Source of the DNA: Polaribacter litorisediminis
GTDB taxonomy: Bacteria; Bacteroidota; Bacteroidia; Flavobacteriales; Flavobacteriaceae
Length of the DNA: 64,000 nucleotides
Assembly (NCBI RefSeq): GCF_019968605.1
Contig: NZ_CP082966.1
Coordinates: 1,041,001 to 1,105,000 of the forward strand
Direction of reading: 5' to 3'
Part shown: one piece after another, positions 1 through 64,000 of the stretch
How positions within the stretch are numbered: position 1 is the stretch's first letter
Layout of the letters: each line of letters opens with the position of its first letter
Made by a program: the position numbers and the translations under genes
The notes under the pieces: generated by a model
The model's input: only the letters and a program-made list of their open reading frames with translations
Told to the model about the DNA's origin: nothing
Databases searched by the model: none

Positions 1-13
1 CATTTAAAAATGA

Positions 14-33
14 TTTTACGGAAACCCGTAAAA
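14..33. terminator. Inverted repeat, probable terminator of an upstream gene
   Basis: An 8-bp perfect inverted repeat (TTTTACGG / CCGTAAAA) surrounds an AAAC loop and is followed by TTTTAT. On the plus strand this reads as a small intrinsic terminator, so transcription from the left probably ends here and the operon at 344 starts its own transcript. It also lies just upstream of a candidate promoter at 53-60, so it could instead be an operator. Confidence 0.5.
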
Positions 34-52
34 TTTTATAAAAAGGTAAATA

Positions 53-60
53 TATCTTTG
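53..60 (+). promoter_or_regulatory. Candidate Bacteroidetes -7 promoter element for the 344-13491 operon
   Basis: TATCTTTG matches the Bacteroidetes -7 consensus TAnnTTTG. It would give a leader of about 280 nt before the first start codon. A second match, TATATTTG at 222-229, would give a leader of about 110 nt. Neither has a convincing TTG at the -33 position, so the true start site is unresolved. The rest of 61-343 is AT-rich with no ORF that I can support. Confidence 0.4.
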
Positions 61-343
61 CAGAAAATATGTAGATGGAAATTAAAAAAAAATAGAATTT
101 ATTGTGATACTTAATACTTAGTTAATCAAAGCTATCTCATAATTTTTACTTTATGTTATTTTTTTTTAAAATTAAACAATTATTTTATAATGATAAATAT
201 TCTATAATTCAATAAACTTATTATATTTGGAAGATTATCATGAAAATTGCTATTTCAAAAATATAATATAATTTCTTTTTTGAAGGTTTTTTGGGTAAAT
301 TGAATTACTCAACAAACTTCATATTTATTAAAAATTTCACTAT

Positions 344-1642
344 ATGAGTAAAAGAATACTTTACAATCTATTAGTTGTTTTCTTTTTGTTGATAAGTTGT
401 AAGTCAGACAGACCGATAGATATTAAGAAAATAACAAGTATATCTGCTGAGTCAGCAGTAATACAAAAGGAAATAAATGAAGTGAATTTTTATTTTGAAA
501 ATTCAGGTTCTATGAACGGATATTTAAATGGAAATGATTTTTTGGAAACAATGATTCGAATCATTGGGAACTCTGAAATTGAAAACTTAAATACGTTCTT
601 TGTAAATACAGCAGCCCATAAAACAGAGAATCTTTTAGACAAAATTGAAAAGAACAAGATTGCCGTTGGTAATACTGGAAGTTCTGATCATCAGTTTATT
701 TTTAAAACCGCTATAGAAAACGCGAAGAATAATAATTTAAGTATTGTGGTTACGGACGGCATATACTCTGTAAAGGGAAAAAAACCTAGTATTGTTTCGG
801 TTAAAATTGAACAAACATTTGTAAAAGCTTTAAATGAAAATACAATAGAAACAGTAGTTCTAAAAATGGCATCAAATTTTAATGGTAATTACTATTCAGA
901 AACCTGTAATCCAGGATCTAAATCAATTGAAATTAATCAAACAAGACCGTATTACATCTTCTTATTTGGAAATAATCAAGTTATAAAAAAAGCACTCAAC
1001 GAAATTGTAATCCTTAACGATTTAAAAGGTCAAGAAGAGCAAGCAAGATTTATGATTACCAAAGATGTTAATATTAATTACACGGTTTTAACTCAAGGGG
1101 AGGAAAAACAAGGCAGTTTTAAGCAAACTAGTAAGTCTTGGGTAGTAAAAGAAATTGGTGATGCAGAAAAATTTTCTAAAAGAGGAGTTCCTCTAAAAGA
1201 TAGTTATCTTCAATTCGGGGTTGCAGTTGATTTCTCTAAAAGAGCTATTCCAGAATCTTATTTATTAAACACCTCTAATTATTCAGTAGTAAATAATACA
1301 GGATATAGCATCGAAGAAATAAAAAAAGTAAGTGATTTAGATAAAACTACTAAATCTTATAAATGGATTGATACGCAAAATAAAAAAGGGGAATTTAAAT
1401 ATACGCATATCATAGTTGTAAAAGCAAAAGAAAAACTTTACGGTGATTTAACTTTAATTCTTAATATTAACTTTCCTGAGTGGATAGGAGATACAGGCAC
1501 GAACAATGATTGCGATATTAAAAACGACACAACCACCACCTTCGCATTCGATCGGTTAATGACAGGTGTTTCAAAAGCATACAAAAAAGTAGGCAAAAGA
1601 GATGACTTCTTTAAAATAAATGTAAAAATAAAAGCAAATTAA
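344..1642 (+). CDS. VWA-like lipoprotein, first gene of the envelope-machine operon
   Basis: A 432-residue predicted lipoprotein. The N-terminus is a hydrophobic signal ending in a lipobox with Cys19. Residues 52-57 read ENSGSM, which resembles the metal-ion-dependent adhesion site DxSxS of von Willebrand A domains with Glu replacing the first Asp. A second acidic position, TDG near residue 137, fits the same fold after a beta-strand (SIVVTDG). The rest is not recognisable. As a surface or periplasmic VWA protein it could bind a ligand or organise the complex encoded downstream. It ends 1 nt before the next start codon, so it is clearly part of the operon. The VWA assignment is inferred from motifs only; the lipoprotein call is firm. 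Confidence 0.7.
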   Translation: MSKRILYNLLVVFFLLISCKSDRPIDIKKITSISAESAVIQKEINEVNFYFENSGSMNGYLNGNDFLETMIRIIGNSEIENLNTFFVNTAAHKTENLLDKIEKNKIAVGNTGSSDHQFIFKTAIENAKNNNLSIVVTDGIYSVKGKKPSIVSVKIEQTFVKALNENTIETVVLKMASNFNGNYYSETCNPGSKSIEINQTRPYYIFLFGNNQVIKKALNEIVILNDLKGQEEQARFMITKDVNINYTVLTQGEEKQGSFKQTSKSWVVKEIGDAEKFSKRGVPLKDSYLQFGVAVDFSKRAIPESYLLNTSNYSVVNNTGYSIEEIKKVSDLDKTTKSYKWIDTQNKKGEFKYTHIIVVKAKEKLYGDLTLILNINFPEWIGDTGTNNDCDIKNDTTTTFAFDRLMTGVSKAYKKVGKRDDFFKINVKIKAN

Positions 1643-1643
1643 T

Positions 1644-2060
1644 ATGAGTATAATTGCACCAGGGTATGAGTTTTTCTTTGATTGGGATACATATCAAATA
1701 TTGTTAAATGCAGTGTTTAATAATTTAGATTACAGTAAAATTGGTTGGTCAATAGTTGTGGTCAATTTAATAGCTCTTGCTACTTTTTACAAATTTTGGG
1801 ACCCTGTAAGTGCTTCGAAGTTAAAGTGGTGGCTATCAATACTAGGAATAGGGATTCTTTCTTATGTCAGTACATCAACTATATTGTACAATAATATTGA
1901 AATTATTCAGCATATAGCAACTGGATTATTACCAGATGGTGATTATTTTATTATACAAATGAGTATGATTTCGTTATTATATAGTGTAATTATTGCATTC
2001 ATTCTATCAGTTTTTCCATTTAGACTCTTCAGTACAAACAACAATAAAAATCCATTTTAA
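1644..2060 (+). CDS. Small integral membrane protein of the operon
   Basis: A 138-residue protein with about three predicted membrane spans (roughly residues 33-50, 60-80 and 103-127) and no recognisable enzymatic motif. The first 30 residues are aromatic-rich and probably lie outside the bilayer. The gene starts 1 nt after the VWA-like gene and ends 3 nt before the tubulin-like gene, which implies translational coupling. A plausible role is to anchor a cytoplasmic partner, such as the tubulin-like protein, at the inner membrane; that is inference from position. I do not recognise the family. Confidence 0.7.
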   Translation: MSIIAPGYEFFFDWDTYQILLNAVFNNLDYSKIGWSIVVVNLIALATFYKFWDPVSASKLKWWLSILGIGILSYVSTSTILYNNIEIIQHIATGLLPDGDYFIIQMSMISLLYSVIIAFILSVFPFRLFSTNNNKNPF

Positions 2061-2063
2061 ATT

Positions 2064-3533
2064 ATGATAAATAAATTATACGTTTTCGGAATCGGAGGTA
2101 CTGGTTCTAGAGTCATAAAAGCCTTAACGATGCTTTTAGCATCTGGTATTAAATTGGAAAATAATTTTGATATTGTTGTTCCTATTATTATTGACCCCGA
2201 CACAGCGAATGGTGATTTAAATAGAACAGCTGATATTTTAATGAAGTATCAAAATATAGTCAATAAATCAGGTGAAAATAATGCCCTTTTTGGTACAAAA
2301 ATAAAGACCTTAAATCAATTGACAAATGAAAATGTACCAAACCTCAGCAATAATTTTAAATTTAGTATTGATGGTAGTGGTCAAGAGTTTGGCGAGTCTA
2401 TAGATTATAATGGTTTAGATGCTGAAAACAAATCATTGATAGATTTGTTATTTAGTAAAGCAAATATTAAAGCTGATATGACAGTTGGTTTTAAAGGAAA
2501 CCCAAATATTGGAAGCGTAGTCTTAAATAAAATTGTGGATTCTCAAGAATACCATGAATTCTCTAATTCTTTTAATGAAGGGGATGCAATTTTTATAATA
2601 AGCTCAATTTTTGGAGGTACAGGTGCTTCTGGATTTCCGTTATTATTAAAAAACTTAAGAACTAATGATGCTGGCAGACTCAATTCAGATTTAATTAGTA
2701 AAGCAAATATTGGGGCAATTTCTTATTTACCTTATTTTAAAGTATCTGATAACAATAATAATGAAAAAGAAATTGATTCGGCAACATTTTTCGGTAAAGC
2801 GAAAGCAGCGTTGAGTTATTATGAACATGCAATTTTTAAGAGCAATGCTATTAATACTTTTTATCATATTGGTGATAATGCAAATAATAATATGAAATAT
2901 GCTGAAGGCAAAGCAGATCAAAAAAATGACGCTCATTTTGTTGAATTGGCAGGTGCGCTATCAATTATAGATTTTGTAAAAAATATACCTTTATCAAATA
3001 ATAATAATGATACCGAGATAAAAGAATTTGGTATAGAAAATGGTATAGGTAAATTAAAATTTGATAGTCTAGGGCAAGTTGCAAAAGATAATTTAAGAGT
3101 TCCTTTATCTAAACTTTATTTACTCAGTAATTTTATTAAAATATCTATGGATAATTTATTAAAATCAACTGGTTATTATAATGGTGATAAAGGTATTAGT
3201 AAAGATTTTTATAATAGCGATTTTTATAAATCTGAATTTACTCCTTTCCTAAATTATTTTAAAGAATGGATTGATGAAATGAAAAAAAATGACATTTCTT
3301 TTATGCCTTTTCATGATAATCAAGATCACGATACTTTATTTGATTTTATAATTGGTAATGAAGTTGATAAAGGTGGTATTTTCTCAAAAAATAAAGCAAC
3401 TGGTAAAATCTTAATTGAAGAAGCTAATAAGTTAATTAAAACTGGCATATTGGATAACGAGAAGCAAGAAGCAAGATTTATTAAAATCTTTGATACAATA
3501 TTAGGAAACCAAATCATAAAAATTCTAAATTAA
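2064..3533 (+). CDS. Tubulin/FtsZ-like GTPase-fold protein
   Basis: A 489-residue protein. The N-terminus has a beta-strand followed by GIGGTGSR (residues 9-16), a Rossmann-type nucleotide loop of the tubulin/FtsZ class. Around residues 182-188 it has FGGTGASG, corresponding to the tubulin signature GGTGSG that binds GTP phosphates. This pattern matches the 'tubulin-like' proteins scattered in bacterial accessory loci (Pfam Tubulin_2 type) rather than cell-division FtsZ, which is shorter and ends in a conserved peptide. No signal peptide, so it should be cytoplasmic. It sits between a small membrane protein and an actin-fold ATPase. Whether it polymerises cannot be told from sequence. The fold is well supported; the function is unknown. 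Confidence 0.75.
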   Translation: MINKLYVFGIGGTGSRVIKALTMLLASGIKLENNFDIVVPIIIDPDTANGDLNRTADILMKYQNIVNKSGENNALFGTKIKTLNQLTNENVPNLSNNFKFSIDGSGQEFGESIDYNGLDAENKSLIDLLFSKANIKADMTVGFKGNPNIGSVVLNKIVDSQEYHEFSNSFNEGDAIFIISSIFGGTGASGFPLLLKNLRTNDAGRLNSDLISKANIGAISYLPYFKVSDNNNNEKEIDSATFFGKAKAALSYYEHAIFKSNAINTFYHIGDNANNNMKYAEGKADQKNDAHFVELAGALSIIDFVKNIPLSNNNNDTEIKEFGIENGIGKLKFDSLGQVAKDNLRVPLSKLYLLSNFIKISMDNLLKSTGYYNGDKGISKDFYNSDFYKSEFTPFLNYFKEWIDEMKKNDISFMPFHDNQDHDTLFDFIIGNEVDKGGIFSKNKATGKILIEEANKLIKTGILDNEKQEARFIKIFDTILGNQIIKILN

Positions 3534-3538
3534 ATAGC

Positions 3539-6500
3539 ATGAGTAAGAAAGTTTTTAGAATACATAATCAAGGTGCATTAACAAACGATTGGTTTTCGTC
3601 TACAGAAATTAATGACGCACTAATAAGCAGTATAAACACAGATGGTGGTAACGGTAAGAAATTACCAACCTCAATACCTAGCCCCTTTGCTCGTATAGAT
3701 TTAGTAAGAACTGCTTTTGATGTTGTTGGTGGCTCAGGTCAACTAGATGGTATTGAAATTCATGGTAATGCAATGGCGTCTGATAATCATAAATTAATTT
3801 CTGATGCCTTAGATATCGGACAAATCCTATTCAATTATAATAAGTTTAAAGACAACTTAAGTTTAGTAGCTTGGGATAAAAGAATAAGTTTAGATAAACT
3901 ATTAAACGGAAATGAAAAACAAAGACATTTAGGAAAAACCTTAGATCTTTTTTTAAAGCAGGACAGTGTTCAGTATAATTTTGAGTTGCTAGATAAACTT
4001 TACATTATTAAATATAATCATGAAATTATAGGGGGTACCTCACCAAGAACTTTGTTTTTTGCGGCGCCTGATGCAAAAGCAATTGATATTAAATTTGGGA
4101 ATGACATTATGCTAGACGATGGGTTACACCCACTATATAAGCGAGATAAAGAGTATATAAAATACTTATATGCAATGTCGAAATCTCCAGATTTTAATAA
4201 TTTTTTCCCTGAATTTAATAAGTATTTAATAGCTACTTTTAGAAAAATAGCACTAATTGATCAACAGTTTTATAATGAGTTAATGACATTAAATACTGGA
4301 ACACATTTAAGTTCTTTAAAAAATGTAACATTCAATGGTAATGCAGGTCATCCTCTTGAAGTTATTTCAGGTTTTGCACTAAAACAATATGTTTTAGATC
4401 CTAAGCTTATTGAAAACAATAGTGATTTAGTCATCAAAACAGTTAAAATTAAAGAAGGCTTAAAACCACTGGTGTTGCCATTAAAACCATTAATTCATAA
4501 ATATATATATACATTTGATACTTGGAATCCTGAAACGATTGTTCTTCCATCAGATAAAAGGCCATTGAATGAAAGAACTCTTCCAGAACAAGGAGATTTG
4601 TATCCGTATCTCACTATGAATGACTTCTTAACAGATACAATTGTTAAATTACCATACGATATTGATAAAATTAGATTTTTTACATTAGGGGAAAACAAAT
4701 ATCTATTACCTTTAACAGATAGGTTTTTTGACTATTTTAAGGTAGAAGAATTAGTAGAGGGTAACTTTTTAGAGTATCATGCAAGAGCAGGTGATAGTTT
4801 GGAAGTAATATTAAACATACCCATCAAAAAAGGTTTTATTCAATATTCTAAAATTTATTACCCTAAAAAACATAGCGACCCTGCAAAGGGTTCTATAGTA
4901 GAAAAATCTTTTGCTTTTTCAATTTTTCCTTTTGTAAATATTGATCAAGTAAATATGAATTACGCTTTAGGTCTTGCTGATGTATTGCCTGAAAAAGGAA
5001 TTAATTTAGATGTCGAGGTAATAAATACAAATTTAGAAAATTCACATTTAAGTAAAATACAAAAGCAAAGATCAAAAAGCCCAACAATAACAACACAAAC
5101 ATTAGTTGATCAACAATTTGATTTAATAAAAATTCAAGTAGGGAATGTAAATAATTACCTTATTCCAAATTGGCCTCAAAATAGTGCTTTTGGTGGTGAT
5201 AATTATGAATTTACTATTGATTTTGGTACAACAAACTCTCATATTGAATATAAAATTGAAGGACAAGGAAAAGAAAAAGCATTTGATATTACAACAGAGG
5301 ATGCACAAATCGCTTTTTTAATGCCAGATGATACTCCAAAAAGGTCTGACTTTTTTAGGATGATAGAAGAAGGTGAAACTCACCTTATGCAAGAGGTAAT
5401 TGGTAAAACATTTGGGGAAAATCAACTAAGAAAAGCTCCTTTTAGAACTTGTCTAGTGCAAAATCAAGATGTGGATTATCAACAATCTACTTCCATTTTT
5501 ACACATGTAAATGCAGGTTTTGATTATGAGAAAACTCCAATTAGAGGGTATTTAAAAGCTTTTACTGATTTAAAATGGGCAAAAAATGAAACGAATAACG
5601 ATACAAGGTTATCTCATTACATTGAGGAATTATTGCTTTTATGTAAGAACAAGGTATTAATCAATAATGGTAATTTATCAAACACAAAAATAAAGTGGTT
5701 CTACCCAGTAAGTATGACGTCTAATCACTTGAATAGATTACGTCAAAAATGGGCAAATAATTACAAACTTGTTTTTGGTGAAAATGCGAATCCTACTAAT
5801 TTAATAAATTTCCCTGAGAGTATCGCTCCTTTCTATTATTATAAGGCTAAAGGAGGTGTCAAAGCAATGGCAAAACCTTCAGTTTCTGTAGATATTGGTG
5901 GAGGAACAACAGATATAATGATTTATGCAGATGGGAGCCCAAAGTTAATTTCTTCATTCAGGTTTGCTGGAAACTCTATTTTTGGAGATGCTTTTAATGG
6001 GAACATTAATAACAATGGTTTTGTTCAAAAGTATTATAATGAGTTTAAGCAAATCCTTGCTAGTAATTCATTAAACTCTGAATTAAAGATTTTAGAAAAA
6101 TTATATACTGATAACGAATCATCTCAAGACATTGTAAATTTCTTTTTCTCCTTAAAAAACAATAAAAATGTTCAAGATAAAAAGTTAAATAACCTCGATT
6201 TTTCAGAAAAACTTTCTAAAAATGATGACTTTAAACTAGTTTTCTTATTGTTTTATGGCTCACTAGTATATCATATTGCAGAATTAATGAAAGTGAAAGG
6301 GTTTGAATCTCCTAGAAATATAATTTTTAGTGGAACAGGTTCAAAAACATTACAAATTATAGATCAGGACACAAATAAATATGCTACTACAAAAAAATTA
6401 TTTCAAGCAATTTTCAACAATGTCTTAGGTGAAGAAAATTCTAATATTACTATAAAATCGGATCAAAATCCTAAAGAAGTTACATGTAAAGGTGGTTTTT

Positions 6501-6913
6501 ATATAGATAAAGAACTAGAAGAATTAGATCATAAAAAGTTGGTTGAAGTTAATATAGGAAACTATAATAAGTTAAACGTACAAAGTATAAGTAAAGTTAC
6601 TAACGATACTATAAAATACAAAGACCTTACTAATAGTTATTTAGATGGTGTGCTCAAAAATGTAGAGAACTTCTATAAATTGTTCAGTAAGTTAACTGTA
6701 GAATTAAATTTTAAAGACATTTTTGGGGTTTCAAACAATTCGATAAAAGTTTTTGAGAAAATTAAGTCTTTAGATTTATTAGATTATCAACTACAGGGTT
6801 TAGCACATTTAAAATCAGATACTGTAGATGAAGATCCCTTGGGTGAAACCTTATTTTTCTTTCCAATTATTGGTAAATTAAATGAACTAGCAAATGAAGT
6901 CCTAGAAGAATAA
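3539..6913 (+). CDS. Large actin/Hsp70-fold ATPase (SrfB-like organisation)
   Basis: A 1124-residue cytoplasmic protein. The second half contains the actin/Hsp70/sugar-kinase ATPase signatures: phosphate-1 IDFGTTNS near residue 559, phosphate-2 VDIGGGTTD near 782, and an adenosine-type motif IIFSGTGSK near 928. The first 540 residues are a long N-terminal region with no motif that I recognise. The size and the position of the ATPase core recall the 'virulence factor SrfB' family, but I cannot confirm membership. It lies 5 nt after the tubulin-like gene and 11 nt before a membrane coiled-coil gene. An actin-fold ATPase encoded beside a tubulin-fold GTPase is rare and suggests a regulated cytoplasmic switch or filament docked on the membrane complex. 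The ATPase fold is well supported; the role is inferred. Confidence 0.75.
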   Translation: MSKKVFRIHNQGALTNDWFSSTEINDALISSINTDGGNGKKLPTSIPSPFARIDLVRTAFDVVGGSGQLDGIEIHGNAMASDNHKLISDALDIGQILFNYNKFKDNLSLVAWDKRISLDKLLNGNEKQRHLGKTLDLFLKQDSVQYNFELLDKLYIIKYNHEIIGGTSPRTLFFAAPDAKAIDIKFGNDIMLDDGLHPLYKRDKEYIKYLYAMSKSPDFNNFFPEFNKYLIATFRKIALIDQQFYNELMTLNTGTHLSSLKNVTFNGNAGHPLEVISGFALKQYVLDPKLIENNSDLVIKTVKIKEGLKPLVLPLKPLIHKYIYTFDTWNPETIVLPSDKRPLNERTLPEQGDLYPYLTMNDFLTDTIVKLPYDIDKIRFFTLGENKYLLPLTDRFFDYFKVEELVEGNFLEYHARAGDSLEVILNIPIKKGFIQYSKIYYPKKHSDPAKGSIVEKSFAFSIFPFVNIDQVNMNYALGLADVLPEKGINLDVEVINTNLENSHLSKIQKQRSKSPTITTQTLVDQQFDLIKIQVGNVNNYLIPNWPQNSAFGGDNYEFTIDFGTTNSHIEYKIEGQGKEKAFDITTEDAQIAFLMPDDTPKRSDFFRMIEEGETHLMQEVIGKTFGENQLRKAPFRTCLVQNQDVDYQQSTSIFTHVNAGFDYEKTPIRGYLKAFTDLKWAKNETNNDTRLSHYIEELLLLCKNKVLINNGNLSNTKIKWFYPVSMTSNHLNRLRQKWANNYKLVFGENANPTNLINFPESIAPFYYYKAKGGVKAMAKPSVSVDIGGGTTDIMIYADGSPKLISSFRFAGNSIFGDAFNGNINNNGFVQKYYNEFKQILASNSLNSELKILEKLYTDNESSQDIVNFFFSLKNNKNVQDKKLNNLDFSEKLSKNDDFKLVFLLFYGSLVYHIAELMKVKGFESPRNIIFSGTGSKTLQIIDQDTNKYATTKKLFQAIFNNVLGEENSNITIKSDQNPKEVTCKGGFYIDKELEELDHKKLVEVNIGNYNKLNVQSISKVTNDTIKYKDLTNSYLDGVLKNVENFYKLFSKLTVELNFKDIFGVSNNSIKVFEKIKSLDLLDYQLQGLAHLKSDTVDEDPLGETLFFFPIIGKLNELANEVLEE

Positions 6914-6924
6914 AATAAACTGCT

Positions 6925-8193
6925 ATGAAAAGAAAAATAATATTCGTCATTTTAGTTTTCCTATTTGTAAATTATAATTATTCGCAAAATAAAAAAGACA
7001 GTTTAAAAGCTTATAATGAAATTAAAAATTGGGCTGTAGCTAAATTAACAATAGCTTATATCGAAGATCTTAGAACTTGGGATAATAATACCAAACTTAA
7101 ACCTAGTAATAGTGAACAGAAAAAAGAATGGGATTCCTATAATAAAATAAAAAATAAATATTCCAAATATTCTGATAGTGTAAACTTAGATGAATTAAGT
7201 AATCAGTTATCAATAGGCTGGAAGAAAACAAGAGATAGTGTTTTCAAAAGATATAAATTAGAGTTGATTGATAGCACGGTTAGCCTTCATTTTAAGAACA
7301 TAGCCTTTGTTCCTAAAATGAGTAAAATAGATGAAATACCTAAACAGCCAAGGAAACGTAAAGAAGCTATTCAACTCATCAATGAAGAATACCAAAAATT
7401 CATTACAACATATAATACAACCACTAAAAATGTAAATGAAAACAGTTCAAATAATATTCAAGATAGAAATCCAAGAAGACTAAGTAAGGCAAAAGAGTTT
7501 TCAACCTTATTTATAGTTTTATTAGGCTTTTCTTTTCTATTTAATATTTTTTTAATATTTAAATTAATATCTAGTAAAAAAGCATTGTTAAAAACAAAAA
7601 ATGGTAAAAAATATTGGAAAGATCAAAATGAAGTATCGAAAAAGGAAATAGCCTCTTTAAATGGTAAGATCGAAACAATTACAAATAAAGATTTAAGGGA
7701 AATAAAATCATTTCAGACTACAAAAGTAGTTGATCAATTAAGTAATGTAAATATATCTAGACCAATCGTTCAATCTAGAAAAGATGAGATTAAAAATGAT
7801 ACAAAAAACAAGGATACTGAACCTATTGAAGATGAAAAAGCAATAACGGTTAATCTTGATATTCAAAAACCGAAGTCAACCTTAATATATTTACCAGCTC
7901 CTTTTGAAGAGAAAAGATTTGCCTCAGAAGATGCAAGCGAAGGAATAAAACAAACATCACTATACCAAGCAGAGCTTACTGAAGATAGCAATGAAGTCTA
8001 CTTTACATTAATGGAAACGGTAGATTTATCTAGAGCTCTAAATTCTCCAAATATATATTTAGAAACAGCTTGTGACTATGAAAATACTTATACTACAAAT
8101 GCCAAGACTATAGAGGTAGTCGAAAAAGGTATCATACGTTTAGAAGGTAAGGATTGGGTAGTGAAAAAGAAAATAAGAATAAAATTTAATTAA
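6925..8193 (+). CDS. Membrane-anchored coiled-coil protein with C-terminal globular domain
   Basis: A 422-residue protein with an N-terminal signal or anchor segment (residues 1-21), a charged and probably periplasmic region (about 22-165), a strong transmembrane span (about 190-212), a Lys/Glu-rich segment likely to form a coiled coil (about 220-260), a linker, and a C-terminal beta-rich domain (about 305-422) ending in WVVKKKIRIKF. I have seen similar C-terminal domains in cytoplasmic Bacteroidetes proteins of unknown function but cannot name the family. Its topology would link the periplasm to the cytoplasmic NTPases. It starts 11 nt after the actin-like gene and ends 3 nt before the MotA-like gene. 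It may be the coupling subunit between the motor and the NTPases; this is inference. Confidence 0.65.
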   Translation: MKRKIIFVILVFLFVNYNYSQNKKDSLKAYNEIKNWAVAKLTIAYIEDLRTWDNNTKLKPSNSEQKKEWDSYNKIKNKYSKYSDSVNLDELSNQLSIGWKKTRDSVFKRYKLELIDSTVSLHFKNIAFVPKMSKIDEIPKQPRKRKEAIQLINEEYQKFITTYNTTTKNVNENSSNNIQDRNPRRLSKAKEFSTLFIVLLGFSFLFNIFLIFKLISSKKALLKTKNGKKYWKDQNEVSKKEIASLNGKIETITNKDLREIKSFQTTKVVDQLSNVNISRPIVQSRKDEIKNDTKNKDTEPIEDEKAITVNLDIQKPKSTLIYLPAPFEEKRFASEDASEGIKQTSLYQAELTEDSNEVYFTLMETVDLSRALNSPNIYLETACDYENTYTTNAKTIEVVEKGIIRLEGKDWVVKKKIRIKFN

Positions 8194-8196
8194 ACT

Positions 8197-9819
8197 ATGA
8201 TAGCTTACATAGAGATTGGAATAATTGTGGCAATAATTGCTTTTCAGGTTAACCTCGCAAGAAAATTATGGTACAAGATTATTGAATATCGTGCAATTTT
8301 TGATTTTGAGACATTACCTATTATTTCACAAAAACGAGTTCTAAAGAGTTTTTATGCTTCGGGTAATGTAGAAGATATGCTTTCTTATGAAGAAGAAGAT
8401 GGTGAAGGTGATGTTAGTATAACCTATCTTGATTACAAGAGAAATAGTAAGGTTTTAGGTACTATTGTTAAATATATAAATGTTTATTTAATAAAAAACA
8501 AAGGGGCATCTATAGATTTTCACTTAATCAAAGACATTGTTGACAAACACACAGAAACAATAGAAAATCAAATTGAAAATAGAATTCCTGCACCATTGTA
8601 TTTAGGTTTGGCTGCAACTATGATAGGAATCATAGCAGGCTTATTTTCAGTGTCTTTTGATAGCGGAAGTAATGCATTAGATTCAATTCAACCTTTAATT
8701 AATGGTGTAAAGTGGGCAATGTCTGCCAGTGTAATCGGACTTATTATAACTACGTACTTTTCAATTAAGGTATATAAAGATGCACAAACAGAGGCCGATG
8801 AAGAAAAAAGTGAATTTTTATCGAAACTACAATCTGAGTTAATGCCTAAAATGGCAACAGGTAAACTACCTGAAGTAGCTATTTTATCGGGTAAATTAGA
8901 TGTTTTTGCTAGAAATACATCCGCATCAATTAATCAGCTTGATACAATTGTTCGTGCTACATCAAATACTATAAAAAGAGAGCATCAATTAATAAGTGAT
9001 ATAAAAAAATTAGATGTCTCAAGAATTACCACATCTAATGTCAAAGTATTTAATCAGTTAGATACGATGATGGATTCTTTTTCTAATTTTGCAAACTACT
9101 ACAACCAGCTCAATAATTCTATGAGTAGTACGTCAGAATTAGTAAAGAGATTACAGCATTTTACAGAAACAACAGAGAATATTAATACAGTACTGGAAAG
9201 CATAAAAAATAATATTGAGGCAAGTAATGCAGCGACAAATTTTTTTAATACACACATCGAGTCATTTTCTAAATATGGGGATGCAGTAAACGAAGCAGTT
9301 GTTCAAACTGAATCAAAAATGGCGAATGCTATAAACGATTTAGGAAAATTGTCACTTGAGCAATTTAACGCTTTTAATGAAGCAATAGCTGGCTTTGATT
9401 CAAAACTAACAACAGCTTTTACCCATTCAATTGAGGTGTTTACCAAAGCAATGGATGAACAAGTTTTAAGAACAGAGCAAGCATTTGAAAAGAGCCGTCC
9501 AAAGTTTGAAAAACTAGATCATTTAGATCAGTTAGAAAAATTGAATAGTATTGATAAAAATTTAGAAAATTTACAAAAAGATTTATCAATTGTTTTTAAA
9601 AATAGCAGCCAAGATATTATCGCTGCAATCGAAAAAATTAATAGTAACAAAGAATGGCCGATTTCAGCACCTTCAACGGTTAGCGTGCCTGATGTTTTAA
9701 AGCCTATAAAAAAAACAAAATTAGAATTGGTTTTGATTGTATTAAAAATAGGAGCTTATTTAACAATACTTAGTTACGGTATTCAATCTATGTTGATTTT
9801 TTTTGATATCATACAGTAA
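8197..9819 (+). CDS. MotA/ExbB/ZorA-like proton-channel subunit with long coiled-coil tail
   Basis: A 540-residue membrane protein. After an N-terminal span (about 3-20) come two core spans typical of MotA/TolQ/ExbB (about 131-152 and 173-194), with small-residue packing such as LGLAATMIGIIAGLF and the AMSASVIGLIITTYFS segment that lines the channel in this family. A long cytoplasmic tail (about 200-500) is rich in Asn/Lys/Glu helices and probably forms a coiled coil. An additional span appears at the extreme C-terminus (about 516-535). The long tail is reminiscent of ZorA of the Zorya defence system; the terminal membrane helix is a departure from it as I know it. The stop overlaps the start of the first MotB-like gene by one base (TAATG). 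The channel assignment is strong; the defence role is inferred. Confidence 0.8.
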   Translation: MIAYIEIGIIVAIIAFQVNLARKLWYKIIEYRAIFDFETLPIISQKRVLKSFYASGNVEDMLSYEEEDGEGDVSITYLDYKRNSKVLGTIVKYINVYLIKNKGASIDFHLIKDIVDKHTETIENQIENRIPAPLYLGLAATMIGIIAGLFSVSFDSGSNALDSIQPLINGVKWAMSASVIGLIITTYFSIKVYKDAQTEADEEKSEFLSKLQSELMPKMATGKLPEVAILSGKLDVFARNTSASINQLDTIVRATSNTIKREHQLISDIKKLDVSRITTSNVKVFNQLDTMMDSFSNFANYYNQLNNSMSSTSELVKRLQHFTETTENINTVLESIKNNIEASNAATNFFNTHIESFSKYGDAVNEAVVQTESKMANAINDLGKLSLEQFNAFNEAIAGFDSKLTTAFTHSIEVFTKAMDEQVLRTEQAFEKSRPKFEKLDHLDQLEKLNSIDKNLENLQKDLSIVFKNSSQDIIAAIEKINSNKEWPISAPSTVSVPDVLKPIKKTKLELVLIVLKIGAYLTILSYGIQSMLIFFDIIQ

Positions 9820-10559
9820 TGAAAAAATCGAACTTCTTTTGGGTTGGTTTTGCAGACTTAATGTCTAGTTTGTTTTTTATTATTTTAATTCTATTCATTG
9901 TAACAGTTTTAATATTAGAAAATAAAATGAAGGAAAATATTGAAATTATTGCAAAGAGTGCAAAAGTTATTTCAGATAATAAAAAGATGATTGCTGAAAA
10001 TGATAAGTTAATAGCTAAGTTGAAGATTAAAGAAAAAGAATTAAACGTTGAAAACGACAGATTAAATAAATTATTAAAAATTGAAGAACAATTTAAACCT
10101 TTAGAAGATAATCCCAATTTTGTGTATTTAAACGATTGCAAAAAATTTGTAGCTAGTAAATTAATCGGAAAAGAAATATTTGAGCCAACAAAAACTGTTA
10201 TAAAATCGGAATTTCAAGAGATCACTTTAAAGGCTGGTAAATCATTAGAATCTTTCTTGGCTAAATTAAAAAAAGAAAACCCAAGCTTATCTTATCTTTT
10301 AGTAATTGAAGGTAATATGGCTAATAAATACGATAGATCAATAGATAAAGATAATCTTTGGGGGTATCAAAAAAGTTACCTCCGTGCATTAGCTGTTTAT
10401 CAGTTATGGCAAAGTAACTCAATTGATTTTCGAAAATATAATGTAGAAGTAATGATTTGTGGCAGCGGATTTAACGGTATTTGTAGAGATAGTGTTGAGG
10501 AAAATAATAAACGGTTTTCAATTCAAATATTACCCAAAACTGAAAACACGAATATCTAA
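9819..10559 (+). CDS. MotB/ZorB-like OmpA-domain protein 1
   Basis: A 246-residue protein with a single N-terminal membrane helix starting FFWVGFADLMSSLFF. Asp13 sits where MotB/TolR/ExbD proteins carry the proton-accepting aspartate. A Lys/Glu coiled coil follows (about 40-85), then an OmpA-like peptidoglycan-binding domain (about 120-240) with IEGNM, a conserved SYLRALAVY helix and a final NNKRFSIQI strand. It is translationally coupled to the MotA-like gene. By homology it would form the rotor/stator core with that protein and grip peptidoglycan when activated. It is longer than its neighbour at 10568, mainly in the coiled coil. Confidence 0.8.
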   Translation: MKKSNFFWVGFADLMSSLFFIILILFIVTVLILENKMKENIEIIAKSAKVISDNKKMIAENDKLIAKLKIKEKELNVENDRLNKLLKIEEQFKPLEDNPNFVYLNDCKKFVASKLIGKEIFEPTKTVIKSEFQEITLKAGKSLESFLAKLKKENPSLSYLLVIEGNMANKYDRSIDKDNLWGYQKSYLRALAVYQLWQSNSIDFRKYNVEVMICGSGFNGICRDSVEENNKRFSIQILPKTENTNI

Positions 10560-10567
10560 AATAAAGA

Positions 10568-11236
10568 ATGAAAAAGTCAGGTTTTTTTTGGGTAAGTTAT
10601 GCTGATTTAATGACGAGTCTTTTCTTTATAATGTTGGTATTATACGTGATTTCATTTGCGATACTACAAAGTAAACAAAGTACACTCGAGGCACAAGCAA
10701 ATCAGCTTAAAGAAATTAAAAATGTTCAAAAGGCCATAGAAAGTTTAGACACTACTTACTATCATTTCGACACTGAAAATAAAAGGTACAAATTAAATAT
10801 TGATGTTCGTTTCAAATCGAACAGTTCTAATATATTAGACATTCCAAATAATACTAGAAGAAGTCTTGGTAAAGCTGGGAAAAACTTATACGATAAAGTA
10901 AAAAGCATCATTGACACAAGTAAAACAATTGACTATTTATTAATCATTGAAGGAAACGCTCAAAGATCTAACAATAATTGGCTTAGAAATCCAAATATGG
11001 GATATGATTTAAGTTATAAAAGGGCTTTGTCTTTATTTAATTACTGGAAAAAAATAGGTGCAGATTTCAATAGCCTAGGGAGTCAATGTGAAGTAATCTT
11101 GGCGGGTAGTGGGTATTTTAGTCAATCCAGAGATGAAGAAAATGAAAATAATAACAGACGTTTTACCATTCAAGTTACTTCAAAAGTTGGTAAATTTTTA
11201 AACGAAATAGAAAAGCCTAAAAAAAAAGGAAATTAA
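10568..11236 (+). CDS. MotB/ZorB-like OmpA-domain protein 2
   Basis: A 222-residue paralogue of the previous gene, starting 8 nt after it. The N-terminal helix contains SYADLMTSLFF with Asp13 as the putative proton-binding residue. A short linker leads to an OmpA-like domain with IIEGNA, LSYKRALSL and a terminal NNNRRFTIQV strand containing the Asn and Arg typical of peptidoglycan-binding OmpA domains. Stator units normally contain two identical MotB-type subunits; two different genes in one operon suggest a heterodimer or two alternative stators. Sequence divergence between the two copies is considerable, so the duplication is old. Confidence 0.8.
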   Translation: MKKSGFFWVSYADLMTSLFFIMLVLYVISFAILQSKQSTLEAQANQLKEIKNVQKAIESLDTTYYHFDTENKRYKLNIDVRFKSNSSNILDIPNNTRRSLGKAGKNLYDKVKSIIDTSKTIDYLLIIEGNAQRSNNNWLRNPNMGYDLSYKRALSLFNYWKKIGADFNSLGSQCEVILAGSGYFSQSRDEENENNNRRFTIQVTSKVGKFLNEIEKPKKKGN

Positions 11237-11278
11237 TACCAGAAAAAAATCCTTCCTAGACAAAATATTTGATTAAGT

Positions 11279-12019
11279 ATGAGATATAAATTATTAATTG
11301 CAATACCTATAATAGTATTTGCTTTCTTTTTAAACTCCTGTAATAGTTGTTCTAGATCAGGAAGAGCAAAAATAATTGCAATGGCTAAAAAAGAAGCAAA
11401 TAAAAAAAATACAATTCCTGAACCAAATACCATTATTAAAGACATAGAGCCTAAAATTGTTAAAATTGAGGATATTGTAACTCCAAAAGAGAAAACAATT
11501 ATTAAAAAAGAACTTATCATAAATAAAATTCCACCTGCCGTGGGTAATTTAATACAAGTAGAGGGGCTCGTATTAAAAGAAGTATCAGAATTAAACATTA
11601 AACTAAATACGAGTGGTTCTCAAGTAGAACAAATTGTAGCGATGCAAAAGCATATTTTTAAAAACTGGCACTACATTTATGATCCAATTACAGGTAAAGA
11701 TACTTGGAGGTCAGCTGAAGCAACACTTTCATTAAAATATAAAGACCAATATTCAGGTGATTGTGATGATTTTGCAATTTTATTAGCGTCAGTAGCAAGA
11801 CAAATAGGGCTTAGATCAAGAATGGTTGGAGGCTTTGATGGTGATTATGGCCACGCTTTTGCTGAATTTTTAGTTCCCGAAAATGAAATGAAAAACGAAC
11901 TACTGTATGGTGCAGACTATAGAACTGATGCTTCTGGTAAATGGATAAGCCTTGATTGGTTCAAGGGTAATGACCACGATAGGTTTACTCATAATATTAA
12001 AATATTTGAAGATATATAA
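11279..12019 (+). CDS. Transglutaminase-like cysteine-protease-fold lipoprotein
   Basis: A 246-residue protein with a signal peptide ending in a lipobox (FLNSC, Cys15). The C-terminal half has a transglutaminase/papain-like core: YSGDCDDFA with Cys162, followed by a hydrophobic helix, then GDYGHAFAEF with His192, and a later Asp near SLDW. This is the Cys-His-Asp arrangement of bacterial transglutaminase-like hydrolases, which often act as peptidases or amidases. It would sit in the periplasm or on the outer membrane. It might process cell-wall peptides or an envelope component of the machine. It follows the MotB-like gene by 42 nt, the largest gap in the operon, so an internal start signal is possible. 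Confidence 0.75.
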   Translation: MRYKLLIAIPIIVFAFFLNSCNSCSRSGRAKIIAMAKKEANKKNTIPEPNTIIKDIEPKIVKIEDIVTPKEKTIIKKELIINKIPPAVGNLIQVEGLVLKEVSELNIKLNTSGSQVEQIVAMQKHIFKNWHYIYDPITGKDTWRSAEATLSLKYKDQYSGDCDDFAILLASVARQIGLRSRMVGGFDGDYGHAFAEFLVPENEMKNELLYGADYRTDASGKWISLDWFKGNDHDRFTHNIKIFEDI

Positions 12020-12035
12020 CCTCAAACCTTTTAGA

Positions 12036-12848
12036 ATGTCTGCAAAAAAAACCATGTCTTTTTTAATTATACTCTTGCTATTCATAGACTGTAGATCAAA
12101 ATCAGCACAAGCAAAATTACGAAGTAAAAATGCAGAGAAAAATAGTAGCATTACAACAAATAAAAAGAAAATATTATTGTATCCAACCTCTACTACAAAT
12201 CAGGTTATTACCCATAGTTATCTGACGTTGTCGTACAGCGAAAAAGATGAACAGCCAGAATGGGTATTCTATAAAATTTCAAATAAAAATTATAATAAAC
12301 AAGTAAAAAGGACTAACGATTATAGAGAAGATCCTTTTGTGAAAACAGAATCAGCTTCACCAAAAGATTATAAAGGCAGTGGTTATGATATGGGGCATTT
12401 AGCCCCAGCTCACGCAATGGCACACAATTATAACGCTATGAGTGAAAGTTTTTATTTAAGTAATATTTCTCCTCAAAAGGCTTCATTCAATCGAGGTATC
12501 TGGCGATCACTAGAAAGTAAAGTAGAATATTGGTCAAGTTTTAGAGATTCTATCTATGTCGTTACAGGGCCAATTTTAGACAACCCAATTGATCAAATAG
12601 GTGATAATAAAGTAAATGTGCCTAGAGCTTTTTATAAAACGCTAGTTAGTTTTAAAGATGACAAAGCAATGGGTATTGCATTCATCTTACCAAATGAAAA
12701 GTCTAGCAAGTCTATTTACACTTACGCGACATCTATTGATGAAGTAGAGAGAATTACAAATATTGATTTTTATTATAATTTAGATAGTTTAGTTCAGGAA
12801 AAAGTCGAAGCCAATAGAAATATCAAAAATTGGCTGTCAGTTAAATAA
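12036..12848 (+). CDS. DNA/RNA non-specific endonuclease (NUC1/NucA family), predicted lipoprotein
   Basis: A 270-residue protein from the ATG at 12036; an upstream in-frame ATG at 11952 would overlap the previous gene by 68 nt and place a non-signal sequence first, so I reject it. The N-terminus is a hydrophobic export signal ending in FIDC, a permissive lipobox. The nuclease core has DMGHLAPA, with His121 as the general base (the usual motif is DRGH, so Arg is replaced by Met), and SNISPQ...FNRGIW...LE, which supplies the metal-binding Asn. The family hydrolyses DNA and RNA with little specificity and is normally exported. In the operon context it could degrade DNA entering through the periplasm. 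It lies 16 nt after the transglutaminase-like gene. Confidence 0.85.
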   Translation: MSAKKTMSFLIILLLFIDCRSKSAQAKLRSKNAEKNSSITTNKKKILLYPTSTTNQVITHSYLTLSYSEKDEQPEWVFYKISNKNYNKQVKRTNDYREDPFVKTESASPKDYKGSGYDMGHLAPAHAMAHNYNAMSESFYLSNISPQKASFNRGIWRSLESKVEYWSSFRDSIYVVTGPILDNPIDQIGDNKVNVPRAFYKTLVSFKDDKAMGIAFILPNEKSSKSIYTYATSIDEVERITNIDFYYNLDSLVQEKVEANRNIKNWLSVK

Positions 12849-12861
12849 TAATTCCAATTGG

Positions 12862-13491
12862 ATGAACGAGCAATTTTTTTCAAATGTTATATTTATACTA
12901 ATAATAGGGATACTCTTATTCTTTATTGTTAAGTTTAAATTATCAGAGCGATCAAAAAAAAGAGCTAGAAAAAAACGTTTTGAAAGAGGTTTAAAGCTAG
13001 AAACAGCAGCAGAAGACTTTTTAAGAAAAAAGGGATTTAATATCCTATCTAGTCAAGAAATATATTTTCATAATTATCTAGTTAATGGTCATAAAAAGCA
13101 GAATAAATTAATAGTAGATTATATTACTGAAAAATCAGGAAAAAAATATATAATTGAAGTAAAATCAGGAAAAAAAGCAATTTCTTTAGATGATAAAAAC
13201 TCAAGAAGACAGCTTTTAGAATACGATTTAGTTATTGAAAACGATGGAGTGATCTTGTTAGACATGGAAAACGAAAACCTACAATTTGTGAATTTTCAGT
13301 CTAAAGAAGAACAACAAGAATATAAAATTAGGGAGATTATTATTCTAGTAGCTATTATTGGTATTGTCATTCCTTTTTGGAAAGTAAAAGGTCTTATTGC
13401 AGTAATCCTAATTATAATTTGGAAATTTCCCGTAAAAGCAAAAAAGGTTTTAAAGACATTTTATACCTTTAAATTTAGAAAAAACAAGTAA
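12862..13491 (+). CDS. Membrane-anchored PD-(D/E)XK nuclease-like protein
   Basis: A 209-residue protein. A membrane helix (about 7-26) is followed by a basic stretch, then a restriction-endonuclease-like fold: a helix with EDFLRKKGF, an NG turn, VDY with Asp86, and IIEVKSGKK with Glu99 and Lys101. This D-X12-EVK spacing is the catalytic signature of the PD-(D/E)XK superfamily, here closest in feel to YraN/UPF0102 or Mrr-like domains. A downstream RRQLLEY helix also fits. One or two further hydrophobic helices (about 152-182) precede a basic C-terminus. The nuclease domain should face the cytoplasm. It starts 13 nt after the NUC1-type gene and is the last gene of the operon. A second nuclease in another compartment suggests nucleic acid is the target of this system. 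Confidence 0.75.
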   Translation: MNEQFFSNVIFILIIGILLFFIVKFKLSERSKKRARKKRFERGLKLETAAEDFLRKKGFNILSSQEIYFHNYLVNGHKKQNKLIVDYITEKSGKKYIIEVKSGKKAISLDDKNSRRQLLEYDLVIENDGVILLDMENENLQFVNFQSKEEQQEYKIREIIILVAIIGIVIPFWKVKGLIAVILIIIWKFPVKAKKVLKTFYTFKFRKNK

Positions 13492-13499
13492 AACACCCA

Positions 13500-13658
13500 A
13501 CAATAAATGATAAAAAACTAACGAAATCTATTGATAATAAAATCCAAACCGAACAATAAGCTCTATCCAAATACCAACAACTAAAAGCAGGTTTACTGCA
13601 AGATTTGTTAACTGGTAAGGTTGAGGTAAAAGCAGATGAAGAAATTTTAAAAAAGTAA
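13500..13658 (+). pseudogene. hsdS: C-terminal remnant of type I restriction specificity subunit (hsdS)
   Basis: Read in frame from 13500, this stretch encodes the typical HsdS C-terminus: a helix KIQTEQ, an in-frame TAA at 13557-13559, then ALSKYQQLKAGLLQDLLTGK and a natural TAA at 13656-13658. The motif LKxGLLQDLLTGK is diagnostic of HsdS tails. The stop most simply arose from AAA to TAA. No upstream HsdS sequence is present; the envelope-machine operon ends at 13491, directly against it. This suggests the operon replaced most of a type I restriction-modification locus. Confidence 0.8.
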
Positions 13659-13662
13659 CGAT

Positions 13663-13923
13663 ATGAAAACAACAAATAACAAAGCCTACGACTTTATGGG
13701 TAAACTAGCGCTAGCACTAAAAAGTCAAGACATACAGATTACATTCGACGCCTTAAAGGTAATTTTGAAAGAAAAAGGAATGCGTTATTCAGAAGATAGC
13801 AACTTAGGTATTGGGCAATCCGTTTCTGCGGCTTACAAAGCATGGGCAAAAATTGATATAGTAGTGCATCATGCCATTGCAGATAGTTTTACATCAAGAG
13901 ATGGCAGCCATGCATGGGCATAA
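13663..13923 (+). CDS. Small conserved-looking protein next to the hsdS remnant
   Basis: An 86-residue soluble protein starting 4 nt after the hsdS remnant, a spacing that implies it was once co-transcribed with hsdS. It is mainly helical with one central motif, GIGQSVSAAYKAW, and ends DGSHAWA. There is no signal peptide or membrane segment. I do not recognise the family; the position suggests an accessory of the former type I restriction locus, now left without its partners. No neighbouring hsdM or hsdR is present in this window. Confidence 0.6.
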   Translation: MKTTNNKAYDFMGKLALALKSQDIQITFDALKVILKEKGMRYSEDSNLGIGQSVSAAYKAWAKIDIVVHHAIADSFTSRDGSHAWA

Positions 13924-14051
13924 ATGTTAGATTGTTTTAACTTTTATTCTTAGATATTTTAATTTAAATGAAAGTCATAAGTTTTGAAAAATTTATATAA
14001 TTTACCGTTTAAAAGTACTTTAGAATGTATAATTGATTAAATTTAGTATTT

Positions 14052-14602
14052 ATGAAAAAGATTATTTTGCTCTTGATATTCAGCGTTTTCTTTATAAATT
14101 GTAATTCAGATAGAGTGTATGATAAAAAAGGAAATGAAATTATAGATACCTTTAATAATGTTCCTGTTTATCTGCATCAAGGGAAAAATACTAGACATAA
14201 AGCTAGTGACGGATATAATTACGGTTTAGAATGGCAATGTGTAGAGTTTGTAAAAAGGTATTATTATGACCATCTAAATCATAAAATGCCAAATACTTTT
14301 GGGCATGCAAAAAACTTTTATATTAGAGGTTTAAAAGACGGACAAAAAAATGCAGCAAGAAATCTTACTCAATATTCTAACAAAAGTAAATCTCAACCAA
14401 GAGTAATGATCTAGTAATAATGGATGGGCATACTTTTAATAAATATGGTCATGTGGCGATTGTATCTAAAGTTAGTGACAATGAAATTGAAATTGTTCAG
14501 CAAAATTTGGGTAGAATGTCTAGAGCAACCTTTAAGTTGATTCACAAAAATGGAGTTTGGGAAATTGAAAATCATTTACTGTTAGGTTGGTTAAGAAAGT
14601 AA
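14052..14602 (+). pseudogene. CHAP-domain amidase/peptidase lipoprotein, frameshifted
   Basis: Two adjacent reading frames (14052-14414 and 14420-14602) form one CHAP-domain protein. The first has a lipoprotein signal (FFINC) and the catalytic Cys region WQCVEFVKRYYYD. The second carries the His region GHVAIVSKV and IEIVQQN, as in CHAP amidases. Inserting one A near 14402-14405 (GTAATGATC to GTAAATGATC) joins them as PRV-NDLVIMDGH, the expected strand before the His motif. The enzyme would cleave peptidoglycan or glutathionylspermidine-type amides. As sequenced the Cys and His halves are separated, so it is inactive unless the deletion is a sequencing error. Confidence 0.8.
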
Positions 14603-14776
14603 GTATTTATCCAAACTTTATAAAACTTGTAAATAGCTGTTTTTCTCTACTTTTTCAAGATTTTTAAATTCAGCGGAAAAATTAAATTGATTTTACTACA
14701 TTTATAAACATTTTAAAAAGAAAAAATAATAACAATTATAGGATTGTTATGCTTTATTAAAAGGAATTAACTGAAT

Positions 14777-15595
14777 ATGAGAATTTGTCCTAAGTGTGAT
14801 TCAAGAATGGAATTAAAACTTTCGAATAATATCGAAAAGATTGATAACAGAGGATACTATAAAGCAATAGTTTGGTTTTGTTCTGAAAATTCTATTTGTA
14901 ATTTAGCAAAAGAAACTTTTTTATATAGGGATATATCTGAAGATTGGTTATTAGATTTTTCATATGGAAGAAATTATCCATTTAATAGTTTAAAAATTAA
15001 AAATCCAAATGATTTTATATATGACGGAGAAAGGCATTTTGCCATTCATGGGAATTTTGACTACCAGCACTCATTTTCTAAGGAAGAAATAGAACAACTT
15101 GAAATTAAGCTTGGTTTTGAAAGTATGGATGATTTTATTTTTTGGGTTTGTACACAAAAGTTAGTAGTTGATCGCAGCGTTCATGGCAATATGCCTGCAG
15201 GAAGCCCATACTATTTTACTTTCCAAAACCTTATTCATGGATTAAATTCTATTAATAAAAACTTACTCATTTCAACAAGTAATAATAATGGTAGTATTAT
15301 TAAACGATCTATATTGCCATGGACTGAATTATTCCATAAAAGAAGAATGGAGGGGATTGAAAGACAGCTTGAAAGTGAGAGAAAAGATCTAGAAGTTGTT
15401 GAAAGAAAAGCTAAAAAAGCAACAGTAAATTTATTTAATGCAATTCGTAGAAATAATATTAAATCTATAAAATCACTTTTAAATAAAGGAGCCAGACCTG
15501 CTGAAATTAATGAATATGGTCTTAATAGTATTGATTATGCAAAATCTTTAAATCGGGTCGATATTATAGAAATAATAATGAATCATAAAGTCTGA
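14777..15595 (+). CDS. Zinc-ribbon and ankyrin-like repeat protein of unknown function
   Basis: A 272-residue soluble protein. The first 50 residues hold paired cysteines, CPKC and a later Cys...Cys (WFCSENSICN), consistent with a zinc ribbon. The middle (about 80-190) is unrecognised. A charged helix (about 195-215) leads to a C-terminal ankyrin-like unit: LFNAIRRNNIKSIKSLLNKGA, then a second helix pair ending DIIEIIMNH. Such modular proteins are common in mobile regions, but I cannot assign a function. It stands alone with 174 nt upstream and 89 nt downstream of non-coding DNA. Confidence 0.65.
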   Translation: MRICPKCDSRMELKLSNNIEKIDNRGYYKAIVWFCSENSICNLAKETFLYRDISEDWLLDFSYGRNYPFNSLKIKNPNDFIYDGERHFAIHGNFDYQHSFSKEEIEQLEIKLGFESMDDFIFWVCTQKLVVDRSVHGNMPAGSPYYFTFQNLIHGLNSINKNLLISTSNNNGSIIKRSILPWTELFHKRRMEGIERQLESERKDLEVVERKAKKATVNLFNAIRRNNIKSIKSLLNKGARPAEINEYGLNSIDYAKSLNRVDIIEIIMNHKV

Positions 15596-15684
15596 TTAAA
15601 AGAGAAATAACAAAGCACGACAATACCTGTGCTTAATACTCTTCGGGACAATGCGTATAGCCAAACCGTCGCCAATTAAATAAA

Positions 15685-16485
15685 ATGATGAAAGTAATTC
15701 ATATAGTCATAATTTCTAGCATGATATTATTAGTTAGTTGTAACAATAATAACCGCATTGCTGTTGAAAAATTAAATAAACAGATAGATAGTCTTAATTC
15801 AACTATTAGCTCCTTGAATTCTGAAATTGAAGATTTAGAAATAGAAAATCCTTTTGTGCGGAAATTGCAAACTGAAGCTTCAACTTGTTTGATTATACAG
15901 TTTGTACCCAAAGGTTTAGATATTAAACTCCATAGTGTAAGACCTTCCTTTAATGATTCAACATATTTTTGTGTTCCTGCCGCATTCACCTCTCCAGAAA
16001 CAACAATTGAAGGGGTTTTTATTGAAAATGGAAAAGTTGTAAATAAAGTCAAAAATAATGGAATTAATGGGTTTGTTATGTTTTCAAAAAATGAATGCAT
16101 CATCGACAAATTGGAAAATTTATCGGACAGTATAATGGCAACTTCAATATCTAAAAACCATAACCTATTTCAGCAGATTTTATTAGTGAATAATTCAAAT
16201 ATAGTTAAATGCGAATTATTTAAGGACAGAAAAAATACAAGAAGAGCGATTATAAAATATGGGAATGGTGCAATTTTTATTGCAGAAACTCACCGACCAG
16301 TGACTATTCTTGAATTTCAAAAAGCACTTGTTGAGATTGGGGTGAAAGATGCGTTATATTTAGATATGGGGTCTTGGAGCGAGGGGTGGTATAGGTCTTC
16401 TAGCTGTGAACGATTAAGAATAGGGGAATTATTTTCAAACACTAGTAAACAGACAAATTGGTTGACATTTGAAAGGAAAAAATAA
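15685..16485 (+). CDS. Lipoprotein with coiled coil and phosphodiester-glycosidase-like domain
   Basis: A 266-residue predicted lipoprotein (lipobox LLVSC, Cys19). A leucine/asparagine heptad coiled coil spans about 28-55. The rest contains strands and motifs reminiscent of the NAGPA/DUF2233 phosphodiester glycosidase fold: a central NGFVMFSKN strand and a C-terminal DALYLDMGSWSEGWY, where these enzymes have an A-x-x-L/N-D-G loop. The match is loose, so the enzymatic call is tentative. The protein would be surface or periplasmic. It is monocistronic, with the IS110-family element starting soon after its stop. Confidence 0.55.
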   Translation: MMKVIHIVIISSMILLVSCNNNNRIAVEKLNKQIDSLNSTISSLNSEIEDLEIENPFVRKLQTEASTCLIIQFVPKGLDIKLHSVRPSFNDSTYFCVPAAFTSPETTIEGVFIENGKVVNKVKNNGINGFVMFSKNECIIDKLENLSDSIMATSISKNHNLFQQILLVNNSNIVKCELFKDRKNTRRAIIKYGNGAIFIAETHRPVTILEFQKALVEIGVKDALYLDMGSWSEGWYRSSSCERLRIGELFSNTSKQTNWLTFERKK

Positions 16486-16680
16486 AAAGCGATAAAATTT
16501 TGTATAAATAATGTCAGGTAAGGTGCAAAATATCAAGGTTTATAGCCCATCCAAACAAGCATAGCGTTTTTGATAGGTAAGTGCCAAGCAGTCTGTCACT
16601 ACTAATATAATTTATCGTTGGCAGTAATCCTTTATAGACCCCAAGAAACTTCAGTACGTATGCTAACGTAAAAATCGTAA

Positions 16681-16800
16681 TTTAGTGCTTATTAACTTTA
16701 GCTCTTTGCAAGGCCGTTTTTCAAAGTGTTGCTGCTTTTTAGTAAGCACGAGCGCAATCCTGGTTGAAATGTTTGCCGTCAGTACATTGGCGATGCACTT
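16681..16800 (+). ncRNA. Candidate IS110 bridge RNA region
   Basis: Upstream of the IS110 transposase the DNA can fold into an 11-bp stem with one G-U pair (16685-16695 with 16739-16749) enclosing a smaller 5-bp stem (16704-16708 with 16722-16726), followed by a second short hairpin (16775-16777 with 16789-16791, extendable by a G-U and a U-A pair). Stem-internal-loop-stem elements in this position are the architecture of IS110 bridge RNAs, whose loops pair with target and donor DNA. The identity is inferred from position and folding by eye only. Confidence 0.45.
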
Positions 16801-16870
16801 GGTGTAATCCCGTTCAGAATAATTTATTTGCCTAAAGCACATTTCCTTAGAGCTTTTAAATTCTATAAAT

Positions 16871-18229
16871 ATGGAACAACAAATTAGTTTAGATGTAGTA
16901 AACAAAAATGCGGCTGGTATCGACATTGGTAGCAGAAGTCACTGGGTCGCAGTTGGACAAAGTGATGATTTGATTAAAGAATTTGGTGTCTACAATGAGA
17001 ACCTCTATGAATTAGCCCATTGGCTCAAACAACACAATATTGAATCAGTAGCTATGGAAAGTACAGGTAATTACTGGCAAAATCTACACGCTGTCCTTAT
17101 TTCCAAGGGCTTTGAGGTTACTCTTTGTAATGGAAAGTTTACCAAGAACATCAAAGGAAAGAAAACTGATGTAAAAGACAGCCAGTGGATACAAAAGCTA
17201 CATAGTCTAGGATTATTATCAGGAAGCTTCTTACCTGATGAGGATACCGAGATTTTAAGGATCTTTACACGACACAGATACAACCTTATTAAACAAGCCG
17301 CCTCTGCCACCAAAAAAATGCAGAAATACCTTAGGTTGATGAATATTCGACTTGATGTGGTAGTTAAAGATGTGGTAGGTCTTACAGGACTTAAAATTAT
17401 AAGAGCCATCGCTCAAGGTGAAACAATCCCTGAAAAATTAGCAAGTCTGAGACATTACAATTGTAAAAAAAGCGAAGAAGAGATTGCAAAAGCACTTCAT
17501 TCTAATGGCAGAAAAGATTTCCTTTATGCACTCAAAGACGAACTGGATACTTACGAATTCGTTCAAAAGAAAATTAGAGAATGTGATCACCAAATTGCTT
17601 CAAAACTCGATGAAATCATTGGTAAAGACCCCGAAAAACAAGAACACCATATTGACAAAAAACCATATAAAAGAATCAACAAAAACACACCTAAAGACAT
17701 AGATATCAATCTAAAGTCTTATAAAATGTTTAAAGGAACAGACCTACTTGCCATTGAAGGAATGAGCTACAATAAAGTTCTTACCATTATGAGCGAAGTG
17801 GGATACGACGGTATCAAAAAATTTAAGACCGCCAAGCACTTTACCTCTTGGCTAAGACTTGCACCGAACAATAAAGTAAGCGGTGGAAAAGTACTCTCTA
17901 GTAAAATTGGCAAAGGAAGTAGTAGACTTAAAATAGCCTTAAGAAACGCCGCTAATGCCATAGGAAATTTAAAAGATAGTACGCCCCTTGGAGATTTTTT
18001 CCAAAGAATCAATTTTAGAAAAGGGAGAGTCTCTGCAATAACTGCAACAGCAAGAAAACTAGCAGTAATTATTTGGAATATGGTAGTAAAAGGTGTTCCT
18101 TATGAAAATCCTGAAGGCTATCTTTACCTTGACCAAAAAAGAAAATTGGGATTAGTTAAAAGAATTAGAAAACAAATTGATAAATTTGGATTAACTAATG
18201 ATGATTTGCAAATAACTATAAATCAGTGA
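16871..18229 (+). CDS. IS110-family transposase/recombinase
   Basis: A 452-residue protein with the two-domain IS110 layout. The N-terminal RuvC-like DEDD domain shows AGIDIGSRSHWVAVG near residue 16, AMESTGNYW near 60 and KTDVKDSQW near 100. A helical middle leads to the C-terminal Transposase_20 domain, with LAIEGMSYNKVLTIMSEVG (helix-hairpin-helix type) and a serine-containing region around LSSKIGKGSSRLKIALRNAA, which carries the catalytic Ser in this family. The length is typical and there is no lesion, so the enzyme may be functional. IS110 recombinases act with a bridge RNA; a candidate lies upstream. Confidence 0.92.
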   Translation: MEQQISLDVVNKNAAGIDIGSRSHWVAVGQSDDLIKEFGVYNENLYELAHWLKQHNIESVAMESTGNYWQNLHAVLISKGFEVTLCNGKFTKNIKGKKTDVKDSQWIQKLHSLGLLSGSFLPDEDTEILRIFTRHRYNLIKQAASATKKMQKYLRLMNIRLDVVVKDVVGLTGLKIIRAIAQGETIPEKLASLRHYNCKKSEEEIAKALHSNGRKDFLYALKDELDTYEFVQKKIRECDHQIASKLDEIIGKDPEKQEHHIDKKPYKRINKNTPKDIDINLKSYKMFKGTDLLAIEGMSYNKVLTIMSEVGYDGIKKFKTAKHFTSWLRLAPNNKVSGGKVLSSKIGKGSSRLKIALRNAANAIGNLKDSTPLGDFFQRINFRKGRVSAITATARKLAVIIWNMVVKGVPYENPEGYLYLDQKRKLGLVKRIRKQIDKFGLTNDDLQITINQ

Positions 18230-18245
18230 TATAATTTTACGTTAG

Positions 18246-18410
18246 TCAGAATTAATACTAGTAACTTTTATAATATTTGGCTGCAAAGAAGAAAAGAAAA
18301 AAAGAATAAGAGTAGAAGAACAACTAACTTCATCTCAATTAGAAACAATGAAAGAGTTGAAAGGTTATAAATTAGGAAAAAAATATCAGCACTTCTGTTT
18401 GAGGGCTTAA
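18246..18410 (+). pseudogene. N-terminally truncated lipoprotein fragment at the IS110 right flank
   Basis: An open frame from 18246 to a TAA at 18408-18410 encodes a hydrophobic stretch ending IIFGC, which looks like a lipobox, then KEEKKKRIRVEEQ and a charged helix. It has no start codon: the first few codons appear to be lost at the IS110 junction. The downstream gene at 18457 lies in the +1 frame and its frame is open a few codons further upstream, so both may be pieces of one former lipoprotein. Identity unknown. Confidence 0.5.
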
Positions 18411-18456
18411 CGGAAGTTTAAATTTCTTTACTACTAATCAAAATATCATCCATAAA

Positions 18457-18741
18457 ATGGAATTTGTGTCAAAAGAATATTTAGCTCATTATGAAGACGA
18501 ACAACATAAGTTTGTTAAGGCAATTAAAAATAAATATAATATTCCAAAAACTAATCAATGGGGAAATCCAAATGGTTCTGATTTTGTTCAATTTATTAAC
18601 AAAATAGAATATAAAGTTGAAAATAAAGGTACTATAGATTCAAATTATTTATTAACAGTTTCTAAATTTTCAATGACAGACTCAAAATTAGAGGAACAAA
18701 AAGATTTTCAAAATCAGGAAAAAGCAAATTCTGATTTTTAA
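18457..18741 (+). CDS. Small hypothetical protein, possibly the 3' part of a broken lipoprotein gene
   Basis: A 94-residue hydrophilic protein with no signal or membrane segment. It has a charged helix (about 8-30) followed by a probable beta-strand region. I do not recognise it. The reading frame is open upstream of its ATG to about 18395, in the +1 frame relative to the lipoprotein fragment ending at 18410, so this may be the mature C-terminal part of that lipoprotein after a frameshift rather than a real gene. Confidence 0.4.
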   Translation: MEFVSKEYLAHYEDEQHKFVKAIKNKYNIPKTNQWGNPNGSDFVQFINKIEYKVENKGTIDSNYLLTVSKFSMTDSKLEEQKDFQNQEKANSDF

Positions 18742-18782
18742 CAGAACTCTATATTTGAAAAAATAAACTAAATTCTAATTAT

Positions 18783-19493
18783 ATGTATTTAAGAAATTTA
18801 ATTTTACTAATTGTTCTATTTATGTCAGGAAAATCTGTTTCTCTGTTCACTGGTCCTTCAACTATTAATTCTGAAATTCGACCAATTTCAATAAACGAAA
18901 AAGGAGAAGTCTTATGCAGAACCCGTTTTACAAAAAATGAAATGGGTGCACAGCGCTCCATGAAAATTGAATATGGATATTGTATAATAACCAAAGATTC
19001 TATTATTGAATTTATAACACATGAACTCAACCCTGAAGCCTATCCCATTAATAATTATAATGCTTATAACAATCATAGCGAATATTGGAATTCTGTTTTT
19101 GAAAGTTGTTTTGAAAAAAACAACTTATGTTATTACGGGAATGATATTGCTAAAGATTACGGATTTGAATCTTGTAATATTGAGTATTATAAACTTAATA
19201 AAATCATACAGATTGAGGAGTTTGAAAATATTAAGAAAGTCAATTTGTATAAAAACAAACAAATAGCTCTAAAGGGAGGTAGAAGTGCGAAGTATTGTGA
19301 AGAGAAATATGTTAATATTCTTTATGATTTCGGAAACTTCGTCATTTTGAAAAATAAAAAGGATTCTTTTGAAGAAAATCTAAGTATAGGTGCTGATTTC
19401 GATTATTATAATCCCTACACTAATGAAAATGAAAAAGTTATCAATATAGGATTTGATGTGAGTGAAGTTATTGGTGTTTTGTATATAAAATAG
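18783..19493 (+). CDS. Secreted hypothetical protein
   Basis: A 236-residue protein with an N-terminal hydrophobic segment (about residues 4-17, LRNLILLIVLFMSG) that reads as a signal peptide. The mature part is rich in Asn, Tyr and Glu and contains four cysteines clustered in the middle (around residues 110-165), which could form disulfides in the periplasm. No catalytic motif is visible and I do not know the family. It lies 41 nt after the small gene at 18457 and could share its transcript. Monocistronic, low-GC accessory genes like this are common in the surrounding zone. Confidence 0.55.
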   Translation: MYLRNLILLIVLFMSGKSVSLFTGPSTINSEIRPISINEKGEVLCRTRFTKNEMGAQRSMKIEYGYCIITKDSIIEFITHELNPEAYPINNYNAYNNHSEYWNSVFESCFEKNNLCYYGNDIAKDYGFESCNIEYYKLNKIIQIEEFENIKKVNLYKNKQIALKGGRSAKYCEEKYVNILYDFGNFVILKNKKDSFEENLSIGADFDYYNPYTNENEKVINIGFDVSEVIGVLYIK

Positions 19494-19740
19494 ACTGAAT
19501 CAAATCTAAACTTATTAGCTCTGAATTTACCCGAATAAAAAAATAACTATTCCCAAAATAGCATATAAAAAATTGCTGGTTTTGTCTCAAATAAAGGTCA
19601 TTGCTAGTTTGCTTGTATCTGATTTTTCTTCGTAAAATCCTCGGACACAAACCCGCAACTTCCCATATGCATAAAAGTTAGGCAAAATTAGAAAATAAAT
19701 TGAAGAATTATTACCAAATTTTAGGAATTGAAAGAAAGGC

Positions 19741-20861
19741 TATTAACTTAGAATTAATAGTTCTTTAATTCATCTATATTTTTCTTATCTTTACGGAATG
19801 GGAAAAGTAGATTTAAGAAGTGTATCAGACCAAGAGCGAAATATCATTCGTAGAGATGCAATAAAGATGATAAAAAGAGGAGATAAAAAAAGTGAAATAG
19901 CCTCTTTTTACGGAGTACATGTAAATACAGTTAGAGATTGGTGGAAACTTTATAAGAAAGAAGGAGTTAAATCTTTGTCTTATCAAAAGAGAGGTGCAAA
20001 ATCAGAAAACAAAAAATTGCTTAATTCTCAGCAAGAACTTGCTATTCAAAAGATGATAACAGATACTATGCCTGATCAGTTGAAATTAGATTTTGCCTTA
20101 TGGACAACTAAAGCAATTAAAGAACTTATAGAGCGAGAACTTAGTATTGTAATAGGTAGAAGGGCAATTGGAAATTACCTTAATTCATGGGGTTTCACGC
20201 CTCAGAAACCAAAAAAGAGAGCTTATGAACAATGCTCTAAAAAGGTTCAGAAATGGTTAGATGAGCAGTATCCTGTTATAAAAGAGAAGGCAAAACAAGA
20301 AAAAGCAACAATCCATTGGGGAGATGAGACAGGTGTTAGAAATAGCAATCAGCATGGTCGCTCATATGCACCTAAAGGGAAGACACCTGTTAAAAAGCAT
20401 ATGTCAAAACGATTTTCAATCAATATGATTTCAACAGTTACCAATCAAGGATTGGTTCAATTTATGATTTATAAAGAAAATATGAATGCGGATGTTTTTA
20501 TACGATTTTTAGAGCAACTTGTTAAATCACAAAAGAATAAGGCATATTTGATTCTAGATAATTTAAGAGTTCACCATAGTAAAATTGTAAAAAAATGGGT
20601 GGAAAAAAACTCAGATAAAATAGAATTATTTTATCTACCCTCTTATTCACCAGACAGAAATCCTGATGAATATCTGAACTGTGACTTAAAATATGCATTG
20701 TCTGAAAAACCAGCTCCAAAAAATGCAGAAAAATTGAGAGAGAATCTGGAAAACCATATGATATGTTACAAGAAAATAGTGACAGAGTTGCTAAATATTT
20801 TAATCATCCTAGCATAAAATACGCAGCTTAAATATAAATAACTATTAATGCGAGGTTAATA
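19741..20861 (+). mobile_element. IS630-family insertion sequence with TA target duplication
   Basis: TA at 19741-19742 and TA at 20860-20861 flank the element, as expected for IS630/Tc1-mariner insertion. The terminal inverted repeats match well: the left end reads TTAACTTAGAATTAATAGTT and the reverse complement of the right end reads TTAACCTCGCATTAATAGTT. The total length is about 1.12 kb. It contains a single transposase gene. It interrupts a J-domain gene, whose frame is restored by excision. Confidence 0.9.
19798..20817 (+). CDS. IS630-family DDE transposase, frameshifted near its C-terminus
   Basis: A 339-residue protein with an N-terminal helix-turn-helix (IASFYGVHVNTVRDWW), a second winged region, and the DDE catalytic core: HWGDETG (Asp), LILDNLRVHHS (Asp) and LPSYSPDRNPDEYLN (Glu). 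The last 23 residues after LENHM are out of frame: shifting by one base near 20762 gives MLQ...VAKYFNHPSIKYAA with a stop at 20829-20831, the normal IS630 ending. A single G is therefore probably missing. The catalytic residues are intact, but the tail is aberrant, so activity is uncertain. Confidence 0.88.
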   Translation: MGKVDLRSVSDQERNIIRRDAIKMIKRGDKKSEIASFYGVHVNTVRDWWKLYKKEGVKSLSYQKRGAKSENKKLLNSQQELAIQKMITDTMPDQLKLDFALWTTKAIKELIERELSIVIGRRAIGNYLNSWGFTPQKPKKRAYEQCSKKVQKWLDEQYPVIKEKAKQEKATIHWGDETGVRNSNQHGRSYAPKGKTPVKKHMSKRFSINMISTVTNQGLVQFMIYKENMNADVFIRFLEQLVKSQKNKAYLILDNLRVHHSKIVKKWVEKNSDKIELFYLPSYSPDRNPDEYLNCDLKYALSEKPAPKNAEKLRENLENHMICYKKIVTELLNILIILA

Positions 20862-21353
20862 GTGTATTAGGTATAAAAAAATCATTTCGAAAACTTGCTA
20901 CCAAATTTCATCCTGACAAAAACGATGGAGATACTTTTTTTGTAAGTAGATTTAAGGAAATTCAAGAAGCTTATGAAGTATTATCAAATCCAACCCGAAA
21001 AGTTGAATATGATAAAAAGTTAGATGATTTTTTAAATTTAAAATCTAATTCTACTTTTGAAAAAAAAACTTACGAACCAAAAAGGGAGTCAAAAAAAGGA
21101 AAAACTGAAAAAGAAAAACCAATAAAAAAAAATAATGTTTCAAAAAAAATGTTGCTTTTTATTTCATCTGTTTATAATTCTGTTTTATTCTCATAATGAG
21201 TGTTTTAAAAAATAGTTGCAAACACCAAGAAAGTTAAATTTTCATCTTCAAGCTCTATGGCTTACTGCTGTGTGCTTAGCGTTTGTTGTCAGTTTCATTT
21301 TCGGGGTTTCCTATTTTTGATAGGATATTTCAACCTCCAGTAAAAATCGACCT

Positions 21354-21593
21354 TTATGCAACTTGTAATTGTTCTGTATCAATACCTAGCTCCTTTAATC
21401 GCTTGATATGATGTTGTATTTGATTTACTTTTCTCTTATTGTCTAAAAACTCTACACCTAAATCTTTATAAGCCACTTGGTCTTTTAGTATAAAATAGGC
21501 GGCGACAAGGATCTTATGTCCTACTGCTATTAATGCTCTTTTTTTACCTCTTCTAACTAGGATTTGCTGAGAAACTAGGAATTTAAAATTCAC
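21354..21593 (-). pseudogene. C-terminal remnant of a second IS110-family transposase
   Basis: A 79-codon frame. From about codon 13 it reads RRGKKRALIAVGHKILVAAYFILKD-like sequence, the final helix pair of IS110-family Transposase_20 domains, then a charged tail. The first dozen codons look unrelated and come from the junction with the neighbouring IS5/IS1182-like element. Everything N-terminal is gone and does not reappear beyond 23111, so this is a truncated relic. It belongs to a different IS110 subgroup from the element at 16871. Confidence 0.75.
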
Positions 21594-21605
21594 TTAAAGA
21601 TGATT

Positions 21606-23111
21606 TTATACATACTGTTTGTCATATTTTCTATTTTGAATTTGTAACGGCTCTATGATGTTTTTAAAAGCCAATAGTATTGTATTTATTAATATTTTTA
21701 TTGAAGTTTGAAGCCAAAAAACATTAATTTTTTGGTATCGTATCAAATTCATAATAAAAAATATTGTAGCAATCCAACTCTCAGAGGTATTTTTTAATCG
21801 AGCTCTTATTTTATTTAGATTGTAGCCGTTTTTACCTTGCCCAAACTTCCCTTCTATGTGGTTTCGTTCTGCTGCTTCTTTTCTTCGTTTTTGTTTTTCA
21901 TAATAGGATTCTTCAAGCTGCTCTTTGCTTTTTCGTCCTAGTGGTGGTGCAGTTATTCGGATATTTCTTTGTTTAAGCCAAGCTCTGTTTTCTCGTGTGG
22001 CATAGATTTTATCGACTTGAACGAGTTCGGGGTAATAGCCGTGTAAAGTTTTATAATTTTCTACTTGTGAAATCAGATCTGATGATTCATTATAAGCGTC
22101 CCAACTTAGGGTATTGATTCTGGCAAAACCGTTTTCTAAATCTACACCTAATTTTGAGCCAAATTCTACCTTGGCATTTGTTTTACCACGAACTATAGGA
22201 CGTACATGTGGCTGAAAAATACTGACGATTCTGTCTTTACAACTTTTTGTTTTTAGGTCATATATTTGTTTTTGCTGGTCATAAAGTATTTGAATAACCC
22301 AAAACAGTTTTTGTTCTCTGTGGCTTAGAGGAAAAGCTTGGCCTTTGGATTCAAAATAATCGAGCTGCTTATGGATATGCTTTAGATTTCTTTTAACACA
22401 TTCTAAAAGTTTACGGTTCATTTTTCGATGAGCAGCATTCGGTTTTCTCTTTTTCTTGGCGTAGTCTAAAAAAGCGGTATTCATTTTACGTCTATAGGTT
22501 CGTGGCTTTGTTCCTTTTTTACCTGATAATACGTAGAGTTTGTCAATCATTTTTTCTAATTGCTTTCTGCTTGCATTTAAAAGTTTACTATCTGTTGGGT
22601 AGGTAATATATTGGTCGGCAACAGTAGCGTCCATCTGAAGTTTCCCTTTGTTGGGTGGATGCTCATCTTCATCTTTTTTCTTTGCAATCTGCTTGTTGTC
22701 TGAACTGGCACTACTTGACTTTATGAGTTCTGTGGTTAACTTATCAAAACTATCTATACCTATGCGTTTACGTATTTCAACAAACAAAGAGGGATCAAAA
22801 ACAGGATGTGGGTTATACCCTTTTAAACCTATAAAATATTGCATGTAAATATTTTCTTGAATCTTTGCGATAACGCCTCTATCGTCTAAGTTCTCCATGT
22901 GTTTTATGATTAATGCACCCAAAACTATGCGTGGCGCAATACCTGGTCGACCTAGTTTTGTATTCATCAAGCTCATGTAAATACTAGCAAAAGTATCCCA
23001 TGGAACTATTTGAGCTAACTTTACCCAACGATTTTCTGGCAGAAGCGACGTCTCAAATGGTGTTGCAAAACCTTCAATGCTTAACTGGTGTTCTGAAATA
23101 TAATTTATCAT
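21606..23111 (-). CDS. IS5/IS1182-superfamily DDE transposase
   Basis: A 501-residue protein. The N-terminal DUF772-type domain contains LGRPGIAPRIVLGALIIKHM and the FIGLKGYNPHPVFDPSLF segment. The catalytic core has KLQMDATVAD (first Asp), LVQVDKIYATRENR (second Asp) and RNHIEGKFGQGKNGYNLNKI (Glu), the order seen in IS1182-like elements. Between them lies a long Lys/Arg-rich helical insertion. The length is normal and no lesion is seen, so it may be active. Clear terminal inverted repeats could not be established by eye. It abuts a truncated IS110 relic on its left side and lies upstream of the integrase on the right. Confidence 0.85.
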   Translation of the reverse strand: MINYISEHQLSIEGFATPFETSLLPENRWVKLAQIVPWDTFASIYMSLMNTKLGRPGIAPRIVLGALIIKHMENLDDRGVIAKIQENIYMQYFIGLKGYNPHPVFDPSLFVEIRKRIGIDSFDKLTTELIKSSSASSDNKQIAKKKDEDEHPPNKGKLQMDATVADQYITYPTDSKLLNASRKQLEKMIDKLYVLSGKKGTKPRTYRRKMNTAFLDYAKKKRKPNAAHRKMNRKLLECVKRNLKHIHKQLDYFESKGQAFPLSHREQKLFWVIQILYDQQKQIYDLKTKSCKDRIVSIFQPHVRPIVRGKTNAKVEFGSKLGVDLENGFARINTLSWDAYNESSDLISQVENYKTLHGYYPELVQVDKIYATRENRAWLKQRNIRITAPPLGRKSKEQLEESYYEKQKRRKEAAERNHIEGKFGQGKNGYNLNKIRARLKNTSESWIATIFFIMNLIRYQKINVFWLQTSIKILINTILLAFKNIIEPLQIQNRKYDKQYV

Positions 23112-23228
23112 AATGCAGAGATATTTAACGTAAGTTAATAAAATCTTTGTATTTTAACAAGGATTTTAATGAAAAATAAGAACCTACTTAACTGATTGTA
23201 AGAATATTAAATAGATGTAAGGTGTTTT

Positions 23229-24512
23229 TCAGCAAGCCCTAAATAATTTTGAATAATCTTGTGGTAACTCAGCATCAATTTCTCTTAAATACTTTTCTAA
23301 AGCACTCATGGATTTATGACCTGTAATCAGCATTAAATTGCTTTTCGCTTCGTAAGGAGAAGCTTTTTCTCTCAGTTTTCTGTATAGCTTCGAGATAAAA
23401 GTATGTCTAAAGCTATAAATTCCATAATCCTCATTTAATTTAAAATGGTCTTTTACAACGCTTCTAAACCTTTTAGAAAAATGATCTCTTCTATTCGTCT
23501 CGTTTGCATGCCAGAAAGCTCCAATTTTGTCTGGAGTAAATAAAAAGGATTCTTTATCTAACATCGATAAGTCAGGTAACTCATCAAATAAAATACTAGG
23601 AATAATCTTTGTTTTTAAAGCGCTATTCTTTGCTTTAAACTGAACAGTTTTGGTTTCTAAATTAATGTCTTTAACTCTTAATCTACAAACCTCAATAGGC
23701 CTAATAAAACTATAGGAAACGAACTTTATGAATAGTAATAAAAGTTGATCTTGTTTTTCTAAATATTCAAATATATTTTGTTGTTCTTTTAATGTGTACA
23801 CCTTATTTCTTTCTGTTTTGGATTTTAAAACAGGAATCGATTGAATATAGTTTTCAGCAACCAATTCATTATTTTTTAATACTTGGAAGATACTTCCTAA
23901 CTCTGTTCTGTAATTGTTACGATTTCTTGCACTTGTTTTCAGAACAATTCCGTTAAAATAATCTAATAAGTCTTTTCTAGAAATTTCTCCTATGTTTTTC
24001 TTTGTTGGATGTGTTTCTTCCATCCATGAAATGAATAGTTTTACCTTTCTTCTATAATCTTTTATGGTTGCAGTGCTTACTGCCTTTTCTTTTAAGCGTA
24101 ATGCAAAGTCAAAAGCTTTTACAAAAGACATTTCTTCTTGATTTTTATTCCCAGTATTTTGTTCTTTTATAGGTCTCGTTTTTTTGGTGCTTTCTCTAGC
24201 TTTCATAGTTGATTCACCCTTTATGAGCTCATTTTTCAATAGAGAAGTCATTGTCTTTTCATTGATGGCCTCCTTAATAGCAATCTTTATGGCATCGTTT
24301 ATTGTTGATACCATTTCTTCTTTTTTCGACGTTTCTTTAATCTTTTTTTCAGGAATAGGAGTTTCAAATTCCTTATTCAATTCTGTGTTCTCTATAAAAG
24401 GATTAAAGCCTTGTTTTAATAAAAGTAACAGTTTCTTTCTGTAAGATGACAAGAGACTCAACCTAGCTTCCTTGGTTTTGTAATGGTTTACTTTTCCATA
24501 TACATTTGCCAT
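23229..24512 (-). CDS. Tyrosine recombinase (phage-type integrase) of the island
   Basis: A 427-residue reading frame from the first usable ATG. A Lys-rich linker (about 45-130) leads to a SAM-like core-binding domain (about 135-240) and a tyrosine-recombinase catalytic domain: Arg in FIRPIEVCRLR, YSFRHTF (HxxR box with Tyr in place of the first His, common in Bacteroidetes integrases), TGHKS and the nucleophile Tyr in LEKYLREID. The N-terminal arm-binding domain lies upstream in the same frame but is cut off by a TAG (see next entry). It sits beside tRNA-Met and is presumably the enzyme that inserted this island there. Confidence 0.85.
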   Translation of the reverse strand: MANVYGKVNHYKTKEARLSLLSSYRKKLLLLLKQGFNPFIENTELNKEFETPIPEKKIKETSKKEEMVSTINDAIKIAIKEAINEKTMTSLLKNELIKGESTMKARESTKKTRPIKEQNTGNKNQEEMSFVKAFDFALRLKEKAVSTATIKDYRRKVKLFISWMEETHPTKKNIGEISRKDLLDYFNGIVLKTSARNRNNYRTELGSIFQVLKNNELVAENYIQSIPVLKSKTERNKVYTLKEQQNIFEYLEKQDQLLLLFIKFVSYSFIRPIEVCRLRVKDINLETKTVQFKAKNSALKTKIIPSILFDELPDLSMLDKESFLFTPDKIGAFWHANETNRRDHFSKRFRSVVKDHFKLNEDYGIYSFRHTFISKLYRKLREKASPYEAKSNLMLITGHKSMSALEKYLREIDAELPQDYSKLFRAC

Positions 24513-24692
24513 TCGTTCGAGTTTTCCTGTTTTTGGATTTCTGAAGGAATAATAGACATACCAACGCTTGGATAAGTCCTATTTTGCGGTGTAAATTTTG
24601 GGGGTTGAAAATAGGGGTAAAACATTCAAATCGTTTTCAGAATCGTGTTCAATTTCCGTTGTAAGGGTAAGGTGTTCGTGAATTGATAGCAT
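24513..24692 (-). pseudogene. Disrupted N-terminal arm domain of the integrase
   Basis: In frame with the integrase, an ATG at 24690-24692 opens 37 codons ending KIYTAK, then TAG at 24579-24581, then WYVYYSFRNPKTGKLER continuing directly into the integrase start. The sequence on both sides of the stop matches the usual N-terminus of Bacteroidetes tyrosine recombinases, so the full gene was 23229-24692. The premature stop removes the arm-type DNA-binding part, which is normally needed for directional integration. Confidence 0.75.
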
Positions 24693-24697
24693 AAAAA

Positions 24698-24721
24698 AAC
24701 AGTTTAGAGACCTAAACTGTT
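24698..24721 (-). terminator. Intrinsic terminator downstream of tRNA-Met
   Basis: A perfect 10-bp stem (AACAGTTTAG with CTAAACTGTT) has a 4-nt loop and, on the minus strand, is followed by a run of T. It lies 22 nt beyond the tRNA 3' end and just before the original integrase start codon, whose ATG (24690-24692) falls at the end of the T-tract. Confidence 0.85.
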
Positions 24722-24743
24722 GTTTTATAATGATTTAAAATAG

Positions 24744-24817
24744 TAGCGAGAACGGGATTTGAACCCGTGACCTCAGGGTTATGAATCCTGCGCTCTAACC
24801 AACTGAGCTACCTCGCC
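24744..24817 (-). tRNA. tRNA-Met (CAT anticodon)
   Basis: A full cloverleaf can be drawn on the minus strand: acceptor GGCGAGG with TCTCGCT, D stem GCTC/GAGC, anticodon loop TTCATAA with anticodon CAT, T arm ACGGG-TTCAAAT-CCCGT, discriminator A; CCA is not encoded. The anticodon stem lacks the three G-C pairs of initiator tRNA, so this is elongator Met or, less likely, the lysidine-modified Ile(CAT) species. Its 3' end faces the integrase, the usual geometry for a tRNA attachment site. Confidence 0.92.
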
Positions 24818-24927
24818 ATGGTTTTTGCGAGTGCAAATATAATTACTTTTTATAGATTAGCAACAAGCCTTTTTAATTTTTTTTAAATAGAATTATTACC
24901 TATATTGCTCATCTAACAAATCAAACA

Positions 24928-25311
24928 ATGGAAAAAGTACAATTTGAATTAGAAATCCCTATTCATGCATCACCAAATATGCTGTATTCGTATATTTCTT
25001 CGCCATCTAATTTGCAAGAATGGTTTGCAGACAAAGTAAACGCAAGGGGTAAAATTTTTAGTTTTGTTTGGGAGGGAACCGAAGAGTTAGCTGAATTAAT
25101 TACAAAAAAAACAGGAGAAAGAATTCGATGGAAATGGCTCGAAAGCGAAGGCGATGATAGTTTTTTTGAAATTAAAATTCAAGTAGATGCACTTACAAAA
25201 GATGTTTCTTTAATTGTTACGGATTTTGCAGATGATGAGGATGAAGTAGAGGAATCTAAGCAACTTTGGGAGAACCAAATAGACGAATTAAGGCATACTA
25301 TTGGAGCTTAA
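24928..25311 (+). CDS. START/AHSA1-like domain protein
   Basis: A 127-residue cytoplasmic protein that covers a single SRPBCC/START-like helix-grip domain: an N-terminal strand, the PNMLYSYISSPSNLQEWFAD helix typical of AHSA1-like domains, central strands with IRWKWLE, and a long C-terminal helix (LWENQIDELRHTIGA). Short acidic proteins of this type are conserved in Bacteroidetes as single-domain proteins of unknown ligand. It is transcribed away from the tRNA, followed by an intrinsic terminator at 25338, so it is probably monocistronic. It marks the start of the core-like region to the right of the island. Confidence 0.85.
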   Translation: MEKVQFELEIPIHASPNMLYSYISSPSNLQEWFADKVNARGKIFSFVWEGTEELAELITKKTGERIRWKWLESEGDDSFFEIKIQVDALTKDVSLIVTDFADDEDEVEESKQLWENQIDELRHTIGA

Positions 25312-25337
25312 AACCAAGATTGTAAACAATATAAAGG

Positions 25338-25361
25338 ACCAGTATAATTGCTGGTTTTTTT
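25338..25361 (+). terminator. Intrinsic terminator
   Basis: A stem ACCAG/CTGGT with an 8-nt loop is followed by seven T residues on the plus strand, 27 nt after the START-like gene. Confidence 0.8.
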
Positions 25362-25386
25362 GTGCTTAAAATCTATGGATTTATAG

Positions 25387-25394
25387 TAATTTTG
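25387..25394 (+). promoter_or_regulatory. Candidate -7 promoter element of the aminotransferase gene
   Basis: TAATTTTG matches TAnnTTTG and lies 20 nt before the start codon at 25415, directly after the preceding terminator. Confidence 0.55.
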
Positions 25395-25414
25395 CAATTC
25401 TTAAAAACAAAGAA

Positions 25415-26248
25415 ATGGTTAATTTTAATGGTGATTTAATTTCAGAAAAAAAAGTACAACTTTCTTCAGAAAATAGGGGTTTTAAATATGGAGATGCAAT
25501 TTTTGAAACCATCAAAGTACACCATCATAAAATTATTTTCTGGGAAGATCACTATTTTAGATTAATGGCTTCTATGAGAATGTTGCGTATGAAAATACCC
25601 ATGCAATTTACATTAGAGTTTTTAGAGCAAGAAATTTTAAAAACAGTAGCGGTGCAAAACGCATCTCCTTCTTTTAGAGTGCGACTCAATGTTTTTAGAA
25701 AAGATGGAGGTTTATACACACCAAAAACGAATAAAATAGACTATTTAATTGATGTAAAAGCCAATACATACCAAACCAAAGAAAGTTATTCGGTAGATGT
25801 TTATAAAGATTTTTACAGTTATTCAGGTTTACTATCAACCATTAAAACCAATAATAGAATGATTAATACATTGGCAAGTATTTATGCTCAAGAGAATGAT
25901 TTGGATAATTGTGTTTTAATCAATGAGAAAAAAGGGGTTGTAGAGGTAACCAATGCGAATATATTTATTTTAAAAGGATCTGTTGTAAAAACACCAGCGT
26001 TAACAGAGGGGTGTATAAAGGGAGTGGTCAGAAAAAAAGTTATTGAAATGATTGCTAAAAACCCGGCATATACCTTAGAGGAAACTACAATTTCTCCGTT
26101 TGAAATTCAAAAAGCAGATGAAGTCTTTGTAACCAATGCCATTATGGGCGTGCAACCTATTACCAATTATAAAAAGAAAACATTTAAGTCAGATTTTTCA
26201 AAAAAAATAAGTAAAAGCCTACAGGTTTTAGAAGTTACTTCTGTTTAA
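25415..26248 (+). CDS. Class IV aminotransferase (BCAT / aminodeoxychorismate lyase family)
   Basis: A 277-residue PLP-dependent enzyme of fold type IV. It begins with the family's GDLISEKKVQLSSENRGFKYGDAIFETI segment, contains the substrate-loop Arg motifs (DHYFRLMASMRML and SFRVRLNVFRKDGG), the LDNCVLINEKKGVVEVTNANIF strand pair with the PLP-binding Glu, and GCIKGVVRKKVIE. The catalytic Lys should be in the STIKTNNRM region. Family members make branched-chain amino acids, D-amino acids or release p-aminobenzoate (PabC). The short length fits PabC or DAAT-like enzymes better than IlvE, but I cannot choose. It overlaps the convergent YqgE gene by 4 nt at its 3' end. Confidence 0.85.
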   Translation: MVNFNGDLISEKKVQLSSENRGFKYGDAIFETIKVHHHKIIFWEDHYFRLMASMRMLRMKIPMQFTLEFLEQEILKTVAVQNASPSFRVRLNVFRKDGGLYTPKTNKIDYLIDVKANTYQTKESYSVDVYKDFYSYSGLLSTIKTNNRMINTLASIYAQENDLDNCVLINEKKGVVEVTNANIFILKGSVVKTPALTEGCIKGVVRKKVIEMIAKNPAYTLEETTISPFEIQKADEVFVTNAIMGVQPITNYKKKTFKSDFSKKISKSLQVLEVTSV

Positions 26249-26802
26249 TTTAAATTGACGTCATTGGGTGCATTTGCCCAAATTTTATAATCACCACCTT
26301 TTTGTAGTATTTTATTTCTCCAAAGAGAAGTATCATCTTCGGCAAATATGTTTTTGAGGTCGTTTTCTGAGATAAACCAAGAATTAAGATTAAGTTCATC
26401 GTTAAGTTGGTTTTGACCCCACCCAGAATATCCTAGAAAAAAGCGAATATCATGTTTAGTTAATTTATTCGTATTTAATAATTTTTTTAAAGCTTCAAAA
26501 TTACCTCCCCAGAAAACTCCTTTGTCAACTTCAATACTTTCCGGAATTAATTCGGGTACTTTATGCACAAAATAGAGATTGTCTTGCTCTACGGGGCCTC
26601 CTTGGTAAATGGTAAACGCTGAATGAATATCGGGTAATAAATCTTGTAATGTATACTCTAAAGGTCTATTTAAGATAAAGCCAACGGAGTTCTGTTCGGT
26701 ATGTTCTGTAATTAAAATAATAGATCTGTTAAAAGAACTATCGTTTAAAATAGAAGGTTCAGCAATTAATAATCTACCTTTTAATGGTTTTAAATAGGAC
26801 AT
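26245..26802 (-). CDS. YqgE/AlgH family protein
   Basis: A 185-residue cytoplasmic protein covering the full UPF0301 (YqgE/AlgH) family: GRLLIAEPSILNDSSFNRSII at the N-terminus, NSVGFILNRPL, the IYQGGPVEQDNLYFVH motif, and the RFFLGYSGWGQNQLNDEL signature toward the C-terminus. The family is conserved across Gram-negatives but its molecular role is not settled; AlgH was described as a regulator in Pseudomonas. It lies 22 nt beyond the hup terminator, on the same strand as hup, and is read convergently with the aminotransferase gene. Confidence 0.92.
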   Translation of the reverse strand: MSYLKPLKGRLLIAEPSILNDSSFNRSIILITEHTEQNSVGFILNRPLEYTLQDLLPDIHSAFTIYQGGPVEQDNLYFVHKVPELIPESIEVDKGVFWGGNFEALKKLLNTNKLTKHDIRFFLGYSGWGQNQLNDELNLNSWFISENDLKNIFAEDDTSLWRNKILQKGGDYKIWANAPNDVNLN

Positions 26803-26830
26803 AGGTAAATATATAGAAAATATAGGAATA

Positions 26831-26858
26831 AAAAAAACTCTCTTAAAAAAGAGAGTTT
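26831..26858 (-). terminator. Intrinsic terminator of hup
   Basis: AAACTCTCTT and AAGAGAGTTT form a perfect 10-bp stem with an AAAA loop; on the minus strand it is followed by a T run. It lies 23 nt after the HU gene. Confidence 0.88.
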
Positions 26859-26881
26859 AATTATAAAATGTTAAATAAAGA

Positions 26882-27154
26882 CTAGTTTACAGCTTCGCTT
26901 AAACCAGCTCCAGCTTTAAATTTAGCTACATTTTTAGCAGCAATTTGAATTGTTTTTCCTGTTTGTGGGTTTCTACCACTTCTTGCAGCTCTGTTAGAAA
27001 CTGAGAAAGTTCCAAAACCAACTAATGCAACTTTACCACCACCTTTTAATGCAGAAGTTACGTTATCTGTAAAAGATTCTAAAGCTGCTTTTGCTGCTAC
27101 TTTAGATATTCCTGCATCAGCAGCCATTGCATCTATTAAATCAGACTTGTTCAT
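26882..27154 (-). CDS. hup: HU-family DNA-binding protein
   Basis: A 90-residue histone-like protein with the complete HU/IHF fold: N-terminal [21 protein letters not shown] helices, the [18 protein letters not shown] strand pair, and the DNA-binding arm with [13 protein letters not shown] (the Arg-Asn-Pro tip), ending in [11 protein letters not shown]. The length is exactly that of canonical HU. It binds and bends DNA as a nucleoid protein. It has its own strong promoter and terminator, as expected for an abundant protein. Confidence 0.97.
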
Positions 27155-27204
27155 AATAAATAAATTTTTAAATTAAATGTAAATTTTTGCGCTCTATAGC
27201 TTAA

Positions 27205-27235
27205 CAAATATAGACGTATTAAGGGTTTGCGCAAA
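27205..27235 (-). promoter_or_regulatory. hup promoter
   Basis: On the minus strand TTTG (27235-27232), a 19-nt spacer and TATATTTG (27212-27205) reproduce the Bacteroidetes consensus TTTG-N19-TAnnTTTG. The element lies about 50 nt before the HU start codon. The -33 TTTG is part of the palindrome TTTGCGCAAA (27226-27235), which could be an operator. Confidence 0.75.
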
Positions 27236-27329
27236 TTTGGAGCTCTAAAAAGCCGTGTTTTGTTAATAAGTAAACGTAAATTGTTAATAAATGTAATTAT
27301 AAAACTCAAAACCTTATAAATAAAAGGAA

Positions 27330-28274
27330 TTAAAGCATTTTTGCATTTTCTGAAAATGCATAACCATTTAATAAACTTTGTATATTCATTTTCTTTTTTC
27401 CTGCCAATTTTATTTCAAGTACACGAATAAATCCATCATTTACAGCAATTTTCATTTCTTTTTTTGAGGTAATAATTTTTCCTGGTGTATATTGATGAGT
27501 TTCTTTTTCTTTTAAAACCTCGTAGATTTTTGCAGAAACTTCTTTACCATCATTTAAAATGGTTGTCCAAGCTAAAGGGAAAGGATTTAGGCCTCTAATT
27601 TTATTATAGATGCTATCTACAGAATTACACCAATTTATTTTTGTGTTTTCGGAATGTAATTTTGGAGCAGATTTTTCTTCTAGTTCGGGTTGTTTGTGGG
27701 TAGTTAAATTTCCTTGAGCAATTAAATTTACTGTTTCTGCTACCAAATTAGCACCTAAAACCATTAATTTATCATGCAAAGAACCAAAAGTTTCATCATC
27801 AGCAATGGCAATTTCTTTTTGCAAAATAATTTCACCGGTATCAATTTTATCATCAATAAAAAAAGTAGTAACCCCTGTTTTAGACTCTCCATTTATAATG
27901 GCCCAATGAATAGGAGCAGCGCCTCTATAAGCAGGTAATAAAGAAGCATGCAAATTAAAAGTACCAAACTTTGGCATTTGCCAAACTATTTTAGGTAACA
28001 TTCTAAAAGCAACTACAATTTGTAAATCTGCTTTTAAGGATTTTAATTCTTGATTAAATTCTTCATTTTTTAAATTTGCAGGTTGTAAGACTTTTAAGTC
28101 TTGAGAAATTGCATATTTTTTTACGGCAGATTCATTAAGTTTTCTGCCTCGCCCTGCAGGTTTGTCAGGGGCAGTAATAACACCAACAATTGTATAGGTT
28201 TGTTCTACTAAATGTTTTAAAATTGTTACAGCAAAATCTGGGGTTCCCATAAAAACGATACGCATATTTTTCAT
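27330..28274 (-). CDS. fmt: Methionyl-tRNA formyltransferase
   Basis: A 314-residue enzyme that formylates initiator Met-tRNA. It has RIVFMGTPDFAV at the N-terminus, the VVAFRMLPK and GTFNLHASLLPAYRGAAPIHWAI formyl-transfer core (with the catalytic Asn-His), DDKIDTGEIILQKE, and the C-terminal OB-like domain starting near 205 with ISKxRGLNPFPLAWT-type sequence. The length is typical. Its ATG overlaps the recQ stop (ATGA), so it is translated from the recQ transcript. Confidence 0.96.
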   Translation of the reverse strand: MKNMRIVFMGTPDFAVTILKHLVEQTYTIVGVITAPDKPAGRGRKLNESAVKKYAISQDLKVLQPANLKNEEFNQELKSLKADLQIVVAFRMLPKIVWQMPKFGTFNLHASLLPAYRGAAPIHWAIINGESKTGVTTFFIDDKIDTGEIILQKEIAIADDETFGSLHDKLMVLGANLVAETVNLIAQGNLTTHKQPELEEKSAPKLHSENTKINWCNSVDSIYNKIRGLNPFPLAWTTILNDGKEVSAKIYEVLKEKETHQYTPGKIITSKKEMKIAVNDGFIRVLEIKLAGKKKMNIQSLLNGYAFSENAKML

Positions 28275-30169
28275 AATTCTTGTTTTATTTGGTATTTATT
28301 TTGATGATTTAGTTGTATTTTATTTTCAGATAATAGGGCACGCAAATGTATTAAAATGTCTTGTTCGTTCGCGTTTAAAATTTGATAAATTTCTTGTGAC
28401 GATTGCGTTCCTTTTGCCTGTAAAACTTCTAGAATTTTCGAAGAAATATTTACAGATTTTTTTCTTTTTTCTGACAAACAAACATCACAAATACCACATT
28501 TTTTTGTAGATGTTTCATCGAAATATGCTAAAATTTGAATGTTTCTACAGGTAATGTTATTTTGAATGTACATTAAAAAATCTGCTGATTTTTTCTCTTT
28601 TTGCTTTAGAAATTGTACAATCTCTTTAGAACATCTATTGATCGTACGATCATCTTCTCGAGGCACTAAAAACCGAATTTCTGTAGCTGTTTTTACACGA
28701 TGATATAGTAGTATTTTGTCTTCATGTAAACGCTCTAAATGGGCAATTATTCGTCTAGAAGTGCTGTTGTTTTTTTTTGCTAATAGAAATTCATCTATTT
28801 TAACTTCTTGTTGAAATAGACCAGTGTAAGTTCTTAATAATGAGTTTATAAAATTAGTAGTATCAATATTATTGATAGCATAAGAAATTACGTTTTTACT
28901 ACTTTGGTTAAAAATTATGGATGATTTTTGATTGAAGGTATCTGCTGTTTCTAAGATACCATTATTTACTAAAATAGTGCATACAGTTGTTACTTTTTTT
29001 TGTGAGAATTGATATGTTTTACAGAATTCAGAAATCTGAAATTGATACATTTCTTCTGAAATCTCACCATTCGGAATTCTAAAATATTGATATAGTTTTC
29101 GGTGAATTTCTTTTACTTCAGAAATTGATGGCAAACTTTTTTTTACTTGTTCTTTGTAAATTGCAATATCATTTTCATTTTTTAATAAGACAGCAAAAGA
29201 TTTTTTTTCATTTCTACCGGCTCTTCCAGATTCTTGAATGTAATTTTCTAAAGAAAAAGGCAAATCAAAATGAATTACAACACCCACATTTGGTTTATCA
29301 ATTCCCATTCCGAATGCATTTGTTGCCACCATAATTGGGGTGCTTTCTGTCATCCAATTTTTAAAAGCATTTTGTTTTTCTGATTGCTTTAATCCGCCGT
29401 GATAAAAACTACTTTTAAAATTGTTGGCATTTAAAAATCGAGCAATCTCTGCTGTTTTTTTTCTTGAACTTACATAGACAATGGCAGGCGATTTTGTCTT
29501 AATGAAAATTTGTTTTAAACGCAATAATTTATCTTCGATTGTGAAAATTTGGTACGCTAAATTTTGTCTGTAAAAAGATTTTCTAAAAATTTTAGGGTTT
29601 TCCAATGCAAGATTCACCCTAATATCATCTAACACTCTTTTATTGGCAGTTGCAGTAAGTGCAATAAAATGTACTTCAGGAATTAGCTCTTTTAGAATTT
29701 TAATCGTTCTGTAGGAAGGTCTAAAATCATGGCCCCATTCAGAAATACAATGTGCCTCATCAATAGCCACAAAACTAATAGTTAATTCTTTTAATTTTTG
29801 CTGAATAAATACAGATTGTAGTCTTTCTGGCGAAATGTATAAAAACTTATAATTTCCGAATTTAATGGTATCAAAAAGTGCAATCATTTCATCTTGAGAA
29901 GAACCTGATACAATTGTTGTCGCTTTTATATTTTTACTTTTTAAATTTTCGACTTGATCTTGCATCAAGGCAATCAATGGAGAAATTACCAAGCAAACTC
30001 CTTCTTTTATCAGGGCAGGTACTTGAAAACAAATCGACTTTCCGCCTCCTGTTGGCAACAAGGCAATTACATCTTTTTGCTCTAAAACCGCATTTATAAT
30101 GTCTTCTTGAGGCGTTCTAAATGCAGTGTGATTCCAGTATTTTTTTAATATGTCTTTTGATGAAATCAT
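28271..30169 (-). CDS. recQ: ATP-dependent DNA helicase RecQ
   Basis: A protein of about 632 residues. The helicase core has LPTGGGKSICFQVPA (Walker A), IDEAHCISEWGHDFRPSYR (DEAH box and aromatic-rich loop), and motifs V and VI with IQESGRAGR. The zinc-binding cysteines appear as CRNIQILAYF...CGICDVC, followed by a short winged C-terminus; an HRDC domain is not obvious. I start at 30169 because this ATG overlaps the preceding stop as ATGA; the in-frame ATG at 30178 is an alternative. It unwinds DNA in recombination and repair. It is coupled to fmt downstream. Confidence 0.95.
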   Translation of the reverse strand: MISSKDILKKYWNHTAFRTPQEDIINAVLEQKDVIALLPTGGGKSICFQVPALIKEGVCLVISPLIALMQDQVENLKSKNIKATTIVSGSSQDEMIALFDTIKFGNYKFLYISPERLQSVFIQQKLKELTISFVAIDEAHCISEWGHDFRPSYRTIKILKELIPEVHFIALTATANKRVLDDIRVNLALENPKIFRKSFYRQNLAYQIFTIEDKLLRLKQIFIKTKSPAIVYVSSRKKTAEIARFLNANNFKSSFYHGGLKQSEKQNAFKNWMTESTPIMVATNAFGMGIDKPNVGVVIHFDLPFSLENYIQESGRAGRNEKKSFAVLLKNENDIAIYKEQVKKSLPSISEVKEIHRKLYQYFRIPNGEISEEMYQFQISEFCKTYQFSQKKVTTVCTILVNNGILETADTFNQKSSIIFNQSSKNVISYAINNIDTTNFINSLLRTYTGLFQQEVKIDEFLLAKKNNSTSRRIIAHLERLHEDKILLYHRVKTATEIRFLVPREDDRTINRCSKEIVQFLKQKEKKSADFLMYIQNNITCRNIQILAYFDETSTKKCGICDVCLSEKRKKSVNISSKILEVLQAKGTQSSQEIYQILNANEQDILIHLRALLSENKIQLNHQNKYQIKQEL

Positions 30170-30717
30170 AAATCGCAAGAAAGCGAGTGGATAATAAAAT
30201 TAGTTCTAGCAGCAACACTTCCAAAAGGAACATTAATAATTTTATAACCTAAATCAATATATGCTTTGGTGAGATGAATATCAATTTCAGTAGCTTCTTT
30301 AAAAGATTCATAGCGCTCATTATCAGTTATATGTATCTCTTTCCAAGGCGAAAAATGAAAAATATGGTCGTAGGTGTGTTCTTTGCTTTTTTCTAAAAAT
30401 AGTGTAGGGAAATCAGTTTTAAAGTAGTTCATATAAGTATGTACATCTGGTATTCCTCTATCAAAAAAAACAATTTCTTCCGCACTTTTATGAGCTTTTA
30501 GATATTGTTCCTCTCTTCCTTGCAGTAACATTTCGCTAAATAAAAGTGGTTCTGTTAAAAACAATTGTTCGATGCCTTGTTTTTGTGCTTTTAAGATTAC
30601 AGCTCTAGATACTTCATCATAACAGCAATAATCCTTTGCTTTTAACGCATTTAAAACAGTTGTTTTTCCTGTTCCTGGTCCACCAATTAAAACTATTTTT
30701 TGTTGAATTTTTTGCAA
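30166..30717 (-). CDS. AAA_28-type P-loop ATPase/kinase-like protein
   Basis: A 183-residue protein with IVLIGGPGTGKTTVLNAL (Walker A), CYDEVSR, a helical middle, EEIVFFDRGIPDVHTYM (Walker B-like), and a C-terminal NVPFGSVAARTNFI segment. This is the pattern of AAA_28 proteins, small NTPases related to nucleotide and shikimate kinases. The substrate is not known. It is the first gene of the minus-strand ATPase-recQ-fmt unit and its stop overlaps the recQ start. Confidence 0.88.
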   Translation of the reverse strand: MQKIQQKIVLIGGPGTGKTTVLNALKAKDYCCYDEVSRAVILKAQKQGIEQLFLTEPLLFSEMLLQGREEQYLKAHKSAEEIVFFDRGIPDVHTYMNYFKTDFPTLFLEKSKEHTYDHIFHFSPWKEIHITDNERYESFKEATEIDIHLTKAYIDLGYKIINVPFGSVAARTNFIIHSLSCDL

Positions 30718-30809
30718 GTATTTTGTGTTAGCTTGATTAATTTTAATTATCTCTTTTTAGGGAGTATCACAAAAATAAATCATTCGTTTTATAAAACTAA
30801 TTTTTAATG

Positions 30810-30817
30810 TAATTTTG
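30810..30817 (+). promoter_or_regulatory. Candidate -7 promoter element of the DUF493-PPIase-moxR operon
   Basis: TAATTTTG matches TAnnTTTG and lies 39 nt before the first start codon of the operon at 30857, inside a divergent intergenic region. Confidence 0.55.
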
Positions 30818-30856
30818 TGACTTCTTATTTGTAAATAGTTTAACAAATTTTCAATT

Positions 30857-31138
30857 ATGAGTGATAAAAATGCTTTTTATTCCAAGTTAAAAGGTCAGTT
30901 AGAGGATACCACTAAGTTTCCTGCAGATTATATGTATAAATTTATTGTACCTACTGATGAAAATCAGTTAGAAGAAGTACAAAATGTTTTTGATAATACA
31001 GGAGCAGTTATTACAACGAAAAATTCTAAAACGGGCAAATATATTAGCATTACTAGCGTTTTAAAGCTACAGAGTGCAGATGGTGTTATTATGTATTATA
31101 AAAAGGTCGAAAAAATTAAAGGAATTATATCACTATAA
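30857..31138 (+). CDS. DUF493 (YbeD-like) family protein
   Basis: A 93-residue protein matching the YbeD/DUF493 family, a small ferredoxin-like (ACT-resembling) fold: FPADYMYKFIVPT opens the first strand, the middle helix carries NQLEEVQNVFDN, and KTGKYISITSVLKLQSAD followed by YKKVEKIKGI closes the sheet. The E. coli homologue is encoded beside lipB, but its function is unclear. Here it is the first gene of a five-gene operon, 4 nt upstream of a periplasmic PPIase; the functional link is unknown. Confidence 0.88.
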   Translation: MSDKNAFYSKLKGQLEDTTKFPADYMYKFIVPTDENQLEEVQNVFDNTGAVITTKNSKTGKYISITSVLKLQSADGVIMYYKKVEKIKGIISL

Positions 31139-31142
31139 GTTT

Positions 31143-32774
31143 ATGAAAAAAATTGTTTTAGCAGTAATTTTAGGTTTTTCGAGTATTGTTTTTGCTCAAC
31201 AGAAAGATAGAGTTTTAGTAACCATAGATGGTGAGAAAACAATGGTTTCAGATTTTAAAAGAGTTTATGAAAAAAATCTAGACGCCATAGATAATGAAGA
31301 AGCAAAAGATGTTAAGAAAAATTTAAAGTTATTTATCGACTATACCCTAAAAGTTAAGGAAGCATATGCCATTAAGTTAGATACATTATCTTCTTATGTA
31401 AAAGAAATGGAAGGCTATAAAAATCAACTTTCTGCACCTTACATGCAAGATACTGCCTACATTAACAAATTGGTGAAAGATGCTTATTTTCGCACTAAAT
31501 ATGAAGTGAAAGCAAAACATATTTTAATAAGAACACCAAAAATTCCTACGCCCAAAGACACGCTTTTGTCTTATCAAAAAATTACAAAAATAAGAGATAG
31601 AATTATAAACGGAGATGATTTTGAAAAAGTAGCCGAAGAAACTTCTGAGGACGATTCAGCAAGAGATGATGTTAGGAGTGGAAGAAAAGGCAATAAAGGT
31701 AATTTAGGATATTTTTCTGCTTTTAAAATGGTGTACCCGTTTGAAGAAGCTGCTTATACTACAAAAGTAGGTGAGGTTTCCATGCCTTTTAAAACACGAT
31801 TTGGTTACCATATTTTAAAGGTAGATAGCACAAGGGTTTCTAAAGGAGAGTTGGAAGTTGCCCACATTTTATTAAATGATCCGAGTGAAAAAAACGAAGA
31901 ATTGATAAACTCAATTTATGATAAATTAGAGAATGATGAGCAATTTAAAGCCTTAGCCAGAAAGTATTCTAACGATTCAGGCTCCAAATCTAAAGGAGGC
32001 AAATTAAGGAAATTCGGAACAGGAATGATGGTAAAACCTTTTGAAGATGTTGCTTATAGTTTGCAAAAAGAAGGCGAGTATTCAAAGCCTTTTAAGACGC
32101 GTTTTGGATGGCATATTGTTCAGTTAATTAAGAAATATCCGGTGGGATCTTTCGATGAAATGAAAGACGATTTAAAAAGTAAAATAAAATCTAGCTCCAG
32201 AGCCCAGCTATCGGCAAAAGCAGTGGTCGATAAATTAAAGAAAAAATATACGATTTCGGAAAATGAAAAAGCCAAAGAAATTTTTGATAACAAGAATATA
32301 AGATCCATTTCGAAAGATTCTTTACAACAGGTAATTTTATCAGTTAACGAAAAAGAATTTAAACAAGAAGCATTTATTGAGTTCATTCAGAATAGAAAAA
32401 ATATGCCAATATTTCAATTGTTTGAAGAGTTTAAAGACAAAGAAATTTTAGCATACTACAAAGATAATTTAGAAAAAACGGAACCTGAATTTGCTTATGT
32501 TTTAAAGGAATACAAAGATGGTTTGTTGTTGTTTGAGTTAATGCAAGAAAAAATTTGGAACAAATCTTCTAAAGATACGTTAGGTCTTAAAAATTATTAT
32601 ACTGCAAATAAGACTAAGTATAAGATGGACTTTGAAAAAATTAAAGGCGAGGTAATGAATGATTATCAAACCTATTTAGATGAAAAATGGGTTGCAGATT
32701 TAAGAAATAAGAGCGCGATAGAAGTAAATAAAAAACAACTTAAAAAATTAATTAAATTCTATAGAAAGCAGTAA
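31143..32774 (+). CDS. Periplasmic parvulin-type peptidyl-prolyl isomerase
   Basis: A 543-residue exported protein starting at 31143, where a clean signal peptide (MKKIVLAVILGFSSIVFAQ) begins; the upstream in-frame ATG at 31074 overlaps DUF493 and is rejected. After a SurA-like N-terminal helical region come two parvulin domains, VKAKHILIRTP (about 117-225) with GYHILKVD, and LEVAHILLNDP (about 238-330) with GWHIVQLI. The remaining C-terminal 200 residues are helical and charged, chaperone-like. It likely helps fold outer-membrane proteins together with the next two genes. Confidence 0.9.
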   Translation: MKKIVLAVILGFSSIVFAQQKDRVLVTIDGEKTMVSDFKRVYEKNLDAIDNEEAKDVKKNLKLFIDYTLKVKEAYAIKLDTLSSYVKEMEGYKNQLSAPYMQDTAYINKLVKDAYFRTKYEVKAKHILIRTPKIPTPKDTLLSYQKITKIRDRIINGDDFEKVAEETSEDDSARDDVRSGRKGNKGNLGYFSAFKMVYPFEEAAYTTKVGEVSMPFKTRFGYHILKVDSTRVSKGELEVAHILLNDPSEKNEELINSIYDKLENDEQFKALARKYSNDSGSKSKGGKLRKFGTGMMVKPFEDVAYSLQKEGEYSKPFKTRFGWHIVQLIKKYPVGSFDEMKDDLKSKIKSSSRAQLSAKAVVDKLKKKYTISENEKAKEIFDNKNIRSISKDSLQQVILSVNEKEFKQEAFIEFIQNRKNMPIFQLFEEFKDKEILAYYKDNLEKTEPEFAYVLKEYKDGLLLFELMQEKIWNKSSKDTLGLKNYYTANKTKYKMDFEKIKGEVMNDYQTYLDEKWVADLRNKSAIEVNKKQLKKLIKFYRKQ

Positions 32775-33622
32775 TGAGAAAATTTACAATGTTTTTTTTA
32801 TTATTTGCAACACTTACTTCTTGTAACTATTTTCAGTTGGAAGAGAAAGAGAGCGTGGCATCAGAAATTATAGCGATTGTAAATACAGAAAAACTTTTTA
32901 GAACCGATTTAAAAGACGTTTTACCCAATAATATTAGCAAAGAAGATAGCATTGTTTTGGTAAAAGGATATATAAATGATTGGGCAATTAAACAGTTATT
33001 ATTAAAAAAAGCTGAAGCAAATAGTTCTTTAGAAGATGTAGATGAAATTAATACACTGGTAAAAGATTATAAAGAGAGTTTATTAATTAATAGTTATAAA
33101 GAAAGACTTATAAAACAACAGTTAGATACCGTTATAAACGAAGATGAAATTGAAACTTTCTATACTGAAAATAGAGAAAATTTTAAGTTGAATACAGAGT
33201 TGTTAAAAATAAAATACTTGCATTTTGATAATAATATTATCAATAAAAAAGAATTTATAAGTTTATTTAAATCGGATGACATTGAAGATATAGAAGCTTT
33301 AGAAAAACAACAACTAAGTTTTAAATATTACCAGTTTAACGATTCAATTTGGACACAGGTAGATAAGGTTTTGTTAAAACTACCCTTTTCGAAAGAAAAT
33401 TTGTTAAAAAAAACAAAATTCATTCAAAAACAAGATTCATTAGGTTTATATTTGGTGGCTATTAAAGACGTTTTAGTTCGGAATGATATAGCCCCATTAA
33501 GCTATATAAAACCTACTATTAAACAAATGATTTTGCACAAACGTAAAATTGAATTCATAAGAGAAATTGAAAAAATATTAGTAAAGGATGCAACAAAAAA
33601 TAACAATTTTAAAGAATATTAA
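32774..33622 (+). CDS. Lipoprotein related to SurA-type folding factors
   Basis: A 282-residue lipoprotein (lipobox TLTSC, Cys17). The N-terminal region resembles the SurA helical chaperone part (AIVNTEKLFRTDLKDVLP, followed by WAIKQLLLKKAE), and a DEIETFYTENRENFKLN helix precedes where a parvulin domain would be, but the canonical parvulin motifs are missing. It is therefore probably a chaperone-like protein without isomerase activity. Its start overlaps the previous stop (TAATG) and its 3' end overlaps the SurA gene by 35 nt. Confidence 0.75.
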   Translation: MRKFTMFFLLFATLTSCNYFQLEEKESVASEIIAIVNTEKLFRTDLKDVLPNNISKEDSIVLVKGYINDWAIKQLLLKKAEANSSLEDVDEINTLVKDYKESLLINSYKERLIKQQLDTVINEDEIETFYTENRENFKLNTELLKIKYLHFDNNIINKKEFISLFKSDDIEDIEALEKQQLSFKYYQFNDSIWTQVDKVLLKLPFSKENLLKKTKFIQKQDSLGLYLVAIKDVLVRNDIAPLSYIKPTIKQMILHKRKIEFIREIEKILVKDATKNNNFKEY

Positions 33623-34970
33623 AATTACACTGTTAACAGCTTTTTTAGGCTTGATAAGTATGGCTAGTTTTAGTCAAAAAATTAAAATAGATGGTGTTGC
33701 CGTGGTTATTGGTAAAAATATTGTTTTAGATTCTGATATTGAAAAGTTTAAGCAAGAAGTTGAGGTAAGGTCTGAAGGTAAAATTAAGATTTCTGATTGC
33801 GAAATGTTAGAGGAATTAATGCAACAAAAATTATTAGCGCACCATGCTATTATTGACAGTGTGCTTGTTGTAGACGCAGAAATAGAATCTAGAGTAGAGC
33901 AAAGTGTGCAGTATTTTACGCAACAATATGGTTCTGTAGATAAGGTGATTAAAGCGTATGGTTTTAATGATTTAGATGATCTAAAAAAGGAACTCTTCAC
34001 AGTACAAACAGAAAATGCTTTAATTGAAAAAGAGCAACAAAAAATTACAGAAAAAGTAGACGTTACTCCAGAAGAAGTTCGGCTGTATTTTAATAGTTTA
34101 AAAGAGAAAGAAGAATTACCAGAATTTTCTGCGGAGATAGAATTGGCTCAAATCGTTATCAACGCAAAACCAACAAAAGAGGAAACAGAAAGAATTATTA
34201 ATAAACTGAATGAAATTAAGAAAGAAGTAGAAGACGGTGCCAGCTTTAAAATGAAAGCTATTATCAATTCTAATGATCCTGGCGTAACTCAAAATGGAGG
34301 TAGATATGAAGTTACCAAAGAATCTCAGTTTATAAAGGAATTCAAGGAAACTGCTTTTAGTTTGGATGTAGGGCAAATATCAAAACCTTTTAAATCAGAT
34401 TTTGGGTATCATTTAATGCAACTTCATGAAGTAAAAGGAAATATGCGAATTGCTTCCCATATTTTAATGCAACCAGAAATACCTGGAGCTAAATTAATCG
34501 AAACAAGAGAAAAAGCAGAAAAGATAGTAAAAGATATCAATTCAGGGATCATTACTTTCGAAGAGGCGGTAGAAAAATATTCTGATGATAAAGAAACCAA
34601 AAATAATGGCGGTTTAATTTTGAACCCTTATACAGGTGAGTCTACATTCGATTTAATTGGCATGGATCCTGCTTTGTATGCTAGAGTTGCAGAGTTAAAA
34701 AAAGGCGAACTTACGGAAGTATTTTACGATCAAAATAGGAGTGGAGAGAAAATGTATAAGTTTATGATCATGAGAGATAGAACCGATACACATACTGCAG
34801 ATTTAATAGATGATTATGTAAAGATTCAAGGATTGGCTTTGGCAAAAAAGAAAGAAGAAACGATAACCAAATGGTCTAAAGAAAAAATTAAGGATACCTA
34901 TATTAAAATGTCTGATGCGTTCAGCAAGTGTACTTTTGAAAAAAATTGGAAAAAAGAAACTGGTAAATAA
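33588..34970 (+). CDS. surA: SurA-like chaperone/peptidyl-prolyl isomerase
   Basis: A 460-residue periplasmic protein. A signal segment (about 10-30, LLTAFLGLISMASFSQ) leads to the SurA N-terminal domain (DGVAVVIGKNIVLDSDIEKF, MLEELMQQKLLAHHAI). Two parvulin domains follow: one from IELAQIVINAKP to GYHLMQLHEVKG, one from MRIASHILMQPE to the KMYKFMIMRD strand. A C-terminal helix packs back as in SurA. It assists outer-membrane beta-barrel assembly. The first start codon lies 35 nt inside the previous gene, indicating translational coupling. Confidence 0.88.
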   Translation: MQQKITILKNIKITLLTAFLGLISMASFSQKIKIDGVAVVIGKNIVLDSDIEKFKQEVEVRSEGKIKISDCEMLEELMQQKLLAHHAIIDSVLVVDAEIESRVEQSVQYFTQQYGSVDKVIKAYGFNDLDDLKKELFTVQTENALIEKEQQKITEKVDVTPEEVRLYFNSLKEKEELPEFSAEIELAQIVINAKPTKEETERIINKLNEIKKEVEDGASFKMKAIINSNDPGVTQNGGRYEVTKESQFIKEFKETAFSLDVGQISKPFKSDFGYHLMQLHEVKGNMRIASHILMQPEIPGAKLIETREKAEKIVKDINSGIITFEEAVEKYSDDKETKNNGGLILNPYTGESTFDLIGMDPALYARVAELKKGELTEVFYDQNRSGEKMYKFMIMRDRTDTHTADLIDDYVKIQGLALAKKKEETITKWSKEKIKDTYIKMSDAFSKCTFEKNWKKETGK

Positions 34971-35923
34971 TGTCAGATGTAAAAGCAGTAGATGAGTTAG
35001 TAATAAAATACAATTCATTAAAAACTGAAATTGGTAAAATAATAATTGGTCAAGAAGAAGCTGTAAATTTTACACTTTTATCGATTTTTTGTGGTGGTCA
35101 TTCTTTATTAATAGGGGTGCCAGGTTTGGCAAAAACATTATTGGTAAATACAGTTTCTAGTGTTTTAGGTTTAAAATTTAATCGTATTCAATTTACGCCA
35201 GATTTAATGCCTTCGGATATTTTAGGAAGTGAAATTTTAGACGAAAACAGACATTTTAAATTTATAAAAGGTCCTATTTTTTCAAATATTATTTTAGCAG
35301 ATGAAATTAATAGAACTCCACCAAAAACACAAGCAGCTTTATTAGAAGCAATGCAAGAGCGTTCTGTAACGGTTTCTGGAAATCATTATAAGTTAGCATT
35401 GCCATTTTTTGTATTGGCAACACAAAATCCTATTGAGCAAGAAGGAACCTACCCTTTGCCCGAAGCGCAGTTAGATCGATTTATGTTTTCTATTAATTTA
35501 CAATATCCTACTTTTAAAGAAGAAGTAGAAGTTGTAAAAAGCACTACAAGTTCTTTGCAACAAAAGATAAATGCTATCTTTTCTGGTGATGATATTATTA
35601 CAATTCAAAAATTAATTCGTAAAATTCCTGTTACAGATAACGTAATCGAATATGCAGTTGGTTTGGTGGGTAAAACAAGGCCAAAATCTGATGCTGCAAC
35701 ACCTATGGTAAAAAGTTATTTAGATTGGGGAGCAGGGCCTAGAGCTTCACAAAACTTAATTTTAGCGGCAAAAGCGCATGCAGCTGTAAATGGAAAATAT
35801 TCTCCTGATATAGAAGATGTAAAAGCGGTTGCCCTTCCTATTTTATCGCATAGAATTGTAAAGAATTATAAAGCAGAAGCAGAAGGTATTTCAATTTCTG
35901 ATATTATAAACTCGTTGCTTTAG
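34970..35923 (+). CDS. MoxR-family AAA+ ATPase
   Basis: A 317-residue AAA+ protein with LLIGVPGLAKTLLVNT (Walker A), FTPDLMPSDILG (the MoxR hallmark), NIILADEINRTPPKTQAALLEAMQE (Walker B), FVLATQNPIEQEGTYPLPEAQLDRF (sensor 1) and GPRASQNLILAAKA near the C-terminus. MoxR ATPases usually act as chaperones with VWA-domain and DUF58 proteins, but no such partner follows here: the next gene, rsmD, is convergent and overlaps it by 4 nt. It is coupled to surA through a TAATG overlap. Confidence 0.93.
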   Translation: MSDVKAVDELVIKYNSLKTEIGKIIIGQEEAVNFTLLSIFCGGHSLLIGVPGLAKTLLVNTVSSVLGLKFNRIQFTPDLMPSDILGSEILDENRHFKFIKGPIFSNIILADEINRTPPKTQAALLEAMQERSVTVSGNHYKLALPFFVLATQNPIEQEGTYPLPEAQLDRFMFSINLQYPTFKEEVEVVKSTTSSLQQKINAIFSGDDIITIQKLIRKIPVTDNVIEYAVGLVGKTRPKSDAATPMVKSYLDWGAGPRASQNLILAAKAHAAVNGKYSPDIEDVKAVALPILSHRIVKNYKAEAEGISISDIINSLL

Positions 35924-36474
35924 GCATCTTCTTGAGAGATTTCTTCAAAAAAACTAAATACATTTCCACCATAACGTTTGTCATAACGATGATTTTTATG
36001 CCCAGATAAATCTGTATATTTAGCGTGTTCTACAATGAGGACCCCTTCTTCTTTTAAAAGATTTTTATCAAAAACAGTATCTACAATTTCTAAAAATTTT
36101 TCAACCTCAAAATCATAAGGTGGATCCGCAAAAATAATATCAGCCTGCAAAGAAGTAGTTTCTAGAAACTTGTAAACATCTGTTTTGTAGGTGTTAATGT
36201 TTAATTCTAATTCTTTTGCAGTATTGGTAATGTATTTAATACAATTATAGTTCGCATCAATGGCATAAATACTTTTACAGCCTCTAGAAGCAAATTCGTA
36301 ACTAATGTTTCCTGTGCCCGAAAATAAATCGATTACAGAAATGCTGTCAAAATAATAAAGGTTATTTAGAATGTTAAATAATCCTTCTTTCGCCATGTCT
36401 GTTGTAGGGCGAACAGGTAGGTTTTTAGGGGCTCTTAAACGTCTTCCTTTTAATTTTCCTGATATTATTCTCAT
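35920..36474 (-). CDS. rsmD: 16S rRNA (guanine966-N2)-methyltransferase RsmD
   Basis: A 184-residue Rossmann-fold methyltransferase. It begins MRIISGKLKGRRLRAPK and contains RPTTDMAKEGLFNIL, the SAM-binding VIDLFSGTGNISYEFASRG, and the catalytic FADPPYDF motif of N2-guanine methylases. The length and motif order match RsmD, which modifies G966 of 16S rRNA. It follows the DUF3822 gene, with a 4-nt overlap, a conserved Bacteroidetes pairing. Confidence 0.93.
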   Translation of the reverse strand: MRIISGKLKGRRLRAPKNLPVRPTTDMAKEGLFNILNNLYYFDSISVIDLFSGTGNISYEFASRGCKSIYAIDANYNCIKYITNTAKELELNINTYKTDVYKFLETTSLQADIIFADPPYDFEVEKFLEIVDTVFDKNLLKEEGVLIVEHAKYTDLSGHKNHRYDKRYGGNVFSFFEEISQEDA

Positions 36475-37307
36475 GCGCCTAATAGTATGTAGTTTGAGTG
36501 TTTAGAAATGTCTAATTCTTTAAATATCGCATTTTTGCTTTCTAAGAATAAAACATTTTTTATGTAGTTGTAAGTAATTGTATATAGTTCATCATCCAAA
36601 TGAATTTTCCCCATAAAATAAAGGTTAAATTCTTCTGTGTTGAGTTGTAATTGTTCTGCAGTAAAAAGGATATAGTACATAAAATCTTCTTTTGAATCAT
36701 AAGAAAAAGAGTTACAGAAAATTATAGTACTGTTTTTTAAAACAATGATATCAATACTATTTTTAGCTACGTTTACATACATATTACTTTCGTTAGAATT
36801 GGCTGTTTTTAAGAGCTTTTCTATTAAAATAGTATGGTGATGTTTGTAATCGAATTCTCCAAAATTTTGAAATAAATAGTTGTTGATGTTTACATAAGGT
36901 ACATATACATTTTTTGCGTCTATACCCGTAAGTTCATCAAAAGCTACAAAATCTGTCTTTAAAGTTTTAATATTAAAATTAAGATACTCTGTTAAAACAT
37001 CTTCATCAAAATATTTTGAAGGAACAAGTGTCGATAATTTATTTTGATGAATTACATTGACATGATTGAATTCAAGTTGTAAATTAAGATCAGCCTTAAA
37101 AATAGTTTCAATTTGTTGGCATAATTCTTCAGGAGAATTCTGTGTAGTATCGAATATATATTCTGTAAAAAAAATATCTTTTTTAGTTAAAATGTCTGAA
37201 ACACAAAAAGAAAATCCATCCAAACTAAATTGGATGGATAAGGCTATATCTTTTGTTTTCTTTAATAAATTTTTGCTACTCTTCTTCTGCACCGCTTTTT
37301 CTATCAT
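36471..37307 (-). CDS. DUF3822 family protein
   Basis: A protein of about 278 residues from the ATG at 37307; an ATG at 37328 is also in frame but deeper inside the preceding gene. It contains SIQFSLDGFSFCVSDILT near the start, central YVPYVNINNYLFQNFGEFDYKHHHTILIEKL, and two actin/acetate-kinase-like halves, as in DUF3822, a Bacteroidetes-restricted ASKHA-like family of unknown function. The family is routinely encoded upstream of rsmD, as here. It overlaps the 3' end of the membrane protein gene by 32 nt. Confidence 0.8.
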   Translation of the reverse strand: MIEKAVQKKSSKNLLKKTKDIALSIQFSLDGFSFCVSDILTKKDIFFTEYIFDTTQNSPEELCQQIETIFKADLNLQLEFNHVNVIHQNKLSTLVPSKYFDEDVLTEYLNFNIKTLKTDFVAFDELTGIDAKNVYVPYVNINNYLFQNFGEFDYKHHHTILIEKLLKTANSNESNMYVNVAKNSIDIIVLKNSTIIFCNSFSYDSKEDFMYYILFTAEQLQLNTEEFNLYFMGKIHLDDELYTITYNYIKNVLFLESKNAIFKELDISKHSNYILLGA

Positions 37308-38010
37308 ATTGTGGTGGCCAGTTTCCACCCGTACTAATTTCTTCTAAAGAACCTACAGAAACATAATCACCCTTAATTTGGTTAGATTCTTTCACTTCTA
37401 ATTCTTGCTTTATCAAAGATGGATTCATCCCTTTTAAGATGCCTGCTTTTTCAGTTCTTACTCTAAAAGTTGATACGACTAAGCCAGGTATTTTCTCTAA
37501 AGAACCTACTTCTATTTCAAATTCTTTACCTTCAACTCCAGGAACTTTAAACATTGTTTTATAGGGTCTGTTTTTAAAGTATTTGATAACAGGTTCATAA
37601 CCAGTAGTGTCTGTAACTCTTTTTTCTTCATCAACAATAATACCACCACCTTTATTAATTTGTTCTACAATAGTTCTAGTTTCTGTTAATGCAATAGAAT
37701 CATTACTTACAAAGTTAATCAAACTATCTTTGTTAGCTGTATAAACACCATTTACCTCGTAGTATTTTACCTCTGCATCTCTAATAATTTTTAAACTTTT
37801 TATAACAGGAGCATATTTTTCTACTTTTTCTTTCGCAAATTGAATTGGCTCCATAATACCATCATAAATTTTAATACTTAAATATACGGCCAAAACCAAT
37901 AATAAAATTGACGGAATCCATCGTAGTTTTAACGGTAAAAATTTAACTATAACAAAAGCTACTAGAACGGCACCTATCGCAGCTCCTAAAATCATTAATA
38001 TTAACTCCAT
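37276..38010 (-). CDS. Conserved membrane-anchored protein of unknown function
   Basis: A 244-residue protein with two N-terminal membrane spans (about 4-22 and 28-47), then a hydrophilic domain. That domain has an SLKIIRDAEVKYYEVNGVYTANKDSLINFV segment that resembles the N-terminal helix and alignment region of type IV pilin-like proteins, where such a helix is followed by YYxxNGxYP. No prepilin cleavage site is visible. Proteins like this are conserved in Flavobacteriia. It starts a minus-strand unit with DUF3822 and rsmD. The function is unknown. Confidence 0.7.
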   Translation of the reverse strand: MELILMILGAAIGAVLVAFVIVKFLPLKLRWIPSILLLVLAVYLSIKIYDGIMEPIQFAKEKVEKYAPVIKSLKIIRDAEVKYYEVNGVYTANKDSLINFVSNDSIALTETRTIVEQINKGGGIIVDEEKRVTDTTGYEPVIKYFKNRPYKTMFKVPGVEGKEFEIEVGSLEKIPGLVVSTFRVRTEKAGILKGMNPSLIKQELEVKESNQIKGDYVSVGSLEEISTGGNWPPQYDRKSGAEEE

Positions 38011-38091
38011 TTTTAATTTTGTTTTTTAATAGTGTTCCGACAAATCTACAATTTTTTTTTAATGATAAAAATTTTTCTTTACAAAGAAATG

Positions 38092-38099
38092 TATCTTTG
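38092..38099 (+). promoter_or_regulatory. Candidate -7 promoter element of the helicase gene
   Basis: TATCTTTG matches TAnnTTTG exactly and lies 16 nt before the ATG at 38116, giving a very short leader. Confidence 0.55.
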
Positions 38100-38115
38100 A
38101 CGTTTTATATCCTTT

Positions 38116-39540
38116 ATGATAAAAATACCTACTGATTTTTATAGAGAACTCTTAAAAAAGTTTCCTCATTTACCAACAAAAAAACAAAGTCAATTATTAA
38201 ATTTATTAAGTATTTATATTTTTAATGAGGATAAAGACGCTTTATTTTTGTTAAAAGGATATGCAGGTACAGGTAAAACTACGATAATTAGTTCGTTTGT
38301 AAATACACTTTCGTTAGCAGGAAAAAAAGCAGTTTTACTAGCACCAACAGGAAGAGCAGCCAAAGTAATTGCAATTTATTCTAAAAGACCTTCGTTTACA
38401 ATCCATAAAAAAATATATTTTCCTAAAAAACAATCTAATGGTTCTGTAGATTTTGTTTTACAAACAAATAAGCATAGAAATACAATATTTATTGTTGATG
38501 AAGCTTCTATGATATCAGATAGTAGCCAAAATCAAAAATTGTTTGAATCGGGTTCTTTGTTAGATGATTTAATTTCTTATGTGTACTCCGGGCATCAATG
38601 TAAATTAATTTTTATTGGTGATACGGCGCAACTTCCGCCAGTTAAATTAGAGATTAGTCCTGCTTTAGAGGAAGATACGTTACGATATGACTATCATAAA
38701 AATGTAACAGAAATTGAATTGGATGAAGTGATGCGGCAACATGAAAATTCTGGAATTTTAGCAAATGCAACAGAATTAAGGTTATTGCTGCAGAACGAAG
38801 GAGAAAATTTTCAGTTTAATATTGATTTTCCTGATATTATTAGATTGGTGGATGGTTATGATATTGAAGACGCTTTGGTAACTGCTTATGAAAAAGATGG
38901 TGTAGAAGATACTGCTTTTATTGTTAGATCTAATAAAAGAGCCAATCAATACAATGAACAAATACGAATTAAAATTCGCGGACAAGAAAATGAAATTTCT
39001 GCGGGAGATTATGTGATGATTGTTAAAAATAATTATTTTTGGTTAAAAGAATCTTCGGATGCAGGTTTTATTGCTAATGGCGATATATGTCAGGTTTTAA
39101 ATATATTTTCGATTAAAGAATTATACGGATTTAAATTTGCTGAGGTTACGCTAAAAATGATCGATTATCCAGAGATGCAACCGTTTGAAACTGTTTTGTT
39201 ATTAGATACTTTAACCAGCGAAAGTCCGTCTTTAACCTACCAAGAATCTAATAAATTATACCAGGCTGTAAAAGAAGATTATGCCGATGAGAAATCGAAA
39301 TACAAACAATTTATGGCCATTAAAAAGAACAAGTATTTTAATTCTTTACAAGTAAAATTTTCTTATGCCATGACGTGCCACAAATCTCAAGGGGGGCAAT
39401 GGAAAACCGTTTTTATAGAACAACCTTATTTACCAGATGGTGTTTCTAAAGCATATTTTAGATGGTTATATACTGCCATTACCAGAGCACAAGAAAAGTT
39501 ATATTTAATTGGTTTTAAAGATGATTTTTTTATAGAGTAA
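38116..39540 (+). CDS. RecD2/Dda-like superfamily 1B DNA helicase
   Basis: A 474-residue helicase with FLLKGYAGTGKTTIIS (Walker A), LAPTGRAAKVI (motif Ia), TIFIVDEASMI (Walker B), LIFIGDTAQLPPV (motif III), ELDEVMRQ, and the UvrD_C_2 box YAMTCHKSQGGQWKTVFIEQ with WLYTAITRAQEKLYLI (motifs V-VI). It lacks the long N-terminal domain of RecD2 and is nearer in size to phage Dda-like helicases. It should unwind DNA in the 5'-3' direction. It is convergent with the TolB-like lipoprotein gene, separated by 2 nt. Confidence 0.9.
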   Translation: MIKIPTDFYRELLKKFPHLPTKKQSQLLNLLSIYIFNEDKDALFLLKGYAGTGKTTIISSFVNTLSLAGKKAVLLAPTGRAAKVIAIYSKRPSFTIHKKIYFPKKQSNGSVDFVLQTNKHRNTIFIVDEASMISDSSQNQKLFESGSLLDDLISYVYSGHQCKLIFIGDTAQLPPVKLEISPALEEDTLRYDYHKNVTEIELDEVMRQHENSGILANATELRLLLQNEGENFQFNIDFPDIIRLVDGYDIEDALVTAYEKDGVEDTAFIVRSNKRANQYNEQIRIKIRGQENEISAGDYVMIVKNNYFWLKESSDAGFIANGDICQVLNIFSIKELYGFKFAEVTLKMIDYPEMQPFETVLLLDTLTSESPSLTYQESNKLYQAVKEDYADEKSKYKQFMAIKKNKYFNSLQVKFSYAMTCHKSQGGQWKTVFIEQPYLPDGVSKAYFRWLYTAITRAQEKLYLIGFKDDFFIE

Positions 39541-39542
39541 AT

Positions 39543-41030
39543 TTAATTCCAGTCTATCATTTTTGCATGGGTTGTATAGATTTTTCTCCCATTATTTAGA
39601 CCTATGTCTAGAATTTGTAAATCTTTTTGAGAAACATTATCATTGGATGTGTTTACAAATATAATTTGGGCTTCATTTGGCGAAAAACGAGGATCTAAGT
39701 CGTTCGTTCCAGCTTTTTTATCTGTGGATACATTTGTAGCGGTACTACTTGTAAAGTTATAAATGAATATGTTGGTATCTAATTGTCTGTAGGTAGCGTT
39801 TTCATTACTCGATACATCGTGAGTATAGAGAAGAGAATCTCCGGAGAATGAGAAATTGAGCCCGCCAAAAGCACCAGACTTGCCTTGGGTTACCAAATGT
39901 TGAATAGCACCAGATGTATTAATCGTAAAAATTTCTACATTATATCCATTGGCGTCATTTGTTTTTAGCGCAATTTGCTGCGTACTTTGATTCCAGTCTA
40001 TTTCTGAAATAAAATTACCATTCGTTGTTTGATACAATTGAGCCAATGAAGAACCATTAGATCCTATTTCATATAATTTATCAAAGTTAGGAAATAGTAT
40101 TTTTGAGTCATTGTCTTTCCAAGCAAAATCTAGCTCTTCTAAATTAAACCCATTAACGGTAATATTATTTGTTACTTGTTGTTCATTAGATCCGTCTGTA
40201 TCCATTATAAAAACATGGGTTTGATTGCCAACGGTTCTATAAAATGCTATTTTATTAATAGACTTGCCTTTTCGAGGTCTCCAGCTATTAACATCTGTGC
40301 TGGTTAATTGTATTTCATTCCCGTTTTCATCCGCAGAAAAAATAACATTATTACCATTTATAACCCTCGTATATAAAAATCGATTATTAGGAAAAGGTTT
40401 GGTTGTAAAATTAAATACTTCGCTTAAAACCGGCTCGTTAATTTGATCTGTTGCCTTTATTTGCCAAAAATATTTGGTATTAAATTTTAGGTTAGGAATT
40501 GTATATAAGGTATCTAAAACATTTTCGATCATTAAAACATCTGAATTTTGGTTGTTAAATACTTCGATGCTATAGGTTATAATATCTTCATCTACATCTG
40601 CAGCACTCCATGATAATTCTACTTCTAATTCAGTATTTAAAGAATTATTTGCAGGCTCAATTAACTGCACATCATTCGGGGGTTTATTATTACTTGTATC
40701 TGCATCTAACTCAAAAATTACGTTAATAACTTCTGAATTTATTAATGAAATTCCTTCAAACTTAGTTAAAAAAAGATCTTTTTCGGCTTTTACAGAGTAG
40801 CTTGCTGAAATGATATCAGAAATTAGAAATTCACCATTTTCATCGGTAAAGACAGTACTAGTTTCTGGACTTGTACTTATTTTTACATTTTCAATAGGCA
40901 CGTTATCGCCTTTGGTAACTACTTTGCCTGTAATGTTTCCTGTATTAAATATTTCAATTTTATCATCACCACAACTGGTGCATAGCAATAACGTTAAAGC
41001 AATTAAGATATTTGTTAATTTTGATTTCAT
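39543..41030 (-). CDS. TolB-like beta-propeller lipoprotein at the end of the curli operon
   Basis: A 495-residue lipoprotein (lipobox LLCTSC, Cys20). Domain order: a carboxypeptidase-regulatory-like Ig fold (about 30-108, GKVVTKGDNVPIENVKIST), a fibronectin type III domain (about 115-210, ELSWSAADVDEDIITYSIEV ... YFWQIKATDQ), then a WD40/TolB-like propeller (about 215-495) with repeated IMDTDGSNEQQVT and FSPNEAQIIFV strands. It lies 41 nt after csgG on the same strand. It may be a surface partner for curli fibres or a periplasmic scaffold; this is inferred from position. Confidence 0.75.
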   Translation of the reverse strand: MKSKLTNILIALTLLLCTSCGDDKIEIFNTGNITGKVVTKGDNVPIENVKISTSPETSTVFTDENGEFLISDIISASYSVKAEKDLFLTKFEGISLINSEVINVIFELDADTSNNKPPNDVQLIEPANNSLNTELEVELSWSAADVDEDIITYSIEVFNNQNSDVLMIENVLDTLYTIPNLKFNTKYFWQIKATDQINEPVLSEVFNFTTKPFPNNRFLYTRVINGNNVIFSADENGNEIQLTSTDVNSWRPRKGKSINKIAFYRTVGNQTHVFIMDTDGSNEQQVTNNITVNGFNLEELDFAWKDNDSKILFPNFDKLYEIGSNGSSLAQLYQTTNGNFISEIDWNQSTQQIALKTNDANGYNVEIFTINTSGAIQHLVTQGKSGAFGGLNFSFSGDSLLYTHDVSSNENATYRQLDTNIFIYNFTSSTATNVSTDKKAGTNDLDPRFSPNEAQIIFVNTSNDNVSQKDLQILDIGLNNGRKIYTTHAKMIDWN

Positions 41031-41071
41031 AATAGCTAAATTTTTAAACTTTTTAATTAATTAGATACCGC

Positions 41072-42439
41072 TTATAATTTATTTTTACTTTTACCTAAAT
41101 AAATATTTAAACCGATTCCTGCTCGGTAAAATAAATCTGAATGTGAACCTGCTTCCACAAGATCTAAGTTGTCTGTAAAAGTAGCGTTGTGCTCTATATA
41201 TAAATGAATACCAACCTTTTTATAAATTAAATACTCGATACCGAGTCCGAATTGTAATTTAACATAGTCTTGTTCTGAAAAATTTACGGTAGTTATTCCA
41301 ATACCACCAAATACATAGGGCGATAATTTATCAAGAGGTAGAAAACTATACTCAAGATTTAAATCTGAAGAGACAAAATTTTCTTTAAATAAGTTGTTGT
41401 TTGATAAGTTAAATACATTATAACTAAGGTTTAAGTTAAGGTGATTGCTTAGATAGAATTTATAGCCTAATTTACTATTTAAACTAACTTCTGCGTTCGG
41501 TAAATCTCCATCAATATAAGAAGCACCAAGAGCGGTCGTAAAGGCGTGTTTAGTTCTTCTATTGGTTAATAATCTGCCATAGATTTCTGTAGAGAGTGCT
41601 TCATCTTTTTCTTGGGCATAGTTGTTAACTAATATAGCGACGTCTTTTTTAGCTGCTTTAGAAGCCCATAACCCATCATTAATTCCCTCTATAATTAAGC
41701 TTTCTACAGCCTTTTCTATAGCCTCTGTTACGGCTATTTGGCTGGGTTCGTTTTTAGTAAACCCTGTTTCTACTTCGAGTAATCTTTTAAAACTTACGTA
41801 CCTAAAAAGACTTGCATCTACGGCTTGAGACAATAAGGTTTTAGAAACATAAATGGTTTTTAGAATTTTACCATTAGAGGTAGACACCGCTCTTAAGTAC
41901 ACGGTTATTCTATCTTGCCTGTATTGCGTTGACCCACCAGCACCAAAATAACGAGCACCGGCACCACCAGTGATAATATTAGAGTCGTAAGAAACCACAC
42001 CGCCTTCTAGTAAAATACCAGCATACAATAAAGGAGGCAAGCTAGGTTGATTGGTGCCAGATGCTGTGCTATATTGTTTGCGAGTAGATCTAATAATGTT
42101 ACGCTCATTCGTTAGGTTTGAGAAATTTTCTCTTTCTATAGGTGTAAACCATCTAGAATCTTCTAGTGCTTTAATTAAAATGGTAGTTGCGCCTTGTGTT
42201 ACGGCTGTGCTAAATGTACTACCATTATCGCTTGGCTTATATTGCCCAGTTTGATCTCTAAATTTATAGACACCTACTACTATGGGTTTTTCTGGCAATG
42301 GTAGAGATTTTAATTTTTTGATAGTGTTTGTAGCTTCTCCAAGTCTTGCTTTTTCAGTTTTGTAAGGTTGATTAAAGTACGCTCCGCAGCTTTGTAGGAT
42401 AAAAATTAGAATTAGTAACCAGAAATATTTTTTATTCAT
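41072..42439 (-). CDS. csgG: CsgG curli secretion channel with C-terminal beta-barrel
   Basis: A 455-residue lipoprotein (lipobox LQSCG, Cys18). Residues about 20-265 match CsgG: QPYKTEKARLGE, VVGVYKFRDQTGQYKPS, GATTILIKALEDSRWFTPIERENFSNL, LLYAGILLEGGVVSYDSNIITGG and VYLRAVSTSNGKIL. CsgG forms the nonameric outer-membrane pore that secretes curlins. E. coli CsgG ends near 277 residues; here about 165 extra residues (290-455) form an OmpA-type eight-strand barrel (GYKFYLSNHLNLNLSY, LSPYVFGGIGITTVNF). This extension is known from Bacteroidetes relatives in general terms, but I cannot say how common it is. Confidence 0.92.
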   Translation of the reverse strand: MNKKYFWLLILIFILQSCGAYFNQPYKTEKARLGEATNTIKKLKSLPLPEKPIVVGVYKFRDQTGQYKPSDNGSTFSTAVTQGATTILIKALEDSRWFTPIERENFSNLTNERNIIRSTRKQYSTASGTNQPSLPPLLYAGILLEGGVVSYDSNIITGGAGARYFGAGGSTQYRQDRITVYLRAVSTSNGKILKTIYVSKTLLSQAVDASLFRYVSFKRLLEVETGFTKNEPSQIAVTEAIEKAVESLIIEGINDGLWASKAAKKDVAILVNNYAQEKDEALSTEIYGRLLTNRRTKHAFTTALGASYIDGDLPNAEVSLNSKLGYKFYLSNHLNLNLSYNVFNLSNNNLFKENFVSSDLNLEYSFLPLDKLSPYVFGGIGITTVNFSEQDYVKLQFGLGIEYLIYKKVGIHLYIEHNATFTDNLDLVEAGSHSDLFYRAGIGLNIYLGKSKNKL

Positions 42440-42451
42440 AGTTTGCCGCCT

Positions 42452-42853
42452 TTAGTTCGGAATTAATATTTGAGTTTGATCTCCAGTGGTGGTATCTAAA
42501 ATTTCAATAACCAAACCGTTCTCTGAATTAAAAATCTCTATAGACAGCGTTCCAAAAGAAAATGTTCCTTCTCTTAAACCACTTTCGCCAAATTGATTGT
42601 TAAATAAAGTTCTAGATAATTGATTAAATAATTGACTGTTTAAGTTTTCTGTAAACCTTTCTAAATCAGATCTTTCATTTCCTAAGTCTATATTAGTCTC
42701 TTTAAACTTATTTTGAGATTCTGCAGAACTTAATAGCCAACTATAGTTAAAAGTATCGCCACCAAAGGCTGGGTTTTTAGGTTTGTAAACTAATGATTGC
42801 CCAAAAGAGCAAAAACTTAAGAAACCTATACATAAAATACATAGTTTTTTCAT
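42452..42853 (-). CDS. csgF: CsgF curli assembly factor
   Basis: A 133-residue exported protein with a signal peptide (about 1-18, ending FCSFGQ). The mature start LVYKPKNPAFGGDTFNYSWLLSSAESQN is the CsgF signature that inserts into the CsgG pore and couples secretion to nucleation. The length is close to E. coli CsgF (138). It lies 12 nt upstream of csgG and 21 nt after csgE, in operon order E-F-G, as in enterobacteria. Confidence 0.93.
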   Translation of the reverse strand: MKKLCILCIGFLSFCSFGQSLVYKPKNPAFGGDTFNYSWLLSSAESQNKFKETNIDLGNERSDLERFTENLNSQLFNQLSRTLFNNQFGESGLREGTFSFGTLSIEIFNSENGLVIEILDTTTGDQTQILIPN

Positions 42854-42874
42854 GGTGTTTGTGTTATAGCTTAA

Positions 42875-43633
42875 TTAATATTGTTGCATATTATTTTTAT
42901 TTTTTTTCTTTCTTTCAAAATGATTTTGAACAAGAATTAAAACATGGTCAGACATATTTGTGAGGTACTCTAAATCTGGTTGCACAAAAAATCGATAGAT
43001 GGTTACATTTTCTATTTTTACATCAATAAGAGTTCTTAAGCCAATGCCTATAAACTTCTCTTCAATAGAGATTACCCCGTTGCCCATAAGATTACTTTGC
43101 CTATAAGTATTAGAAAAAGCTTCATAAAATTCATGACCAAATTTTGTTTTTGTCAAGTCTGTAACAATCCCCTTAAATTCTACATCATGCTTAGACTCAT
43201 TATTAGAATTTTCCTTCTTTTTTCCTTTTGCTATTTTAGAGGTATCGACTCCAATAACGACTCTGCTTTTACCTAACAATTCGTCTTTATCATAGATAAG
43301 TAGTAATATAATTATAGAGTCATCTTTGTTTATTTTTATAGCAGTTTGAGACAGCATTTTAATTTCACCTGGTTCTAAAGTAAAATTACCAGATTGATTA
43401 TTATGGAGTATGTTTTTAGTCTTTATGTTTTTTCTTATAATTGTGAACTTGTATTTCAATAATTTACTTTCGTTTAACTTGTTATTTGCTAAACTTTTTA
43501 TGATATAAGTTTCATTTGTAGGAATGGTGTCTATAATGGCTTCAATCTTAGTGTTTGTTTTTCTTTGAGAAAATGCAACAGCACTAAAAAATAGAGCAAA
43601 AATGGATAACAATATTATTTTAAGATGAAACAT
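42875..43633 (-). CDS. csgE: CsgE curli secretion adaptor with N-terminal CsgH-like domain
   Basis: A 252-residue exported protein, about twice the length of E. coli CsgE (129). The C-terminal part (about 148-248) is CsgE: KGIVTDLTKTKFGHEFYEAFS and a terminal FVQPDLEYLT strand. The N-terminal part (about 28-128) is a beta-rich domain with NNQSGNFTLEPGEIKMLSQ, resembling CsgH, the alphaproteobacterial amyloid inhibitor of CsgC type. A CsgH-CsgE fusion would combine gating of CsgG with prevention of periplasmic fibre formation. The CsgE part is firm; the CsgH part is inferred from a short motif. Confidence 0.85.
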   Translation of the reverse strand: MFHLKIILLSIFALFFSAVAFSQRKTNTKIEAIIDTIPTNETYIIKSLANNKLNESKLLKYKFTIIRKNIKTKNILHNNQSGNFTLEPGEIKMLSQTAIKINKDDSIIILLLIYDKDELLGKSRVVIGVDTSKIAKGKKKENSNNESKHDVEFKGIVTDLTKTKFGHEFYEAFSNTYRQSNLMGNGVISIEEKFIGIGLRTLIDVKIENVTIYRFFVQPDLEYLTNMSDHVLILVQNHFERKKKNKNNMQQY

Positions 43634-43639
43634 TAATTT

Positions 43640-44131
43640 TTATTTATAACTTCTTATCAAAACAGTACGGTTGTTTCCTTTAAGATTAATGGTTATTGCA
43701 TCGGTTAAAGAATTAGAACCAAATTTTTCTATCGTAAGGTTATTCCCCATTTGCGAATATTTAGAATCTATAAATTCTGATCTCACATAGTTGTAATCTG
43801 TAATTTTATTATAATTACCTTTTTGTAAGATGTTTCCAGAAATTTTATTTGCCTTTAAGTTTATATCAATATTATTTTTGTTTCCCTCTTGCAAAATATT
43901 TAACGTTGATTCTGAAGAATTAATAGTGGTATAAGCTTCATTCATATTGCCAATTTGTGTTAGAAATATATTATTGGCGCTTTTTTGATTTAAAAATAAA
44001 TCATCATTTTTATGCTCTTCAATGATAAGTCTTCTTATTTCACTATTTTTAATAGGTGACTTAAGGATGTCGTTTTGAGAATAAAAGTTAAACGAAATCA
44101 TAAAAATTAGAAATACAGTGGTTTTTTTCAT
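43640..44131 (-). CDS. csgB: Minor curlin / CsgB-like nucleator
   Basis: A 163-residue exported protein with a signal peptide (about 1-18). Five or so degenerate curlin repeats follow, each with a Q-x-G-x-x-N core: FLTQIGNMNEAY, NILQEGNKNNI, NILQKGNYNKI, YSQMGNNLTIEKF. The strands are separated by irregular spacing, and the C-terminus ends in RSYK, a basic tail like the one on CsgB. The poor repeat regularity and the basic tail suggest the membrane-linked nucleator rather than the main subunit. It lies 6 nt before csgE. Confidence 0.75.
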   Translation of the reverse strand: MKKTTVFLIFMISFNFYSQNDILKSPIKNSEIRRLIIEEHKNDDLFLNQKSANNIFLTQIGNMNEAYTTINSSESTLNILQEGNKNNIDINLKANKISGNILQKGNYNKITDYNYVRSEFIDSKYSQMGNNLTIEKFGSNSLTDAITINLKGNNRTVLIRSYK

Positions 44132-44157
44132 GACGTTTTTATTTATTTTTTAAAAAG

Positions 44158-44202
44158 AGTAGACGTTATTAAACAATATGTGTTGTATCAATAACATCTA
44201 CT
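44158..44202 (-). terminator. Hairpin between csgA and csgB, probable partial terminator
   Basis: On the minus strand a 13-bp stem with one imperfect pair (44202-44190 with 44170-44158) and a 19-nt loop is followed by CTTTTT. It lies 36 nt after the csgA stop. It could end most csgA transcripts, letting a minority read through to csgB-E-F-G, and could also protect the csgA mRNA 3' end. Confidence 0.7.
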
Positions 44203-44237
44203 CCAAATTAAAGTTTGGTTGTAACTAAAAGATTGTA

Positions 44238-45323
44238 TTAGTTTCCTTGCGTAACATTAGAAATATTACCGTTACCCATCTGAGTGGTTACATCAATATG
44301 ACCTAAACCTGTTTGACTAGTAAAAGCATTATTATTATTTCCATTTTGTGAAACACTAGAAAAATTATTGAATCCTGTTTGCATTTGATTAGATAAATTG
44401 TTGTTTCCTAATTGAAAACCAGTTGCATTGTTATCGCCTCCCATTTGAGTTTGATACGATGTATTGCTATCTCCTTCTTGAAAAATAAAAGCATCATTAT
44501 CATTACCAACTTGATTCTGCATTGCGCTTGAATTACTAGAATTAAAACTTTGATCTACAAAAGCACTGTTGATGTTACCTGTTTGTGTTTGAAGAGAGTA
44601 ATTACCGCCTCCAGTACCTAAAACATTTTGAAATGATGTTGCGCTATTCTTATTACCAATTTGAGTTTGAGTGGCTTCATTTCTGTTGTCACCTTGTCTA
44701 GTATAAGCACTGTTATCATTACCAGTTTGATCCATATCTGATCCATTGTGGTTTCCAACTTGGTACGCATAAGCACCGTTTCTGTTACCTACTTGCATCT
44801 GGTCAATTAAGTTATGCTTACCTGTTTGCTTTGCATAAGCTTCATTTCCTGCTGATTGATTTGGTCCAGAAGACTGGCTTTGGTATGCTTCGTTTCTATT
44901 ACCTCGTTGGTCAACATCCGCCAAGTTAAAGTCATAACGTTGCTTTTGAGAAGCCGTGTTATGCATACCATCTTGATAAGTAATGGCTTCGTTTTCTTGA
45001 GCATTACCTACACCTTGGTCTATATGCGCATCATTATGGTTCCCAGTTTGATCTACAGTACCCAAATTAAAATCACCCGCTTGTTTTACTAAAGAGGTGT
45101 TTTTATGACCAATTTGTTCAACAATGGCCTCATTTCCTTGACCAGTTAAAGGATTCCCAACAACCTTACCAGATTGAATAACTTTAGAACCGTTTTCTAC
45201 TCCAACTTGTAAAACTTGAGCATCATTTGCTGTTCCTGTTTGGTCTACAGCACTATTGTTGTTTTGTGCAAAGACACATACCGCACTAAAAACAAGTGCA
45301 ATACTTAAAATTACTTTTTTCAT
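44238..45323 (-). CDS. csgA: Major curlin subunit (CsgA-like)
   Basis: A 361-residue exported protein. A signal peptide (about 1-20, ending VCVFAQ) is followed almost entirely by about 25 short repeats with the consensus Q-x-G-x-x-N-x-A, alternating so that Gln and Asn ladder as in curlin amyloid (for example DQTGNHNDAHIDQ, QVGNRNGAYAYQ). E. coli CsgA has five double-strand repeats; this protein has more than twice that, so each subunit would contribute a longer beta-helix. There are no catalytic residues. It is the first gene of the curli locus, with its own promoter region. Confidence 0.9.
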   Translation of the reverse strand: MKKVILSIALVFSAVCVFAQNNNSAVDQTGTANDAQVLQVGVENGSKVIQSGKVVGNPLTGQGNEAIVEQIGHKNTSLVKQAGDFNLGTVDQTGNHNDAHIDQGVGNAQENEAITYQDGMHNTASQKQRYDFNLADVDQRGNRNEAYQSQSSGPNQSAGNEAYAKQTGKHNLIDQMQVGNRNGAYAYQVGNHNGSDMDQTGNDNSAYTRQGDNRNEATQTQIGNKNSATSFQNVLGTGGGNYSLQTQTGNINSAFVDQSFNSSNSSAMQNQVGNDNDAFIFQEGDSNTSYQTQMGGDNNATGFQLGNNNLSNQMQTGFNNFSSVSQNGNNNNAFTSQTGLGHIDVTTQMGNGNISNVTQGN

Positions 45324-45360
45324 AATATTAAAAATTTAAGTTAATAATACTGTAAAATTA

Positions 45361-45398
45361 CAAAGTATGTAAGGCTGTGCACATGACCTGAATCAGGT
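45361..45398 (-). promoter_or_regulatory. csgA promoter region with palindromic operator
   Basis: On the minus strand ATACTTTG (45368-45361) is one base off the TAnnTTTG consensus, 37 nt before the csgA ATG. Upstream, ACCTGAATCAGGT (45386-45398) is a perfect 13-nt palindrome around one central base, placed over the -33 position. A dimeric regulator binding there would control curlin expression. The remainder of 45399-45555 shows nothing recognisable. Confidence 0.5.
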
Positions 45399-45555
45399 TG
45401 AATTTATTTTTTTAAAAAAACATAGCGAGAACCATGTTGTAAAGAAGAATTTAAAAGAATATTTTATTCAAAAAGAAAAGCTGCTATTTAATCAATAAAA
45501 ATTCAAGAATAATTTGCTTAGGTGATTAAGAGGAAAGTTAGAGAATCTAGATTTT

Positions 45556-45592
45556 TATCAAACTAAACATAAGGTTTTTTTTATGTTTGATA
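45556..45592 (-). terminator. Hairpin downstream of the LpxR-like gene
   Basis: AAACATAA (45565-45572) pairs with TTATGTTT (45581-45588), and the stem extends outward to TATCAAAC/GTTTGATA if five bases bulge. It lies 45 nt after the LpxR-like stop and probably ends that transcript, although the T-tract is poor. Confidence 0.45.
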
Positions 45593-45636
45593 CCTCGCTG
45601 TTTCTGGCTAGAGGTAGTTAAATTGTAAAAAATATT

Positions 45637-46587
45637 TTATTTTAACAAGTAGTTTATGGCAATAGTTCCGTATTTGTTACCATACGTATACTTTAAGTTT
45701 TTAGATTTACTGGTATTGTAATTAAAAATATAGCCAAAATTAAATCTGTTTACTGTAAATTTAAATCCTATTGCTACATGAAAAACAAATGGAATGATTT
45801 CTTTGGTTACTTCGCTATTAGTATTTAAAAAACTTCCTTGAATTGTAGCGTCATATAAAGCATATCTTAAAGTTGGCTTTATAAAAAAGAACGATTCTTT
45901 TTCTCTTTTATAGTTTGTACTATTATTATTTAAATGAGTATTAAAAGCAATGGAGTTTATCATTTTTTGAAGCTTTATGAATCCAAACCTCATATGTAAG
46001 CCAGAACTAAAATTGGTATAAACCGTTCCTAATCTTGCGGAATTTACCCAAAATACATCTAAATTTTGCGCCTTATTTTGAGTTAAGAAGCTTATGTGTT
46101 CTGCATCGAAATTTAGAGCAAAAGCATTTTGTATTTGATATTGCCAACCTATAGCTTCGTCAAAATTGTATATATCATGAATAAAACTTTGCAACTCTTC
46201 GCCAAAAGCACTGGGGCCAACAACACCAACTTGCACGGTTGTATTTAAAATTCTATTTTTTTTGTATACCCTTTTTATATTAAAACTACCATATAAATAA
46301 CCCGCAAAAGGTCTGTCGTGTAAAGTTATATCTTGCACAATAGCTTTGTTTGGCGTATACATTTCCTGACCAATTTGCAATTCTATAATTTTCTTTTCTA
46401 GATTTTCGTTTTTATTTTTAGCCAAGTATCTATAGTTCATAAAGGTTCCGTTTGTATAATAACGATCTCTATCCACAGAAACATATAAGTCGTTGTCAGT
46501 TACAAGACTAATTTCTTTAGAGAATTTTTGTTGGGAGTTTAAACAAAAGGGAATAAAAATTAAAATAAAGTAAAGATAGTTTTTCAT
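45637..46587 (-). CDS. LpxR-like outer-membrane lipid A deacylase family protein
   Basis: A 316-residue outer-membrane beta-barrel from the ATG at 46587, where the signal peptide (MKNYLYFILIFIPFCLNS) starts; the in-frame ATG at 46611 is less likely. The N-terminal barrel region contains the LpxR-type pattern VTDNDLYVSVDRDRYYTNG (conserved Asn-Asp and YTNG), QEMYTPNK and DRPFAGYLYGSF, and further amphipathic strands to the C-terminal LLK. LpxR removes the 3'-acyloxyacyl group of lipid A. Catalytic identity is inferred from these N-terminal motifs. Confidence 0.8.
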   Translation of the reverse strand: MKNYLYFILIFIPFCLNSQQKFSKEISLVTDNDLYVSVDRDRYYTNGTFMNYRYLAKNKNENLEKKIIELQIGQEMYTPNKAIVQDITLHDRPFAGYLYGSFNIKRVYKKNRILNTTVQVGVVGPSAFGEELQSFIHDIYNFDEAIGWQYQIQNAFALNFDAEHISFLTQNKAQNLDVFWVNSARLGTVYTNFSSGLHMRFGFIKLQKMINSIAFNTHLNNNSTNYKREKESFFFIKPTLRYALYDATIQGSFLNTNSEVTKEIIPFVFHVAIGFKFTVNRFNFGYIFNYNTSKSKNLKYTYGNKYGTIAINYLLK

Positions 46588-46680
46588 CGAAGGCAAATAT
46601 AAAAGAACCAATTTAAAATGATAAATTTTTAACAGAATAATAAAAAAAAGGTTTTATTTTAGGCGGATTAAACAAAATAT

Positions 46681-47541
46681 ATGAATTCGAAGGGAACTTT
46701 AAGTGCAAAAGATTTTAAACATTTAACCAATAATGACGAATTATTATCGCTTATAAAAGAGAAACATGGTTCGTATGCTAATGTAAAAAATACGCTTTCT
46801 TATAATAATGAATTGCGAATGCTACAAATAGAGTTGGTAAAATTACAACGCTATATTTCTGCTGAAAACAAAAGAGTTGCCATTGTTTTTGAAGGGAGAG
46901 ATGCTGCCGGAAAGGGCGGTAATATTCGTAGGTTTATGGAGCACTTAAATCCGCGTTCTAGCAGGTTAGTTGCTTTAAACAAACCTACCGAAGTAGAAAA
47001 AGGACAGTGGTATTTTCAGCGATACATTAAAGAATTACCAAACCCTGGAGAAATCGTTTTTTTTGATAGAAGTTGGTATAATCGGGCAGTTGTAGAACCT
47101 GTTATGGGCTTTTGTTCTGACAAACAATACAAAGAATTTTTGTTACAAGTACCAGAATTCGAGCATATGATGTATGAAGATGGTGTAATTATTATTAAAT
47201 TCTGGTTATCGATTACCAAAGAAGAGCAAGCAAAACGTTTTGAAGGGAGAAAAGAAAACCCATTAAAAAGATGGAAATTTAGTCCAGTAGATAAACAAGG
47301 ACAAATTTTATGGGATAAATACACCTATTACAAGTCTGAGATGTTTTCAAAAACACATACAACCTACAGTCCTTGGATGATTATTAAAACCAATGAAAAA
47401 GAAATAGCAAGATTAGAAGCCATAAGGCATGTTTTATCGCAGTTTGATTACGAAGGAAAATTGGAAGCAGGCACGGTTTTAAATCCAGATCCAAATGTTG
47501 TAATGCGTTATTATCGCTCAAATATTCATCAAATAGATTAA
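46681..47541 (+). CDS. ppk2: Polyphosphate kinase 2 (copy 1)
   Basis: A 286-residue PPK2-family kinase with RVAIVFEGRDAAGKGGNIRRF (Walker A), LNPRSSRLVALNKPTEVEKGQWYFQRYI, EIVFFDRSWYNRAVVEPV (Walker B) and the lid segment KEEQAKRFEGRKENPLKRWKFSP. These enzymes transfer phosphate between polyphosphate and nucleoside di- or monophosphates. It lies 4 nt before a paralogue, so the two are co-transcribed. Confidence 0.93.
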   Translation: MNSKGTLSAKDFKHLTNNDELLSLIKEKHGSYANVKNTLSYNNELRMLQIELVKLQRYISAENKRVAIVFEGRDAAGKGGNIRRFMEHLNPRSSRLVALNKPTEVEKGQWYFQRYIKELPNPGEIVFFDRSWYNRAVVEPVMGFCSDKQYKEFLLQVPEFEHMMYEDGVIIIKFWLSITKEEQAKRFEGRKENPLKRWKFSPVDKQGQILWDKYTYYKSEMFSKTHTTYSPWMIIKTNEKEIARLEAIRHVLSQFDYEGKLEAGTVLNPDPNVVMRYYRSNIHQID

Positions 47542-47545
47542 GTTT

Positions 47546-48331
47546 ATGAGTCAAGAATTAACAGATTTAGATTTAAAAAAATTAAATTCAAAAAAAGGTT
47601 TAATAGCATTATTATCTAAAGAACCTTTAAGTATAGAAAAAGCACTACGGTATGTAGATTATCAAAAGAAATTAAAGAAATTACAAATTGAATTGATAAG
47701 AATGCAAACTTGGGCCATAAAAAATAATGAACGAATTATTGTTGTTTTTCAAGGGAGAGATGCCGCAGGAAAAGGAGGCGCTATTCGGCGAGTTACAGAA
47801 CGCATTAATCCACGACATATGCGCATAGTTGCTTTACCAAAACCCACAGAAGACGAAAACTCTCAATGGTATTTTCAACGTTATATAGAACAATTACCCA
47901 AAGCCGGAGAAATGGTTTTTTTTGATAGAAGTTGGTATAATAGAGCTGTTGTAGAGCCTGTTAACAATTTTTGTACGCAAGAAGAATATAAGGTTTTTAT
48001 GAACCAAGTAAATGATTTTGAAAGAATGATTTTAGAATCTGGAATTCATTTGGTTAAAATATACATGTCTATCTCTAAAAAGGAACAAGCCAAACGTTTT
48101 GCAGATATTAAAAGTGATCCTCTAAAACAATGGAAAATGACCAAGTTAGATGAAAGGGCGCAAGATTTATGGGATCAATACACGGAATATAAAAATGCGA
48201 TGTTCGAAAAAACGAATACTAAAAATTCTCCTTGGAAAATTATTCGTGCAAACAGAAAAACAGAAGCACGTGCCGAGGTTATTACTCATATTTTAAAAAG
48301 TATTCCTTATGATAAAAATTTAGAGATTTAA
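47546..48331 (+). CDS. ppk2: Polyphosphate kinase 2 (copy 2)
   Basis: A 261-residue paralogue with IIVVFQGRDAAGKGGAIRRV (Walker A), INPRHMRIVALPKPTEDENSQWYFQRYI, EMVFFDRSWYNRAVVEPV (Walker B) and KKEQAKRFADIKSDPLKQWKM lid. It is clearly diverged from copy 1, so the tandem duplication is old and the two may prefer different nucleotides. The last 170 nt are also present as a degraded copy at 53856-54045, which is the left edge of the large duplication. Confidence 0.93.
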   Translation: MSQELTDLDLKKLNSKKGLIALLSKEPLSIEKALRYVDYQKKLKKLQIELIRMQTWAIKNNERIIVVFQGRDAAGKGGAIRRVTERINPRHMRIVALPKPTEDENSQWYFQRYIEQLPKAGEMVFFDRSWYNRAVVEPVNNFCTQEEYKVFMNQVNDFERMILESGIHLVKIYMSISKKEQAKRFADIKSDPLKQWKMTKLDERAQDLWDQYTEYKNAMFEKTNTKNSPWKIIRANRKTEARAEVITHILKSIPYDKNLEI

Positions 48332-48355
48332 TCTTACTTAATCTATTTTCAATTT

Positions 48356-51300
48356 ATGATAAAAAAATTCCCCAAACTAATAATATTCATATTTTTATTT
48401 TTTACGCAGTTTTTAGTTGCTCTCGATCCACCAATTGCAAACGATGATGTAAAAACAACTCTACTTAATACACCTTTATCTGAAAATACACCTGGGCTTT
48501 TAACAAATGATACAGACCCAGATGGAGATGCACTTTTCATTACCGAATTTATAATTAACGAAATTACTTTTCCTGCTGGTGAAAATGCAAGTTTCTCAGA
48601 AGGTTCTATTGTAATTTTAGCAGATGGAAGTTTTAATTTTATACCAAATCCAGTTTTTTTTGGAACAGTATCTGAAATAACCTATACGATTACAGATGGG
48701 ACTTCTACAAGTAGTGCAAATTTAAATATTACTGTTACGGTATCCCCAAATACGCCAATTGCTATAGATGATTATGACACTGCAGAAATAAATACTACTT
48801 TGAATGTTGCTGCTCCTGGAGTTTTAGAAAACGATATAGAGTCCAGTGGCACCGATTTAAGGGTTACTCAATTTTCTGTAAACGGAGATGTTTTTAATGC
48901 AGGAGAAACAGCAAACACTCCTCAAGGAAGTATCACCATTGCGACAAATGGTCGCTATAGATTTATACCCAATACAGGTTATACAGGTAATGTAGATACC
49001 ATTACATACACCATTACAAATGGTACAGTTACAAGTTCTGCAAATTTATTGCTGACGGTTGAATTTATAGATAATTTACTTGAAATAGATGATTTAGATA
49101 GTTGTAATCAAGGTTTTAATGCTAATGGAGCGTATAGAATTGATTATAGGTTCACATTAAGAAATAAATCAACAGCAAGAGATGGTCACGCAAATAGCCT
49201 AATAAGAAATATAGATTTAATCAACAATCTTGAAACTACTTTTGGAATTGGTTGTGTAATTAATGTAGAGAGCATAATAATTTCTGCTTTTAATAGTCCT
49301 GACGTATATGATTATGTAAATAACGTTGAATATCCAAAAGATTTTGGTAACTCAGGAGCAGCAACAGCAATAAATTCTGATTTTGGAAATGTAACATCTA
49401 CTTCAATATTTAATAAGAATGCAATAGATAATTTTGTCTTATATCCAGGGCAAAGGATAAGGGTAAATTTTTGTGTTACAGTAGACCCTGATTGTGATGG
49501 TAGGCCATTTCCAACACGTTCTGGTTCTGACATCGATTTTACAAATACGGTAAGTGTAACCTCAAATAAAGGAGGTGGTTCTGACACCGTAATATTAAAA
49601 GATTTTCATACTACAGAAGCCGTGGTTGCTGCGGGTTTATATATACCTGCGCCTTTAGGTAATATAAATGCTGATGGAACCTACGACTTTACAAATCGGG
49701 TTGTTATTACCAATGAAGGACCAGCAACAGCTCAAAATATCAACTTTAATATGGGGTTGGGAGATTTTAGAACTAAAGGAGTCACTTTTAATCAAATTAG
49801 AGTTACACAGTTTTTAGGACCGACTGTGAATGTTAATCCAGATTTTAATGGCGATAATCAAACTACATTATTGTTGCCCAACAATGTATTACCTGCAGGA
49901 GAATCTATTGTTTTAGAAATATTTTATGTAATTGAGCCTGTTAGTAGTGACAACTCCAATATCTTTTTTCAAACAGATCGGTCTCAAACACAAGGACCAG
50001 CAGACGGTTTTGATAGTTTTTTACCAGAGAATAAAAAAAAATATTCATTTGTAACGTGGTCAGATAATTTAGGCAATCATTTAGATAAATATGATGATTT
50101 AAAGGATCCAGTAACTTCTGTTTCTACAGGTTGTAATTGTAATTCAATAGGAGCAGGTATGCGGTTTTTATTCAATGCTACTTCTAATACAAATAAAGTT
50201 GTATCAGAAACTAAACCAGCGCCTAAGGAAATTTTAGAACATGAAGAAGTTACCTTTCAAATCGAAATAGAAAATACAAGTCTAGGAGTACAAATAGATA
50301 ATTTACAATTAACAGATAACCTAAATAATGTTTGTAATGGCAATGTTATATCAGTAACTACGCCTACTATTAGTTCATCAGCTACTGCAAATCCAGTTTT
50401 AAATCCTTCGTTTAATGGCACAACTGATACAAATATTTTTGATGGTACTTCCGGAATATTAGAAGTCAACCAAAAAATAACAGTTGAATTTACAGTTGTT
50501 TTCAGCGAAGTTTGTATTGGACAAAATACGGCTATCTTTTCTGCAACAGATCCTTTAAGTAGGTTGGTTACTTCTTCTTCTAATTCAGTAAGTATGAATG
50601 CCTCATCAGATTCAGATAACGATGGCATTACCAACGATATTGATATAGATGATGATAATGATACTATACCCGATATTTTAGAATATAATGGTTTAAATCC
50701 TTTAGACGATGATGATAGTGATTTTATACCAAATTATAGAGATACAGATTCTGGATTAGATGCAAATAACGATGGTATTGTAGATGTTTTTGATTTTGAT
50801 AATGATGGAGTTCCTAATCATTTTGATTTAGATAGCGATAATGACGGAATTCTAGACATCGTAGAAGCAGGAAATGCAACTGATGATACCAACAATGATG
50901 GCAGCACAAATAATACTGTTGGCGCAAATGGTTTAGACAATTCTAAAGAAAATAATGATAGTTTAACCACAACAGTTAATTATACGTTGCCAGATACAGA
51001 TGCTAGTGGAAATGCAAATTTTATGGATATCGATTCAGATGGCGATGGAATTGTAGACAATATAGAAGCGCAACCAACGAATAATTACATCACCTTAAGT
51101 ACAACAGTTTCTTTATCTGGCATTAATACGGCATATCCAAATGGAATTAATCCTGTTGATACAGAAAATGATGGAATTCCAGATTATATAGATATAAACT
51201 CTGATAACGATATTCGAGATGATGTCATTGAAGGTTGGGATGCTAATAATGACGGAATTCCAGAAACTGTACCACGAAGTTCTGATATAGATAATGATGG

Positions 51301-52762
51301 TTTAGATGACGCTTTTGATTTAGATAATACTGCAATAAATCCTTCAAATGGACAAACACCTTTAAGTTTCCCAAATGTTGATAATACAGATACTCCAGAA
51401 AGAGATTGGAGAGAAATAATCGGCATTTTTGTTTTAATTGACAATATTTCACAACCAGAAGGAACAGATTTTGTATTTACAATTCAATTAGTTACAAAAA
51501 ATGATAATTCTATTTTAATAGAAAGTTCATCACCCATCGATTTTAATTTTTCAACTTCAGATGGCACAACTACAACTAGCGTCTTTGATGTTGCAATTTC
51601 ACCTTTCGATTACGTTGGTCTGCCAAGTACAACGTTTACAATTGCTCCATTTACAACTACAGCAACATTTGTAGTAACTTCTTTGGAAGATACTATTTTT
51701 GAGTTTACAGAACTTTTTACATTAAACGGAACCATTACCTCTAACAATACTTTAAATAAAGATGTTATTGGGATTGGATCAATTTTAGATAATGATGCAG
51801 CTCCTTCAATCACTATGAACAATTCGCGTGAATTAGAAGGCATAGATTTATTGCATACAATTACCATTAGCAATCCTGCATCTACGCCTATTTCTGTTGA
51901 AATTGTAACCACAGATAGAACAGCTATAAGTCCCGAGGATTATAATCCTGTTTTTGATAATTTTACGATTGAAGGCACTACAGATCCAAACAATGCAAAT
52001 ACCCAAGTTTCATTCAAGATTACCTCTCTTTTAGACAATTTAAATGAGCCAGATGAAGAAATTATTAACGTTGTTGGCGTTGGGCTAACAAGCAATCTTG
52101 GTGCTCAAGATTTAGCAAAAACGGCCACAATTTTAGATGTTGATCCAAATCCGATTGTAGAAATTAACAATGCAGAAGCAGAAGAAGGCAGTGATTTAGA
52201 ATTTACAATCAGTCTAGTAAATGCAAACGGAGAATTGATACAGAATTACATTCCAATCAATATAAATTTAGAAACCATAGACGATACAACAACGGCAAAC
52301 CAAGATTACCAGTCTTTATCTACACAAATTGTAATTCCTGCTTTTACATCAACCATAAATCAATCAGTTATAACGATTGATGATGCATTAAATGAAGAGA
52401 TAGAAACATTATTTTTACAGTTAAATTTAGATTTTACGACCGTTTCAAATATAACTGCACCTTTCGGAATTGGTACAATCTTCAGTGATGATTACCCAAA
52501 TTTATTTTCACCAAATAATGATGGTAGGAGTGATGTTTTTAAAATGTTAGGCTTACAGCAGTATCCAAATTTTGTCTTGGTAATTTTTAATCGACAAGGA
52601 AATGAAGTGTATAATTATAGCAATAATGGCAATTTAAATCCTATTTGGTGGGATGGAACTTATAACAATAAGCCCGCACCAACAGGCGTTTATTTTTACA
52701 TATTAGATTATAATGACGGTGTAAAAAAGCCAATAAAGAATTTTATACAATTAATTAGATAA
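48356..52762 (+). CDS. Giant type IX-secreted adhesin-like protein, copy 1
   Basis: A 1468-residue secreted protein. Order: signal peptide (1-22); two cadherin/tandem-95-like Ig repeats of about 107 residues (starting near 24 and 132; PPIANDDVKTTLLN, PIAIDDYDTAEINTT); a long region of DUF11-like domains (about 235-745); acidic thrombospondin-type-3 calcium repeats (about 750-1015; DSDNDGITND, DFDNDGVPNHFDLDSDNDGI); Calx-beta domains (about 1030-1375); and a gliding-type CTD (about 1380-1468; FSPNNDGRSDVFK ... NFIQLIR) for type IX export. It should be a calcium-stabilised surface adhesin. Its stop overlaps the PorP/SprF start (TAATG). Confidence 0.9.
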   Translation: MIKKFPKLIIFIFLFFTQFLVALDPPIANDDVKTTLLNTPLSENTPGLLTNDTDPDGDALFITEFIINEITFPAGENASFSEGSIVILADGSFNFIPNPVFFGTVSEITYTITDGTSTSSANLNITVTVSPNTPIAIDDYDTAEINTTLNVAAPGVLENDIESSGTDLRVTQFSVNGDVFNAGETANTPQGSITIATNGRYRFIPNTGYTGNVDTITYTITNGTVTSSANLLLTVEFIDNLLEIDDLDSCNQGFNANGAYRIDYRFTLRNKSTARDGHANSLIRNIDLINNLETTFGIGCVINVESIIISAFNSPDVYDYVNNVEYPKDFGNSGAATAINSDFGNVTSTSIFNKNAIDNFVLYPGQRIRVNFCVTVDPDCDGRPFPTRSGSDIDFTNTVSVTSNKGGGSDTVILKDFHTTEAVVAAGLYIPAPLGNINADGTYDFTNRVVITNEGPATAQNINFNMGLGDFRTKGVTFNQIRVTQFLGPTVNVNPDFNGDNQTTLLLPNNVLPAGESIVLEIFYVIEPVSSDNSNIFFQTDRSQTQGPADGFDSFLPENKKKYSFVTWSDNLGNHLDKYDDLKDPVTSVSTGCNCNSIGAGMRFLFNATSNTNKVVSETKPAPKEILEHEEVTFQIEIENTSLGVQIDNLQLTDNLNNVCNGNVISVTTPTISSSATANPVLNPSFNGTTDTNIFDGTSGILEVNQKITVEFTVVFSEVCIGQNTAIFSATDPLSRLVTSSSNSVSMNASSDSDNDGITNDIDIDDDNDTIPDILEYNGLNPLDDDDSDFIPNYRDTDSGLDANNDGIVDVFDFDNDGVPNHFDLDSDNDGILDIVEAGNATDDTNNDGSTNNTVGANGLDNSKENNDSLTTTVNYTLPDTDASGNANFMDIDSDGDGIVDNIEAQPTNNYITLSTTVSLSGINTAYPNGINPVDTENDGIPDYIDINSDNDIRDDVIEGWDANNDGIPETVPRSSDIDNDGLDDAFDLDNTAINPSNGQTPLSFPNVDNTDTPERDWREIIGIFVLIDNISQPEGTDFVFTIQLVTKNDNSILIESSSPIDFNFSTSDGTTTTSVFDVAISPFDYVGLPSTTFTIAPFTTTATFVVTSLEDTIFEFTELFTLNGTITSNNTLNKDVIGIGSILDNDAAPSITMNNSRELEGIDLLHTITISNPASTPISVEIVTTDRTAISPEDYNPVFDNFTIEGTTDPNNANTQVSFKITSLLDNLNEPDEEIINVVGVGLTSNLGAQDLAKTATILDVDPNPIVEINNAEAEEGSDLEFTISLVNANGELIQNYIPININLETIDDTTTANQDYQSLSTQIVIPAFTSTINQSVITIDDALNEEIETLFLQLNLDFTTVSNITAPFGIGTIFSDDYPNLFSPNNDGRSDVFKMLGLQQYPNFVLVIFNRQGNEVYNYSNNGNLNPIWWDGTYNNKPAPTGVYFYILDYNDGVKKPIKNFIQLIR

Positions 52763-53721
52763 TGAATATGAAGGCTAAAATTGTATCAAAAATAAATAAG
52801 AGCAACGCATATTTTTTGCTATTTGGGTTGATGATTTTTTTATCAACTGTAAAAATTAACGCACAACAATTACCAAATTATACACAATATTTGTACAATA
52901 TGCAGACTATAAATCCTGCATTTGTTGGGTATAGAGCAGATTTAAGCATGTCTGTTTTATCTAGAGATCAATGGGTTGGTTTAGAAGGTGCACCAACTAC
53001 TAGAACTTTTTCCATTAATGGAAGAACAAAAAGAGGTTTAGGAATTGGAGCCACAATTGTAAATGATAAAATTGGTTTAACAGAAACTAGAAACGTAAAT
53101 TTCGATGCTTCTTATACTTTGGTGATTTCTGATGCTAGCAGATTATCTTTCGGTTTAAAAGGAGGAATGACCTTTTTTAACAATAATTTATTCGACGGAA
53201 TTACGATAGATAATGAAAGTTACGCTTCTACAAGTGGCATTTTCCCTAATGTTGGTTTTGGAGCTTTATATTACAATCAAGATTTTTACGTGGGTTTATC
53301 TGTACCTTATTTGTTAGAAACACCACAATTTTATATAGAAGATCGTTTTAAACAAACAAGTTTAGCAACAAATCCAAATGTATTTTTATCTACAGGCGCC
53401 TTGTTTCGATTATCACAAAGTATACTATTTAAGCCGTCAACCATGGTAAGATATACAACCAATCAGCCAGTTTCTATGGATGTAAATGCAAATTTTTTAT
53501 ACAATGAAGTTATCGAAGCAGGACTTTCTTATCGTCATCAAAGTTCTATAAGTGCTTTGTTTAGTTTGGTGATACATGAAAAATATAGAATTGGTTATGC
53601 GTATGATTATAAGACGCTTAATATTTCTGGTAATTTAAATACACACGAATTTATTTTACATGTAGATTTAGATTTTGGACAAAATTCAAGATGGTTAATG
53701 CGTAACAAATGCTATTTTTGA
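52762..53721 (+). CDS. PorP/SprF family membrane protein, copy 1
   Basis: A 319-residue outer-membrane protein of the PorP/SprF family. A signal segment (about 14-33) precedes the hallmark QQLPNYTQYLYNMQTINPAFVGYR, then alternating barrel strands (LSVLSRDQWVGLEGAP, IGLTETRNVNFDASYTL) to a C-terminal DFGQNSRWLMRNKCYF. Such proteins are encoded directly after type IX cargo with the gliding-type CTD and are needed to export or anchor it. The translational overlap with the adhesin indicates a dedicated pair. Only about seven residues differ from copy 2. Confidence 0.92.
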   Translation: MNMKAKIVSKINKSNAYFLLFGLMIFLSTVKINAQQLPNYTQYLYNMQTINPAFVGYRADLSMSVLSRDQWVGLEGAPTTRTFSINGRTKRGLGIGATIVNDKIGLTETRNVNFDASYTLVISDASRLSFGLKGGMTFFNNNLFDGITIDNESYASTSGIFPNVGFGALYYNQDFYVGLSVPYLLETPQFYIEDRFKQTSLATNPNVFLSTGALFRLSQSILFKPSTMVRYTTNQPVSMDVNANFLYNEVIEAGLSYRHQSSISALFSLVIHEKYRIGYAYDYKTLNISGNLNTHEFILHVDLDFGQNSRWLMRNKCYF

Positions 53722-53773
53722 TGTTGAAATAATTCATAAAAAAAAGTATTTTATTTTCTTCGGATAAAAAAAA

Positions 53774-53847
53774 TTAAGCAAGTAGTTTCTTTACAGTATC
53801 AAAAATAATATAGACTTCTGCTACAATTTGCTGGTTTGTTTTTAAAT
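53774..53847 (-). pseudogene. 3' fragment of the phosphatase/ArsC-like gene at the duplication joint
   Basis: This is nearly identical to the 3' end of the gene at 60174-60809 and encodes its last two dozen codons ending FDTVKKLLA on the minus strand, with the same stop position. After 53847 the match stops abruptly. It marks the right edge of duplication copy 1. Confidence 0.85.
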
Positions 53848-53855
53848 CAGCAAGC

Positions 53856-54045
53856 CCAAATATAGATGAGTAAGTACAAGATGTTTGGAATCAATACACG
53901 GAATATAAAAATGCAATGTTCGAAAAAAACGAATACTAAAAATTCTCCTTAGAGAATTATTCGTGAAAACAGAGAAACAACGCCATGTGCAGCGGTTATT
54001 CCTTATGTTTTAAAGAGTACCTTATCATAAGAATCTCGAAATTTA
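53856..54045 (+). pseudogene. 3' fragment of ppk2 at the duplication joint
   Basis: Aligns by eye with 48149-48331 (the end of the second ppk2 gene), for example TCAATACACGGAATATAAAA at 53890, but contains substitutions and small indels that break the frame. It shows the duplication is not recent in this part. Confidence 0.8.
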
Positions 54046-54083
54046 GTGTTATCTTTACAGTACCATATTTTTATTCACTCCCC

Positions 54084-57000
54084 ATGATAAAAATCCATAG
54101 AATAATAGTTTTTTTTATAATATTTGCCTCTCAGTTTTTGATTTCTCAGACAGTTCCAGTTGCAAATAACGATACCTATACTACATTTGTAAATACCTCT
54201 TTAAATGTATCTGCATCAGGTATTTTAGAAAATGACACGGATGCAGATGAAGATGTATTAAAAGTTATACAATTTTTAATAAATGGAGTGTCTTATACTG
54301 TTCATCAAACAGCTGTTTTTGATCATGGAACTATAAATATTTTAGAAGATGGTAGTTTTACTTTTATACCATTACCAAATTACAAAGGAGATATAGAAAC
54401 CATTACTTATCTCGTTACAGATGGCAAATTTACAAGCTATGCCAAAATAAATATTTCTGTAACGGTTCCTCCATCACCACCTAGAGCAATTAATGATCGT
54501 TATACCACATTTGTAAACACAACGATAAATCAAGCCGCCCCCGGAATTTTAGATAACGATACGGATGTAAATGAAGATATTTTAAAAGTAACTCAATTTT
54601 TAATAAATGGAGTACCTCATGGTGTTGGCGAAACTTCAAATTTAGCACAAGGTAGCATTACTATTTTAGAAGATGGTAGTTTTACCTTTACTCCTTCACT
54701 TCATTTTGTAGGAAATATAGATACGATTACCTACACAATTACTGACGGCACATTTGAACGTTCTGCTAATTTAGATATTACAGTTATTTTTCCACCATCT
54801 CCACCTATAGCAAGTAACGATAGTTATACAGCATTTATAAATGAACCTTTTCTTAGAACAGCGCCAGGAATTTTAGATAATGATACAGATATAAATGCAG
54901 ATATATTGAAAGTAACAGAATTTTCTATAAATGGAGCTACCTTAACTGCCGGACAAAAAGCTACTTTTGCTCAAGGAAGTCTTATTATTTTTGAAAATGG
55001 TAGATTTACTTATACTCCTTTAGTTGACTTTGTGGGGGATACAGATACTGTTACGTATACCATTACAGATGGTGTGTTTACAAGTTCAGCCAGTATAACG
55101 ATTTCTGTAATTATACCTCCAACACCCGCTATTGCAAAGGATGATTACAATACAGCAGACGAGAATAAGACTTTAATCGGTCCTATTCCTGGAGTATTAG
55201 TAAACGATACAGATATTAATGAAGATGTCTTAACCACTACTGAATTTCAAATAAATGGAACAACTTATACTTCTGGTCAAACCGCCAAATTAGCTGAAGG
55301 AGATTTTACATTATTTCAAAACGGAAGTTATAAATTAGTTCCTACGCCAAATTATATAGGTGCAGTTCCAGTTATAAAGTATACAATTACAGATGGTACA
55401 TTTACAAGTTCTGCCAATTTGTTTTTAACTGTTGAACCGACTAAAAATTTAATAGAAATTAGATCTATAACTAGCTGTAATCAAGGTTTTACGAGTAGTG
55501 GAAATTATAAAATTAGTTATAATGCCACTTTAGTAAATAGAAGTAATGCACAAGATTATCATGCTGCAAGTCTGGTTAAAAATATTGATTTAGCCAATGA
55601 TTTGCAAGCTGTTTTTGGCACAGGGTGTTTAGTAGAAGTAAGTCAAGTAAGGATTAGAAATAGTAATACTCCAAAAGATTACTTAGGGCAGCCATATCCA
55701 AAAGAATTTACAAATGGCGCTGTAAATCCTAATTTTTTAGATGGCACATCCACTAATTTTTTTAGTGACGATGCGGTAAATAATTTAACGCTTTATCCGA
55801 GACAATCTATTTCCATAAGTTATTGTGTAACGGTAAGTGCTTTTTGTAATGGGAGACCAAATCCAACTCCTTCTGGCTCCTCAGGAGTCGATTTTACAAA
55901 CATATTAAACATTACTGATAGCAGTGGTACTGCAACAAATTCCCTAACACTCAATGATTTTCATACAACAGAAGCTGTTGTAAGCGCAGGGCTTTATGTA
56001 CCCGAATTTAATAATACGCGAAATTCTCCTGGAATTGTAAATTCTAACGGAACTTATGAGTATGTAAACACAGTAATTATTACCAACGAAGGTTCTGTGG
56101 ATGCAAATAATGTAAACTTTAACATGGGACTTAGTGAGTTTATTTCTAAAGGGATAATTTTTGAAGATATTATAATAACGCAAGTTTCAGGTGGTCCAAG
56201 CGTAAGTATCAATCCAGATTTTGACGGTATAACAAACACCAATTTATTAACAGCAAACAACGTTTTGCCAGCGGGAGAAACAATTAGATTAGAGGTATAT
56301 TATTTAATTGGTCCTTTTAACAATTCTTCTTATAGTTATTTTAGGCAAATGGACATTTCACAAACTCAAGGACCTTTAGATGGTTTTGATGAATCATCAA
56401 CTAATAATAAAGGGCGTTACTCATTTGTCACTTGGTCAGATGCTTTAGGAGATCATGTGGATCGATATTATTATGTAAATTCTGCTGTCGCAAATATTTC
56501 TGCAGAATCTCAATGCAGTTGCAGAACAACCGGAATGCGTTTTTATTTTAATTCGTCCTCTAGCACAGATGAAATAGTTTCCACAGTGCATACTGCGCCA
56601 AATGGCATTTTAGAACATGAAGAAAATACTTTTCAAATTACGATAAAAAATACAAGTGAAGCTGTAGAGATTATAAACTTACAATTACAAGATAATCTGA
56701 ATAGCGTTTGTGGCGGTAATATTATATTAGTAAGTAATCCTATCATTAAAAATTCAACTGCAACTACAGACCCCGTTTTGAATACGAATTTCGATGGAAT
56801 TTCAGATGTAAATTTATTTGATGGCAATTCAGGCCTACTTCAAGCAAATCAAAGTATTACAATTGAATTTAGCGTTCTTTTTTCTGAAATGTGTAAAGGT
56901 ACAAATACAGTTGTTTTTACAGCCTCAAATCCTTTAAGTACAATCGTGCAATCTTCAAGAACAATTACCGTTTCAGCATTTACAGATACAGATAATGATG

Positions 57001-59162
57001 GAATCCCTAACGGAATTGATTTAGATGATGATAATGATACCATACCTGATATTTTAGAATATAATGGTATAAATCCTTTAGACGATGATGATGGTGATTT
57101 TATACCAAATTATAGAGATACAGATTTTGGAGCAGATGCAAATAACGATGGTATTGTAGATGTTTTTGACTTTGATAATGATGGAGTTCCTAATCATTTT
57201 GATTTAGATAGTGATAATGATGGAATTTTAGATATTGTTGAAGCTGGAAATATTAGTTTAGATACAAATAGAAATGGAACTACAAATGGGGCTATTGGTG
57301 CAAATGGTTTAGATAATTCTAAAGAAAATAATGATAGTTTAACCACAACAATTAATTATATAATTCCAAATACAGATGCTAATGGAAATGCAAACTTTAT
57401 TGATATTGATGCAGATGATGATGGAATTGTCGATAATATTGAGGCGCAACTAACGAATAATTACACCACATTAAATGCAACAGTTTCTTTAGCGGGTATT
57501 AATACTGCATATCCAAATGGGATTAATCCTGTTGATACAGAAAATGATAAGATTCCAGACTACATAGATATGAACTCTGATAACGATGTTCGAGATGATA
57601 TTATTGAAGGTTGGGATGCTAATAGTGATGGAATACCAGAAACTGTGCCACTAAATTCCGATGTAGATAATGATGGTTTAGATGATGCTTTTGATACCAA
57701 TGATAATTTGGTAAATCCTTCAAATAATCAAACTCCACTTAGTTTTTCAAATGTTGATAATGCAGAAACTCCAGAAAGAGATTGGAGAGAAATTATTGCC
57801 ATTTTTGTACAAATAGTTACAGATGCCAAAACGATAGAAGGAAATAATTTAGATTTTACAATTTCTTTGGTTACAAAAAATAATAAGAACATATTAGTTG
57901 AAAGTGCAACACCTGTAACCATCGATTTTACGACCAAAAATGGCACAGAAAAAACAGCTATGTATGATGTAGCAACTGCGTCTTTTGATTATATTGAAAA
58001 TTTAAATAACACGTTTACAATTCCACCATTCACAAATACAATTAGTTTTTCTGTTGCTATTTTAGATGATCCTATTTCTGAAATTGATGAGCTATTTACT
58101 TTAGTAGGAATCATCACATCAGAAAATACAATGAATAATTCTTTAGAAACTTTAGAATCTATAGGTACTATTCTAGATAATGAATTACTACCTTCTGTTT
58201 CCATAAGCAATGCTCGAGCAAATGAAGGAGATGATTTAGTACATACACTAAGCCTTTCTCATCCTAGTTCTAGGAATATTGTAGTGGAGGTATTTTCAAA
58301 AGAAAACCAAGCAGTGAGTCCTGATGATTTTTTACCATTTAGAGAAGAATTCACTTTTAATGGGATAGAAAACTCTATGAATACTGCTTTAGAAATTTCA
58401 TTTAATATCGAAACATTCCAAGATAATTTAAATGAATTTGATGAAGAAATTTTAGAGGTCATAGGCATCTTAAAAACACCTGATGTAGCTTCACAAGATG
58501 TATCAATAACGGGAACAGGAACAATTCTAGATATAGACCCAAATCCATTAGTTCAAATTACAAGTTTAAATTCAACGGTGGAAGAAGGAGAAGTTTTATC
58601 ATTTGAAATAGGTCTTTTTAATACAGATTTAGAGCCTATGCAAAATCATTTACCTATTAATTTTACTTTAGAAACCATCGATAACACTACCTTTATGAAT
58701 GAAGATTATACTTTTATATCAGAAAATATAAATATTCCTGCGTATTCATTTTCAATAAAAAAAGAGGTACAAACTATCAATGATAAATTGCAAGAAGGTA
58801 CAGAATCTTTTTTCTTACAAGCAACTTTAACTTCTTTAGACGTTTCAAATACGTTTTTTCCAAGGGGCGAAGGATTTATAACAGATAACGATTATCCAAA
58901 TTTATTTTCACCAAATAATGATGGTAAGAGTGATGTTTTTGAAATTTCTATCTTAAAAGAGTACCCAAATTTTATATTAATAATTTTTAATCGACAAGGA
59001 AATGAAGTGTATAATTATAGCAATAATGGCAATTTAAATCCTATTTGGTGGGATGGAACTTATAACAATAAGCCCGTACCAACAGGCGTTTATTTTTACA
59101 TATTAGATTATAATGACGGTGTAAAAAAGCCAATAAAGAATTTTATACAATTAATTAGATAA
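54084..59162 (+). CDS. Giant type IX-secreted adhesin-like protein, copy 2
   Basis: A 1692-residue protein from the ATG at 54084, which begins a clean signal peptide (MIKIHRIIVFFIIFASQFL); the in-frame ATG at 53985 lies in the ppk2 remnant and is rejected. The domain order is as in copy 1, but with four cadherin/tandem-95-like repeats (DNA starts near 54153, 54475, 54799 and 55120, spacing about 323 nt) instead of two. DUF11-like domains, type-3 calcium repeats (DTDNDGIPNG, DFDNDGVPNHFDLDSDNDGI), Calx-beta domains and the gliding-type CTD follow. Its last 75 residues are almost identical to copy 1. It overlaps its own PorP/SprF gene (TAATG). Confidence 0.9.
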   Translation: MIKIHRIIVFFIIFASQFLISQTVPVANNDTYTTFVNTSLNVSASGILENDTDADEDVLKVIQFLINGVSYTVHQTAVFDHGTINILEDGSFTFIPLPNYKGDIETITYLVTDGKFTSYAKINISVTVPPSPPRAINDRYTTFVNTTINQAAPGILDNDTDVNEDILKVTQFLINGVPHGVGETSNLAQGSITILEDGSFTFTPSLHFVGNIDTITYTITDGTFERSANLDITVIFPPSPPIASNDSYTAFINEPFLRTAPGILDNDTDINADILKVTEFSINGATLTAGQKATFAQGSLIIFENGRFTYTPLVDFVGDTDTVTYTITDGVFTSSASITISVIIPPTPAIAKDDYNTADENKTLIGPIPGVLVNDTDINEDVLTTTEFQINGTTYTSGQTAKLAEGDFTLFQNGSYKLVPTPNYIGAVPVIKYTITDGTFTSSANLFLTVEPTKNLIEIRSITSCNQGFTSSGNYKISYNATLVNRSNAQDYHAASLVKNIDLANDLQAVFGTGCLVEVSQVRIRNSNTPKDYLGQPYPKEFTNGAVNPNFLDGTSTNFFSDDAVNNLTLYPRQSISISYCVTVSAFCNGRPNPTPSGSSGVDFTNILNITDSSGTATNSLTLNDFHTTEAVVSAGLYVPEFNNTRNSPGIVNSNGTYEYVNTVIITNEGSVDANNVNFNMGLSEFISKGIIFEDIIITQVSGGPSVSINPDFDGITNTNLLTANNVLPAGETIRLEVYYLIGPFNNSSYSYFRQMDISQTQGPLDGFDESSTNNKGRYSFVTWSDALGDHVDRYYYVNSAVANISAESQCSCRTTGMRFYFNSSSSTDEIVSTVHTAPNGILEHEENTFQITIKNTSEAVEIINLQLQDNLNSVCGGNIILVSNPIIKNSTATTDPVLNTNFDGISDVNLFDGNSGLLQANQSITIEFSVLFSEMCKGTNTVVFTASNPLSTIVQSSRTITVSAFTDTDNDGIPNGIDLDDDNDTIPDILEYNGINPLDDDDGDFIPNYRDTDFGADANNDGIVDVFDFDNDGVPNHFDLDSDNDGILDIVEAGNISLDTNRNGTTNGAIGANGLDNSKENNDSLTTTINYIIPNTDANGNANFIDIDADDDGIVDNIEAQLTNNYTTLNATVSLAGINTAYPNGINPVDTENDKIPDYIDMNSDNDVRDDIIEGWDANSDGIPETVPLNSDVDNDGLDDAFDTNDNLVNPSNNQTPLSFSNVDNAETPERDWREIIAIFVQIVTDAKTIEGNNLDFTISLVTKNNKNILVESATPVTIDFTTKNGTEKTAMYDVATASFDYIENLNNTFTIPPFTNTISFSVAILDDPISEIDELFTLVGIITSENTMNNSLETLESIGTILDNELLPSVSISNARANEGDDLVHTLSLSHPSSRNIVVEVFSKENQAVSPDDFLPFREEFTFNGIENSMNTALEISFNIETFQDNLNEFDEEILEVIGILKTPDVASQDVSITGTGTILDIDPNPLVQITSLNSTVEEGEVLSFEIGLFNTDLEPMQNHLPINFTLETIDNTTFMNEDYTFISENINIPAYSFSIKKEVQTINDKLQEGTESFFLQATLTSLDVSNTFFPRGEGFITDNDYPNLFSPNNDGKSDVFEISILKEYPNFILIIFNRQGNEVYNYSNNGNLNPIWWDGTYNNKPVPTGVYFYILDYNDGVKKPIKNFIQLIR

Positions 59163-60121
59163 TGAATATGAAGGCTAAAATTGTATCAAAAATAAATAAG
59201 AGCAACGCATATTTTTTGCTATTTGGGTTGATGATTTCTTTATCAACTTTAAAAATAAACGCACAACAATTACCAAATTATACACAATATTTGTACAATA
59301 TGCAGATTATAAATCCGGCATTTGTTGGGTATAGAGCAGATTTAAGCATGTCTGTTTTATCTCGAGATCAATGGGTTGGTTTAGAAGGTGCGCCAACTAC
59401 TAGAACTTTTTCCATTAATGGAAGAACAAAAAGAGGTTTAGGAATTGGAGCCACAATTGTAAATGATAAAATTGGTTTAACAGAAACTAGAAACGTAAAT
59501 TTCGATGCTTCTTATACTTTAGTAATTTCTGATGCTAGCAGATTATCTTTCGGTTTAAAAGGAGGAATGACCTTTTTTAACAATAATTTATTCGACGGAA
59601 TTACGATAGATAACGAAAGTTACGCTTCTACAAGTGGCATTTTCCCTAATGTTGGTTTTGGAGCTTTATATTACAATCAAGATTTTTACGTGGGTTTATC
59701 TGTACCTTATTTGTTAGAAACACCACAATTTTATATAGAAGATCGTTTTAAACAAACAAGTTTAGCAACAAATCCAAATGTATTTTTATCTACAGGCGCC
59801 TTGTTTCGATTATCACAAAGTATACTATTTAAGCCGTCAACCATGGTAAGATATACAACCAATCAGCCAGTTTCTATGGATGTAAATGCAAATTTTTTAT
59901 ACAATGAAGTTATCGAAGCAGGACTTTCTTATCGTCATCAAAGTTCTGTAAGTGCCTTGTTTACTTTGGTGATACATGAAAAATATAGAATTGGTTATGC
60001 GTATGATTATAAGACGCTTAATGTTTCTGGTAATTTAAACACACACGAATTTATTTTACATGTAGATTTAGATTTTGGACAAAATTCAAGATGGTTAATG
60101 CGTAACAAATGCTATTTTTGA
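59162..60121 (+). CDS. PorP/SprF family membrane protein, copy 2
   Basis: A 319-residue protein nearly identical to the copy at 52762, with a handful of substitutions (for example Phe to Ser and Val to Leu in the signal region, Thr to Ile in YNMQxINP, Ile to Val in HQSSxSALF). The role is the same: outer-membrane partner for the type IX cargo encoded immediately upstream, coupled by a TAATG overlap. The strong conservation next to diverged adhesin sequence suggests gene conversion or strong selection. Confidence 0.92.
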   Translation: MNMKAKIVSKINKSNAYFLLFGLMISLSTLKINAQQLPNYTQYLYNMQIINPAFVGYRADLSMSVLSRDQWVGLEGAPTTRTFSINGRTKRGLGIGATIVNDKIGLTETRNVNFDASYTLVISDASRLSFGLKGGMTFFNNNLFDGITIDNESYASTSGIFPNVGFGALYYNQDFYVGLSVPYLLETPQFYIEDRFKQTSLATNPNVFLSTGALFRLSQSILFKPSTMVRYTTNQPVSMDVNANFLYNEVIEAGLSYRHQSSVSALFTLVIHEKYRIGYAYDYKTLNVSGNLNTHEFILHVDLDFGQNSRWLMRNKCYF

Positions 60122-60173
60122 TGTTGAAATAATTCATAAAAAAAAGCTTTTTATTTTCTTCGGATAAAAAAAA

Positions 60174-60809
60174 TTAAGCAAGTAGTTTCTTTACAGTATC
60201 AAAAATAAAATAGACTTCTGCTGCAATTTGCTGATTTGTTTTTAAATATGTTTCGTCTCGTTTATCGGTTGCATCACTAGCTTTTGGATCTACAAAAGGT
60301 AAGTGAAAACGATGAATGGCTTTTTTAATAAATGGGCAGTTTTTATCCGCATTATTACAAGTTGTAATGGCTATAAAAGGTGTTGTATTTATTGGATCAC
60401 TATATAATTTAGAAAAGCCTAAAACTGTTTTTCTTGCACCATCAAAAGAAATATTATAGCTAGGATTTTGATGACAAAAATTTTCTAATTGAAAATGAAA
60501 ACCTGCTTTTTGTAATGTTTTTATTGTATTTCTATGAAAAGCAGTTAATTCTGTTCCGCCAGAAAAAGCATCAATATTTAGATTAAAATAATGTGCTGCA
60601 TAAAAGCTCCAAACTTGTCCTAATTGACTTCTTCTAGCGTTATGTGTGCAAATAAAATTTAGGTGTACAACTTCGTTTTTGCCATATTCTAAGGCAACAG
60701 CTTCCGCAATTTTAAGCAACAATAATTTTCGATCAGCAGAAAGAGAATTTTTTTTTGATGCGCTTAAAAAAAAGTTTTTTGTAGAAACATTAGAAGCCTT
60801 CAATATCAT
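60174..60809 (-). CDS. Low-molecular-weight phosphatase / arsenate-reductase-like protein
   Basis: A 211-residue cytoplasmic protein. After a helical N-terminus it has HLNFICTHNARRSQLGQVW: the C-X5-R loop (Cys54, Arg60) of low-molecular-weight tyrosine phosphatases and thioredoxin-type ArsC. Later GGTELTAFHRNTIKTLQKAG fits the same fold. DPINTTPFIAITTCNNADKNCPFI carries further cysteines that could serve in arsenate reduction. No arsenic-resistance neighbours are present, so the substrate is open. A fragment of this gene at 53774-53847 marks the edge of the large duplication. Confidence 0.8.
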   Translation of the reverse strand: MILKASNVSTKNFFLSASKKNSLSADRKLLLLKIAEAVALEYGKNEVVHLNFICTHNARRSQLGQVWSFYAAHYFNLNIDAFSGGTELTAFHRNTIKTLQKAGFHFQLENFCHQNPSYNISFDGARKTVLGFSKLYSDPINTTPFIAITTCNNADKNCPFIKKAIHRFHLPFVDPKASDATDKRDETYLKTNQQIAAEVYFIFDTVKKLLA

Positions 60810-60872
60810 TATATATTTTTACCACAAAAGTAAGATAATAGCAATCTATTATAAATTAAAATAAAGTTAAGA

Positions 60873-61424
60873 ATGCGTTTAGAAATTGGAAATAAAGTGG
60901 CCGTTTTAGATGATGTTTTAAAAGGGATTATTATCGATATTAAAGAGCATGTTATTTCTGTAAAAACGGATGATGGGATGATTTTTAATTTTAATGCTTC
61001 AGAGCTAGTAAAAATCGAAAGAGAACAACATGAACTTTCTAAATTTTCTGATATTAACAATCCGTTTTTAAAAGAGAAAATATCAGCGCAGAAACCAAAG
61101 AAAACCGCTTTTATAAAGGATAAAAAAGAGATACTTTTAGAAGTAGATTTACATATTAATCAGTTAGTAAAATCGGTAAGAGGTTTAGATAATTACGATA
61201 TGTTAAACTTGCAATTAGATACAGCTAAAAATAAAATTGAATTTGCAATTCAAAAAAGAATCTCGAAAATTGTTTTTATTCATGGAGTGGGAGAGGGCGT
61301 TTTAAAATCTGAGTTGAATAGATTATTAAATAAATATCCTGTAAAATATTATGATGCTTCTTACAAGAAATATGGTTTAGGAGCCACAGAAGTTTACATT
61401 TATCAGAATGTTATGGAATCCTAA
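60873..61424 (+). CDS. Smr-domain protein (DUF2027-like)
   Basis: A 183-residue protein. The N-terminal half has an SH3-like barrel (GNKVAVLDDVLKGIIIDIK, VKTDDGMIFNF); the C-terminal half is a Smr (MutS2-related) domain with EVDLHINQLV and the hallmark FIHGVGEGVLKSELNRLL. Bacteroidetes Smr proteins of this type are shorter than the canonical DUF2027 protein. Smr domains often nick nucleic acids, but the function here is not known. It is divergent from the phosphatase-like gene and has 63 nt upstream. Confidence 0.85.
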   Translation: MRLEIGNKVAVLDDVLKGIIIDIKEHVISVKTDDGMIFNFNASELVKIEREQHELSKFSDINNPFLKEKISAQKPKKTAFIKDKKEILLEVDLHINQLVKSVRGLDNYDMLNLQLDTAKNKIEFAIQKRISKIVFIHGVGEGVLKSELNRLLNKYPVKYYDASYKKYGLGATEVYIYQNVMES

Positions 61425-61618
61425 AGGTTCATTTAGGTTGATGAAAAACATACAAAAAAGATAAAAAAAGGCTGGCATACAAAAGGCAAGTTTCATTGAT
61501 AAGCATTAATTTTCTTCATTATTTTTTAGGGGAAATTCTTGAGATTCCTGTTAAAAAAGAAAGATAAATTTATCTTACGCAAAAGGTTTTAGTACTCAGA
61601 ATTTTGCAGATAAAAACG

Positions 61619-61626
61619 TATTTTTG
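61619..61626 (+). promoter_or_regulatory. Candidate -7 promoter element of the cysteine desulfurase gene
   Basis: TATTTTTG matches TAnnTTTG only 4 nt before the ATG at 61631, so the mRNA would be essentially leaderless if this is the promoter. Confidence 0.4.
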
Positions 61627-61630
61627 TGGC

Positions 61631-62764
61631 ATGAAAGCTATTTATTTAGACAATGCCGCAACGACCAAAATTGATGCAGAGGTTTTAGAATTGATGCATA
61701 CTTCTATGCAAGAAAATTTTGGAAATCCATCTTCGACACATCAATTTGGGAGAAAAGCAAAGTCTGCCGTCGAAACCGCTAGAAAAAATATTGCCAAACA
61801 ATTTAATGTTACTGCTAGCGAAATTGTATTTACAGCAGGAGGAACCGAAGCCGATAATTTAATTCTAAACAATGCCGTTTTAAATTTAAGGATACAAAGA
61901 ATTATCACCTCTAAAATTGAACATCATGCCGTTTTGCATACTTGTGAATTTCTCAAAAAAACATATCATATTAGTTTAGATTTTATCAATGTTGATGCAT
62001 TTGGCAATATAGATCAGCTTCATTTAGAGGAACTATTATCAACTTCAGATGATACCACTTTAGTGAGTTTAATGCACATCAATAATGAAATTGGTAACCT
62101 TTTAAAGGTTGATGAAATTAGCGCTATTTGTAAAAGATACGATGCTTTATTTCATTCAGATACTGTGCAGGTAATCGGTCATTATCCTTTAGATTTAAAA
62201 AAGACTCCGATTGATTTTATTGTGGCTAGCGCTCACAAATTTCATGGACCAAAAGGGGTTGGTTTTGCTTATTTTAAAAAAGGATTCGGGATTTTACCCA
62301 TGTTTCATGGAGGAGATCAAGAAAGAGGGGCTAGGTCTAGTACCGAAAATGTACATAGTATTTTAGGCATGGAAAAGGCGTTGTCCATAGCAATTTCTAA
62401 TATGGAAAAAGACAGACATAAAATAGAATCTTTAAAATTATATTTTATTTCTAAATTAAAAAATATATCCGAAGCTATTGAATTTAACGGACATTCATCC
62501 GACATACATAAAAGTAGTTATACCATTTTAAATGTGCGTTTTCCAGTAGCAAATGAGATGCTTTTATTTAGTTTAGATATGGCAGGAATCGCTGTTTCTG
62601 GAGGTTCAGCTTGCCAGAGTGGCAGTAATAAGGGGTCTCATGTTTTAGACGAAATTTTAAATAAGGATGCAGCTGATAAAACAGCGGTTCGTTTTTCTTT
62701 TTCTAAATTCACTACAAAAGAAGAAATTGATTTTACCATTACTAAAATTAGAGAACTATTGTAA
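61631..62764 (+). CDS. Cysteine desulfurase (NifS/IscS family)
   Basis: A 377-residue PLP enzyme from the ATG at 61631, giving the standard N-terminus MKAIYLDNAATTKID; the in-frame ATG at 61604 adds a non-homologous leader. It has FTAGGTEADNLIL, IEHHAVLHTCEFL, LMHINNEIGNL, the PLP-lysine region ASAHKFHGPKGVG, ARSSTENVHSILGM and the catalytic-cysteine loop GGSACQSGSNKGSHVL. It provides sulfur for Fe-S clusters and thio-modification. No isc or suf genes accompany it in the window. Confidence 0.93.
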   Translation: MKAIYLDNAATTKIDAEVLELMHTSMQENFGNPSSTHQFGRKAKSAVETARKNIAKQFNVTASEIVFTAGGTEADNLILNNAVLNLRIQRIITSKIEHHAVLHTCEFLKKTYHISLDFINVDAFGNIDQLHLEELLSTSDDTTLVSLMHINNEIGNLLKVDEISAICKRYDALFHSDTVQVIGHYPLDLKKTPIDFIVASAHKFHGPKGVGFAYFKKGFGILPMFHGGDQERGARSSTENVHSILGMEKALSIAISNMEKDRHKIESLKLYFISKLKNISEAIEFNGHSSDIHKSSYTILNVRFPVANEMLLFSLDMAGIAVSGGSACQSGSNKGSHVLDEILNKDAADKTAVRFSFSKFTTKEEIDFTITKIRELL

Positions 62765-62974
62765 AATAGTAGCAGTGAATAGGATTGGTATTTTTAAATG
62801 ATATACTACCAATTTAACCCTATAATGCAGTAATAAATCGTTTCTTTTTTACTTAATTTTTATAAAAAAATAGAACCATAAGAAAGTCCATAATCTTTAT
62901 ATAAAGTTACTTAAAAAATCATCAATTGTGTACATTTCATTATAAAATTAAATTGGTATTTGTATCTTTTTAGT

Positions 62975-64000
62975 TTAATTGATCATTAATTTTCGTGTAC
63001 TTGTTGTATTGTTTTTTTCTTTTATTTTGATAAAATATACACCTGTATTTAAGCCTGTTACTGAAAAAATATTGCTTTTAAGATCATTTTCAGTAAACTG
63101 TTTTACTCGTTTTCCTGTTACATCAAAAACGCTAACTGCTACTGCATCTTTTGATAATGAAAAATTAGAAGAAGTAGGATTTGGATATACTTTTAAAAGA
63201 TCATTTATCATCGTAACATCATCCGTAGAAAGCGTTGCAACTTGATTTCCGAAAAGTTTAAATTCGCCAGGTTGTAAATTTATGGTGCTCGCGGAATATG
63301 TTGTATTACCGCTTGGATCCATTAAATCTACCCAAGCCCCAGCGGTTGGGAAATTAGTATTCACATTTTTTGCGACCACATCAAAATTTGCCAAAACAAT
63401 AACGTTTCTCAATTTAGTTTCTGGAATATTCGTATTAAAAATATCGATTCTAGGTGTTAAAGAGCCAGAGTTAATATTGTAATCGCCTTCAAAAACAGCT
63501 TCATTTATTTTTAAGGCATTTATTCGAGACCAATCATCATAAATTTTTCTTCTATTTGCATTAGACATCCAATTATCTGTCCATTGTGGTTGCTGTTTTG
63601 TAGCTAATTTACAATCACCATCAGTTCCACCTGGTTCGTTTACAGTACCATTATCACAGGTAAAAATAGAATTTTGCATACCAAGTGCTGCAAAATGCCA
63701 AATCATTTTTGGGCCAGGAATTGTTAAACTTACTGCACCAATGGCAGACATTCTTGATAAGGCTGTGCTTAAGTCTTTTACATTGTGACCAGAAATGGCG
63801 TCATTTCCATAGGCAACAGCTCTGTACATGATTCTTTCTTCATCATGACTTTCAGGATATCCTACAACTCTAGCACCACTAAAAGATCCACGAGATTTGT
63901 GTCCAATATTATTGATGTTCGAATTTGAAGCATATCCCATCATTAATTGGCTGTAAGGTCCATTTACATTTCCCCACATCATTACGCCTTTTCCTTCATT
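62975..64000 (-). CDS. Alpha-amylase-family secreted protein with type IX tail (3' part)
   Basis: Partial: the frame is open to the right edge and the 5' end lies outside the window, so any internal ATG such as 63982 is not the true start. The visible 341 codons contain the final catalytic-barrel region of a GH13-type enzyme (VGYPESHDEERIMYR, with the conserved His-Asp of the barrel end; SLTIPGPKMIWHFAALG), a beta-sandwich domain C, and a Por_Secre_tail sorting domain (YPNPTSSNFSLS ... GVYFIKIK) for type IX secretion. It should degrade alpha-glucans outside the cell. Confidence 0.88.
   Translation of the reverse strand, partial: NEGKGVMMWGNVNGPYSQLMMGYASNSNINNIGHKSRGSFSGARVVGYPESHDEERIMYRAVAYGNDAISGHNVKDLSTALSRMSAIGAVSLTIPGPKMIWHFAALGMQNSIFTCDNGTVNEPGGTDGDCKLATKQQPQWTDNWMSNANRRKIYDDWSRINALKINEAVFEGDYNINSGSLTPRIDIFNTNIPETKLRNVIVLANFDVVAKNVNTNFPTAGAWVDLMDPSGNTTYSASTINLQPGEFKLFGNQVATLSTDDVTMINDLLKVYPNPTSSNFSLSKDAVAVSVFDVTGKRVKQFTENDLKSNIFSVTGLNTGVYFIKIKEKNNTTSTRKLMIN

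Follow-up and report, generated by a model that had tools for sequence, protein, structure and literature searches.

A tubulin- and actin-bearing envelope operon with exchangeable exported enzymes in Polaribacter litorisediminis, a candidate defence against invading DNA

The locus and its genes

The DNA analysed here, referred to as the window, is a stretch of 64,000 nt from Polaribacter litorisediminis (GCF_019968605.1, NZ_CP082966.1, positions 1,041,001-1,105,000, forward strand). Eleven same-strand genes (g1-g11) occupy positions 344..13491, separated by gaps of 1-42 nt or overlapping, and are listed here with further features of the island in which they lie:

344..1642, +, g1: vWA-like lipoprotein; Cys19 is invariant and the metal motif, ExSxS, degenerate
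1644..2060, +, g2: small membrane protein with about three hydrophobic segments
2064..3533, +, g3: tubulin-superfamily GTPase with conserved loops GIGGTGSR and FGGTGASG
3539..6913, +, g4: protein of 1124 aa with an actin/MreB-fold ATPase at 554-998
6925..8193, +, g5: signal-peptide-like start and a single hydrophobic segment (194-212), followed by a Lys/Glu-rich cytoplasmic side (signal peptide and topology read by eye)
8197..9819, +, g6: long-tailed MotA/ZorA-like channel protein; a C-terminal hydrophobic segment occurs in its clade
9819..10559, +, g7: MotB/ZorB-like protein, paralogue of g8
10568..11236, +, g8: MotB/ZorB-like protein with Asp13 and an OmpA-like periplasmic domain
11279..12019, +, g9: transglutaminase-like (cysteine-protease fold) lipoprotein, in a swappable protease slot
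12036..12848, +, g10: NUC1 (Endonuclease_NS) lipoprotein, in a swappable nuclease slot, its lipobox identified by eye
12862..13491, +, g11: membrane-anchored PD-(D/E)XK nuclease
13491..13658, +, stop-interrupted C-terminal remnant of hsdS (type I restriction specificity subunit), identified by eye from its motif
23229..24512, -, tyrosine integrase of the island (PHROG integrase, 2.3e-27)
24743..24817, -, tRNA-Met at the island's right border

An earlier note on this DNA had described these eleven genes and proposed a list of their parts. Profile and structure comparisons bear out that list, and the gene arrangement is confirmed, as are the integrative island, with its integrase and tRNA-Met border, and the adjoining hsdS remnant. 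The note had also named a lack of co-occurrence beyond this genome as grounds for giving up its idea; the gene set recurs well beyond its source, and 24 operon loci, including the window, were compared.

A conserved tubulin-actin core

The vWA-like lipoprotein, the small membrane protein and the tubulin-like and actin-like proteins form a conserved core that recurs as a unit. At the family level the tubulin and the full-length actin are found in the same 11 of 397 genomes, and at the phylum level 12 of 13 tubulin-bearing genomes also have the full-length actin. In g1 the vWA likeness is moderate and a Foldseek search gave no match at E <= 0.001; residues E52 and S54 of its motif are present in all 24 loci and S56 in 23; g2 is present in 23 of 24. 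The g3 protein (489 aa, with close relatives equally long) has FtsZ-type T1 and T4 nucleotide loops, named as in the FtsZl1 paper, and g4 combines an actin fold with the phosphate and adenosine motifs that mark the actin superfamily. The identification of tubulin-like and actin-like NTPases stands by fold and motif, from which the "cytomotive" character given to them in the earlier note may be predicted. The g5 protein evolves fast.

A Zorya-like motor in most loci

The closest solved structures are ZorA for g6 among channel proteins (8vvi, 6.8e-7) and ZorB for g8 (8vvn, 7.9e-6), and PADLOC scores were 1e-10 for ZorA and 1.6e-13 for ZorB. Matches to NCBIfam models indicate relatedness without membership, at scores far below the curated cut-offs (ZorA_4, 19.9 bits against 500; ZorB1, 29.7 against 400). 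The ion-carrying Asp of the B-subunit transmembrane helix, Asp13, is present in 20 of 21 MotB-like sequences, the sole exception apparently being an ORF of L047 that is missing its N-terminus. In the Zorya study, H186, T187, R203, R254 and R259 are given as the peptidoglycan-binding residues of ZorB I (PMC11890865). Aligning g8 with 8vvn, using our own column-to-number matching, we found that the LSxxRA run keeps its Arg and that NRR is likewise kept, with EGNAQ in place of the EGHTD run.

The Zorya-like motor pair proposed earlier (g6 with the MotB-like g7/g8) is upheld here, and a motor was found in 17 of 24 loci, four of which have a second MotB; as a fixed part of the machine it holds less well, being undetected in seven loci (six uncut operons and one cut by a contig end). 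A weak MotA match in L040 (3e-4, 271 aa) was not taken for a motor.

Exchangeable exported proteases and nucleases

In about half of the loci, interchangeable proteases and nucleases, all exported, come after the core, with three protease folds spread over 12 of 24 loci and three nuclease folds over 13. In G005 the pair is trypsin-like and DNase I-like. This swapping of folds in fixed slots is a pattern that every account of the operon must explain. Both nucleases reported in the earlier note are present in the window, but they do not form one fixed part: the g10 slot is elsewhere taken by two other, unrelated nuclease families, and g11, considered as a core component, was rejected because it is missing from the 23 other loci. 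The lipobox reading would place these enzymes in the periplasm. A lipobox motif was present in 6 of 57 lipobox proteins at operon loci and 0 of 77 elsewhere, a descriptive count without a test, as the motif was defined post hoc from the sequences.

Nucleases were found near 12 of 23 operons (window excluded), compared with 2 of 33 flanking and 0 of 20 distant regions. The enrichment over flanks (Fisher p 1.3e-4) is to be read with nuclease models built from these loci, which biases it in favour, with regions of unequal size and with flanks of the same genomes. Exported nucleases are not specific to the operon, since related ones, lying behind a regulator, occur in 5 of 20 places that lack it.

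Exported nucleases can have a nutritional role, and marine flavobacteria scavenge polymers. The exported nuclease and protease pairs could serve the uptake or digestion of external DNA and protein as nutrient, with motor-driven import, a reading that we regard as very improbable: none of g1-g11 was recognised as a receptor, a transporter or a nucleotide uptake gene, and two cytoskeletal NTPases would have no evident use in it.

The same pairs would also suit abortive or contact-dependent killing, in which filaments and motor would open the inner membrane on a signal and protease and nuclease would enter the cell's own cytoplasm (altruistic death) or that of a neighbour. Peptidases combined with NTP-driven assemblies are a theme of conflict systems in Kaur et al. 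(PMC7159879), and one study reports that Zorya reduces the fitness of infected cells (PMC11890865). However, lipoproteins would need inward passage across the inner membrane, no immunity gene was recognised in g1-g11, and neither was a secretion or contact apparatus in the operon; we consider killing distinctly unlikely.

Mobility, inheritance and neighbourhood

Continuous homology with eight genomes of the same genus stops at 24681-24743, and integrase/tRNA-Met contexts count as evidence of mobility for the operons; no att repeat, sought as a duplicated tRNA 3' end, was found in the 11 loci scanned. Some operon loci lie behind a histidine kinase/response regulator pair. Tubulin identity follows rpoB identity poorly over 19 genomes (rho 0.10), and in the pair G233-G482 it exceeds it (78.8% versus 71.0%). 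Some of the inheritance is vertical, as the tubulin and rpoB trees agree in part: G464/G552/G765 and G288/G120 group in both. No match was found among 50,697 phage records. Three plasmid records match at 29-34% identity, one of them from Prevotella (1.77 Mb, 34% over 90%), and on one viral contig, where no TerL was found, the core adjoins phage tail genes.

At least 4 of 24 loci have recognised restriction genes as neighbours (ten neighbours scanned, by name). In G569, a diverged relative, TerD genes follow the tubulin-actin core. PADLOC returned 103 families for 114 flanking proteins (up to three per side, from 22 loci and the window, with L044 left out), 23 families for 124 control proteins and 183 families for 139 proteins behind regulators; these tallies were rejected as proof, since they count families rather than proteins, one protein matches many families, and two methyltransferases inflate the flank tally.

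A further explanation is a membrane-remodelling, vesicle or surface-export apparatus with no defence role and with the exported enzymes as cargo. The operon is rich in membrane parts, and Makarova and Koonin (2010) predicted such an apparatus from operons of an FtsZ-like protein (FtsZl1), vWA and OmpA (PMC2875224). Unlike housekeeping envelope genes, the operon is patchily distributed, lies in an island, conflicts with rpoB in its tubulin identities, swaps its enzymes and has some restriction neighbours, and we hold this explanation to be unlikely.

A possible envelope-defence machine

From sequence comparison, the cluster looks most like a defence against incoming DNA. The explanation that we favour, with a confidence a little short of even, is an envelope-defence machine, mobile and modular, which would attack foreign DNA while it crosses the envelope. 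It draws on the co-occurrence of tubulin and actin, the swapping of enzymes, the nuclease enrichment, the mobility and the motor nearest to that of Zorya, as well as on the restriction neighbours, TerD in G569 and the core beside phage tail genes. Counted against it are the restriction genes at only 4 of 24 loci, the inflated PADLOC tally, the six uncut loci with no motor detected, the nucleases in operon-free places and their possible nutritional use, the partly vertical inheritance and the lack of a phage-record match.

In such a machine the OmpA/MotB and vWA parts would sense a breach of the cell wall or outer membrane, and ion flow or movement of the motor would be relayed through the g6 tail and g5 to the nucleotide-binding tubulin-like and actin-like proteins, which may assemble beneath the breach. 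Assembly could release the exported protease, which would free or activate the exported nuclease to cut DNA entering the periplasm. An immunity protein would be unneeded, as a periplasmic nuclease would spare the cell's own chromosome.

More doubtful is the stronger proposal of a separate class of mobile immunity, in which cytoskeletal NTPases from opposite lineages, tubulin and actin, coupled to a proton-motive motor, would form a trans-envelope trigger of an exported protease-to-nuclease cascade, periplasmic DNA would be destroyed before entry and both enzymes would be exchanged like cartridges. If true, foreign DNA would be cut outside the cytoplasm under cytoskeletal control, and tubulin, actin and flagellar-type motors would be joined in one immune device.

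Comparison with known systems

Like Zorya, the operon has a MotA/MotB-type pair, closest to it by profile and solved structure, an A protein with a long tail (g6) and changing nuclease partners. It differs in its tubulin and actin core, in a motor that is not detected at every locus and in nucleases that are exported, whereas those of Zorya are cytoplasmic. PADLOC scans, with a library that we take to contain the corresponding models, found no ZorC, ZorD or ZorE among g1-g11; lacking these and scoring under the cut-offs, the operon was not filed as Zorya.

Ter systems (TerD, vWA, kinases) resemble it through the TerD that follows the core in G569; Pfam scans of g1-g10 found no TerD in the present operon. 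According to one source, ter genes are implicated in the inhibition of phages (PMC8123226).

In Kaur et al. (2020), tubulin homologues occur with vWA, and with HSP70 in related variants, a role in biological conflict is predicted, and the VMAP proteins of related systems have exchanged peptidases, rarely transglutaminase-like (PMC7159879). That tubulin theme belongs to Firmicutes and Actinobacteria and comes with TRAFAC GTPases and FNIII proteins, whereas the operon has a MotAB-type motor, lipoprotein enzymes and no recognised TRAFAC GTPase; the word MotA is absent from that text. DO-GTPase, GAP1, GASH and FNIII components were not seen in Pfam scans, which use general profiles rather than those of that study.

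No description of this combination of parts was found among the literature matches listed, from a search outside which most subscription papers lie. The FtsZl1 operons share with it an FtsZ/tubulin-superfamily protein beside vWA and OmpA-type genes (here g1, with its moderate likeness, g7 and g8), a patchy distribution and horizontal transfer, and Bacteroides caccae is among the species in that paper's superfamily alignment (PMC2875224). FtsZl1 proteins mostly have a coiled coil and a helical domain (Huta_2051, 1051 aa); g3 is about half as long and by this length comparison lacks the extended coiled coil and helical C-terminal domain. The FtsZl1 operons often include a P-loop GTPase, a family not found here in Pfam (g1-g10) or NCBIfam (g1-g9, g11), and the words MotA, ExbB, nuclease and Hsp70 are absent from the paper's text; in the present operon g3 is partnered by an actin-fold protein, and there are also a motor and exported enzymes. 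If the proposed immunity were true, it would give a testable role to the FtsZ-like/vWA operons, which have been predictions since 2010.

Gene content of the operon

Eleven tightly spaced ORFs, all intact, occupy the + strand from 344 to 13491, in agreement with the earlier note. The parts that it had named by eye (tubulin, actin-type protein, motor, transglutaminase, NUC1 and a second nuclease) were all recovered in HMM searches, through matches that for g3, g4 and g6-g11 are weak, yet mutually consistent. In NCBIfam, the matches to Zorya proteins score far under the curated cut-offs.

Genes of the operon (344 to 13491, + strand) and their family assignments
g1: vWA-like lipoprotein
g2: small membrane protein
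g3: tubulin; Tubulin_2/Tubulin, Pfam match below cut-off
g4: actin fold; FtsA-like, Pfam match below cut-off
g5: coiled-coil-type membrane protein
g6: MotA-like; ZorA by family search
g7: MotB-like; ZorB by family search
g8: MotB-like; ZorB by family search, MotB plug by Pfam match below cut-off
g9: transglutaminase core, Pfam match above cut-off
g10: NUC1, Pfam match above cut-off
g11: PD-(D/E)XK type; Cas4-like nuclease by family search

The operon was compared across 24 loci: the window, four Polaribacter loci recovered from genome contigs with the g3 tubulin as query, and 19 fetched loci (L-numbers denote fetched DNA). The vWA-like protein and the tubulin were found in all of them, the tubulin of L047 being broken by an internal stop, and the small membrane protein in 23. 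Actin was present in the fetched DNA of 22 loci, as two separate ORFs in L004, and missing from L044 and L047; L044 is truncated by a contig end, and the cut start of its actin was visible in the phylum actin-profile search. A g5-like protein was identified in 21 loci (some matches weak) and MotA and MotB in 17, by profiles that diverged copies could escape; neither was detected by profile in L039, L040, L041, L043, L049, L050 and the contig-cut L044. A second MotB is carried by the window, L005, L007 and L036. The two nucleases listed in the earlier note do not form a constant set: g11 was seen in the window alone (1/24).

L036 also encodes, between MotA and its two MotB genes, an additional 585-aa membrane protein (13714-15471) with a DxTxST vWA-like motif by eye and no match in Pfam. 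A coiled-coil-like protein of about 272 aa with an N-terminal hydrophobic segment is encoded in L039 (12733-13554), L040 (12738-13553) and L041 (12762-13583; all in operon orientation, the reverse complement of the stored loci), and is a possible substitute for the motor undetected there.

Exchangeable protease and nuclease slots

An exported protease-like lipoprotein follows or replaces MotB in 12/24 loci. It is transglutaminase-like in eight (window, L004-L007, L032-L034), trypsin-like in L035 (Trypsin_2, 5.8e-22) and retropepsin-like in L037 (gag-asp_proteas, 1.5e-14), L043 and L047, the last two assigned by a model built in this analysis. A nuclease follows or adjoins in 13/24 loci: NUC1 in the window, L006 and L007; a DNase I-like enzyme in L004, L005, L032, L033 and L035, and inverted in L039 (4.6 kb away), L040 and L041; and SNase in L037 and, inverted, L042. 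Pfam supports the calls of L004, L037 and L042.

The same nuclease models found such genes in 2/33 flanking regions, 0/20 distant regions and 5/20 regions behind related regulators. Near the operon they did so in 12/23 loci (window left out; Fisher p 1.3e-4 against the flanks), an enrichment that is supportive, short of proof, because these loci themselves supplied the training sequences. A short run behind the lipid-anchor Cys (CSRSG or QSGR), a pattern picked after inspection of the proteins, is common to the transglutaminase-like and retropepsin-like proteins and occurs in 6/57 lipobox proteins of 23 loci versus 0/77 elsewhere.

Distribution and inheritance

The tubulin profile matched 11/397 family genomes and 13/395 phylum genomes, the window's own genome being included in both tallies. 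At E <= 0.001 the actin profile matched 382/397 and 342/395 of the same samples; full-length actin in the family sample was confined to the 11 tubulin-bearing genomes. In the phylum sample, actin was found in 12 of the 13: it is full-length in 8, cut by a contig end in one (G482), and matched only in part, in diverged form, in three whose ORFs measure 1167-1302 aa. In G768, whose tubulin is broken, the actin profile found none. The two genes thus occur together beyond this genome, a point that the earlier note had left to be checked. Other actin matches, among those listed, span about 35-80 residues around DxGGG in ORFs mostly of 400-500 aa, and are read as probable FtsA. A protein-level search, in which the best 7996 candidates were scored, gave at least 120 matches; as one of those listed is named as an Oceanospirillaceae MAG, relatives may extend outside the phylum.

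The integrative-island setting first noticed by eye was borne out by two adjoining features and by the limit of same-genus homology.

23229-24512: tyrosine integrase
24743-24817: tRNA-Met

The 3.35 kb right of this tRNA-Met has partial matches, sometimes split, in 30/30 same-genus genomes searched, and in the eight with fetched DNA left of the tRNA continuous homology stops at 24681-24743. Two of these eight contain an integrase-like stretch and two an additional short match farther left, one genome having both. A related integrase was found in L004 and L032, and a tRNA-Met upstream of the operon in L004, L006 and L032, which from its sequence we take to be of the initiator type.

Tubulin and rpoB identities were uncorrelated across 19 genomes (rho 0.10): G233 and G482, from different families, share 78.8% in tubulin and 71.0% in rpoB, and G036 and G005 share 92.9% in rpoB and 35.1% in tubulin. 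Since both trees concur on the groups G464/G552/G765 and G288/G120, we judge the inheritance of the operon to be mixed.

Two other gene arrays were noted. Left of the window and upstream of the island, L002 1361-10752 (genome 1022361-1031752) holds about nine paralogous ORFs with MIKFFR(Y/K/H)IR.., the listed sequences of 2506-3258 and 3371-4123 being the same. The right half of the window contains two very large ORFs, at 48356-52762 (1468 aa) and 53985-59162 (1725 aa), and an ORF of 319 aa comes after each of them.

Neighbours, regulators and diverged relatives

The hsdS remnant reported next to the operon is present in the window. Downstream of the operon, L032 has a type I methyltransferase and a HEC-06/Orf5-family gene, L034 has a GmrSD gene and L035 a type I methyltransferase. 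Restriction-type genes therefore adjoin at least 4/24 operons, a lower bound because the scan by name covered just ten neighbours.

Upstream of the operon and co-oriented with it, 7/23 loci carry a histidine kinase/response regulator pair (L005, L007, L033, L035, L040, L041 and L039, the last with the regulator alone in the fetched piece); in L036 the pair is divergent. A related regulator was found in 0/20 control and 2/33 flanking regions. Homologues also occur in operon-free genomes. Among the genes behind them in 20 such places are kinase and restriction genes as well as Hsp70-like and vWA-like ones, and in several places ordinary genes come next; this suggests that the slot may be a shared, regulated one. 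In L089-L108, from several Flavobacteriaceae genomes, varied conflict-like cassettes (Hsp70-like, vWA-like/kinase, restriction and, by eye, TerB-like) lie behind a response regulator whose C-terminus is strongly conserved; some of them include a gene for an exported nuclease of the DNase I-like or SNase type. G005 has a second pair upstream of its operon (L057 3401-5731), about 7 kb from the first, its regulator being 89% identical.

Three diverged genomes from the phylum search were examined apart from the 24 loci. In G569, where no motor was found, the core is followed by an OmpA gene and by genes for TerD (1.4e-70). G666 likewise has an OmpA gene. G689 encodes a MotA-like protein and one that is clearly ZorB-like (ZorB3, 1.8e-27). 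One IMG/VR contig (L168 815-11439) encodes the vWA-like protein, the tubulin and the actin of this core and has ORFs of matching size where g2 and g5 would be expected; phage tail-fibre and DNA methyltransferase genes adjoin.

Proposed mechanism and comparison with known systems

The analysis establishes which genes occur together, their folds and conserved active-site motifs, and the swapping of the enzymes; beyond this, a mechanism of envelope defence can be proposed. The MotB/OmpA and vWA parts would sense the cell wall, the filament proteins would react on the inner side, and the protease would act ahead of the nuclease. From the lipobox, and as no acidic surface-export signal was seen by eye, the exported enzymes are inferred to be periplasmic; the nuclease would then lie across the membrane, where the cell's own DNA is absent. 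The defence role suggested at the outset would fit the Zorya-like motor, the island and some restriction neighbours; the mechanism itself is put forward tentatively, at slightly below an even chance, and competes with three other readings: killing, membrane remodelling and scavenging.

Zorya would be the template for the sensing step: according to PMC11890865, peptidoglycan is bound by ZorB in vitro, and the proposal there is that ZorAB brings a nuclease to the infection site, whereas here the nuclease would occupy the opposite side of the membrane. Makarova and Koonin 2010 predicted an FtsZ-like/vWA/OmpA system, for membrane remodelling (PMC2875224), Kaur et al. 2020 described tubulin/HSP70/vWA conflict systems with GTPases (PMC7159879), and a 2025 study proposed vWA proteins as force transducers driven by a motor (PMC12204202), the words tubulin and FtsZ being absent from it. 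Among the papers listed by literature searches, mostly without subscription papers, there was no account of a tubulin-actin-motor set with swapping exported enzymes. Given these earlier predictions and no such account of the full combination, the set is probably a hitherto undescribed variant of a kind already known from related, unproven predictions.
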